A DNA stretch of 36,950 nucleotides from CAYFZR01 sp046760505 [NCBI: Candidatus Hydrothermarchaeota archaeon] (lineage in GTDB: Archaea; CAYFZR01), in NCBI GenBank assembly GCA_046760505.1, contig JBHIEG010000020.1, positions 1-36,950 of the forward strand. Reading direction: 5' to 3'. The notes below the pieces were generated by a model. It was given only the letters and a program-made list of their open reading frames with translations, searched no databases and was not told the DNA's origin. Both the position numbers and the translations under genes were made by a program. Below are positions 1 through 36,950 of the stretch, piece by piece (within the stretch, counting starts at the first letter, position 1; each line of letters starts with the position of its first letter).

Positions 1-33
1 AATATATATCTCTCGAATGAAGAATATAATAGA

Positions 34-63
34 TAGATAACTACACGGTAGATAACTACACGG
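34..63. repeat. Perfect 15-bp tandem duplication upstream of the cytochrome gene
   Basis: The unit TAGATAACTACACGG occurs twice head to tail (34-48 and 49-63), ending 13 bp before the cytochrome start codon. It could be a doubled regulator site or a slippage duplication. The sequence alone does not say which. Confidence 0.7.
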
Positions 64-76
64 ATCGAGGGGTAAT

Positions 77-469
77 ATGAGAAAAGAATACATCTCAAAC
101 GTTTTATTGTTCGTAATTTTAGTGAGCGTGGTAAATGGAATACCCCTGTACATGAAGGAAATTCCTGCTTCTCTTAAGAAGTGTACTGTTTGTCACATTC
201 AGTCATCAGGCATAGGTGGCTTGAACAACTTCGGTTTTGATTTTGCAAAAAATAATTTTTCTCTCTCGAGAATAGAAAAATTAGACTCAGATCACGATGG
301 ATTCAGCAATTATGATGAGCTCAATGCAGGTACCTATCCTGGAGATCCGAATTCCTATCCAGGAATTCATGAAAACGAAAGGAGGTCTGTGTCCAGCTTT
401 ACATCATTCCTTGCTGTATTGATAATTCTTATTCTCATCTTCACGCTTTACCTCAGATCCAAATCTTAA
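77..469 (+). CDS. Small membrane-anchored c-type cytochrome with Ca-loop motif
   Basis: A 130-residue exported protein. Residues 1-22 form a hydrophobic signal segment. A single haem c motif, CTVCH, lies at residues 36-40. An EF-hand/thrombospondin-type acidic loop, DSDHDG, begins at residue 70, and a C-terminal membrane segment (about 107-125) ends in a short basic tail. Together these predict a monohaem cytochrome c displayed outside the membrane and tethered at its C-terminus. The distal haem ligand is not obvious. The start is ATG with a GAGGGG ribosome site 6-10 nt upstream. The gene converges on ccmH, and its stop codon overlaps that of ccmH. The adjacent maturation genes support real haem attachment. 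Partner enzyme and electron route are unknown. Confidence 0.8.
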   Translation: MRKEYISNVLLFVILVSVVNGIPLYMKEIPASLKKCTVCHIQSSGIGGLNNFGFDFAKNNFSLSRIEKLDSDHDGFSNYDELNAGTYPGDPNSYPGIHENERRSVSSFTSFLAVLIILILIFTLYLRSKS

Positions 470-972
470 TTATTTTTCTTTCTAATAACCTTGAACTTTT
501 CATATTCCTTTTCAAACAATTTCTCGTATTTTTCATGTAGAGATTTTTTTTCTAGCTTTTCACTTTCTAATTTAATGAAGTCTTCCTCACTCATCTCCAA
601 AACTTCATCAGGATCTGTATACCAAGTTACACTCTCTCTTCTTTTGCTTAATACGTATATTATGCTCGCCCCTACTATGAGCCCGATCAACGGATAAGTC
701 CATAAGGCAAGATTGAATCCTTTTTTTGGGGGAGTTGCAAGAATCTGCCTACCGTAAGTTTCCTGAAGAGTTTTTATTATCTCTTCTCTGGTCATTCCTT
801 TGCTTATCATATCTTGAATCTCACCAACCAGATAAGCCTTGGTTTCGCATTCGCAATTAGCAAGAAGCATGTTGCAGCCGCACGGACAGTAGACGTCTTT
901 GGAGATATCCTCCACGGTTAATGCCAAAGCTGGCACGATTAGGAAAAATATTGGAATGATATTTCTTAACAT
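466..972 (-). CDS. ccmH: CcmH-like cytochrome c maturation thiol-redox protein
   Basis: CcmH-family proteins keep the apocytochrome CxxCH thiols reduced and assist haem ligation by CcmF outside the membrane. This 168-residue protein has a signal peptide (1-18), the CcmH core (about 24-75), a TM helix (about 90-108) and a charged, coiled-coil-like cytoplasmic tail. The core Cys pattern is C29-x-C31-x-C33-x6-C40-x-C42, followed by the family helix ending ETYG. The textbook CcmH motif is LRCxxC; this CPCGC variant has extra cysteines. The start ATG is 2 nt from the ccmF stop, with GGAG inside ccmF as ribosome site, so the two are co-transcribed. The same five-Cys spacing recurs in the protein encoded at 5080-6360. 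Confidence 0.86.
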   Translation of the reverse strand: MLRNIIPIFFLIVPALALTVEDISKDVYCPCGCNMLLANCECETKAYLVGEIQDMISKGMTREEIIKTLQETYGRQILATPPKKGFNLALWTYPLIGLIVGASIIYVLSKRRESVTWYTDPDEVLEMSEEDFIKLESEKLEKKSLHEKYEKLFEKEYEKFKVIRKKNN

Positions 973-974
973 GT

Positions 975-2879
975 TCAGCTCTCCACAAATCTTTTAGGTA
1001 TCAGAGCAACAATAATGCCTAAGCTCATCAAAACTCCCCCAATCCAGATTAGGGAAATTAATGGGAGGAACCTTACCACAAAAGATGCTCCCTCACCACT
1101 TATCCCTTCAAGGATTACGTATATGTCCTTTGTTAACGTAGAAACTATATCTGGACTGAAGTTATACTGTTTTGGAGTTAGAAACTCTGAGTAGGTTGGT
1201 TTTGCCTTTCCGATTAGTTTTTCATTCTCACGGATCTCTAACTCCACGGTCCAGACCATCTTGTTTGCGTGATGCTCAAAATTGTTGTCGACAAATACAA
1301 ACGTATGTTTGCCTATCCTTGTTTGCTCTCCCATCCCTAGGGAAAAACTGTGTTTTTCCTCATAGAGAGTTGAGAATGCAATTCCTGTAATAATCAAAAA
1401 TATTGAGAAGTGAACGAGGTAACCTCCGTATTTTCTTCTCCTCTTAACTATTAGCCTAAAGATGGACGAGCTTTCATCGTGTTTTTTAAATCTCCTATAG
1501 TCTTGGTAAAACTCTTGGAAGTGTGCTATGGCGGAGAAGAAGACGAAATAAGTTGCTAATATTACATAAGGTTCAAAATAACCCATAAACAATAGGAGCA
1601 TGACGGGTATCAGAGATGCAAGAAGAGGATACCTGAACATTTCTTTAAAATTTTCAAGAGAAAACCTTCTCCACGGAGTAAGAACGCAGAAACCTACGAG
1701 GATTAAGAGAAGTATTCCTATGGGCGCCTGAATCTGATTGTAGAACTCAGGTCCAACGCTGACTTGCACACCCTTGATCCATTCAGAAATCAGTGGAAAT
1801 ATGGTCCCCCAGAATATGGTAAGAGCAGAGACAACAAACAAGAGATTATTGACCAAGAAAGTGGTTTCTTTTGAAAAAGCTGATTCAAATATGTCTTTGC
1901 TCCTTATTTGATCATACTTCATTGCAATAACTCCTAGAGAGAAAATTAACATTGAAAGCATGTATGCCATGAAGTAAGGACCAATGTTCGAACCTGCGAA
2001 GGCATGAACAGAGGACAATACCCCGCTTCTTGTGAGAAAAGTTCCGAAGATTACAAACTCAAATGTCAATAAAATTAACAAAATATTCCAGAGTTTCATA
2101 CCTCTTTTGGTCTCTTGAATCATTACACTATGTAAAAAAGCGGTACTAGTAAGCCAAGGAAGCAAAGACGCATTTTCCACAGGGTCCCATGCCCAGTAAC
2201 CTCCCCAGCCAAGAATTACATATGCCCACCATCCGCCAAGTATAATCCCTAATCCAAGAAATAGCCATGAGAATAGGGTCCATTTCCTAACCCTATAAAT
2301 CCAACCCTCGTTATTCGTCAGGACTCCAGATATGGCAAAAGCAAATGGTATCGCGAGACCTGCATAACCTATGAATAAAGTCGGTGGATGGAAAGCCATG
2401 CCAATGTTTTGAAGGAGTGGATTTAGTCCTTGACCGTCTATTGGAACGAAATCAAGTCTTTTGAAAGGATTTAGAGATCCTATTAAAATGAACAGGAAGA
2501 AAGATTCTACCGACATCAGGATGGCAAGCGAATAATGAGTTAAGGTATCTTTTTTTTCTTTAAAGAGTACCCCAACTGAAAATATAGAGAGGAACCATGA
2601 CCAGAGCAAAAGAGATCCTGGAGAGCCAGCCCAGAACGCACTCACTGTATAAAATAATGGTAAATTCCTATCCGTATGCATCGCAACATATTCCACCTGA
2701 AAGTCCCGAGTAACCAAATAGTAAAGCAATATCACGGAAGATATGGTAACGAATGAAAAAGTCCCTATCAGGGCATACCTTCCGAAATTAACCAGATTTT
2801 TTCTATCAGACGAGAATGAAACTACCGAGAACATCGAGCAGATCAAAGCCAATAAGAGAGAAATGTATCCTATGTCCAT
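975..2879 (-). CDS. ccmF: CcmF cytochrome c haem lyase subunit
   Basis: An integral membrane protein of 634 residues, close to the usual length for CcmF. CcmF ligates haem to apocytochrome c in System I maturation. Visible family marks, in order: LPLFYTVSAFWAGSPGSLLLW, a HPPTLFIGY loop, the tryptophan-rich haem-handling WWD motif WGGYWAWDPVEN followed by ASLLPWL, a conserved HSVM, and near the C-terminus the RKYGGYLVHFS segment opening an extracytoplasmic domain before a last TM helix. The ATG directly abuts the stop of the upstream gene and has an AAGGAGATT ribosome site. CcmC and CcmE, the usual haem delivery partners, are not in this window. Either they lie elsewhere or the thiol proteins here form a modified System I. 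Confidence 0.93.
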   Translation of the reverse strand: MDIGYISLLLALICSMFSVVSFSSDRKNLVNFGRYALIGTFSFVTISSVILLYYLVTRDFQVEYVAMHTDRNLPLFYTVSAFWAGSPGSLLLWSWFLSIFSVGVLFKEKKDTLTHYSLAILMSVESFFLFILIGSLNPFKRLDFVPIDGQGLNPLLQNIGMAFHPPTLFIGYAGLAIPFAFAISGVLTNNEGWIYRVRKWTLFSWLFLGLGIILGGWWAYVILGWGGYWAWDPVENASLLPWLTSTAFLHSVMIQETKRGMKLWNILLILLTFEFVIFGTFLTRSGVLSSVHAFAGSNIGPYFMAYMLSMLIFSLGVIAMKYDQIRSKDIFESAFSKETTFLVNNLLFVVSALTIFWGTIFPLISEWIKGVQVSVGPEFYNQIQAPIGILLLILVGFCVLTPWRRFSLENFKEMFRYPLLASLIPVMLLLFMGYFEPYVILATYFVFFSAIAHFQEFYQDYRRFKKHDESSSIFRLIVKRRRKYGGYLVHFSIFLIITGIAFSTLYEEKHSFSLGMGEQTRIGKHTFVFVDNNFEHHANKMVWTVELEIRENEKLIGKAKPTYSEFLTPKQYNFSPDIVSTLTKDIYVILEGISGEGASFVVRFLPLISLIWIGGVLMSLGIIVALIPKRFVES

Positions 2880-3971
2880 TTAATCTCCTTCCTCCTCCTT
2901 GGTCATTTTTTCGATCTTTTTTAGGATCTCCGATACCTCTTCCTCGTATTTAGATTTTAGCTCTTCATAATCCTCTTCACTTATCCTACCTTCTTTATAG
3001 TCTTTTTCAAGTGCATTCAGAACCGCAAATGCCGCTTCTTTCTTTGCGATCAAGTCCTCTGCTGAGGAAGTTCTAAATTTTATGCTGAAAAATCCAGCCA
3101 TAAGAATTATAAATAAGATTAGGCCCTCACCAATCCAGATCCATTTTTTTGGTAAAGTAGAGAATCCAGAAAGAACTAAGGCGACGCTTTCTCCTTTTTT
3201 GAGATTTAGTGATTCGAATGAAGAATACTGCTTGTTTTCGAAAGTTAATTCCCCCCTCCTTATCAGATTTTCCGCATTTTTTGATGAAATACTGTTCTTT
3301 TCAATTAAGAGCATTAAAAAGTTAGTTTTATAATTTAACTTTCTCTCAAATTTATAATCTTTATTTTGCGGGATTAACTCGTAGTAAAAATCAATCTGAT
3401 ACGTTTCGTTTGGTTTAATCGCTTGCATGGGGTCGAATGTAAAACCTTCCTCTTCCTTGATTATGCAGCACTCCATTATAGATGTTCTAAAGTTTAAATA
3501 TTCCGGAGGTAGATTAACCCGGAGTTCGTTTCCATTGTAAGCCTTATTTCCCTCATTCCTGAATACGACTATTTCCTTTACCTTAATTTTATTTTCTTCT
3601 GGTTGAACGACAATGTGATGTATGTTTACGATGATGTCGTTTGCGCTTCTAGTGGTATCGAAAACTCTGAATTTTACCTTTTGTTCCCTGCTTTTTAGAT
3701 CTACAGGCATTAGGTAGGGTATACTTTTGAATTTTAGTAGTATATAATACTTCTCTCCGATTTTTAAGTTATCAAATGAAAATGAACTTGTATTAACGGT
3801 TTTATTTTCCAGATATTTATGATTAGAATCCATCAGACTAGCATTTATATAAGAGGATTTGTCATAACCCTCTACTTCAACAAAAATACTTCCATTTTCA
3901 ATTTCTTGAGAAACAGATGGAAAAACCAAGATAAAAGTCAGGAAGAAAATTAATGAAAAGATCTTCTTCAC
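2880..3971 (-). CDS. Signal-anchored Ig-like membrane protein with coiled-coil tail in ccm operon
   Basis: No family is recognised with certainty. Starting at GTG 3971 (AGAGGG ribosome site 7 nt upstream) gives a clean signal peptide ending near VSQE; an upstream TTG is possible but has no ribosome site. The extracytoplasmic part (about 25-275) is beta-rich and resembles carboxypeptidase-regulatory/Ig-like folds, with an isolated CC pair in MECC. One TM helix follows, then a charged cytoplasmic helix with a SHOCT-like stretch (KEGRISEEDYEELKSKYEE). It sits directly before ccmF with no gap, the place where bacterial clusters may carry ccmI or ccmG. A role as an assembly or apocytochrome-handling factor is inferred from position only. 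Confidence 0.7.
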   Translation of the reverse strand: MKKIFSLIFFLTFILVFPSVSQEIENGSIFVEVEGYDKSSYINASLMDSNHKYLENKTVNTSSFSFDNLKIGEKYYILLKFKSIPYLMPVDLKSREQKVKFRVFDTTRSANDIIVNIHHIVVQPEENKIKVKEIVVFRNEGNKAYNGNELRVNLPPEYLNFRTSIMECCIIKEEEGFTFDPMQAIKPNETYQIDFYYELIPQNKDYKFERKLNYKTNFLMLLIEKNSISSKNAENLIRRGELTFENKQYSSFESLNLKKGESVALVLSGFSTLPKKWIWIGEGLILFIILMAGFFSIKFRTSSAEDLIAKKEAAFAVLNALEKDYKEGRISEEDYEELKSKYEEEVSEILKKIEKMTKEEEGD

Positions 3972-4010
3972 GAATATCCCTCTTTTTCTATCATAGGTTA
4001 TCAGCACCAA

Positions 4011-5075
4011 TTACAAGTACCCAACTATGATCACTACGCCTAAGGCTATCATGAATAGCCCATTTATTAACTTTATCGTTGGTCGCTTTTTCTCCCTGAA
4101 TTCGTCTAACGTAAGAGGATTAAGACCCATAGTTATCGCAAGAGACAGGAAGAATATTGGTGTGACTTTTGCTACATTGTACAACAATAAATAGGATAAT
4201 CCACTTGCAAAATCATGCTGAAGCCAGATAAGATTCAATATACCCAGGTATATGCCGGTTACACAAGGTAGCTTCACTAAAGAGAAAATTAATCCAAGAG
4301 AAAAGCTCGAAAACATTGTGTTTTTTGATGCAAGATTATGGATAACATTTTTTACATTATCCGGCGTCTTAAAAAGTCTGCTTTCCTTTATTGAATAATC
4401 CTTAATGAATAAAATTCCAAAGACTATCGGGATTAAGCCAGCAATTATCTTAGCGACACCTGAATATCTGGGTATAAAATCTAATATGCTCAGTATAAGT
4501 AGTCCTTTAAGGAAGAAAAAGGAAAATACGCCTAAACCAAAGGCTGAGAGTATTACAAAGATTCTTTTTCTATCGGTTACCAGAGCAAGTATCAATCCGC
4601 TTAAAAAAGCCACTACTGCTAGGCAGCATGGTTGTAAACCCGCTAAAAAACCTGCTGAGACAACTAAATAAGGTGTAAGGTCTTTCCTTCCCTTTTTAAT
4701 AACCGTTACATTCTCATTTGAGTAATATTCCACTTTTTCTGCTATTAAATTCTCCAATTCTTTTTCTGAAAGATCTTTTATATTTACACTATCCTTCTCA
4801 TTGAAAACAAGGGATGGTGGATCTAAATTAAGTTCTTCTATTCTTTTAAAATTCTCAATCTCATAAACGCTCTTTTTCTCATATAAAACCGTATTATTGT
4901 ATTTTCTTATGATTTTATCGATGATTTCTCCCTTCTTTTCGCATACCGGGCACCCTTCGATGTGAAAAAACTCAATCTTTACCTTTTTTGTATCTTCATT
5001 AATTCCATACGAAGGTACAAGCCAAAATGAGATGGTGAAAATTAATAAAATGATTAAAGGCTTGAGTGCACTCAT
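4011..5075 (-). CDS. Thioredoxin-CcdA fusion, transmembrane thiol reductant carrier
   Basis: About 354 residues: a signal/TM segment, an extracytoplasmic thioredoxin-like domain with FFHIEGCPVC, then a DsbD/CcdA-type membrane domain with about six helices. The two membrane cysteines that shuttle electrons in this family are visible in GLQPCC and in KLPCVTG. Members move reducing equivalents from cytoplasmic thioredoxin to outside thiols. Here a periplasm-like acceptor is fused to the N-terminus, as DsbD fuses one to its C-terminus. ATG 5075 is chosen because AGTGAT lies just upstream; the first in-frame ATG (5117) lacks a ribosome site and would overlap the upstream gene by 38 bp. It is co-transcribed with the toroid gene (4 nt gap) and ccmF. 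Confidence 0.83.
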   Translation of the reverse strand: MSALKPLIILLIFTISFWLVPSYGINEDTKKVKIEFFHIEGCPVCEKKGEIIDKIIRKYNNTVLYEKKSVYEIENFKRIEELNLDPPSLVFNEKDSVNIKDLSEKELENLIAEKVEYYSNENVTVIKKGRKDLTPYLVVSAGFLAGLQPCCLAVVAFLSGLILALVTDRKRIFVILSAFGLGVFSFFFLKGLLILSILDFIPRYSGVAKIIAGLIPIVFGILFIKDYSIKESRLFKTPDNVKNVIHNLASKNTMFSSFSLGLIFSLVKLPCVTGIYLGILNLIWLQHDFASGLSYLLLYNVAKVTPIFFLSLAITMGLNPLTLDEFREKKRPTIKLINGLFMIALGVVIIVGYL

Positions 5076-5079
5076 CAAA

Positions 5080-6360
5080 TCACTTTTCTTCTTTTTTGAG
5101 TTTTTTTCTAGCATCATATAGATATATTAATGAGAAAAACAAAGATGCTGAGAGAAAGCCGATTATCAAGTACAAAAATTTATCTTTTTTACTTTCGTTC
5201 GATTCAGGGCTATTGAGTTCTTCTTGTCTCTGTCTTACTTCTTTGTCGTTAAAATTCTTTTTTATTGTATTCTCATTTAAATTATTCCCATTTGAATATT
5301 TGGATAATATTTCTTCCTTTGTTTTGCCTTCCATCAACATCTGGTTTATGTCTGCTTTAAGGAATTGAACCCACTCACAATCACATTCTGAGGATAAACG
5401 CCCGCAACCACATCCACAGGGGATTTTGCTGATGATTTCTTTACTAATTTCTATCTGTTTCTTTCTCAGAGTTTCATTTATACTATAGCGCACCTGTATA
5501 TTGTAGTCTCTAGCCTTCTTTAATCCAAGTAAAGCGGCTGATGTATAATAAGCAGTACCTTTCCAGCTGCCATCGTCCTGTTGTGTATAAAGGAGATATT
5601 TCACCGCCTTCTCTACTGGAGCGGTTTCTCCTAACTCAAGCAACGTAACCATCGTCATGCCGGTACAATGAGGACAGTTTCCCCAGCTTCCATTTGGATT
5701 CTGATCGCTTATAATGTAATTAACTGCTTTTTTTATAGTTTCAGAGTCTCTTGGTTCTCCATATGCTAGCAATGCACGCAGGGCCATGTTGTTGCATTTG
5801 GGACAGTCCTCCCAACTTCCATCCTCTTTTTGATTCCTTTTAAGCCACTCAATCCCTTTTCTGACGTATTCAGTGTCTTTTTCACCCGCCTCTATCAAGG
5901 CAAGGACGGAATTAGCGGTTATTCCTGTTTTAAGACCTTCTTCACCTTCGAAACTTCCGTCTGGATTCTGTTTCGATTTGAGATATTCTATTCCTTTTTT
6001 AACTGCATCAGAATCTTCTTTACCGCTCTTCAATAGAGCCATAAGGACTTGAGCAGTTACAAGAGTGTCGCTCTTTCCCTTAACCTTTGCCCATCCTCCA
6101 TCCTCATTCTGCCTCTTTATAAGACCCTGAGCAGTTTTATTTATCAAATCTTTGGGTTCGAAGTCAAATTCGATCAAAGTCTCTAAAACACTAGCGGTTT
6201 GATCGTTAGGTCCCCAAGTCTCATACAAGTCATAGATCTCTATTTTTGATTTTATGAGCCAATTCATGCCGCGTAATATATTTTGGTCGTATCCAACATC
6301 TTCCGCGAGAGTTAATGAAATAAGCATGAATAAAACAATTGTTGCTGGAATATTCTTCAT
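5080..6360 (-). CDS. Alpha/alpha-toroid (prenyltransferase/terpene-cyclase-like repeat) protein fused to CcmH-like domain
   Basis: A 426-residue secreted membrane-anchored protein. Residues 1-19 are a signal peptide. Residues 25-285 hold five repeats of about 42-48 residues with the QW-like pattern N/D-x-D/N-G-[GS]-[WF] (86-90, 133-137, 179-183, 222-226, 262-266), as in squalene cyclase/prenyltransferase toroids. Two repeats carry CxxC pairs at matching places, CPKC (186-189) and CPHC (229-232). Residues 310-355 are CcmH-like, with C315-x-C317-x-C319-x6-C326-x-C328. A linker, a TM helix (about 394-415) and a lysine-rich tail follow. The terpene cyclase DxDD catalytic motif is not seen, so an enzyme role is doubtful. 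ATG has a GAGGAGG site. It is first gene of the ccmF-ccmH operon. Function unknown; apocytochrome docking is an inference. Confidence 0.82.
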   Translation of the reverse strand: MKNIPATIVLFMLISLTLAEDVGYDQNILRGMNWLIKSKIEIYDLYETWGPNDQTASVLETLIEFDFEPKDLINKTAQGLIKRQNEDGGWAKVKGKSDTLVTAQVLMALLKSGKEDSDAVKKGIEYLKSKQNPDGSFEGEEGLKTGITANSVLALIEAGEKDTEYVRKGIEWLKRNQKEDGSWEDCPKCNNMALRALLAYGEPRDSETIKKAVNYIISDQNPNGSWGNCPHCTGMTMVTLLELGETAPVEKAVKYLLYTQQDDGSWKGTAYYTSAALLGLKKARDYNIQVRYSINETLRKKQIEISKEIISKIPCGCGCGRLSSECDCEWVQFLKADINQMLMEGKTKEEILSKYSNGNNLNENTIKKNFNDKEVRQRQEELNSPESNESKKDKFLYLIIGFLSASLFFSLIYLYDARKKLKKEEK

Positions 6361-6440
6361 TTACTTCCTCCTCAAACGATTCATACACTTTTGAATGTTT
6401 TTGAGTTAAATGATTTATTTTCTCACTAAGTTTAGATTGA

Positions 6441-6470
6441 TTATTTATACTTTTGTTGTATATTTAAATA
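6441..6470 (-). promoter_or_regulatory. Candidate TATA promoter of the ccm operon
   Basis: The 137-bp gap before the toroid gene is very AT-rich. On the minus strand TTTAAATATA (6468-6459) and GTATAAATAA (6451-6442) both fit archaeal TATA boxes, leaving a leader of about 55-75 nt before the GAGGAGG ribosome site. Which one is used cannot be told. Confidence 0.45.
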
Positions 6471-6497
6471 TTTTTTTATTTATGTTAGGTAAATTTT

Positions 6498-7766
6498 TTA
6501 TTTTCTTCGCTTCGCCACATTAAGAAAAATAAAGATAAAAAGAAAAAGAAGAAATAAAATTATTCCCTTTACTATAGAATAAGATCTGCTCTCTACGTTA
6601 AGATCTACCTCATTGGATTCTTGCGTATGTAGTCCATTTTCATCGAAGAATATAATGTTCGCTGGTGGTATTGTGTATTTTTTTGACTTATCGCTTTTTA
6701 TAACATAGCTAAACGTCTCCTTTTGGCCAACTCTTAAAAAAGGAAGGTTTATGATCGTCTCTCCAGAAACCACCTTTACATCTTCGCAAACAGAGTCTAT
6801 GATTCTAATATCTTTTGCATCATCGTTTCCTATATTTTTTATTTCAAGAGTCACTATAACCTCTTCCCCCTCTTTTACCGTATCCTTATTTAGAGACTTT
6901 GAAATAACGATTATTGCCTCTTTCCTCTTGGTTTCAAATTCATCTTCTATTTTTTCATAGGATTCGTTTTTTACTTCAGATTTTATGCTTTCTATACTTA
7001 TAGAAGCCTTATTTGATTTTACTTCGATTACCTCTCCATCGATTTTATACAAGGCGGTTGTTGCGTCGAGAAGTATGTTTCCGGGAGAGTATGTTCTCAT
7101 TTTGTAAAATAATTCAACTCGGTTTCTGGGATACAAATCCAAATTGAAGATTATTTCATTTCCCTCTCTCTTTATTCTAGGCAAGCTCTCGTTAATCAGA
7201 ACATCAAGACCGTTTGGAATTTTATCCTTTATCTCTATGTTCTCAATCTTCCTTTTCCCATTATTCTCTACCTCGAGATAAACAATGAATGTACCATTTT
7301 CAGAGTCCTTTTCAATCCTCTTTTTTATGGTGATATCTGGGATCAATTCTTCCAAACGTTCTATTAAAGTCTCTTTTTCTTGATACCCAATCAATCGACC
7401 CACTTCATTCCCATTTTTATCAAAAAAAATGAAGACAGGAACTCCATAAACTCCAAAATCTTTTGCCAGTTCTTTGTACTCATTTGCGTCCACCGTAATT
7501 ATATTTACAACATCCGCGTATTCCTTCCTGATTTCTTTCATGATTGGAATCATCCTCACACATATGCTGCACGTATCCTTGGAAAAATCAAGCAAAGTGG
7601 GTTTCCCGCTTTTAAGAGCGTTTTCAAAGCTTTCCGGGGTATAATCATAGTAGATTCCGACCGGGCTTATTCTTGCATCTACAACTGGAGAATACAACGA
7701 TATAGAAATAAGGAAGATTACTGCCAATCTGGGCAATAGATCTTTTAATTTTTTTATGCGAAACAT
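6498..7766 (-). CDS. Membrane-anchored thioredoxin (CSIC) with DUF11/CARDB-like domains
   Basis: A 422-residue exported protein: signal segment about 10-30; thioredoxin fold about 35-145 with active site DFSKDTCSIC (Cys66, Cys69) and the cis-Pro region GVPVFIFF; two beta-sandwich DUF11/CARDB-like domains (about 150-245 and 280-395); one C-terminal TM helix and a basic stop-transfer end. The active-site dipeptide Ser-Ile is unusual. The lead-in YYDYTPESFENALKSGKPT recurs in the proteins at 8619 and 9151, so the three are paralogues. It probably reduces or exchanges disulfides on surface or apocytochrome substrates, fed by the nearby CcdA proteins. The ribosome site is weak; TTTATTTAAA (about 7811-7802, minus strand) may be its TATA box, giving a short leader. 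Confidence 0.78.
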   Translation of the reverse strand: MFRIKKLKDLLPRLAVIFLISISLYSPVVDARISPVGIYYDYTPESFENALKSGKPTLLDFSKDTCSICVRMIPIMKEIRKEYADVVNIITVDANEYKELAKDFGVYGVPVFIFFDKNGNEVGRLIGYQEKETLIERLEELIPDITIKKRIEKDSENGTFIVYLEVENNGKRKIENIEIKDKIPNGLDVLINESLPRIKREGNEIIFNLDLYPRNRVELFYKMRTYSPGNILLDATTALYKIDGEVIEVKSNKASISIESIKSEVKNESYEKIEDEFETKRKEAIIVISKSLNKDTVKEGEEVIVTLEIKNIGNDDAKDIRIIDSVCEDVKVVSGETIINLPFLRVGQKETFSYVIKSDKSKKYTIPPANIIFFDENGLHTQESNEVDLNVESRSYSIVKGIILFLLFLFIFIFLNVAKRRK

Positions 7767-7865
7767 AGCTCAATAACCACCAGAAGGAGTGGTCTACTGG
7801 ATTTAAATAAATTTTCATGTTGACCTTTCGGCGAAAGATACCATAAATAAAATTTTGATTCAGCA

Positions 7866-8600
7866 TTACTCCAGATCGATGCCGAAGAATTTGTAGTAAT
7901 CTGGGATCGAATCATATATTCTTCCTAACTGAGGGAATGCATTGTAGAGATATGGAGATATGGGATGGATTATTGTAAATGCGATTAAAATCAATATTAT
8001 TCCTGAAACTTTGTTTATCCACTCTGCTTTTAAAATGGATTCGGATAATTTAAACTTGGCCTCAGAACTTAATACACTGGCAAGAATTACAGGGATACCG
8101 AAACCTATTGAGTAGATAAATAAAGTAACGCCACCAAAGACCACGTTTCCCTCCGCTGCAATGAGTGCTAAAATACCTGCCAAAACAGGATCAGCACAAG
8201 GATTAACCGCTACACCAAATACTAACCCAAACGAAAAGGCTCCAATGAGACCTTTTTTTCTAGGAGCTGCCTTAGGTCTGAATCTCGAGAAAACATCAGA
8301 CTCTATCTTCACCACATTCAACAGTTTTAGTCCCATCAAAAATGCTATAAAAGCTGCCAAATATCTAAAATAAAACGTGAAGTTTAGAATCTGCCCTAGT
8401 ATAGAGGCAAACACACCCAAGGCTGTAAGGGTAATAGACAAACCGAAAATGAAAGAAACTGCTGTTGAAAACGCCTTTCTCCTGCTATCAGAAACTCCCG
8501 TGACGAATGCGAGAGTAACTGGCAGAACCGTAAAGACACATGGACCCAAGGCTGTAAAAATTCCCGCAAGAAAGGCAAGTGGAACTGATATCTCGACCAT
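7866..8600 (-). CDS. ccdA: CcdA/DsbD-family transmembrane thiol-disulfide carrier
   Basis: A six-helix membrane protein of 244 residues, a standard CcdA length. The paired cysteines lie in FTALGPCVFTVLPV (helix 1) and VAVNPCADPVLAG (helix 4), the family's electron relay across the membrane. A mostly hydrophobic build with GFGIPV turns also fits. ATG 8600 is preceded by AGGCGATT. It follows the membrane thioredoxin gene by 18 bp, a natural donor-acceptor pair: CcdA passes electrons out and the CIPC thioredoxin receives them. The fusion at 4011-5075 is a second CcdA-type carrier, so this locus encodes two. Confidence 0.9.
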   Translation of the reverse strand: MVEISVPLAFLAGIFTALGPCVFTVLPVTLAFVTGVSDSRRKAFSTAVSFIFGLSITLTALGVFASILGQILNFTFYFRYLAAFIAFLMGLKLLNVVKIESDVFSRFRPKAAPRKKGLIGAFSFGLVFGVAVNPCADPVLAGILALIAAEGNVVFGGVTLFIYSIGFGIPVILASVLSSEAKFKLSESILKAEWINKVSGIILILIAFTIIHPISPYLYNAFPQLGRIYDSIPDYYKFFGIDLE

Positions 8601-8618
8601 TGAAATCGCCTCAAAATT

Positions 8619-9053
8619 TTAAACCAGCTCATCCAACACGTTCTTTATTGTCTCTTTACTTTGATAGCCTACCAAAGTCCTGAATAGTTCCCCCTTTTTA
8701 TTGAAGAATATCAGCGTTGGAAGATTTCTTACTCCGTATTCCTTTACCAGATCTAGCTCGGTGTCGGCATTTACGGTTAAAATATTTGCTTTCCCTCGAT
8801 ATTCTTCCTTGAGTTCCTTCATAAAGGGAGCCATGCGTCTACAAGGTATGCACCAATCTGCGGCAAATTCCAAGAGAGTGGGCATGCCGCTTTTCAGAGC
8901 TTTCTCAAATTTATAGGGAGTGTAATCATATATTATCTTGGGTAAATCTTTTTCAGGTTTATTTTTCGAGGTGCTTCCGCTAACATGAAAAATATATCCT
9001 ATGGCGATTATAGCTGCAACCGCAACCACTATCATCCATTTATTGGGGCGCAT
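8619..9053 (-). CDS. Membrane-tethered thioredoxin (CIPC), CcmG/TlpA-like role
   Basis: About 144 residues: an N-terminal TM anchor (7-24), a short linker and a thioredoxin domain with WCIPC (Cys68, Cys71), a GVRNLPTLIFF cis-Pro loop and a terminal helix. The lead-in IIYDYTPYKFEKALKSGMPT matches the other two thioredoxin paralogues nearby. ATG 9053 has GGTTGAT just upstream; a TTG at 9065 would fall almost at the predicted transcription start. It directly precedes ccdA, so it is likely the CcdA-reduced thioredoxin that resolves apocytochrome or CcmH disulfides, the job of CcmG/ResA in bacteria. Substrate assignment is inference. Confidence 0.84.
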   Translation of the reverse strand: MRPNKWMIVVAVAAIIAIGYIFHVSGSTSKNKPEKDLPKIIYDYTPYKFEKALKSGMPTLLEFAADWCIPCRRMAPFMKELKEEYRGKANILTVNADTELDLVKEYGVRNLPTLIFFNKKGELFRTLVGYQSKETIKNVLDELV

Positions 9054-9082
9054 TCCATCAACCAAGTAAATTTACGTGGAAA

Positions 9083-9097
9083 TTATATATAAATAAT
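9083..9097 (-). promoter_or_regulatory. TATA box of the CIPC thioredoxin-ccdA unit
   Basis: On the minus strand ATTATTTATATATAA is a strong TATA element. Its centre lies about 25 bp from 9065, so transcription would begin roughly there, giving a leader of about 12 nt that includes the GGTTGAT ribosome site before ATG 9053. Confidence 0.55.
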
Positions 9098-9150
9098 TAA
9101 TCAATGTTTAGATTTTGAGTCTATACATAGTATATAAAATTTATGGAATA

Positions 9151-10452
9151 TTAAAATTGATACCTCGCTGCTAAGGCAACAAAAAATAAAAAGATCAGTA
9201 TTCCAAAAGCTATTATGATCTTAGAGAAAGATAAGGAGCCATATTCAGCTTCAGATTCTTTTGAAACCGATATGGGTATTTCCTCTGTTGATACGAACTT
9301 CTCATCACCCAAGTGTGAGTAAATAAGATTTGCCCTGGGAATATTGTAGTTACCCTCCTTCAATGGTTTTATTATGTAACTATATGTCTTCGACTCCCCT
9401 GTGCCCAGTCTATCTTGAATATATAAATTGCCATAAATGACCTCAAAATTTTTAGGTATGCTATCTACTATTTTAATATCGACATCTCTATCCAATTTGT
9501 TCTCCACCCTTAAAAGCACAACTACCTCTTCGCCAACTGATGGAGTAAAACTTTCTACGGTCTTTGTTATGGTTAAACCTTCTATACTTTTTTCCATGAC
9601 GTTTTTATCTTTAGAGGGTTCTGCGATCTTCTTTTCTCCAAGCAATTTATACGGTGTAGAGGAAGGTAATTCCACACTCAAACCTATTCTATCAAAACTT
9701 ATGTTCAGCAGAGTTACCTTAGCCTTTCCAGCGAGAAACGTCTCCCCGACATTTCTCGGTATGGATAGACTCTCTATTTTCTCACCCATGGAGTAAACTG
9801 CTATGACTGCTCTTTCCATTTTTTTGTCTGTACCAATAAATTCTAACCAGAAGTTTTCATAACTGAATTTCTCGCCTAGAGATAGAAAGCCTTCGTAACT
9901 TCCCTTACTTTGTTTCAATACTACTCCCTTGGGCTCATAAATGGGGGTTAACTCGTATTTAGGTTTGGATTTTTTTATTTCTTTGGGGATCTCTTCAATT
10001 TTTTCTCCCTTTATTAATTTTCTTAGGACAAATTCAATATCCTCTTTCTCCTGATATCCAACCAGAGTTAAAACCTTCCTTCCATATTTATCAAAGAAAG
10101 TAAAGGTGGGAAGATAGCGTTCACCGTACTTCCTCGAAAGTTCAAGTCCCTCTTCAGTATCCACGTTGACGGTAATTATGTCTACCATGCCTTCGTATTC
10201 CGCTCTTAATGCCCTTATGGTTGGAACCATCATCCTACACGCGCCGCATCTGTCTGCAGAGAAATCCACCATCGTGGGCCTTCCATTGTAAAGTTTTGAG
10301 TTAAAGGTCTCCGGAGAATAATCGTAGTATATTCCTGCGGGACTTACATACCCTTCAGAACTTTTAGTTTCTTCGGCAAATAAGGGGTTCAATGAAATTA
10401 TAACTGAAATGAGGTTAATTAAGGTAAATAAAATCAAATGCTTGCGTGTCAT
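9151..10452 (-). CDS. Membrane-anchored thioredoxin (CGAC) with DUF11/CARDB-like domain
   Basis: About 433 residues: signal peptide (1-26), thioredoxin domain with DFSADRCGAC (Cys69, Cys72) and RYLPTFTFF, a beta-rich middle (about 165-280), a DUF11/CARDB-like sandwich (about 290-395) and a C-terminal TM helix. It is a paralogue of the protein at 6498-7766 with the same order of domains and the shared YYDYSPETF lead-in. The start is uncertain: ATG 10452 gives a tidy signal peptide, ATG 10464 would be nearly leaderless relative to the TATA box, and TTG/ATG codons further up lie within the promoter. It faces the Fe-S operon across a 183-bp divergent gap. Likely an outward-facing disulfide reductase or chaperone; substrate unknown. 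Confidence 0.77.
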   Translation of the reverse strand: MTRKHLILFTLINLISVIISLNPLFAEETKSSEGYVSPAGIYYDYSPETFNSKLYNGRPTMVDFSADRCGACRMMVPTIRALRAEYEGMVDIITVNVDTEEGLELSRKYGERYLPTFTFFDKYGRKVLTLVGYQEKEDIEFVLRKLIKGEKIEEIPKEIKKSKPKYELTPIYEPKGVVLKQSKGSYEGFLSLGEKFSYENFWLEFIGTDKKMERAVIAVYSMGEKIESLSIPRNVGETFLAGKAKVTLLNISFDRIGLSVELPSSTPYKLLGEKKIAEPSKDKNVMEKSIEGLTITKTVESFTPSVGEEVVVLLRVENKLDRDVDIKIVDSIPKNFEVIYGNLYIQDRLGTGESKTYSYIIKPLKEGNYNIPRANLIYSHLGDEKFVSTEEIPISVSKESEAEYGSLSFSKIIIAFGILIFLFFVALAARYQF

Positions 10453-10485
10453 CTTCCATATCATGCAAATTAGAGTGTTAAACCT

Positions 10486-10496
10486 TCTATTTAAAA
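10486..10496 (-). promoter_or_regulatory. TATA box for the CGAC thioredoxin gene
   Basis: ATTTTAAATAG on the minus strand lies about 25 bp before 10466, which predicts a start just ahead of ATG 10464 and a very short leader for ATG 10452. Confidence 0.45.
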
Positions 10497-10634
10497 TGTA
10501 TGCCACAAACTATTCTACCAAACAGTTAAAGATAAAAAAAATCTAGGATCCCAATTTTTTTTATACATAATTCAATTATACAAGACCTAACATATTTTTA
10601 GAATGGAATGACCCTTTTTTCTTCCGTTAATATA

Positions 10635-10683
10635 CCGAAATTTTTTTATACCGTATCTCCTCAAGCACTAACCAAGAGAGGTG
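10635..10683 (+). promoter_or_regulatory. Promoter and ribosome site of the Fe-S operon
   Basis: CCGAAATTTTTTTATA (10635-10650) has a purine-rich BRE-like run followed by a TATA box, predicting transcription from about 10672. GAGGTG (10678-10683) then lies 6 nt before TTG 10690, which fixes the unusual TTG start. A second copy of TTTTTTTATAC lies upstream at about 10555-10566. Confidence 0.55.
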
Positions 10684-10689
10684 TAGTGT

Positions 10690-11244
10690 TTGACAGGTAT
10701 TGAAATGCCTAAATCATTCTTGAGACTTAATGTGGTAGCCTTTAATCTCATTGCTGCTTTCTTAGGAAGTTTGGTTATTACAGCAGCAAGATCAGGACAT
10801 CTCCAATCTCTTATATGTTATGAATGCAGGGCTTGCATGACCGAATGTCCGAGAGGAATAGACCCCACTGGTTTTGAAGTCGCGGCGAGATCTTATAACG
10901 CGAATAGATACCATATTCTAAGAGGTGTTGAACTCACTGTGGAAGAGGCCCTCGCCTTGGATCCAGGCATGAGGGTAAGGGCTAAGTTTGCGGATGGCAC
11001 ATTGGATTCTAATAAATTAACTGTTTCTGATGTAAAGAAAAGAATTGAGAGAAAAGAAAAAGTGATCGTAGACGGTAGAGAGTACAATTACGATGATGTG
11101 AGGGAGGTTTATTCAGAGGAAATGCGTGCAAAGGATGTGGCACAGTTTTGTGTTAGATGTGGTCTCTGCGAGAAAAATTGTCCGGCTTCTCTCCGAATTC
11201 TTGAGATAATAGATGATCTAAGGGTTGATGGTAAGTTCAGGTGA
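10690..11244 (+). CDS. HdrC-like membrane-associated two-cluster 4Fe-4S protein
   Basis: A 184-residue protein with one N-terminal hydrophobic helix (about 13-33) and two CxxCxxCxxxCP motifs (Cys43, 46, 49, 53 and Cys154, 157, 160, 164) bracketing a roughly 100-residue insert. This layout resembles HdrC and the HdrC-like electron-transfer subunits, which pass electrons between a membrane quinone/methanophenazine module and an Fe-S or flavin partner. The start is TTG, supported by GAGGTG 6 nt upstream; ATG 10705 is an alternative. It is first gene of a five-gene operon whose next start overlaps its stop region. No HdrD/HdrB-type CCG-domain partner is in the window, so its redox partner is unknown. 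Confidence 0.8.
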   Translation: MTGIEMPKSFLRLNVVAFNLIAAFLGSLVITAARSGHLQSLICYECRACMTECPRGIDPTGFEVAARSYNANRYHILRGVELTVEEALALDPGMRVRAKFADGTLDSNKLTVSDVKKRIERKEKVIVDGREYNYDDVREVYSEEMRAKDVAQFCVRCGLCEKNCPASLRILEIIDDLRVDGKFR

Positions 11245-11248
11245 TTCT

Positions 11249-11470
11249 ATGGAGGTAAACAAGCATATAGTTATACTTTTGGTCATTATATTCGTCGGGA
11301 TGATCTTGAACAGAAGCGCAGGGGTAACAGAATCTGATAATTTAAAGGCGCTGAAAGGGGATTTAGTAGAACTTGGAGTGATACCCAAGCCGTATGATCC
11401 AAATCTCACCTATCTAACCACTCCTGAGCTCAATATTTCCCACAGAAGTGAGTCAAAAGAAGGTGGATAG
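11249..11470 (+). CDS. Small single-span membrane protein with DPxLxxLxxPxL tail
   Basis: A 73-residue protein of no known family. Residues 6-20 form one TM helix or uncleaved signal; the rest is polar. Residues 50-61 (DPNLTYLTTPEL) match the spacing of a motif in the next protein. ATG 11249 is chosen because AGGTGAT lies immediately before it; the previous gene's TGA is part of that ribosome site, which implies coupled translation. It may be a small accessory subunit that docks the Fe-S proteins to the membrane (inferred from context). Confidence 0.7.
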   Translation: MEVNKHIVILLVIIFVGMILNRSAGVTESDNLKALKGDLVELGVIPKPYDPNLTYLTTPELNISHRSESKEGG

Positions 11471-11471
11471 C

Positions 11472-11672
11472 ATGCGAGAAAAAATTTCCGAGAGAGATAT
11501 ATCAAGAAGATCTTTTATAAAAGGAGCAGGAGCATTGGGAGTTCTGTCAATCGTTCCTCTAGCGAGTAAATCAGATTCTAAAGTTATAGAGAATAAAATT
11601 AAGGGAAGTGTAGAATCCATTGATCCCAAACTTAATCATCTCTCAAGACCTAAATTAGAGGTTGTAAAATGA
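11472..11672 (+). CDS. Very small Tat-signal protein without a cofactor domain
   Basis: A 66-residue protein that is largely a twin-arginine signal: SRRSFIK at residues 11-17 followed by a hydrophobic stretch to about residue 30. The remaining 35 residues contain DPKLNHLSRPKL (51-62), which parallels DPNLTYLTTPEL in the preceding protein, and no cysteine. Tat export normally serves folded cofactor proteins, so such a short passenger is odd. It may hitch-hike with, or escort, a folded Fe-S partner. ATG 11472 follows GGTGGAT; the stop overlaps the next start as ATGA. It could also be a remnant signal of a lost larger subunit, though the conserved tail argues against decay. Confidence 0.72.
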   Translation: MREKISERDISRRSFIKGAGALGVLSIVPLASKSDSKVIENKIKGSVESIDPKLNHLSRPKLEVVK

Positions 11673-12250
11673 TCAGGATCTTCGTCGGAAAAGATCTCAG
11701 CGGGAGGTACATCAAAAGAAATAATGTGGATATATTTGTTCCCAGGCTAATGAAGGTCTATGCAATAGATAGGGAAGGCAGGCATGTTGTGAAGGAAAAA
11801 TTCGTGGACAGAGAGGGGTACATAACGCTAAAGGAAAAAGTAGGAGACGAAGCGGAATGGGCACTAAAATACCTGGAAGTGAAAAACGATAAAGTATATC
11901 CTATCCCACCTATCCTAGGGACTACCCAGCAAAGGTTTGAGGAAGGAGTTGATATGTACGAACTTCTCTTAGATGCAAAGAAAAGCGGTAGACCCTATGG
12001 TGTGCAGAAATGCACCTATCCTATCTGCATAGGAAGATGCGTTCAAATATGTCCAACTGACGCGATCACAATGTCAACGGAAGAATTCAGAGAGACAGGA
12101 AAAATATTTCCAAAAATAGATGATAAGAAGTGCATAAAATGCGGGCTATGCATAGAGGCTTGCGGATTCGAGGCGATATATCAAAAGAAAGAGGCTATTA
12201 GAGAGACAACAAGATTTGAGAGAGAATCCTTGGGTGAGGTTAGCAGATGA
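11669..12250 (+). CDS. Cytoplasmic-type two-cluster ferredoxin with atypical Cys spacing
   Basis: A 193-residue soluble protein without a signal. Residues 1-110 are a family-unassigned N-terminal domain. Residues 113-175 resemble NrfC/DmsB-type ferredoxin modules, but the first motif is C115-x4-C120-x3-C124-x3-C128-P rather than Cx2Cx2Cx3CP or the DmsB Cx2Cx4Cx3CP. The second is C155-x2-C158-x2-C161-x3-C165 and lacks the usual following proline. It probably carries two clusters linking the HdrC-like and NapG-like proteins. Because it lacks its own Tat signal, it may be exported with the small Tat protein encoded just upstream. Both ends overlap neighbours by ATGA, so the gene is translationally coupled. 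Confidence 0.78.
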   Translation: MIRIFVGKDLSGRYIKRNNVDIFVPRLMKVYAIDREGRHVVKEKFVDREGYITLKEKVGDEAEWALKYLEVKNDKVYPIPPILGTTQQRFEEGVDMYELLLDAKKSGRPYGVQKCTYPICIGRCVQICPTDAITMSTEEFRETGKIFPKIDDKKCIKCGLCIEACGFEAIYQKKEAIRETTRFERESLGEVSR

Positions 12251-12756
12251 AGAAGACATCTTTTGAAGGATTGTCTAGGAGAGGTTTCTTAAGGATAACG
12301 CTTGAAACGGCTACAACGGCAATAATCGCTATGGTTCTTCTAGGAGAACTTGTTGTAAGTCGTGAAAATGCTCCATCTGTAATCAATGAGAAAAACGAGA
12401 CTGTTAAAGCAAAATTCATCGAATTCAAAGGTGAGCCAAAATTAGCACCTCCCGGAGCAATAGATGATTTTCTCTCTACGTGCGCAAGATGCGGTATCTG
12501 CGTTGAGGTCTGTCCGGTTGGTGTGCTAAGTCTTTATGATGTAGGTTACCCCATACTAACAAAAAAAGAAGAATGCATCTCATGGGTTAAGGAGAAGGAG
12601 CACTTCGAGTTAGAAAAATGCGGTCTCTGTGTGGCAAACTGCCCCACCGGGGCTCTGAGAGGTAAACGCGATTACCAATTTAAGTGGGTTCAATCCAAAT
12701 TACCTGCAAAACCCAAAAGATGGGTGGTTGGTCCCCGGAAAGGGACTAAAGAATAG
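12247..12756 (+). CDS. NapG-like Tat-exported 4Fe-4S ferredoxin
   Basis: A 169-residue protein with a Tat signal (SRRGFLR at 10-16 and a hydrophobic run to about 38). Ferredoxin motifs: CARCGICVEVCPVG (Cx2Cx2Cx3CP), a distant cysteine in EECISW, and CGLCVANCPTGA, as in the NapG/MauM group that carries electrons to periplasmic reductases. A basic tail follows. Its ATG overlaps the previous stop as ATGA, and it is last in the operon. NapG usually works with NapH (membrane) and NapA (molybdenum catalytic subunit). Neither is present, so the electron acceptor is unknown. The resemblance is to the family; a nitrate-specific role is not implied. Confidence 0.83.
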   Translation: MKKTSFEGLSRRGFLRITLETATTAIIAMVLLGELVVSRENAPSVINEKNETVKAKFIEFKGEPKLAPPGAIDDFLSTCARCGICVEVCPVGVLSLYDVGYPILTKKEECISWVKEKEHFELEKCGLCVANCPTGALRGKRDYQFKWVQSKLPAKPKRWVVGPRKGTKE

Positions 12757-12803
12757 GTGAATATGACAAAAAATATTAATGATTTCTCCTATTCCTTTAG
12801 GAT

Positions 12804-13139
12804 ATGTTGTGGAAGAAATTCCTGTTTGACTTTGCACTTGGTGGACTGATAGTAGCAATAGTTGTTCTTGTGGCAAATGTCATAAATCCCGTGATAGCAG
12901 GAATAATAGCGGCCATGCCTATAAGGCTTGCTACCTCGCTTTTTTTGATAAAATTTCATGAAGGAGAATACGCTGCAGTTGAGGCCTGTCGAGGAATCCT
13001 CCATGGAGCAGTTGGTGTCTTAGTATTTGCGATTTCTTTAACCTTGTTAACAAGAAAATTTGAGTTTTACCCGTCTTTTGGGGTTGCCATCGCCTTGTGC
13101 GTGTTCAGTACATACCTAATGTATCACTTCTTGGGTTGA
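12804..13139 (+). CDS. Small four-helix membrane protein (GlpM/DUF3147-like)
   Basis: 111 residues, almost wholly hydrophobic with about four TM helices (6-24, 28-48, 62-84, 91-110) and a conserved-looking polar stretch FHEGEYAAVEACRG in the loop before helix 3. Size and pattern resemble the GlpM/DUF3147 group, whose function is unknown; this assignment is tentative. ATG 12804 is preceded by TTAGGAT. It follows the Fe-S operon by 47 bp and could be its last member or separate. It converges on the nitrilase-family gene. Confidence 0.66.
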   Translation: MLWKKFLFDFALGGLIVAIVVLVANVINPVIAGIIAAMPIRLATSLFLIKFHEGEYAAVEACRGILHGAVGVLVFAISLTLLTRKFEFYPSFGVAIALCVFSTYLMYHFLG

Positions 13140-13166
13140 TGGTACACATTTTTTTAAGATTTAAAA

Positions 13167-13922
13167 CTAGAAATAAAGCTCTTCTCTTCTATCGGAAAAA
13201 ACTCGGATCTTTTTTCTAATATTTTTTATTTCTGATAAATTTATATTTGAAATAACAACTTTTTCCTTGTCTTTACCATCGTCTAATATTTCTCCATCTG
13301 GAGAAACTATTAAGGAGGCGCCAAAATACTTTTCCCCCACGATATTACATGCGCAATGAAATATCTGGTTTTCAATGGCTCTAGCCCTAACCAAAGTACG
13401 CCAAACTTCCTCTCTTGGTTTAGGAAATTGTGCAGGTGTTAAAAGAATATCGATACCCTTTAAGGCAAGGGTCCTTGCTAACTCCGGAAAACGTATCTCA
13501 TAACATATGATTACGCCTATCTTACATCTAGAGGTCTCAAAAATTCCTAAACTATTCCCATGGCTGAAATAATTTTTTTCATTCCCGTATAAATGTGTTT
13601 TTCTGTATTTACCGAGAAAATCCCCGTCCTCAAATAATATGCAGGTGTTATAAAGTTTATCTTCAAATTTTTCGATTATGGTTCCAGAAATAATGACCGA
13701 GTATTCTCTGGAGCATTCCATCATTTTATTGTACGTATCTCCCGGTATCGGTTCAGCGAGTTTATGTATGTTTTCGTAACAAAATCCAGTTGAAAAGACC
13801 TCAGGAAGAAGGATTATTTCACAACCTGATTCTATTGCTTTTTTGGCATATTCAAATGCCTTAGACAAGTTTGCCTCTTTGTTGCATAAATCTATGCCCA
13901 TTTGGATGACAGAGACTTTCAT
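13167..13922 (-). CDS. Carbon-nitrogen hydrolase (nitrilase superfamily, omega-amidase-like)
   Basis: A 251-residue cytosolic enzyme with the complete Glu-Lys-Cys triad: E41 in ILLPEVFSTGF, K108 in GKYRKTHLYG and C140 in VIICYEIRFPE. The EIRFPELAR sequence after the cysteine is typical of the omega-amidase/Nit2-like branch, which hydrolyses small amides such as 2-oxoglutaramate. The true substrate cannot be told from sequence. Length is normal. It is transcribed away from the gamma carbonic anhydrase gene, with a 100-bp divergent gap. Confidence 0.88.
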   Translation of the reverse strand: MKVSVIQMGIDLCNKEANLSKAFEYAKKAIESGCEIILLPEVFSTGFCYENIHKLAEPIPGDTYNKMMECSREYSVIISGTIIEKFEDKLYNTCILFEDGDFLGKYRKTHLYGNEKNYFSHGNSLGIFETSRCKIGVIICYEIRFPELARTLALKGIDILLTPAQFPKPREEVWRTLVRARAIENQIFHCACNIVGEKYFGASLIVSPDGEILDDGKDKEKVVISNINLSEIKNIRKKIRVFSDRREELYF

Positions 13923-14022
13923 CTTATAACCCAGAGAAAATAACGGTGTTGTGAATTTAAAAAAACTTTTGGAGTAGAACTATAACAAAAGTAGAATAAC
14001 GAAAATAAAAGGAGGTGGTTAT

Positions 14023-14547
14023 TTGATCTATGAGTTTGAGGGGATAAAACCTAAACTAAGTAGAAATACTCTCGTATTCCCAAATGCAATCATCGTTGGA
14101 GACGTAAAAATTGGAGAATACACAAGCATCTGGCCAAATGCAGTCATAAGGGGCGATCTTGATAGCGTGAAGATCGGGAAGTATACTCACATACAAGACA
14201 ATGCAGTGGTTCATACAGACTTTGATAGACCTGTAGAAATTGGAGACTACGTAACTATTGCCCATAACGCAGTGATCCACGGCTGTTTGATCGAAGACGA
14301 GGTTGTGGTCGGAATTGGTGCCATAGTGTTAGATGGGGCGAAGGTAAGATCTGGTTCCCTCATTGGGGCAGGCGCCTTGGTAGGACCGAAAAAGGAGATA
14401 CCTGAAAACAGTGTTGTTTTAGGCGTTCCAGGAAAGATAGTACGCAAACAAACAAATGAGGAGAGAAAAAAGATGCTCAATGAAATTACAATCAGATACT
14501 CAGAGTTATTGAAAAGATATGACCCTGATTTTTGGAGGAAAAGATAA
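14023..14547 (+). CDS. Gamma-class carbonic anhydrase-like left-handed beta-helix protein
   Basis: A 174-residue hexapeptide-repeat protein (IGEYTSIWPNAVIRGD, IGKYTHIQDNAVVHTD and further turns) ending in an amphipathic helix. Metal ligands match gamma carbonic anhydrases: H64, H81 and H86 (AHNAVIHG), with the 5-residue gap typical of the second and third ligands. It would hydrate CO2 to bicarbonate or be a relative bound to another metal. It lacks the N-terminal signal of Methanosarcina Cam, so it is cytosolic (CamH-like). The start is TTG 14023 after a strong GGAGGTGG; the nearby ATG is out of frame. Its end comes 19 bp before the crotonase start. Confidence 0.88.
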   Translation: MIYEFEGIKPKLSRNTLVFPNAIIVGDVKIGEYTSIWPNAVIRGDLDSVKIGKYTHIQDNAVVHTDFDRPVEIGDYVTIAHNAVIHGCLIEDEVVVGIGAIVLDGAKVRSGSLIGAGALVGPKKEIPENSVVLGVPGKIVRKQTNEERKKMLNEITIRYSELLKRYDPDFWRKR

Positions 14548-14566
14548 AGCTAGAGGGGTGTTCCAC

Positions 14567-15307
14567 TTGAAAAACCTAGTTCTAGAAAAAGAAAATGGGA
14601 TAATGAAAGTAACTATTAAAAGGCCCGAATACCTCAACGCCCTGAATACAGAAACATTGATGGAGTTAAAAGAGGTTTTAGATAATTTAAAAGAAGATGA
14701 AGAAATAAAAGTAATAATAATCACAGGAGAAGGAAAAGCATTTGTTTCAGGCGCAGATTTATCAGAAATGAGCGAGAAAAATCCTGAAGAAGCTCTGGAA
14801 TTTGCTCTCTTGGGCCAAGAAATTTTTGATGATTTGGAAAGCTTAGAAAAGGTTACAATAGCCATGATAAATGGATACGCTTTGGGAGGTGGCCTAGAAC
14901 TCGCCCTAGCATGTGATATTAGAATAGCTAGTGAAAAAGCAAAGATTGGCTCTCCGGAAGTAAACTTTGCGATATGTCCTGGTTGGGGTGCTACGCAAAG
15001 ATTACCCCGAATAGTAGGGGAAGGGAAGGCACTAGCACTGATACTCACTGGAGAAATGATAAACGCTGATGAGGCTGAAAGGATAGGCTTAATAAATGAA
15101 GTTGTTTCGGAGGAAAATCTTGAGAAAAAGACGATGGAACTGGCAAGGAAAATTGCAGAGAAAAGTTCTTTGGGTATAAAGATGATCAAAAAAGCCTTTA
15201 ATAAGAATAAAAAACTGGGTCTTAATTACGAGGCAACTTTATTCAGCATTTGTTTTTCTACCGGGGAGCCTCAAAGAAGGATGAAGGATTTCTTAAAAAG
15301 AGATTAA
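14567..15307 (+). CDS. Enoyl-CoA hydratase/crotonase family protein
   Basis: 246 residues from TTG 14567, chosen because GAGGGGTG lies 6 nt upstream and the residues before it would overlap the previous gene. Crotonase marks: GKAFVSGADLSEM (oxyanion hole), NGYALGGGLELALACD and IGSPEVNFAICPGWGATQRL. Both glutamates used by true hydratases are present (in GGGLELA and SPEVN), so a hydratase is likely, for instance 3-hydroxybutyryl-CoA dehydration or beta-oxidation. No other acyl-CoA gene is close, so the pathway is open. It probably forms a two-gene unit with the carbonic anhydrase. Confidence 0.88.
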   Translation: MKNLVLEKENGIMKVTIKRPEYLNALNTETLMELKEVLDNLKEDEEIKVIIITGEGKAFVSGADLSEMSEKNPEEALEFALLGQEIFDDLESLEKVTIAMINGYALGGGLELALACDIRIASEKAKIGSPEVNFAICPGWGATQRLPRIVGEGKALALILTGEMINADEAERIGLINEVVSEENLEKKTMELARKIAEKSSLGIKMIKKAFNKNKKLGLNYEATLFSICFSTGEPQRRMKDFLKRD

Positions 15308-15320
15308 AACTGAATAAAGA

Positions 15321-16187
15321 CTAAGACTTTGCCTTTTTTATCAGGTATTCGGCTATTTTATCAGCCACATTTATCCCGGTAACCTTTTGTATCAACAATC
15401 CTGGCAAAGGATTTACTTCTATTACATAGAGATCTTCCCCGTGTTCTAGGATATCTACTCCCACTATATCTGATTTCGTAATCTCACTCGCTTTAATAGA
15501 CAAATCCACTATATCATCCGAAAGCGGACAGAGTTTGCCTATTCCTCCAAGACTTAAATTCGTGCGCCAGTCATTCTTTCCGTACCTGTACATTGCCGCT
15601 ACCGCTTCTTTACCCACCACGAAAACGCGGATATCTCTATTGTAATTTTTTGGAAGGTATTCCTGAAGCAGAACAGGAATTCCCTTTGAGTTGATTTTAT
15701 CAAAATACTCCTGCAATTCGAGGTAGGAGTTAGCCAGATAAATGTCCTCACCTCTCTCACCAAAAAGGGGTTTCAGGACAAGAGGAAAGCCCATTTCTTC
15801 GCTTATTTCTTCTGCTTTTTCATATGAGATTGCAACAGAAGAAAAGGGAACATTTATGCCATTTTTCTCCAAAAGAGTCAAGCACTTAATCTTGTTAGCA
15901 GTATTCTCAAATGATTCTAGCGAGTTTATTACCTTTATTCCCATGTTCTCCAATAACTCGAGTATCCATGTATGAAGTAAGAACTTTGAAAAGTTCTTAA
16001 TATCGCGGAAAAAGCCAGTTCTTACGTAAATTAGATCTGAAATTTTCTTAAATCCTATATTTCCTTCAGAAGTTACGCTAATATCCTCAGAATTAAAAAA
16101 ATCTACTTCACAGCCTCTCTTTTCCAGTGATGTGGCTATGAGTCTATTTGAATATCTATTTTTGTCCCCTGCAATTAGAATATGCAT
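15321..16187 (-). CDS. RimK-like ATP-grasp glutamate ligase
   Basis: 289 residues from ATG 16187, which gives the family-typical start MHILIAGDKNRYSNRL; a TTG at 16214 is possible. ATP-grasp signatures include GFPLVLKPLFGERGEDI (ATP-binding lysine and loop), LLQEYLP, and VIEVNPLPGL near the metal site. RimK-like ligases add glutamate or similar amino acids to a carboxylate; in archaea they include MptN (tetrahydromethanopterin tailing), CofF (F420) and LysX/ArgX. No LysW carrier or other pathway gene is adjacent, so the acceptor is undetermined. MptN/CofF-like is the best guess for an archaeon. Confidence 0.8.
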   Translation of the reverse strand: MHILIAGDKNRYSNRLIATSLEKRGCEVDFFNSEDISVTSEGNIGFKKISDLIYVRTGFFRDIKNFSKFLLHTWILELLENMGIKVINSLESFENTANKIKCLTLLEKNGINVPFSSVAISYEKAEEISEEMGFPLVLKPLFGERGEDIYLANSYLELQEYFDKINSKGIPVLLQEYLPKNYNRDIRVFVVGKEAVAAMYRYGKNDWRTNLSLGGIGKLCPLSDDIVDLSIKASEITKSDIVGVDILEHGEDLYVIEVNPLPGLLIQKVTGINVADKIAEYLIKKAKS

Positions 16188-16229
16188 GAAAAAAATAAAT
16201 AAAAAGAACTTCAAAAGTCTTTCCTAAAT

Positions 16230-16985
16230 TCATTGGTAGATCCTCTCATCTCCAGTATATACATACATTTTCCTGCCCCTCAAAAAGCAGATCAATGTAA
16301 TTCCAACTTCCCTCGCGACATCTATGCTTGGGTTTATTGGGGCAGAACGAGATCCAATTATTGGAATATTTGCATTTGCCACCTTTAATATCATACTAGC
16401 AGGAATTCGACCGCTACATAAAAGGAAGGTATTTAAAAAGTCAACTTTTTTAAGAGTTGAAATTCCTATTACCTTGTCTATGACTGCGTGTCTGCTGATA
16501 TCCTCTGCAATAGCAATTTCTTTACCATTTTTATCAAATATGCCTGCGGCATGGGTTCCGTGAGTAAGTTTCCAAATCCTTGAGTGCTTCTGTAGTTTTT
16601 TCATCGCATCGTATAACGTATTTGTCCCTACCCTCAAGTCTGAATTGACATAAATATCTTGGTTCAACAATCTGACTACCCAACCCTGCACACATTCTTC
16701 CATCCTAATTATTTCCAATTTATTTTCATCAAAATCCGGTATTTTCACCTCTATTGCATCTTCCATTATCTCTATATCTTCTATATCATCTGAGTCTTTT
16801 ATCATACCGGATCCAATGAGATAACCTATAGCGAGTTCTTTTAGCAAATTGGGAGATGTAGAAAAAACACCTATCTTTTTGCCATTTGCAAATATTCTAA
16901 TTTGTTCTTCATCTACCACGAAGGTATCATCTCTCGATATAAAACCGGACAAATCTATTTTTTTTGCATTAACCCTTTTATACAT
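16230..16985 (-). CDS. fdhD: FdhD sulfurtransferase for formate dehydrogenase-type Mo/W enzymes
   Basis: 251 residues, usual FdhD length. FdhD moves sulfur from a cysteine desulfurase to the bis-MGD cofactor of formate dehydrogenase-like enzymes. Family sequence is clear: HGTHAAGIFD, AEDISRHAVIDKVIG, CSGRIPASMILKVANANIPIIGSRSAP and VAREVGITLICFLRGRKMYVYT. The region of the CxxC motif of E. coli FdhD contains a single cysteine (MEECVQGW), so sulfur transfer would rely on one thiol there or on the CSGR cysteine. Its presence predicts a molybdenum or tungsten oxidoreductase elsewhere in the genome, possibly the missing partner of the Fe-S operon at 10690-12756. Confidence 0.92.
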   Translation of the reverse strand: MYKRVNAKKIDLSGFISRDDTFVVDEEQIRIFANGKKIGVFSTSPNLLKELAIGYLIGSGMIKDSDDIEDIEIMEDAIEVKIPDFDENKLEIIRMEECVQGWVVRLLNQDIYVNSDLRVGTNTLYDAMKKLQKHSRIWKLTHGTHAAGIFDKNGKEIAIAEDISRHAVIDKVIGISTLKKVDFLNTFLLCSGRIPASMILKVANANIPIIGSRSAPINPSIDVAREVGITLICFLRGRKMYVYTGDERIYQ

Positions 16986-17054
16986 TTTGATCCCGAATCA
17001 AACTTCATGAGGTAGGTTAAAGGTATTGTATTATTATATGGCTCATTATATAGA

Positions 17055-18104
17055 TCAAACAGGATTATACATACACATAGGATCTTCTTGAAGGAAATCT
17101 CCAGTATATGCGTAGGCTCTGGCTCTACATCCCACACATACATTTCTGTACTTGCACAACCCACACTTGCCCTTTAGTGCGCCTTCTCTTAACGTTTTTA
17201 AAACCGAAGATTCATTCCATATTCTGGTAAATTCTAACTCTCTTACATTTCCTAACTTTATGGGCATGTAAGGACACGGATGTACGTCTCCCTCTGGAAG
17301 GATGCAACAGTATGCGGTTCCCGCCAAGCATCCCCTGGAAAGTCTTTCCAAATCTTCTCTTCCTAGGTCTCTTTTTTCTTTCTCCGCTTTTACTTTTCTT
17401 AGGCTTTTCTTTCCTTTCTGGAGCATTATTCTAAAGTACTGCGGGGCGCAGGTTGTTTTTAAAAACATGTCTGTTTCCTCTTGTCTCTCATACAGATAGG
17501 ATAGCAAGGACTCATATTCCTCGGGGGAAATATCTTTGTCCTTTATGGTTATTCCTCTCCCTGTAGGTACAAAGAAGAAAAGGTGATAGGCATCTGCTCC
17601 TAAATCCAAGGCTAGATCTATTATCTGTGGAATTTCGCTGTAGTTGTACTTTGTTACGGTAGTGTGTATCTGAAACGATAACCCAATCTTTTTGCATGCT
17701 TCTGCGCCTTTTAAAGCCTTTTCAAATGCTCCATCAACCCCTCTAAAATTGTCATGAACTTTAGGATTTGTAGAGTCTATGCTTATGCCTACTCTCTTTG
17801 TTCCCGCATCGTAAAGCCTAGACGCTACCTCATCATCTATCAAAGTTCCGTTCGTTCCTAAAACAACCCTAAATCCTAGATCAGATCCGTATCTAATGAT
17901 ATCGTATAAATCAGATCTTACAAGAGGCTCTCCACCGCTCAAAATTAGAATTGGTTTTGAGAGGCTTGATATATTCTCCATGAGAGAGTAAACTTCTTGA
18001 GTAGAGAGTTCATTCTTTCCTTTTTTACCTGCATCTCTGTAACAGTGGCTGCATCTTAGGTTGCAGGCCCTTGTCACGTTCCAGGAAATTAGACGCGGTT
18101 TCAT
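17055..18104 (-). CDS. Radical SAM/SPASM protein of the haem-biosynthesis type (AhbC/AhbD/NirJ-like)
   Basis: About 349 residues. The radical SAM cluster motif CNLRCSHC (C14, C18, C21) is followed by the SAM-binding LILSGGEPL. A TIM-barrel core has FFFVPTGRG, a hallmark of the AhbC/AhbD/NirJ group, and the C-terminal SPASM cysteines end CGLCKYRNVCVGCRARAYAYTGD. AhbC and AhbD make haem from siroheme-derived didecarboxysiroheme in archaea and sulfate reducers. Which step this enzyme performs cannot be decided without alignment. A haem route fits the cytochrome c genes in the window. ATG 18104 follows GGGG and lies downstream of the TATA box at 18143-18152. Confidence 0.85.
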   Translation of the reverse strand: MKPRLISWNVTRACNLRCSHCYRDAGKKGKNELSTQEVYSLMENISSLSKPILILSGGEPLVRSDLYDIIRYGSDLGFRVVLGTNGTLIDDEVASRLYDAGTKRVGISIDSTNPKVHDNFRGVDGAFEKALKGAEACKKIGLSFQIHTTVTKYNYSEIPQIIDLALDLGADAYHLFFFVPTGRGITIKDKDISPEEYESLLSYLYERQEETDMFLKTTCAPQYFRIMLQKGKKSLRKVKAEKEKRDLGREDLERLSRGCLAGTAYCCILPEGDVHPCPYMPIKLGNVRELEFTRIWNESSVLKTLREGALKGKCGLCKYRNVCVGCRARAYAYTGDFLQEDPMCMYNPV

Positions 18105-18140
18105 TGAAAACCCCAAACTTTTTTACGCTAGATGCCAAAA

Positions 18141-18152
18141 ACTTATATAAAA
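18141..18152. promoter_or_regulatory. Palindromic TATA element between divergent genes
   Basis: TTATATAA (18143-18150) reads the same on both strands. On the minus strand it is well placed to start the radical SAM transcript near 18122. On the plus strand it would start almost at ATG 18169, although a GAGGAG ribosome site (18157-18162) is present, so plus-strand use is less certain. Confidence 0.45.
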
Positions 18153-18168
18153 CCTTTGAGGAGACCGT

Positions 18169-18690
18169 ATGGAAACAATATACATACTGGATTCATCAGT
18201 TTTCTTCTCTGATTTGCCGATCAATCTACTAAGTGGAAAGAAAATAACCGTGCCAGAAGTCGAAGAAGAACTCAGAGACGATAAGAGGAGACTTAAACTT
18301 CAAATAGTCAGAGATCTTGAAATCAGGAAACCAAACGAAAGGTTTATCCAAGAAGTAACCGAAGTAAGTAAGAAGACAGGTGATATTAGATTCCTCTCAG
18401 AAACAGATATAAGCATACTTGCATTAGCCCTTGAAATTAAAAAAGATAAACTGTATCCGATAATCTTAACAGACGACTATGACATACAAAACCTCTCGAT
18501 GGAGTTGGGAATTGAGTACAAAAAAGTAGCAAGAAAAGGTATAAAAGAAGTATTTCGTTGGTATAATGTATGTGAGGGTTGCGGAAAGATTTATGATATC
18601 ACCTATGATGGTGAATGCGAGGTTTGCGGCTCAATGCTAAGAAAAAAGGTTAGGAAGGGAACAAGGAGGTATAGATGTGAAAAGTCTTGA
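18169..18690 (+). CDS. nob1: Nob1-type PIN endonuclease with zinc ribbon
   Basis: 173 residues. An N-terminal PIN domain has the acidic metal site visible in YILDSSVFFSD, ETDISILALALE and ILTDDYDIQNL. A C-terminal zinc ribbon is formed by CEGCGKIY and CEVCG, followed by a basic tail. This is the architecture of archaeal Nob1, which trims the 3' end of pre-16S rRNA during small-subunit maturation. ATG is preceded by GAGGAG. The next gene starts inside its end (14-nt overlap), with AGGAGGTAT in the nob1 coding region as ribosome site, so the two are coupled. Confidence 0.88.
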   Translation: METIYILDSSVFFSDLPINLLSGKKITVPEVEEELRDDKRRLKLQIVRDLEIRKPNERFIQEVTEVSKKTGDIRFLSETDISILALALEIKKDKLYPIILTDDYDIQNLSMELGIEYKKVARKGIKEVFRWYNVCEGCGKIYDITYDGECEVCGSMLRKKVRKGTRRYRCEKS

Positions 18691-19309
18691 AGACCTTATA
18701 AATAAGGCAATGCAACTGAAAGAAGAAGGTCTGGCCACAGGAGAAATTGCAGACGATCTAAACGTCTCGAAAGAGACTGCTTTGTGGCTAATTACGAAAG
18801 GATCCAAAAAACAAGAAGCCATAGAAGCTCCAAGAGATGTATACATAGACTGGAGCACACTAGGAGGAAAATCTACCAGGATAAGATTCCTTGCACTAGC
18901 AATGACCGACATGCTCATGGAATGCCTCGAGGAAAATGAACTTCCCATACCCGATGTGGTAATAGGAATCGCAACGAGTGGAGTTCCACTGGCTACCCTA
19001 ATAGCGGAAGAATTAGATGCCACGGTAGCTATTGTCAGACCAAGAAAGCATATGTGGGATCCCGAGAAAAAAATTAAGAGAACGGGTTTCTTTAGCACCA
19101 CTTTCTCTAATGTTAGCGGGAAGAACGTGGTTATTGTTGATGATATAATAACTTCTGGTTCAACCATAAGGGATATAATTGAACTACTCAAAGATGTGAG
19201 AGCAGATCCGTTAGCAGCTATTGTAATAGTCGATAAAAAGGGGATAGACAAAATTAATGGCGTACCGGTAAAATCTTTGATGAAGGTTAAAAGAGTCGAG
19301 GAAATATAG
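18677..19309 (+). CDS. HTH-phosphoribosyltransferase regulator (GfcR/PyrE-like)
   Basis: 210 residues from GTG 18677 with a strong AGGAGGTAT site. Residues 1-50 form an HTH (GLATGEIADDLNVSKETALWLI). The rest is a type I phosphoribosyltransferase fold with the PRPP loop VVIVDDIITSGSTI. It matches the archaeal orotate phosphoribosyltransferase-like family. The haloarchaeal member GfcR is a transcription activator of sugar catabolism rather than a true PyrE, so a ligand-sensing regulator is likely here. The target genes are unknown. It lies between nob1 and the NAD genes and is probably co-transcribed with them. Confidence 0.85.
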   Translation: MKSLEDLINKAMQLKEEGLATGEIADDLNVSKETALWLITKGSKKQEAIEAPRDVYIDWSTLGGKSTRIRFLALAMTDMLMECLEENELPIPDVVIGIATSGVPLATLIAEELDATVAIVRPRKHMWDPEKKIKRTGFFSTTFSNVSGKNVVIVDDIITSGSTIRDIIELLKDVRADPLAAIVIVDKKGIDKINGVPVKSLMKVKRVEEI

Positions 19310-19320
19310 AAGGGGTCCGG

Positions 19321-20061
19321 TTGAGAATTGGCATCCTTGGATGCGGTGCCATAGGAAGTTACGTAGCGAAAAGACTAGCGAATAAGGCAAGCCTCTATCT
19401 TTTTGATAGAAACTTCGATAAATCGGAAACTTTGGCAAAAGAAACAGGAGCAAGGGCAGTAAAATTTGATGAACTGGTTGAAGAGGAGTTAGATATAGTA
19501 ATAGAGGCGGCCTCTCAAAAAGCCGTCAAAGAGCTTGCTCCAATCATTCTTCAAAAACATGATCTGCTCGTATGCAGCACCGGGGCCTTAATGGATTCCG
19601 ATCTTTTTAATAAACTTAAAAAAATATCTGAAAAATCCAATACAAAAATACTCATACCTTCCGGAGCAATGGTTGGAATAGATGGACTAAATGCGATAAA
19701 AGACGGTGTCGAAAGTGTTTCACTGATAACAAGAAAACCAGCCAAGCATTTCGGTTTAGAGAAAGAAACGATAATATTCGAAGGAAATGTAGAAGAAGCG
19801 GTAAAAAGATTTCCAAAGGAAATAAACATAGCTGCTACCATAAGTTTGGCATTAGATAAAAAAATTAAGGTAAAAATCATTGTGGATCCTAATATTGAAA
19901 AAAATATTCATTCTTTGAGGGCAATGGGAAATTTTGGTGAAATAGAAATAAAAGTTGAGTCTAATCCATTAAAAGAGAATCCAAAGACAAGTGAATTGGC
20001 TCCCCTATCCGTGGTTGCCACTATAGAAAAGATGATTTCAAAGGTGAAAATAGGTACATGA
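19321..20061 (+). CDS. nadX: L-aspartate dehydrogenase NadX
   Basis: 246 residues from TTG 19321, preceded by GAAGGGG. The N-terminal Rossmann motif GILGCGAIGSYVA binds NAD(P); PSGAMVGIDGL and the C-terminal NPKTSELAPLSVVATIEK are typical of aspartate dehydrogenases. The enzyme oxidises aspartate to iminoaspartate, the substrate of NadA, and replaces the oxygen-linked aspartate oxidase NadB, which suits an anaerobe. Its stop overlaps the nadA start as ATGA, so the three NAD genes form one operon. Confidence 0.92.
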   Translation: MRIGILGCGAIGSYVAKRLANKASLYLFDRNFDKSETLAKETGARAVKFDELVEEELDIVIEAASQKAVKELAPIILQKHDLLVCSTGALMDSDLFNKLKKISEKSNTKILIPSGAMVGIDGLNAIKDGVESVSLITRKPAKHFGLEKETIIFEGNVEEAVKRFPKEINIAATISLALDKKIKVKIIVDPNIEKNIHSLRAMGNFGEIEIKVESNPLKENPKTSELAPLSVVATIEKMISKVKIGT

Positions 20062-20954
20062 TCAGGGAGATAGAAAGGCTAAAAAGAAGGGAAAACGCAA
20101 TCATATTAGCCCATAACTACCAAAGACCAGAAATACAAGAGATAGCAGATTTTATCGGAGATTCTCTCGAACTATGCATAAAGGCCAGTCAAACAGATTG
20201 CGACATCATAGTATTTTGTGGAGTAGACTTCATGGCTGAAACTGCTAGCATTTTAAATCCAGACAAATTAGTATTGATTCCAGATAAAAACGCTAGATGC
20301 CCAATGGCCGCTATGCTCCCGAGAGAAGAAATATTAAAAGCCAAAAATGAGTATCCAGACAAAAAAGTTGTCCTTTACATAAACACGTTAGCCGAGGCTA
20401 AGGCAGAGGCGGATATAATATGTACATCCTCAAACTGTATAGAAGTGATCAACTCACTGAACGGAGACATTTTATTCGGTCCTGACAAAAATCTTGCCTA
20501 TTACGCAAAGCTAAAGACAAAACGAGAAATAATACCGATCCCCAAAAATGGATACTGCTATGTGCATAAGATGTTCTCTCCCTTTGACGTATTAAAATTT
20601 AGGGAAATCTACCCTCAAGCCGAGATCCTTGCACATCCTGAATGCGATCTAGAAGTACAGCAACTGTCTGATTTTATTTACAGTACAGGAAAGATGGTTA
20701 AACATGTTAAAAACTCAGATAAGGAGTGTTTTGTTATTGCCACAGAAGTGGGTCTTGTAGATAGACTTAGAAGAGAATGTCCGGAGAAAAAAATCTATCC
20801 CTGCTTGGATAAAGCAATATGTAGAACTATGAAACTGCATAACCTTAAGAAAGTGTATAAAGTCCTTAAAGATAAGAAAAATGTGATAAACGTGGACGAA
20901 GATATAAAAAAGAAAGCGAAAAAGGCTATCGATAGAATGCTAAATTTAAAATGA
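20058..20954 (+). CDS. nadA: Quinolinate synthase NadA
   Basis: 298 residues, the usual length of archaeal NadA. It condenses iminoaspartate with dihydroxyacetone phosphate to quinolinate using a 4Fe-4S cluster. Visible: AHNYQRPEIQ, IGDSLELC, FCGVDFMAETA, DKNARCPMA (first cluster Cys), the HPEC motif (second) and IYPCLDKAICRTMK near the C-terminus (third). The SSNCIEVI and STGKM segments match the substrate site. ATG overlaps the nadX stop. It is soluble and oxygen-sensitive. Confidence 0.94.
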   Translation: MIREIERLKRRENAIILAHNYQRPEIQEIADFIGDSLELCIKASQTDCDIIVFCGVDFMAETASILNPDKLVLIPDKNARCPMAAMLPREEILKAKNEYPDKKVVLYINTLAEAKAEADIICTSSNCIEVINSLNGDILFGPDKNLAYYAKLKTKREIIPIPKNGYCYVHKMFSPFDVLKFREIYPQAEILAHPECDLEVQQLSDFIYSTGKMVKHVKNSDKECFVIATEVGLVDRLRRECPEKKIYPCLDKAICRTMKLHNLKKVYKVLKDKKNVINVDEDIKKKAKKAIDRMLNLK

Positions 20955-20976
20955 CTAACAGGTTGTTGATTATGAA

Positions 20977-21798
20977 ATGATCCCTGAGCCGATTTTGAGA
21001 AAAAAAATCATTGAATTTCTGGAGGAAGATTCTCCATTCTACGATTTAACATCGGAATTGGTTGAAAATAGGGAGATTGAGGCAGAAATATGGTGCATGG
21101 AGCAATGTTTGCTCTGCGGAGTTCACGAGGCCAAGACTGTATTTGAAGTCCTCGGATGCAAAACAAGGAATTTAAAAGAAGATGGACATTTCGCAAACAA
21201 TGAACCTGTAATTTCGATAAAAGGATATTCCAGACCAATTCTATTGGGAGAACGTTTAGCACTGAATATGCTTGGTAGGATGAGTGGAATCGCAACATTG
21301 ACAAAAAAAGCGGTCGATATAGCAAAGAAAGTTAATCCAAATATAAAAATCGCATGTACAAGAAAGACAACCCCAGGTTTTAGATTGTTCGAGAAAAAAG
21401 CAGTTTTAACAGGTGGAGGCGATCCTCATAGGCTATCTCTAAGTGATATGATTCTAATAAAAGATAACCACATCCCAATTTTGAGAGATGACTACAAAAA
21501 TAAAATAAGTTTCAGCAAAAGGGTAGAGGTAGAAGTAAAAAATCTGGAGGAGGCCTTACGCTTTAAGGACGCGGATATCATAATGCTCGATAATATGAGC
21601 ATAAAGGATATAGAACATGTTATAAAGAACTTTGAATCGCAAGGAATCAGAGAAAAAGTTCTATTTGAGGCTTCTGGAAACATTGATTTAGATAACTTAG
21701 AAGAATACGCAAAAACCGGTGTAGATATTATTTCGATGGGCTTGCTTACTCATTCTGCAAGGGCGATAGATTTTAGTTTGAGAATTAAGAAGGTCTAA
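20977..21798 (+). CDS. nadC: Nicotinate-nucleotide pyrophosphorylase (carboxylating) NadC
   Basis: 273 residues. Converts quinolinate and PRPP to nicotinate mononucleotide. Family core: ERLALNMLGRMSGIATLT, ACTRKTTPGFRLFEKKAVLTGGG, HRLSLSDMILIKDNH and the closing ASGNIDLDNLEEYAKTGVDIIS. The ATG is 22 bp after nadA and has GGTTGTTGAT upstream; an earlier ATG in another frame stops at once. With nadX and nadA this completes the de novo pathway from aspartate to NaMN. Confidence 0.94.
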   Translation: MIPEPILRKKIIEFLEEDSPFYDLTSELVENREIEAEIWCMEQCLLCGVHEAKTVFEVLGCKTRNLKEDGHFANNEPVISIKGYSRPILLGERLALNMLGRMSGIATLTKKAVDIAKKVNPNIKIACTRKTTPGFRLFEKKAVLTGGGDPHRLSLSDMILIKDNHIPILRDDYKNKISFSKRVEVEVKNLEEALRFKDADIIMLDNMSIKDIEHVIKNFESQGIREKVLFEASGNIDLDNLEEYAKTGVDIISMGLLTHSARAIDFSLRIKKV

Positions 21799-21815
21799 TT
21801 ATCTCTGCTTTTCAT

Positions 21816-22748
21816 CTAATATTCTTTCTTTGCCCACTCAACCAATTCCTCAAGCCCTTTTTCTAGCGTATAACGGGGTTCATATCCCAAGAGTCTCTTT
21901 GCCTTTGATATGTCCGCTTCCCTCCTCAGGATATCGTTTGGTCTGGGTTTAGTGTATTCTGGAGTTAAATCTGAGTCTGTTATTTTAATCAACAATTCTG
22001 CGAGTTTATTAATACTAGTCTGGCACTGTGTTCCTATATTTATGACCTCTCCTATGGATCTCCTCTTGTTTACCGCCAGTATATTTGCCAGAACGTTGTC
22101 TCTTATGTAGGTAAAGTCTCTTGTTTGATTGCCATCTCCAAATATGATTGGGGGTTTGTTTTCGAGCAGTCTTTTAACAAATATCGAAACCACGCCTCCG
22201 TAAATGGTAGATCTCTGTCTTGGACCGTAAACATTAAAATATCTTAGGCATGTTGTCTTCAAACCATACAACTCATGGAATACTAGGCAATACCTTTCTC
22301 CGGCTAACTTGCTCACCCCATAACATGAATTTGGATTCAACGGATGTTTCTCATCCATTGGCAAATATTCTGGCTCTCCATAAACCTCTGAAGAAGATGC
22401 ATATATGATTCGCTCAACATCTGAGTCCAAACAGGCATTTAGAAGATTGAGTGTTCCAAGAATGTTGGTACTCATGCTCTCAAAGGGATCTTCGGTTGCT
22501 CTGTCTACGCTAACTACGGCTGCTTCGTGAAAAACTATATTCACTCCATTTAAAGCGTTTTTTACCTCATCTAAATTTCTTATGTCTCCTTCAATAATCT
22601 CCAACTCTATTCCTCTAAGGTTTTTGGCAGAGCCTGTTGAAAAGTTATCGAATACTTTCACGTGGTTTTCAGTGCATAACTCTTGAGCAAGGTGGGAGCC
22701 TATAAACCCTGCTCCACCAGTTATCAGTACGGTTTTATTCTTTATCAT
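21816..22748 (-). CDS. NAD-dependent sugar-nucleotide epimerase/dehydratase (GalE-like)
   Basis: 310 residues of extended SDR fold from ATG 22748, which falls 5 nt after the aglB stop. Rossmann motif TGGAGFIGSHL, catalytic SSSEVYGEPEY and YGVSK (Tyr-x3-Lys), and a substrate loop with YGPRQRSTIYGGVV. It most resembles UDP-glucose/UDP-GlcNAc 4-epimerases. Being in an operon with the oligosaccharyltransferase suggests it makes a sugar nucleotide for the N-glycan. The exact sugar is not determined. Confidence 0.88.
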   Translation of the reverse strand: MIKNKTVLITGGAGFIGSHLAQELCTENHVKVFDNFSTGSAKNLRGIELEIIEGDIRNLDEVKNALNGVNIVFHEAAVVSVDRATEDPFESMSTNILGTLNLLNACLDSDVERIIYASSSEVYGEPEYLPMDEKHPLNPNSCYGVSKLAGERYCLVFHELYGLKTTCLRYFNVYGPRQRSTIYGGVVSIFVKRLLENKPPIIFGDGNQTRDFTYIRDNVLANILAVNKRRSIGEVINIGTQCQTSINKLAELLIKITDSDLTPEYTKPRPNDILRREADISKAKRLLGYEPRYTLEKGLEELVEWAKKEY

Positions 22749-22753
22749 TGTCT

Positions 22754-24724
22754 TCACGGGTTGTACCTGTATATCCAAACGTAATCGTTGTCGAAGACGA
22801 GTTTGAAATGATTTAGATCTTCTCCCTTAAAGAAAGGCAGCATCTGAACAAGTAGATAATCATGAGCCCACGGAGCAAATATCCACCTACCTTGAGAGTA
22901 TCCGATGTACGGGTCTACCTGCGCAATATGGGATATTGCCCAAGACTTTCTGAACTCCTCAAGGCTCACGAGAACATAGACCGGTCTATCCTCAGGATTA
23001 TATTTTGCAATGATGTCCTTTGCAAATGACTCTGGATTGCTAAACATCTTTGCTACATCTTGGTTTACCTCTGTATGGATGTTAGCGCCGTCAAGTATTG
23101 TATATCTCTGGGCAAAGTGTTGTATCCAGTATCCATAGTCCCACCAAGATATTACAATAGAATCCTCTGGTGTGTTCTCCTTTAGCCACAGCAGTGATTC
23201 TAACCATTTTTGATTAATTTCACCCGTAAAACCGCTTGCAACCTCTGTACCATCGCTCACAACCGTAAACGCACATATACCGATGATAAAGAATATTACC
23301 AGTTTTATAGATTTCAATGTATCGTATTTTGATTTAAGCCTTTCCTTTTTAACTCCCTTTTTCGAGGAACTCAATTCTGCTTCCATCAATTTTTTTACAT
23401 CATTCACGTTGGAAATGCCTCTTGAAAATAGATAAGAAGCGGTAACACACACAACTGGAGCCAGTGAGTAGCCTAATCTTATTTCAGATTGATAAGATAG
23501 TGTTGCAACCAATGTCCATAAAATAATGAGCAAAAGTTCGTGCTTGAATTCCTTAAATAGATCAAAAAAGATTATGAATAGTCCCACCGGGTAAAATATA
23601 AGTAAGGCACCGATATGATTCCACCAATCCCCGCTCGTTAATTGCTCTATCAGAGCAGTAGATACGTAGGTTCTAAGAATCACAGGACTTTGAGATTCAG
23701 CCACGGTTTCTCTCACCAAACCCTTTGAACCATAGAATATTTTATTTACCAGTGCTTTGGAGAAACCAATCAACATTGTTGGGCTCTTTGGAACCAATAA
23801 AAATCCAATTATAATTAAAACCAAACCTATACTCAAAACAGATACAAAGGCATTTTTTTCTGAAATTCTCTCACTTAACTCATAGTAAAGGAGGGCCAAG
23901 ATACTTATTAGCGCCATAATAATTGGTAAAAATATCTCGGGTTGTAGCGTTTCAGATAGACTCCAGACATCAAAAAAAGCGACCGGTATGAAGATGGTGA
24001 GTATAGCGGTTATTGAATAGCTCTTGAGTAGCTCTCTGGATAACCTGTTAGCAAGAAACGAAGTTAAAAGCAAAAGAGATAGCGAAAGATAGATTATCCT
24101 AAATCCACCCCATGTCAATGCCATAAAAGCAAGCGTGATTCCTGAAAGAGAAGAAAATACATAAACATCCCTTCCTTTTGATTTAATTGCTCTAACGAAA
24201 AAGTAAAGAGAAAATATACCAAGGAATCCTGCTACTGCCTCTTTGTCACAGAAACCCTCATGAATCCTTGTAATATCTCCGGGAATAAATGCCATGAAAA
24301 AAGATGCTATTATTCCCGCTCTTTTATCTAAGATCTCTGAGACTAAAAGATAAATTGCTACTACGGAAACAGCTCCGCTGACCGCTGGGAATATTATCAT
24401 ATACTTCATTAGTGAAATATCTAGACCAAATGAAGTGATGAGTTTATAGGTGAATATAATGGTGTAGGCAAGAAAAGGTAAATAGGTATGGGGTACATCT
24501 CTTCCATTTGGATAATAGGAGAAGAAGTCTCTCTCGGGAAATGATCCGTGCTCGAGGTAGTATGAAACCATCCTGTAATGGTAATATGGATCCATTCCTG
24601 AGAGATAATCCCCAGGATTTGCAAGCATCCTAACCCAAACTGCGAGAATAAATATCACGAAGAGAATTATATAGGGTAAGAACCTCTCATACTTCATCAA
24701 CGATGAGAAGTAGATCTCTTCCAT
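22754..24724 (-). CDS. aglB: AglB/STT3 oligosaccharyltransferase
   Basis: About 656 residues. Moves a lipid-linked glycan to Asn of N-x-S/T sequons outside the membrane. The first extracytoplasmic loop has SGMDPYYHYRM (metal-binding aspartate), a second has HEGFCDKEAVAG, then a dozen or so TM helices and a soluble C-terminal domain with the signature WWDYG in VISWWDYGYWIQ. Two adjacent ATGs (24727 and 24724) follow GAGGTG; the second has the better spacing. It is divergent from the ATP-grasp gene and followed by the epimerase gene, forming a glycosylation pair. Confidence 0.93.
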   Translation of the reverse strand: MEEIYFSSLMKYERFLPYIILFVIFILAVWVRMLANPGDYLSGMDPYYHYRMVSYYLEHGSFPERDFFSYYPNGRDVPHTYLPFLAYTIIFTYKLITSFGLDISLMKYMIIFPAVSGAVSVVAIYLLVSEILDKRAGIIASFFMAFIPGDITRIHEGFCDKEAVAGFLGIFSLYFFVRAIKSKGRDVYVFSSLSGITLAFMALTWGGFRIIYLSLSLLLLTSFLANRLSRELLKSYSITAILTIFIPVAFFDVWSLSETLQPEIFLPIIMALISILALLYYELSERISEKNAFVSVLSIGLVLIIIGFLLVPKSPTMLIGFSKALVNKIFYGSKGLVRETVAESQSPVILRTYVSTALIEQLTSGDWWNHIGALLIFYPVGLFIIFFDLFKEFKHELLLIILWTLVATLSYQSEIRLGYSLAPVVCVTASYLFSRGISNVNDVKKLMEAELSSSKKGVKKERLKSKYDTLKSIKLVIFFIIGICAFTVVSDGTEVASGFTGEINQKWLESLLWLKENTPEDSIVISWWDYGYWIQHFAQRYTILDGANIHTEVNQDVAKMFSNPESFAKDIIAKYNPEDRPVYVLVSLEEFRKSWAISHIAQVDPYIGYSQGRWIFAPWAHDYLLVQMLPFFKGEDLNHFKLVFDNDYVWIYRYNP

Positions 24725-24780
24725 CATGACACCTCTGATAAGGTTGAATGTTAACATTCATAAATTTATCTGGTGATCTC

Positions 24781-25791
24781 GTGCGTGTATTGGTTACCGG
24801 TGTTGGAGGCGCCGCAGGACTGGGAGCGGTAAATTCTCTTTCAAAAACAGATGTTGATATTTATGGATGTGATGCAGATCCTCTTGCGCCTGGTTTATAC
24901 ATTACTACGCTAAAGAAAGGCTTTTTGATTCCTTACGCGAGAGATCCTTCTTTTTTAGGTGAACTAAACCGGATTATTGAGGAATATAGCATAGATGTGG
25001 TCATACCAACGGTAGATGAGGAAATAATTCGCCTCACAGAAAGTGGAATACCAGAAAATAAAGTAAAAGATGATAAATTAAAGGCAAGATGTCTTCTTCC
25101 AGATAAAGATTCTCTAACCAATGCAGTAAACAAATACGAGACTTACAAAGTCTGCAAGGATATTCCTCGTCCTGCTAGCATCGAAGTAAAAGATTTAAAC
25201 GAAATAAAAGGATTTGTGAGAGAAAAAGGATTCCCTCTGGTGGTAAAACCTTACATCGGAAGGGGTGCCAGAGGAATATTTTATGTGGAAAATGAAAATG
25301 AGCTTTTAGGACAGATTAAAAAAAGAAAAGATATATTTATACAGGAATACATTCCAGGAGGGCCTGTATATACATTTGGAGCATTATACGACTCTAAAGG
25401 GAAATATGCCTGTGGTATCGTGCTGAAAAAATTAAGAGAAAAACCTGAAACAGGAGGAGTTGCTTGGGCAGGAGAAGTTGTCAACGATGAAAGGGTCCAT
25501 AGTTTAGGTAAAAAGGTTGTTGAAAGGATAGGAGGATGGAGAGGCGCTATATCCATAGAGTTTAAACTGGATGGAAGAGACAAAAACTATAAATTGATGG
25601 AGATCAATCCAAGACTGTTCGGATATAATTACCTTGCTACAGAGGCAGGAATTAACCTAGCATGGTACTTAGTCCTTCTTTCGTTAGGAAAGAAATTGCC
25701 TTCCATTCCTAAACCGAGAGAGGGATTAACATTTATAAGGTGCTGGGTAGACAAAGTATTTCATCCCTCTCAACTCTATGGAGGTACGTGA
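24781..25791 (+). CDS. ATP-grasp carboxylate-amine ligase (CarB/PylC-like)
   Basis: 336 residues from GTG 24781, preceded by GGTGAT. An N-terminal Rossmann-like domain begins VLVTGVGGAAGLGAVNSL, followed by an ATP-grasp with PLVVKPYIGRGARGIF, IFIQEYIPGGPVYTFGA and the metal site MEINPRLFGYNYLA. It resembles the carbamoyl-phosphate synthase large-chain-like orphan ATP-grasp enzymes, whose substrates are mostly unknown. The short GT end leads straight into the CBS gene 1 nt after the stop. A link to aglB across the divergent promoter is possible but unproven. Confidence 0.8.
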   Translation: MRVLVTGVGGAAGLGAVNSLSKTDVDIYGCDADPLAPGLYITTLKKGFLIPYARDPSFLGELNRIIEEYSIDVVIPTVDEEIIRLTESGIPENKVKDDKLKARCLLPDKDSLTNAVNKYETYKVCKDIPRPASIEVKDLNEIKGFVREKGFPLVVKPYIGRGARGIFYVENENELLGQIKKRKDIFIQEYIPGGPVYTFGALYDSKGKYACGIVLKKLREKPETGGVAWAGEVVNDERVHSLGKKVVERIGGWRGAISIEFKLDGRDKNYKLMEINPRLFGYNYLATEAGINLAWYLVLLSLGKKLPSIPKPREGLTFIRCWVDKVFHPSQLYGGT

Positions 25792-25792
25792 C

Positions 25793-26197
25793 ATGGATGT
25801 TTTGCTTAAAGAAAAACTCGAGGAACTTTCCGCGAAGGATATTATGATTGTCAACCCAATGACAATAAAGCCAGATGATAAGGTTGCCTTCGCTTATCTA
25901 AAGACGCTGAGAATGGGAATCGGCGGATTGCCTGTTGTAGATGAAAACAAAAAAGTAGTGGGAATGGTAACCCAGCGAGATATTCTCTTGCTTGGAGGTG
26001 TACAGATCTTTTACTTAACTGTAGAAGATGTAATGACCACACCTGCAATAACTGTGGATATAAACGCCTCCCTAAAAGAGATTGCAGATCTTATGGTAGA
26101 GAAAAATATTGAAAGGATCCCTGTCGTGGAGGGTGGGAAAATAGCAGGTCTTGTGACCCAAAGAGAGATAATGAAGGTCTTGTCCCAAAGTCTTTAG
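25793..26197 (+). CDS. Stand-alone CBS-domain pair protein
   Basis: 134 residues consisting of two CBS motifs (SAKDIMIVNPMTIKPDDK with VVDENKKVVGMVTQRDIL, and VEDVMTTPAITVD with IAGLVTQREIM). Such pairs bind adenosyl ligands (AMP, ATP, SAM) and act as energy or metabolite sensors. ATG 25793 follows GGAGGT; the codon at 25778 would overlap the previous gene. It may control the ATP-grasp enzyme with which it is co-transcribed. The stop codon overlaps the nrdD stop from the opposite strand (TTAG, 26194-26197). Confidence 0.88.
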   Translation: MDVLLKEKLEELSAKDIMIVNPMTIKPDDKVAFAYLKTLRMGIGGLPVVDENKKVVGMVTQRDILLLGGVQIFYLTVEDVMTTPAITVDINASLKEIADLMVEKNIERIPVVEGGKIAGLVTQREIMKVLSQSL

Positions 26198-28467
26198 TGT
26201 CCTATCCAATGCTTTGACCTATCCCTCAGTTCTTGTCTCTTCCCCCTGTTCCAATCATCCAGCCTTTTATAGTAGCCAGTTATTCGACTGTAGTGGTCAA
26301 GGACTTTTCCGGTGGCTCCGCACTTCGGACATCTCTCCAATAGACCGGCAGAGATGTTCTGACAATGATTGCAAATCGTTAGATCTCTCGTATATGCAAA
26401 AAAGCCCAATTCAGAGTTTTTACATAATTTCTCAGTCATGCTAATTAAGGAATCCACGCTGGGTTTTTCCCCTAGGAACACGTGAAACATGTGACCTCCA
26501 CTGGATAACGGGTGGAAGGGTTCTTCCAGCTTTATTTTCTCGCTCAAGGATATATCCGCATCTACGCTCGTATGAGATGAATTCGAATAGTAAGGCGAAT
26601 CCATTGTTCCTTTAAATACTGCTCTCTCGCCAAATTCTCTCAAATCCAACATTGCTAACCTATAGGTACTATGCTCGGCAGGAGTTTGAGATATACACCA
26701 TCTATGCCCGGACCTATCTACAAATTCCGGCAGTATAACCGTCGCCAAGTACTTGATAAATTCGACACCAAACTTCCAGCTGCTCTTATCCTCATGAAGC
26801 GAATGACCTGTATGGGCAATCAGCATTTCATTTAATCCAATGTACCCAATGGTATGGGTAGTATCTTCTATTCGATAGTAGGTTTCTCCATTCAATTCCT
26901 GAGAGAGGAATGGTAAAACCCTATCCTGATACAATCTTCTTTCGATTATCTTGTGCTTTATGTTGCTAAGAGCCTCGTATATCATCTCGCACCTGTCCCA
27001 CAGCAACTCATAAAGCCTTTCATCATCTCCATTTGCCTCGTAAGCAAGTCTGGGAAGGTTTATAGTTATCTGATGGAGGTTTCCGGTCCTCATTGTATCA
27101 GTTTCCCAGTCTTCCTTCCATCCTGCGTCCAATCTCGATCTGCAGGCCATGTAGTTAACCTGATTTGACTGCCATTCTGGACAAAGATTCGCTATGTAAG
27201 GTGTACCGAACTTTGCTATCAGTTGATGAATCTTTAAAAGCATTTCTTCGTTTTCCTGCCTGAAAGAGTCCTTCCTTATCTTAAAAACTATGTTTGGAAA
27301 TAGATGTGGCTTTCCGGTATGGTCCCCCTCGAGTAAAACATCAATGAGGGCTGTCAGGAAAAGTCTGGCCTCATCTTCGTAATCCGCGTAGGTATCTCCC
27401 AAAGCTCCACCGGGCAGGATAGCAGGTTCTTTCTCCAAGAACTTGGGAACTTGAAGTTCCAAATCTAGGTTTGAAAATAGAACTCCTCCTCTCGCAATAT
27501 GATGTTGATTCATTTCATATACAAACATTTGAGCGGCTTGTTTTATTTGCTCGTGCGTTAAACCCCTGAGAAAGGGCGCAAGGAATACATTGAAGAAATC
27601 AAACCCCTGTCCCCCGGTCATCTGAGTTTGAGAAGTCATTAGTACTTTTGAAGCCTGTAAAATAGCGGTTTCAATATGTCTTGGCGGAGAAGAAACACTT
27701 GCATAAATTCCATTTCCATCAACCCTCAATCCAAATTTAAGGAACCACCTGAGATCGTGTTGCATAGAATTCGGTCGAACAGCCCAGTAATTCAGGTTGT
27801 GTATGTGGATTAATCCCCTCATATGGGCATCCGCGATGTCTCTCGGTAATATTTTGAGGAGACAGTACTGTTCAAACACAGAGTCTCCCGCTAACTTATG
27901 AATGGTCTCCGCATTATGCTGAAGATTTGTGTTCTCTTTAGATCCCAACTCTATCAACTTGGTTACGTCATATACCGGTAACCCCAATCTTGTATAATCT
28001 GCTCTCTCTTTTTCAAGGCCGTATTCTAATAATTTTGCATTAACAACCTCTCTTATCAATGGAGCGCTCAAAAACTCCAATTTTAATCTTCTTAATTCTT
28101 CTTCAACTTCTTTGGCAATTTTTTCAGCCATTTCTTGAGACATTCCTGTTTCGGAGATCAAGGATAGAACGATTTTTCTACGGTCAAATCCTTCTATAAT
28201 ATTTCTAGTGGTTCTTACTCTCATTTTATGGTATCTTTCATATCTTCTAGCCGCTTCAGGATCTTTTTTGTAGAGTAATTCAGTGGTCATTGCCCTAATT
28301 TCCTTAGTGCTTATCCCGTCGTATATTCTACCTGAAACATCCAGTGCGACCTCTGCGGCTGTCCAGAAAGGTATTCCAGATTCAATGCATTCTTCTGTAA
28401 TCCTGTTCGGGTCAAATCTCTCGATTTTTCCGTCGGAGCATACTACACGAATGATCTTGTCCCCCAT
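26194..28467 (-). CDS. nrdD: Anaerobic (class III) ribonucleoside-triphosphate reductase
   Basis: 757 residues. Makes deoxynucleotides with a glycyl radical. An N-terminal ATP-cone (about 1-90, DGKIERFDPNRITEECI) gives allosteric control. The barrel contains RPNSMQHDLRWFLKFGL and MTGGQGFDFFN. The C-terminal zinc site CNHC and CPKC precedes the radical glycine in SRITGYYKRLDDWNRGK. ATG 28467 has AGGGTGAT directly upstream; the GTG inside that site is not the start. The activating enzyme NrdG is not in the window. The promoter on the minus strand has AATTATAAATAG (28510-28499). Divergent from an Lrp-family regulator. Confidence 0.95.
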   Translation of the reverse strand: MGDKIIRVVCSDGKIERFDPNRITEECIESGIPFWTAAEVALDVSGRIYDGISTKEIRAMTTELLYKKDPEAARRYERYHKMRVRTTRNIIEGFDRRKIVLSLISETGMSQEMAEKIAKEVEEELRRLKLEFLSAPLIREVVNAKLLEYGLEKERADYTRLGLPVYDVTKLIELGSKENTNLQHNAETIHKLAGDSVFEQYCLLKILPRDIADAHMRGLIHIHNLNYWAVRPNSMQHDLRWFLKFGLRVDGNGIYASVSSPPRHIETAILQASKVLMTSQTQMTGGQGFDFFNVFLAPFLRGLTHEQIKQAAQMFVYEMNQHHIARGGVLFSNLDLELQVPKFLEKEPAILPGGALGDTYADYEDEARLFLTALIDVLLEGDHTGKPHLFPNIVFKIRKDSFRQENEEMLLKIHQLIAKFGTPYIANLCPEWQSNQVNYMACRSRLDAGWKEDWETDTMRTGNLHQITINLPRLAYEANGDDERLYELLWDRCEMIYEALSNIKHKIIERRLYQDRVLPFLSQELNGETYYRIEDTTHTIGYIGLNEMLIAHTGHSLHEDKSSWKFGVEFIKYLATVILPEFVDRSGHRWCISQTPAEHSTYRLAMLDLREFGERAVFKGTMDSPYYSNSSHTSVDADISLSEKIKLEEPFHPLSSGGHMFHVFLGEKPSVDSLISMTEKLCKNSELGFFAYTRDLTICNHCQNISAGLLERCPKCGATGKVLDHYSRITGYYKRLDDWNRGKRQELRDRSKHWIGH

Positions 28468-28498
28468 GAAAATCACCCTAATAGATTAGATTTTTTAA

Positions 28499-28510
28499 CT
28501 ATTTATAATT
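28499..28510 (-). promoter_or_regulatory. TATA box of nrdD
   Basis: AATTATAAATAG on the minus strand would start transcription near 28480, leaving a leader of about 13 nt that holds the AGGGTGAT ribosome site. Confidence 0.5.
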
Positions 28511-28556
28511 TTTGACTTCGTCTTTTGTTCAAAATTTTTTGATTCATCGCAAAAAA

Positions 28557-28580
28557 GTTAAGATTTTTAACAATTTTGTT
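28557..28580. promoter_or_regulatory. Two overlapping palindromes between nrdD and the Lrp gene
   Basis: GTTAAGATTTTTAAC (28557-28571) has perfect 5-bp arms and runs into AACAATTTTGTT (28569-28580), also with 5-bp arms. They lie about 18 bp upstream of the Lrp-gene TATA box, the place expected for an Lrp/AsnC operator that could control both directions. Confidence 0.45.
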
Positions 28581-28597
28581 AATTACCCTAAGAAAGT

Positions 28598-28610
28598 CTT
28601 ATATATATCA
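28598..28610 (+). promoter_or_regulatory. TATA box of the Lrp/AsnC gene
   Basis: CTTATATATATCA is a clear TATA box. It predicts transcription from about 28628, followed by the GAGGGGTTGA ribosome site and ATG 28645. Confidence 0.55.
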
Positions 28611-28644
28611 TCTTCCTTCAGTATGAGGGAGGGGTTGAAACTAA

Positions 28645-29076
28645 ATGGACGAAGTAGACAAAAAGATTGTCGAAATTCTAAGAGACGATTCAAGAACCAC
28701 ATTCAGTCAGATTGCAAGAGATTTAGGAATCTCGGATGTCGCGGTCTATAAGAGGGTAAAAAAACTCCAAGATGAAGGAATAATAAAGCGATTCACCCTA
28801 GTAATAGATCCCAGAGCGATGGGAAGAGAGGTTATCGCCTACGTTTTGATGAAAACTCTTGCAAATCATACAATACCCATTGCAGAACGCCTAAGGGAGG
28901 AAGAATGGGTCTCAGAGATCTATACCCTGGTGGGAGAATACGATATCATCGCTAAAGTCGAAACAAGCTCGATACAATCGCTAAAAGAATTCGTGGAGAG
29001 AAGACTAAGAAATATGGAAGGGATTTTAGATCTGAGAACATCCATCGTATTCACTGTATTCAAAGAGAACATATAG
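28645..29076 (+). CDS. Lrp/AsnC-family transcription regulator
   Basis: 143 residues: an N-terminal winged HTH (DKKIVEILRDDSRTTFSQIARDLGISDVAVYKRVKKLQDEGII) and a C-terminal RAM ligand-binding domain (EIYTLVGEYDIIAKVE; LRNMEGILDLRTSIVF). Lrp-type proteins sense amino acids or other small effectors and form octamers. It probably regulates itself and perhaps nrdD through the palindromes upstream. The ligand is unknown. Start ATG has a GAGGGG site. Confidence 0.9.
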   Translation: MDEVDKKIVEILRDDSRTTFSQIARDLGISDVAVYKRVKKLQDEGIIKRFTLVIDPRAMGREVIAYVLMKTLANHTIPIAERLREEEWVSEIYTLVGEYDIIAKVETSSIQSLKEFVERRLRNMEGILDLRTSIVFTVFKENI

Positions 29077-29160
29077 TTTTACACCAAGATACACCTTGCA
29101 GGCAAATATTTTATAAGGGAAAATAGGAAAAAATATATCGTCCCCAAAAAGTTCAGGAAG

Positions 29161-29784
29161 ATGGACATGGTCCCTCGAGCGAAGGAGTTCTACTACCTAA
29201 GAGAGCATGCAATAAAGATGTATTCTGCCATGTTTGAATTGAATAAAATAATTTCTTCCCTTCGGGAAATAGATAAGGAAAAGATAAATGAAATAATACC
29301 TCAAGTAATAAGGCTCGAATCAGAGGCCGATGAGATTAAGCACCATATACTTGAAAAAGAGTTACCAGAATCCTCCACTATGAGCAGATTCATAACACTA
29401 GTGGAAACACAAGACGAAATCATGGATGAGATAGAAGAAATAGGAAAGTTACTGGATATAAAAGGTTGTGGTAACGTTCACGCAGATATTTTAGATAAAC
29501 TCAAGGATCTGAGTAATTGTACCCTAGACACCACAAATTTTCTTGTTGAAATTCTTGAAACTTTTCATGGAGAGAAAGATGTGAATGTAAGAGAAACGTT
29601 TGAGAAGCTGGATGAATGTACTGCCAGGCACTCCAAAGAAGAAATTAACTTATTAAAAACCATATTCGAGTATAAAGATGAGCTGAACGCTTTTCACCTC
29701 AGCAAAATTGTAAACAGTTTTGGAAAGATTAATACATGTATCAAAGAAAACGCAGAGACTCTAAAAAATATGTACGGAATTTAA
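29161..29784 (+). CDS. PhoU-like DUF47 family protein
   Basis: 207 residues, all-helical, with the DUF47/PhoU-like pattern of acidic repeats (IPQVIRLESEADEIKHHILEKEL; TLVETQDEIMDEIEEIGKLLDI). Related proteins usually sit beside Pit phosphate transporters and are thought to bind metal clusters and regulate uptake. No transporter gene is nearby here. ATG 29161 follows AGGA, and ATG 29167 is an alternative two codons later. It is first in a probable operon with the 54-aa gene and gpgS. Confidence 0.8.
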   Translation: MDMVPRAKEFYYLREHAIKMYSAMFELNKIISSLREIDKEKINEIIPQVIRLESEADEIKHHILEKELPESSTMSRFITLVETQDEIMDEIEEIGKLLDIKGCGNVHADILDKLKDLSNCTLDTTNFLVEILETFHGEKDVNVRETFEKLDECTARHSKEEINLLKTIFEYKDELNAFHLSKIVNSFGKINTCIKENAETLKNMYGI

Positions 29785-29794
29785 GGGAAGAGAA

Positions 29795-29959
29795 ATGGAA
29801 AAGGCAAGAAAATTGAGAGATTTGCCCGACGAGGAATTAGAAGATCTGATAAGTAAGAAGATGAAAAAAAGGATGAGACAATACATAGAAGAATTTGAGG
29901 CCGAGGATCGCATAATAAGATCCAATAAATTTAAGGCAAAGGGAAAAAAAAGAAAATAG
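29795..29959 (+). CDS. 54-residue highly charged small protein
   Basis: A short ORF (ATG 29795, TAG 29957-29959) with AAGGGAAGAG upstream, filling the gap between the DUF47 gene and gpgS. The product begins MEKARKLRDLPDEELEDLIS and is predicted to be one long helix ending in a lysine/arginine-rich tail (KAKGKKRK). No cysteine, no hydrophobic span, no recognised family. Tight spacing (10 bp before, 22 bp after) supports a real gene. Nucleic-acid or ribosome binding is possible because of the basic tail, but unproven. Confidence 0.62.
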   Translation: MEKARKLRDLPDEELEDLISKKMKKRMRQYIEEFEAEDRIIRSNKFKAKGKKRK

Positions 29960-29981
29960 AGTGGAACAAAAAGGGGATTTA

Positions 29982-31196
29982 ATGGACTTCTCTCAAGATA
30001 GAATAACTACCTTACATGACCTTTGCATAGATAAGAAGTTTCTCATAAAATGCATAGAAGATATGTCTGTAGAAAGACCTGTTGCATTGGTTCTCCCACT
30101 CTTGTACGAAGAATTCTCCGGTGATGCTCTGAGAAATATCGTTGAGAGTTTAAATAAGTTAAATTACTTAAATGAAGTAATCATCCCCATTTCAGCTAGA
30201 AATAGAGAAGAATACCAAGAATCACTAAATTACTTTTCAATTCTTAAGCACAATACGTTGGTGGTCTGGTGTAACGGACCCGGCGTAACTTATAATTTGA
30301 GAGAACTGAAGGAAAAGGGAATTGATCTAACGCTCCTTTATGGAAAGGGTATGGATGTCTGGATCGCAATGGGGATTGGAAGTCTAGAAAACTATGCAAT
30401 GATACTCCATGATGGAGACATATTAACTTACGACGAAATGTTGCCTTCCAAGTTAATATTTCCAATAATTGAGCCAGAACTTGATTTTTATTTCAACAAA
30501 GGGTACTACGCAAGAATAGATCTAAATGAACGCACGATGTACGGTCGTGTATATAGGCTTTTTGTAAAACCCTTGCTAAACAGTTTTCTGGATGTTGTAG
30601 GGTATGATTCTAGATTCCTTCAGTACATGTGTTCTTTTAGATATCCTCTGGCTGGAGACTTCGCACTTACCAGTGATTTAGCCCTTAACATGAGAATACC
30701 TGCAGACTGGGGGCTTGAAATAGGTATTTTGACTGAAGTTTACAGAAACACCGCAATAAAAAGAGTTTGTCAAACTGATCTTGGAATATACGACCACAAA
30801 CATAGGGAAATCGGAAAAGATAGGACCGAAGGTCTCCAGAAGATGGCAAATGATATCTTACTCACACTTTTGCGTAATCTGACAGAAATAAAAGGAATCC
30901 AAATCTCGAAAGATTTTTTAATAAGCTTGGGTGTATTATACCGGCGTCACGCTCAAGATCTGGTCAGGCAGTATCATGCAGAGTCCATGTTCAACAAAAT
31001 CAACTACAATAGACATTTGGAAGAGACTACGGTGGATCTTTTCGCGAAAATAATCGTAACATCAGGAGCAGAGTACTTGAACGAGCCAACAGGCACACAG
31101 ATCCCGGATTGGTTGAGAGTACTTTCTGCAATTCCCACAATAAGGAAAGATCTGAAAGAAAGTGTAATAGAAGAGATGGAGAGATTTTCTAAATAA
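29982..31196 (+). CDS. gpgS: Glucosyl-3-phosphoglycerate synthase (GT81)
   Basis: 404 residues from ATG 29982, preceded by AAGGGGATTT; the GTG at 29961 is weaker. It joins a sugar from a nucleotide donor (GDP- or UDP-glucose) to 3-phosphoglycerate, the first step to the compatible solute glucosylglycerate. Family marks: DFSQDRITTLHDLC at the start, NGPGV, GKGMDVWIAMG, the metal-binding HDGD, and FRYPLAGDFAL with RIPADWGLEIG. Mannosyl-3-phosphoglycerate synthase is a relative, but this sequence resembles the GpgS branch. The phosphatase GpgP is not in the window. It suggests salt, heat or nitrogen stress adaptation. Confidence 0.85.
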   Translation: MDFSQDRITTLHDLCIDKKFLIKCIEDMSVERPVALVLPLLYEEFSGDALRNIVESLNKLNYLNEVIIPISARNREEYQESLNYFSILKHNTLVVWCNGPGVTYNLRELKEKGIDLTLLYGKGMDVWIAMGIGSLENYAMILHDGDILTYDEMLPSKLIFPIIEPELDFYFNKGYYARIDLNERTMYGRVYRLFVKPLLNSFLDVVGYDSRFLQYMCSFRYPLAGDFALTSDLALNMRIPADWGLEIGILTEVYRNTAIKRVCQTDLGIYDHKHREIGKDRTEGLQKMANDILLTLLRNLTEIKGIQISKDFLISLGVLYRRHAQDLVRQYHAESMFNKINYNRHLEETTVDLFAKIIVTSGAEYLNEPTGTQIPDWLRVLSAIPTIRKDLKESVIEEMERFSK

Positions 31197-31236
31197 TCGA
31201 AAAAGGTTAATACTCGTTTTTGAAAAGTGATGAAAC

Positions 31237-31947
31237 ATGTCCATAGCCGTATCCATAGACCTCGAACAAGATTTGCCACCCTATGGGAGTACTTTCAGAG
31301 GCATTGAAGAGGGATTACCTAAAATACTAGCCAAATTAATAAAATACGATGTAAATCCGACTTTTTTCGTAACATCCGACGTGGCAAAAAGATTTCCTGA
31401 CGAAATAGAAAATTTAATCGAACATGGATTCGAAATTGGTTGTCACAGTCATTATCATAAAAAGAGTACAAATCCAAATGAAATTGAAGAAGCAACCCAT
31501 ATATTAATGGATTTTTGTGATGTAATAGGGTACAGGGCACCGTATTTGCGCTTAAACAGCAACACTTACGAGTATCTACACAGGCTGAACTATATCTACA
31601 GTTCTTCTACCATAGGAACTCATATACGCAAAGTAAACGGAATAATAGAGGTTCCGATAACTCCTACCAAACTATTTGGTTTGAAATTGCCTGCATGTAC
31701 CTCTACATTAAGACTAGGTGGAAAGAGAATTATACCTAGAATACTGGAAAGGGAAGACATAGTTTTTTACACCCATCCCTGGGAATATATCAGGTTAAAT
31801 CACGTAAGACCAAGAATTTTGGGGTTCAGATGCGGTCCGTGGATCGAAAAGATATTTGATGAGTTTTTAAAAAAAGCCAGAGAGATAGACGATTTCAAAA
31901 ATCTCTCTTACTTAGCGAAGTACAATGCTAAAAGAAATCAAAAATAG
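31237..31947 (+). CDS. Polysaccharide deacetylase (NodB-like)
   Basis: 236 residues. NodB-fold marks: SIDLEQD (metal and catalytic aspartates), HGFEIGCHSHYH (two metal histidines), GYRAPYLRLN, and YTHPWEY late in the chain. Such enzymes remove N-acetyl groups from sugars. With no signal peptide, this one would act in the cytoplasm, perhaps on a glycan or lipid-linked precursor. It lies 40 bp after gpgS. Its last 20 bp overlap the end of nreA on the other strand. Confidence 0.85.
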   Translation: MSIAVSIDLEQDLPPYGSTFRGIEEGLPKILAKLIKYDVNPTFFVTSDVAKRFPDEIENLIEHGFEIGCHSHYHKKSTNPNEIEEATHILMDFCDVIGYRAPYLRLNSNTYEYLHRLNYIYSSSTIGTHIRKVNGIIEVPITPTKLFGLKLPACTSTLRLGGKRIIPRILEREDIVFYTHPWEYIRLNHVRPRILGFRCGPWIEKIFDEFLKKAREIDDFKNLSYLAKYNAKRNQK

Positions 31948-33154
31948 ACCTCTGTTTTTTAATGTATCTCAATATATGGCTCTGGCTTTCCCATTTTTCC
32001 ATGGGTATCTTTAATCTTGATGAGATGTAATCTAAGGCACCTTTTAAATCCTCAAATGTGATTGGTCCATTTTTCATCGCATTCCTCACATTTTCTCTTA
32101 TTTGCCAGACGCCTAATGGTATATAGTATCCTTTGTGAATCTCTCTAAAGATTATCACACCAGCCTGTCTTCTTCTTCTCACTAGATGTTCACAAACAGC
32201 TAGCCTTCCAGCATAATATGCGCCTGTGACGTTACTCGCATAATCTGACCTTCCCCGATAGAACTCATGATCCGATACTATGCTCGTTGTACCACATGAC
32301 CATATGCTCTCTGGAAACCATGCTTCCAGTTGTTCGAAACACCATGATGTAGGTATTAACAAGATGAAAAATCGGTTGTCAAGGTAGTCAGAATAAAAGA
32401 CTTGGTAACTATCTATCAAAGGGAAGTCTTTTATAACTCTTATCAAATTTTTCGAGACGATGTCGTCTACGGCAGTTATAGCCCATCTAGTTGGAACAAG
32501 TTTTCTCTTGCTTTCTTTACCAAGGAGACCTACCGAAAATATCCTGACAAGATGAGATACGGGGATATCATGATCATAAAGTTCTATCAGTGCCTTATCG
32601 GCTTTTAGATCTATATCAGACGTAATTTTTTCGATATGTCTTGGTATTTTTGGATTCTCTGTAACTTTTATTGAGATCAGAGGAGCAGAAGGACCCATTG
32701 GCTGTTCATAGTCTGAGAAACTCATTCTGAATCTCGGCTCTTTTGCGAGTTTTATCTCAGTATCTACAGGCTTTGATGCGAGTACAATTTCATGAACTGC
32801 ATCAAGTATTTTAGATGGTTTTTTCACATCTGCTAGAGTTTGAGTTCTGAGCAACTGCGACCTAAAATCTATAATCTCTTGAACAGATAATCCAAACCAT
32901 CTCTCAGTCATATCAAGTATGCTCGTATCGCCTAGAACAGGAGGAACCATTGGTCCCGCATATACTCTTGGATAGCCTCTATACCCTACAAAAGCAGAAG
33001 GAGGAGAAGATCCAAATATTTCTTTTGATGTGAATTTATGCTTAAATTTAACGATAGAATCTATTTTAGAAAGAATAGAACAACTGCTCCTACCACAGAG
33101 TAATCTGGATCCTTTGCATACTATACAGAGGTTTTTTTTCTGAGGACTAACCAT
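31928..33154 (-). CDS. nreA: NreA-type DNA repair protein with C-terminal PIP box
   Basis: 408 residues of the archaeal Nre family, linked in haloarchaea to repair of DNA damage such as mitomycin C lesions. N-terminal zinc-finger-like cysteines CIVCKGSRLLCGRSSC (10-25), then conserved PSAFVGYRGYPRVYAGPMVPP and SIWSCGTTSIVSDHEFYRGR. It ends QRSIFDFF (401-408), a good PCNA-interacting motif. It is the last gene of the dnaG operon, 16 bp after pssA. The PIP box is encoded within the overlap with the convergent deacetylase gene, so both reading frames constrain these bases. Confidence 0.9.
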   Translation of the reverse strand: MVSPQKKNLCIVCKGSRLLCGRSSCSILSKIDSIVKFKHKFTSKEIFGSSPPSAFVGYRGYPRVYAGPMVPPVLGDTSILDMTERWFGLSVQEIIDFRSQLLRTQTLADVKKPSKILDAVHEIVLASKPVDTEIKLAKEPRFRMSFSDYEQPMGPSAPLISIKVTENPKIPRHIEKITSDIDLKADKALIELYDHDIPVSHLVRIFSVGLLGKESKRKLVPTRWAITAVDDIVSKNLIRVIKDFPLIDSYQVFYSDYLDNRFFILLIPTSWCFEQLEAWFPESIWSCGTTSIVSDHEFYRGRSDYASNVTGAYYAGRLAVCEHLVRRRRQAGVIIFREIHKGYYIPLGVWQIRENVRNAMKNGPITFEDLKGALDYISSRLKIPMEKWESQSHILRYIKKQRSIFDFF

Positions 33155-33170
33155 AAGACTCTCCGGGAGT

Positions 33171-33893
33171 TCAATCTAAACTATCCGCTTCTGGTACTGG
33201 TTGACTTCTTTTCCACTGATATAAAGGAGAAACACATACATACAAAAGTATTACTACGAATAAGAACTTTGGAAAGAAAAACTGCCCTTTGTCAGGAAGT
33301 ATTATGGTCATAAGGAGGGTAAAACCAACCAAGGAACCCATGAATATTCCCCTTGGATCGTTGATTATTCCTTTAAAGTTAGGGTAGGATACTGTGCTTA
33401 TCATTAGTAGTGCAGTTAGGTAGGCTAGTATCACCACAAGTACATTTGGTATTTTTATTTTCGATAACCAGAGAGTTGCGAACAGCAATCCTATTGCAGG
33501 TATTGGCAAACCAATGAATATTTCACCTTCTGTTTCGCAGAAAAGTATGTTAAATCTTGCAAGTCTTAAAACTCCACATAATATCAATGCAATTGATGCT
33601 AACATGACCGCAAAATTTTGAGGCGCTAGATTAGAGCTCCATATGAGAAGAGCTGGGGCAACACCGAATGATATGCAGTCAGATAAAGAATCAAGGTTGA
33701 CTCCAAAGTCTGTGGTTTTATCTTTCAGTCTTGCCCACCATCCGTCAATTCCATCCGCGATGAATGCCAACAATATGAATCTAGAAGCAGCATCGAAATT
33801 ACCCATATAGGAAGAAAATATGGAATATGAACCGAAAGAAGCATTTAGTAGGGTGACTATATCCGGTTTCTTTATTAACTCAGTTATCTTCAC
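33171..33893 (-). CDS. pssA: CDP-alcohol phosphatidyltransferase, archaetidylserine synthase
   Basis: 240 residues from GTG 33893, chosen for a GAGGTG site 8 nt upstream; a TTG at 33911 lies in that site. The CDP-OH-P motif is complete: DGWWAR-x8-G-x3-D-x3-D (DGIDGWWARLKDKTTDFG and LDSLSD). Several TM helices follow. It joins serine to CDP-archaeol. The next step is encoded directly upstream (asd), overlapping by 14 bp, so the two genes provide archaetidylethanolamine synthesis. Confidence 0.92.
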   Translation of the reverse strand: MKITELIKKPDIVTLLNASFGSYSIFSSYMGNFDAASRFILLAFIADGIDGWWARLKDKTTDFGVNLDSLSDCISFGVAPALLIWSSNLAPQNFAVMLASIALILCGVLRLARFNILFCETEGEIFIGLPIPAIGLLFATLWLSKIKIPNVLVVILAYLTALLMISTVSYPNFKGIINDPRGIFMGSLVGFTLLMTIILPDKGQFFFPKFLFVVILLYVCVSPLYQWKRSQPVPEADSLD

Positions 33894-34530
33894 TCTCTCT
33901 ACACCTCTCAAACAGGACGGTTTCTCCTGCTCTCACCTTCTCTCTTAAGGATACCTTAATTTTCCAGTCTGATTTTGGTAAGATTAAATCTACTCTAGAG
34001 CCGAATGTAATTTTTCCCAGTCTATCACCTGTTTTTAAGTAATGGCCCTCTCTGACCCAGCATTTGATTCTTCTTGCCAGAAAACCGGCAATCTGTACCA
34101 CACAATAAACCGATCCATTACCATCTCTTATCCATATCAGATTTTTTTCATTTTCAGAGGGTTCTCTAAATATTAAGGGCGAGAATCTACCCTTAATATG
34201 TTTAATCTCCTCTACAAAGCCGCTTAAGGGTACGCGATTCACGTGAACATCGAAAATAGACATAAAAATCCCTACCCTAATATAAGATTCATCTAACGCA
34301 TGTCCGTAGAAGACTTCACCCTTTTCAATTTCTTTGATTTCAACTATCTTGCCATCGGCAGGTGATACTACCACTTCCCCTTCAGGAGTATTCCTCTCAG
34401 GATCTCGATTGAATATAACATTAAATAAACTTAAACCAACAAAAGGCATTATTAGGATAGGGTGAACCAGCGAATAGAAAATACTCCCCGCTAGCAAGAA
34501 TACTATGGACACCTTGTGGTAATCATCCAT
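33880..34530 (-). CDS. asd: Archaetidylserine decarboxylase (phosphatidylserine decarboxylase family)
   Basis: 216 residues from ATG 34530 (GGGGGGCAGG upstream). One or two N-terminal membrane helices lead to VVSPADGKIVEI and FMSIFDVHVNRVPLSG, both typical of archaeal-type PSD. Near the C-terminus FGSRVDLILP contains the Gly-Ser where the proenzyme cleaves itself to form the pyruvoyl cofactor. Decarboxylates archaetidylserine to archaetidylethanolamine. It lies 32 bp after dnaG and its end overlaps the pssA start. Confidence 0.91.
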   Translation of the reverse strand: MDDYHKVSIVFLLAGSIFYSLVHPILIMPFVGLSLFNVIFNRDPERNTPEGEVVVSPADGKIVEIKEIEKGEVFYGHALDESYIRVGIFMSIFDVHVNRVPLSGFVEEIKHIKGRFSPLIFREPSENEKNLIWIRDGNGSVYCVVQIAGFLARRIKCWVREGHYLKTGDRLGKITFGSRVDLILPKSDWKIKVSLREKVRAGETVLFERCRESEDN

Positions 34531-34562
34531 GAGCCTGCCCCCCAATCTACAATTCAAAAATA

Positions 34563-35783
34563 TTATGTTCCTTGTCCCACTGAATTTGGATTTAACTCTT
34601 TTAAGGTTAGTATTTTTAGTCCAAGTGGTCTTTTAACAATATTGCCCATTTTTGCTCCAATTAAGTAGGTTAATCCCTTCTCCGTAGCAATATCGACAAG
34701 TCTTTGAGTGACGACGCCATCGAAGACTATCGCGTATATGTCGTTCTCTGACTCGTTTAAACATCTTGCAAGATCTCTTACCGGAACCTCGTTTACCAGA
34801 TTGATTTCGCTATCATATAGGCGGGCCTTTAATGAGCCTGATAGGTCGTTCAATATTAGCCCAAACCTGAATAGATCATCATCTGGCTTAAAAATCTTTT
34901 CAGATGGTTTTTGCACCTGAATTCTATGCTTTGTTTCTTCTCTCTTCAAAGGAGTATAGAAGGTGGTTATCTGTTCTACAGGAATCTTGTTTCTGAGTGC
35001 CTTGATTATCTCTTTCTTAGTTAGTTCTTCGACCTCCTTCCCCTCTGGAGCCCTTGCTATATAATCGATATCCGCTGTTTGTAAGAGTTCTTTTAGTATA
35101 AGTTCTCCACCCCTGTCTCCGTCAACGAAAGCTATCACTATCTTCTCTTTGCTCAAATCTATGATTGTCTTTGGTATCTTTGTACCTTCAACCGCGATTG
35201 CGTTCCTAATCCCGTCCTTTAGGAGGTTCAGAACATCTGCTCTGCCTTCTACAACTATTATAGTATCCGATTCTGCGATGTTGGGTCCTGCTGGCAACTT
35301 TTCTGGACCATACTCAGTTATTTCCTTTATCCTTACCGCTCGTCTGACTTCTTCCGCTAATTCCTGACTCTCTGGACCCAATTCATCTATTAGGGTGCTC
35401 AATATCTCCTTTGATCTTTCAATAATTCTTCTCCTTTTTGTGGTTCTAACGTCCTCAATTCTATCTATTCGGATATGAGCAGTACAAGGTCCTACTCTAT
35501 CTATTGTCTCTAAAGCAGAGGCCAAAATCGCTGTTTCAACTTTATCAAGGCTGGAAGGTACGGTTATTGTGCCTCTGGATCTTCCTCCTTCTGACTTTAT
35601 TTCTACCTCTATTCTTCCTATTCTGCCGGTTTTTTGCAGTTCTCTCAAATCTAAGTCACTTCCAAGCAAACCCTCTGTTTGACCAAATATTGCGCCAACA
35701 ACATCAGGTTTCTCAACAACTCCATCTGCATCTATAATAGCATGAATCATATACTTAGTAGTCCCAAGCTCATCTTTTTCCAT
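34563..35783 (-). CDS. dnaG: Archaeal DnaG-type primase / exosome-associated TOPRIM protein
   Basis: 406 residues, normal for archaeal DnaG. The N-terminal archaeal-specific region begins TKYMIHAIIDADGVVEKPDVVGAIFGQTEGLLG. The TOPRIM domain has the glutamate in TIIVVEGRADVLNLL and the DxD in IAFVDGDRGGELILKEL. In archaea DnaG binds the RNA exosome and can have primase activity. ATG has a GGAGGGATT site. It is the third gene of an operon that also carries a second, small TOPRIM protein. Confidence 0.94.
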   Translation of the reverse strand: MEKDELGTTKYMIHAIIDADGVVEKPDVVGAIFGQTEGLLGSDLDLRELQKTGRIGRIEVEIKSEGGRSRGTITVPSSLDKVETAILASALETIDRVGPCTAHIRIDRIEDVRTTKRRRIIERSKEILSTLIDELGPESQELAEEVRRAVRIKEITEYGPEKLPAGPNIAESDTIIVVEGRADVLNLLKDGIRNAIAVEGTKIPKTIIDLSKEKIVIAFVDGDRGGELILKELLQTADIDYIARAPEGKEVEELTKKEIIKALRNKIPVEQITTFYTPLKREETKHRIQVQKPSEKIFKPDDDLFRFGLILNDLSGSLKARLYDSEINLVNEVPVRDLARCLNESENDIYAIVFDGVVTQRLVDIATEKGLTYLIGAKMGNIVKRPLGLKILTLKELNPNSVGQGT

Positions 35784-35872
35784 ATAATCCCTCCAGAAAT
35801 TAAAAATAAGTATCAGAGTTTATTTGGGGTGATTCAGACATAAGCATCACCTGTTCACATTCTTGCTAAACT

Positions 35873-36283
35873 TCACAGATTTTCAGTCTCAAAGCCTAAA
35901 TTTTCTCTTAATCTTTTGATGTGGGAATAAAGGGCTTCTATGTTGTTTATCCTTATGATTTCCCTTAAATCTCTTCTATATCTGTATATTACCTTAATAC
36001 CTCGACTTTCCAACCTTTTCTTAAGTTTCTCGTAAATCAGAGTGCCTTTTTTGTCAAGATCTGTAAGGACTATCACCTCTTCATGGTTAGAAATATTATC
36101 TATTACCTTCGTAAGGGTACCTAAACTTTGAATTGTATATATATCTCCGGTAATTCCTAACTTTTCAAGGGCTTCTTTGTCTTTTTTTCCTTCAACAACG
36201 ATTGGTTTTTTTTCGCTGGCTTGTTTGAGTTCTTTGATCCATGCTTCTAACTTTTCAATCTTTGTTATCTCCTTCCTTTTCAC
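35873..36283 (-). CDS. Small TOPRIM-domain protein
   Basis: 136 residues, essentially one TOPRIM fold: PIVVEGKKDKEALEKLGI (metal-binding Glu) and EVIVLTDLDKKGTLIYEKLKKRL (DxD). It resembles archaeal small TOPRIM proteins of the UPF0292 type. Function unknown; RNA processing or a nucleotide phosphotransfer reaction is typical of the fold. Start GTG 36283 overlaps the preceding gene by 29 bp; the ribosome site is weak, so translation is probably coupled. An 89-bp gap separates it from dnaG. Confidence 0.78.
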   Translation of the reverse strand: MKRKEITKIEKLEAWIKELKQASEKKPIVVEGKKDKEALEKLGITGDIYTIQSLGTLTKVIDNISNHEEVIVLTDLDKKGTLIYEKLKKRLESRGIKVIYRYRRDLREIIRINNIEALYSHIKRLRENLGFETENL

Positions 36284-36581
36284 TCAACCATCTCTTCAGT
36301 TTTTTTGCGATGATTTCACTATTTCCTTCAATCTTTATCGTCTTCTGTCTGCTTTTACTTCCCTTCACAATTTTAACCGAGCTAGGTTTAACACCAAGGC
36401 TTTTACTAAATAATCTTATAACATGTTCGTTTGCCTTGCCCTTTACAGGTGCTTCTTTGATCTTTACCTCCAATCTTTTTCTCCACTCATTTATTCCAAT
36501 TATTTTGTCTGTATCCGATCTCGGGATGACTTCAATATCTATGAGTATTCCATCTTCAGATGTTTTGATGATCCCACGCAT
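36255..36581 (-). CDS. DUF167/YggU-family protein
   Basis: 108 residues from ATG 36581, fixed by GGTGATTTC just upstream; a longer reading would run into the GC-rich segment. Family sequence: IDIEVIPRSDTDKIIGIN, WRKRLEVKIKEAPVKGKANEHVIRLFSKSLGV and VKIVKGSKSRQKTIKI. The UPF0235 family is widespread and of unknown function. It opens the operon that contains dnaG, and lies about 20 nt downstream of the proposed structured RNA. Confidence 0.87.
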   Translation of the reverse strand: MRGIIKTSEDGILIDIEVIPRSDTDKIIGINEWRKRLEVKIKEAPVKGKANEHVIRLFSKSLGVKPSSVKIVKGSKSRQKTIKIEGNSEIIAKKLKRWLSEKEGDNKD

Positions 36582-36599
36582 GAAATCACCATGAATTAT

Positions 36600-36812
36600 G
36601 CCCCAGAGGTAACGCCCCGTACTCACGGATAGACCCCTCGTCTCGCCTCCTACGGGGTGACCCTCCTCCGGGGCGTGTGTACTGCACCGGGGTTGGCCGG
36701 CAGATCATCGTTAGGAATCGTACCATACTCCCAGCGGGACCCAAAAGGTGCAGAATGTAGCCCTTGCCTTGCCTCGTTGATCATTAATCACAACGATCTT
36801 CGTGCAAGGGCA
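36600..36812 (-). ncRNA. GC-rich structured RNA or long structured leader, family unknown
   Basis: This 210-bp stretch is much richer in G+C than anything else in the window and has no supported ORF. It folds into three successive domains, each closed by a perfect stem: 36760-36767 with 36804-36811 (8 bp), 36682-36688 with 36747-36753 (7 bp), and 36612-36618 with 36670-36676 (7 bp, containing 36633-36637 with 36654-36658). On the minus strand a TATA box ends about 25 bp before the first stem, so transcription would start at GCCCTTGC. I looked for RNase P and SRP RNA core sequences and did not find them. It may be a stand-alone RNA or a cis-acting leader of the DUF167-dnaG operon. Confidence 0.55.
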
Positions 36813-36833
36813 ATATAATTGAGTATGTATATC

Positions 36834-36845
36834 CTTAAATATATT
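36834..36845 (-). promoter_or_regulatory. TATA box for the structured RNA / dnaG operon
   Basis: AATATATTTAAG on the minus strand, centred near 36839, predicts transcription from about 36812, exactly where the first GC-rich stem begins. Confidence 0.6.
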
Positions 36846-36847
36846 AT

Positions 36848-36882
36848 GTTCCAAGATTTTGAGTTCCAAAATGACTTGGAAC
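36848..36882. repeat. 14-bp stem inverted repeat upstream of the TATA box
   Basis: GTTCCAAG (36848-36855) pairs with CTTGGAAC (36875-36882), and ATTTTG (36856-36861) with CAAAAT (36867-36872), around a 5-nt loop with one 2-nt bulge. Further TTCCAA/CTTGGA copies lie at 36863-36869, 36881-36886 and 36904-36910. The remaining bases to 36950 are AT-rich with no gene seen. It may be an operator or part of another RNA. Confidence 0.55.
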
Positions 36883-36950
36883 TTGGTTATCGTACGGATA
36901 AAGACTTGGACTGCCCTAGATCGTATATCTATTTTTTTATTATAATTTTT

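Follow-up and report, generated by a model that had tools for sequence, protein, structure and literature searches.

The window, the whole 36,950-nucleotide stretch of archaeal DNA analyzed here, was confirmed to carry an alpha/alpha toroid and a CcmH-like domain in a single open reading frame (ORF) heading a predicted ccmF-ccmH operon. One archaeal gene group thus encodes, besides the toroid-CcmH fusion, a complete CcmH and a protein whose tail is CcmI-like. By analogy, the most economical reading would be a CcmH with a helical-repeat apocytochrome holder, in which a toroid replaces the tetratricopeptide repeats (TPRs) and extra thiols are present. We put at roughly 0.45 the probability that the product is a thiol-bearing protein that holds apocytochromes for CcmF/CcmH, in the manner of the Escherichia coli CcmH-TPR fusion.

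Architecture of the Fusion Gene

The fusion gene is preceded, shortly before its ATG, by GGAGG and lies 137 bases from the nearest upstream gene on the same strand. A promoter scan of this upstream region, built on sigma-70-type (bacterial) signals and hence not covering archaeal promoters, scored no higher than shuffles. The gene and its parts are as follows.

5080..6360 (-), toroid-CcmH fusion gene, 426 aa, one open frame, ATG start
6361..6497 (-), upstream gap of the fusion gene, AT-rich, with GGAGG near the ATG
6304..6360 (-), signal peptide, about residues 1-19, by reading of the sequence
5497..6288 (-), alpha/alpha toroid, about residues 25-288, six helix pairs (Pfam, AlphaFold2, Foldseek, VIA-align)
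5794..5805 (-), CPKC motif (C186, C189) at the N-terminus of helix 187-200
5665..5676 (-), CPHC motif (C229, C232) at the N-terminus of helix 230-242
5290..5475 (-), CcmH-like domain, about residues 296-357 (BLASTP, hhalign, fold matches)
5377..5418 (-), CGCGC...CDC cysteine motif (C315, 317, 319, 326, 328)
5113..5181 (-), C-terminal membrane helix, about residues 394-416 (AlphaFold2 model, hydropathy)

The product therefore runs from signal peptide through toroid, CcmH-like domain, and linker to a C-terminal membrane helix. The most hydrophobic 19-residue stretch begins at residue 396 and coincides with a predicted helix, bearing out the membrane anchor claimed in the sequence-only reading of this DNA. 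Hydropathy and the character of the N-terminus suggest a putatively extracytoplasmic, membrane-anchored protein. All nine cysteines belong either to one of the CPxC motifs or to the cysteine motif of the CcmH part, and the sole histidine of the whole fusion, H231, sits inside CPHC.

The Toroid and Its Two CPxC Motifs

The N-terminal part matched SQHop_cyclase_C (E 1.7e-30), and SQHop_cyclase_N, Prenyltrans, and TED also exceeded their Pfam cut-offs over the same region, all of them families that we take to be alpha/alpha toroids. An AlphaFold2 model of the fusion, computed from a 16-row alignment (mean pLDDT 82.2), folded residues 25-285 into about 12 helices arranged in six pairs, at about 25-38/53-64, 70-82/99-111, 118-129/144-157, 164-175/187-200, 207-218/230-242, and 247-259/270-285; the limits of the first helix are a reading, as DSSP merges it with the low-confidence signal peptide. 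Confidence was high from residue 81 on (pLDDT at least 87 in 20 of the 21 ten-residue blocks spanning 81-290) and lower over the first helix pair and its loop (residues 21-80, pLDDT 47-88, with residues 44-49 below 50). The top VIA-align match was squalene-hopene cyclase (2sqc; Z 28.3, rmsd 2.7, 264 residues, model range 21-288) and the top Foldseek match of the toroid was drimenyl diphosphate synthase (E 3.7e-7), and VIA-align matches also included the toroids of glycosidases and thioester domains. On this modeling the toroid fold is firm, in agreement with the terpene-cyclase/prenyltransferase-like repeat barrel that had been proposed.

Two CPxC motifs missing from the earlier reading constitute a new observation. 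They lie 43 residues apart in neighboring helix pairs, and C186 and C229 each stand immediately before the second predicted helix of their pair, so that the two motifs should face the same barrel mouth. In thioredoxin, the active-site CxxC likewise sits at the start of a helix, and CPxC pairs are also typical of zinc knuckles. None of 151 other toroid ORFs carried two CxxC motifs within the toroid and only 5 of 151 carried one, including a toroid ORF (L046) whose CxxC directly follows a DGxW motif; the paired motifs therefore belong to the fusion and not to the fold. Among these ORFs, two from Schlesneria (Planctomycetes; L060:5352-6422 and L063:3790-4845) contain CFNCH inside the toroid, by reading a possible c-type haem site, and another (L051) contains CLSCH.

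The CPxC motifs of the toroid may have a redox role or form a metal site. In the second case the protein would be a rigid adaptor at CcmF/CcmH that exchanges no thiols: the four toroid cysteines would bind one zinc or iron ion and hold neighboring helices together, and the adaptor would position the CcmH-like domain or other partners. The resemblance to zinc-binding knuckles and the placement of the two pairs in adjacent helix pairs are consistent with such a site, as is a heavy-metal-binding match to the second motif (PF19335, residues 227-238, E 0.026), albeit one that is weak and under the Pfam cut-off. Nevertheless, the gene cluster is rich in thiol-disulfide proteins and the CcmH part bears a further set of cysteines, and we consider this adaptor unlikely.

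A Shortened CcmH-Like Domain

Homology of the C-terminal part to CcmH was detected by sequence comparison. Although the Pfam CcmH model (PF03918) fell short of its cut-off of 25 (12.0 bits, E 0.12), BLASTP aligned the fusion with the complete CcmH encoded in the window at 35% identity over 72 aa (E 3e-10, for that single comparison). A 21-sequence profile, composed of the window's CcmH and 20 of 31 CcmH ORFs after exclusion of 11, including those of the APCCW type, matched the CcmH-like part in hhalign with a probability of 96.7 (E 3.1e-10, columns 19-72 of 171), covering CcmH helices 1 to 3 together with the cysteine motif; the whole fusion protein matched with E 4.6e-9. In control runs, the true score of 63.9 compared with a maximum of 17.4 in 60 full shuffles, whereas 60 shuffles with fixed cysteines reached 42.7 and a Cys-to-Ser copy scored 30.2. 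The cysteine pattern thus carries a good part of the score, though not all of it.

Folded separately, the C-terminal part gave a model of modest confidence (mean pLDDT 70.2), for which the first match in both structural searches was 2hl7, the periplasmic domain of Pseudomonas CcmH (Foldseek probability 1.00, E 0.2; VIA Z 7.8, which is below 8, rmsd 2.6, 65 residues). At this pLDDT, the assignment of a CcmH fold rests as much on sequence as on the model. The C-terminal part alone matched no PDB sequence up to E 1 in phmmer; aligned with 11 CcmH sequences it found two CcmH structures, a result for which the other rows alone could suffice. Structure prediction of the two parts, which had been proposed as a check, thus returned a toroid that is well predicted from residue 81 on and, at modest confidence, a second part with CcmH as its first fold match.

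In the fusion, the LRCxxC pair of CcmH is replaced by CGCGC, C315 and C319 aligning with the pair with one extra residue between them; motifs of this CGCGC...CDC type occur commonly in the 31 CcmH ORFs. Canonical CcmH ends in YGxxVLxxPP...W..P, of which the first glycine, first proline, tryptophan, and last proline were invariant in the 21 chosen sequences, as was a second glycine of this region. At the corresponding end of the fusion, the first glycine and a remnant reading KKxFN can still be aligned with the complete CcmH of the window, and the prolines and W..P are gone. We therefore regard this part, on its sequence, as a shortened, degenerate CcmH and not a complete one. The CcmH-type domain of the sequence-only reading stands as homology, supported by hhalign, the shuffles, and the first fold match, but not as a full family member; lacking several defining features of the family, the protein is a CcmH-related fusion rather than a CcmH, though it may work like CcmH-CcmI.

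The Predicted Operon and Its Surroundings

From the spacing, the fusion is predicted to head an operon of five genes, the last two being ccmF and ccmH; the successive gaps from the fusion down to ccmH are -38, 0, 0, and 2 bases. The claim that the fusion opens this operon therefore holds at the level of prediction. Genes of the operon and of the adjoining cluster are listed below.

4011..5117 (-), DsbD_TM (CcdA-type) membrane protein (27.3 bits against a cut-off of 27.1)
2880..4010 (-), 376-aa protein with an extracytoplasmic domain and membrane helix (by reading) and a CcmI-like tail
975..2879 (-), CcmF/NrfE-type haem lyase subunit (Pfam, NCBIfam)
466..972 (-), complete CcmH (PF03918) with a CPCGC...CEC motif (Pfam)
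6498..7766 (-), thioredoxin and DUF11-type domain with a C-terminal hydrophobic stretch (Pfam, sequence)
7866..8600 (-), CcdA/DsbD transmembrane protein (Pfam)
8619..9065 (-), thioredoxin with an N-terminal hydrophobic stretch, a CcmG-like role being possible (Pfam, sequence)
9151..10506 (-), thioredoxin and BatD/DUF11-type domain (Pfam)

The DsbD_TM protein has an N-terminal part with CPVC that gave weak thioredoxin and glutaredoxin matches (E 0.0023 and 0.24), and it may start at residue 15, just past the stop of the fusion. The tail of the 376-aa protein matched a small ORF beside ccmH in another locus (L116, E 5.3e-11), for which reason we name it, by reading, a CcmI-like element; tail matches at E <=0.001 occurred in 10 of 21 Acidobacteria-type ccm loci, some of them on short contigs, and in a single one of these loci (L199) an ORF of its own matched the N-terminal part (E 1.5e-10). 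No TPR family appeared among the Pfam matches listed for nine cluster proteins, for one of which the list gave 25 of 27 matches, nor did any TPR match the fusion up to E 1.

Upstream of the operon, the two thioredoxin-DUF11/BatD genes (6498-7766 and 9151-10506, both on the minus strand) flank the CcdA gene and a thioredoxin gene. Beyond them lies a divergent trio of 4Fe-4S ferredoxin-type proteins (10690-12756, plus strand), upstream of a DUF3147 protein. Further along the window, 31928-33154 encodes an archaeal Nre with both Pfam domains (E 3.6e-103 and 4.8e-42), which identifies the host as an archaeon, and 34563-35783 encodes a Toprim protein, DnaG-like by reading, with 61% identity to its Methanobacteriaceae counterpart, 53-56% to those of Thorarchaeota and Methanomethyliaceae, and no match in two bacterial genomes tried.

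Among the compared genomes, the window CcmF was closest to a bacterial one (42% identity over residues 3-628, 508 bits), compared with 188.7 bits for the best CcmF of the Thorarchaeota phylum, a difference that, in a comparison without Halobacteriota, may point to bacterial ancestry for the module. Its best scores came from NrfE-type NCBIfam models, yet under their cut-offs. This is one of three observations that would suit a fusion serving one special cytochrome or haem site, as NrfEFG serves NrfA, and not general maturation. The second is a small protein convergent with ccmH (77-469, plus strand), with hydrophobic stretches at both ends by reading and one CXXCH, the only such motif in the window's open frames of >80 aa. 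The third is the duplicate ccmF located between two CcmH-like genes in Geoglobus and Ferroglobus (PMC4600277). We rate such specialization as rather improbable.

Missing Enzyme Motifs

Consistent with the earlier remark that the barrel lacks an evident DxDD, pattern searches located neither DxDD nor DCxAE in the fusion, and the squalene--hopene cyclase model TIGR01507 scored 86.9 bits against a cut-off of 431.1. Terpene cyclase or prenyltransferase function was rejected on these grounds, the protein having a single barrel and lying far under the NCBIfam cyclase cut-offs. A thioester domain was likewise rejected: PF07678 (TED) exceeded its cut-off (41.6 against 22 bits), but no CGEQ-type thioester motif is present and the match was ascribed to the shared fold. 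With DxDD, DCxAE, and the thioester motif missing, enzymatic activities tied to such motifs are unlikely.

Terpene cyclases have a hydrophobic lumen, and, these enzymes being the best structural relatives of the toroid, the lumen could instead bind a hydrophobic ligand (haem, an isoprenoid quinone, or an archaeal lipid) and feed or sense it at CcmF. The haem/isoprenoid idea in the sequence-only reading, which is of this kind, found no positive evidence. One barrel only, the missing cyclase motifs, a sole histidine within CPHC that leaves little to ligate haem, and fold matches that extend to glycosidase and thioester-domain toroids all argue against it, and we hold it to be quite improbable.

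Distribution of Related Sequences

A contig scan yielded toroid relatives at 97 confirmed loci, of which 80 were kept, with 23-48% identity in the best segment; the farthest-reaching matches covered fusion residues 80-383 (L050) or extended up to 310-315 (L014 and L013). Together with 70 loci from later searches, 149 of 150 loci supplied the 151 toroid ORFs. At E <=1, no CcmH-like domain was detected in any of the 151, and the 80 scanned loci held no homologue of CcmH, the fusion C-terminal part, CcmF, the 376-aa ORF, or the DsbD_TM protein. Neither the fusion nor CcmF found a relative in IMG/VR, and none of the 32 records matched in a plasmid collection covered 80% of the fusion.

Fusion matches at E <=1e-4 occurred in 60 of 247 genomes of the Acidobacteria phylum, 66 of 95 of the Rokubacteria phylum, 50 of 201 of the Ardenticatenia phylum, 59 of 222 of the Thorarchaeota phylum, and 22 of 398 of the Methanomethyliaceae phylum. 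Among the matches listed for these five phyla, nine lay in the CcmH part, on contigs with no toroid match, and the rest lay in the toroid. A second toroid-CcmH fusion was absent from the matches listed for these 1163 genomes, a set that did not include Halobacteriota (Archaeoglobi, ANME), and a toroid ORF with a CcmH part scoring weaker than E 1e-4 would have been recognized only among the 151 ORFs inspected. Accordingly, the same domain order, which had been put forward as something to look for in other archaea, was not encountered among the matches listed for the genomes of the Methanomethyliaceae (398) and Thorarchaeota (222) phyla, again with Halobacteriota not included. The likeliest home of fusion relatives is the Halobacteriota (Archaeoglobi, ANME).

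We also followed the ccm genes themselves. Of the 227 genomes searched in the Thorarchaeota phylum, 29 carried a CcmF homologue (L081-L109); in the stretches inspected from 20 of these genomes, 4 of them represented by 3-6 kb contigs, neither a CcmH-like nor a toroid gene was detected at E <=0.01. CcmF was found in none of 151 genomes from the phylum of the Methanobacteriaceae genome (a search run without a positive control) and CcmF_C in none of 300 from the Methanomethyliaceae phylum (5 of 14 controls positive, including Methanosarcina acetivorans), neither search covering Halobacteriota. No toroid lay near the ccm genes of the 21 Acidobacteria-type ccm loci at E <=0.001. Two single ORFs of Acidobacteria-type genomes, L183:7348-9849 (834 aa) and L198:7087-9534 (816 aa), matched both CcmF and CcmH and represent CcmF-CcmH fusions. 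That the toroid-CcmH gene is a chance or assembly fusion with no cytochrome maturation function would suit its single occurrence among the toroid loci and the 1163 genomes, but is very improbable given the one open frame, a CcmH part with, by reading, no signal peptide of its own, the tight spacing with ccmF-ccmH, and the restriction of cysteines to motifs.

Proposed Role in Cytochrome c Maturation

For the holder, we infer the following scheme of topology, apocytochrome binding, thiol exchange, and docking. The fusion would assist an archaeal cytochrome c synthetase (CcmF/CcmH) as an accessory subunit, held by its membrane anchor so that the toroid and CcmH-like domain lie outside. Unfolded apocytochrome would be bound by the toroid, a part ascribed to the TPRs in CcmI/NrfG or in the CcmH fusion of E. 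coli, and the cysteines of the two CPxC motifs and of CxCGC...CxC would reduce the CXXCH thiols of the apocytochrome or maintain them in the reduced state, with electrons supplied by the thioredoxins and CcdA/DsbD-type proteins encoded next to it. Through the CcmH-like part, the complex may dock to CcmF or to the operon's other CcmH, which is complete. An apocytochrome docking platform, as the earlier reading had envisaged, fits the parallel with the E. coli CcmH-TPR fusion.

We know of no uses of the toroid fold beyond enzyme and thioester-domain ones; if the toroid does hold apocytochromes, the fold would be used beyond both, and the protein would be a candidate for apocytochrome handling in archaeal System I. 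Somewhat more tentative is the evolutionary reading, in which a terpene-cyclase-type toroid, fused to a trimmed CcmH, was taken up by an archaeal lineage to serve as an apocytochrome chaperone that carries thiols; it would stand in for the TPRs of bacterial CcmI as a non-orthologous replacement.

In favor of the apocytochrome holder are the toroid fold, the CcmH homology and first fold match of the C-terminal part, the CPxC cysteines directly ahead of predicted helices, the E. coli precedent (PMC3601427) together with the lack of TPR matches in the cluster, the predicted operon with ccmF, ccmH, and a CcmI-like tail, the thioredoxin and CcdA/DsbD genes in or beside it, cysteines confined to motifs, the 151 other toroids among which none has two CxxC motifs, and the missing cyclase motifs. 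Against it stand the single example of the fusion, an operon that already holds a complete CcmH, cysteine positions that alone reach 42.7 of the hhalign score of 63.9, the likeness to zinc knuckles with the PF19335 match, and M. acetivorans, which matures cytochrome c by CcmABCEF alone (PMC9084895).

Comparison with Known Systems

Among the open-licence papers listed, no toroid-CcmH fusion was found, and CcmH is mentioned together with squalene or prenyltransferase under unrelated titles only. The statement that no described maturation factor has this build agrees with that search, with the qualification that paired CcmH-like proteins around ccmF are known (PMC4600277). Reports on archaeal CcmH differ. 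CcmD, CcmH, and CcmI have been called universally absent from archaeal genomes, it being unclear, per the introduction of that paper, whether unrelated proteins replace them, and replacement of CcmH/I by an unrelated protein was thought unlikely but not excluded (PMC9084895). CcmH has elsewhere been found only in Ferroglobus (PMC4429474) and reported in ANME-2d (PMC9012536), and in Pyrodictium a CcdA-type gene was taken as a functional CcmH (PMC5556600).

Among archaea, the nearest parallel in these sources is a duplicate ccmF flanked by two CcmH-like proteins in Geoglobus ahangari, Geoglobus acetivorans, and Ferroglobus placidus (PMC4600277). As there, a single ccmF in the window has two CcmH-like proteins in its vicinity, both bearing a C-x-C signature. 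The window's complete CcmH, reading LANCEC, follows the published pattern LX[S,N]C[E,D,H]C, whereas the fusion reads LSSECDC, one residue off, and is separated from ccmF by two genes. In the passages compared, a toroid is not mentioned for the Geoglobus and Ferroglobus proteins (PMC4600277). The CxCGC...CxC-type CcmH proteins of Acidobacteria-type genomes (e.g., L144 and L151-L153) share the same kind of cysteine motif at 22-27% identity to the C-terminal part of the fusion; unlike it, they are either CcmH proteins lacking a toroid or CcmF-CcmH fusions, and they keep YGxxVLxxP and W..P. With squalene-hopene cyclase and class II terpene cyclases the fusion shares the toroid fold and QxxDGxW-type repeats, and it differs from them in having one barrel, no DxDD, an attached CcmH part, and two CPxC motifs.

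The CcmH of E. coli is joined in one protein to CcmI, whose TPR part is considered to aid interaction with the apocytochrome; the CcmH cysteines may be redox partners of the apocytochrome, CcmF interacts with CcmH, and a proposed role of CcmG is covered in the same source (PMC3601427). Unlike E. coli CcmH and NrfF-NrfG, the archaeal fusion gives no TPR match and has an N-terminal toroid, bearing two CPxC motifs, ahead of a shortened CcmH; like them, it combines a CcmH-type domain with a helical repeat and is encoded together with CcmF.
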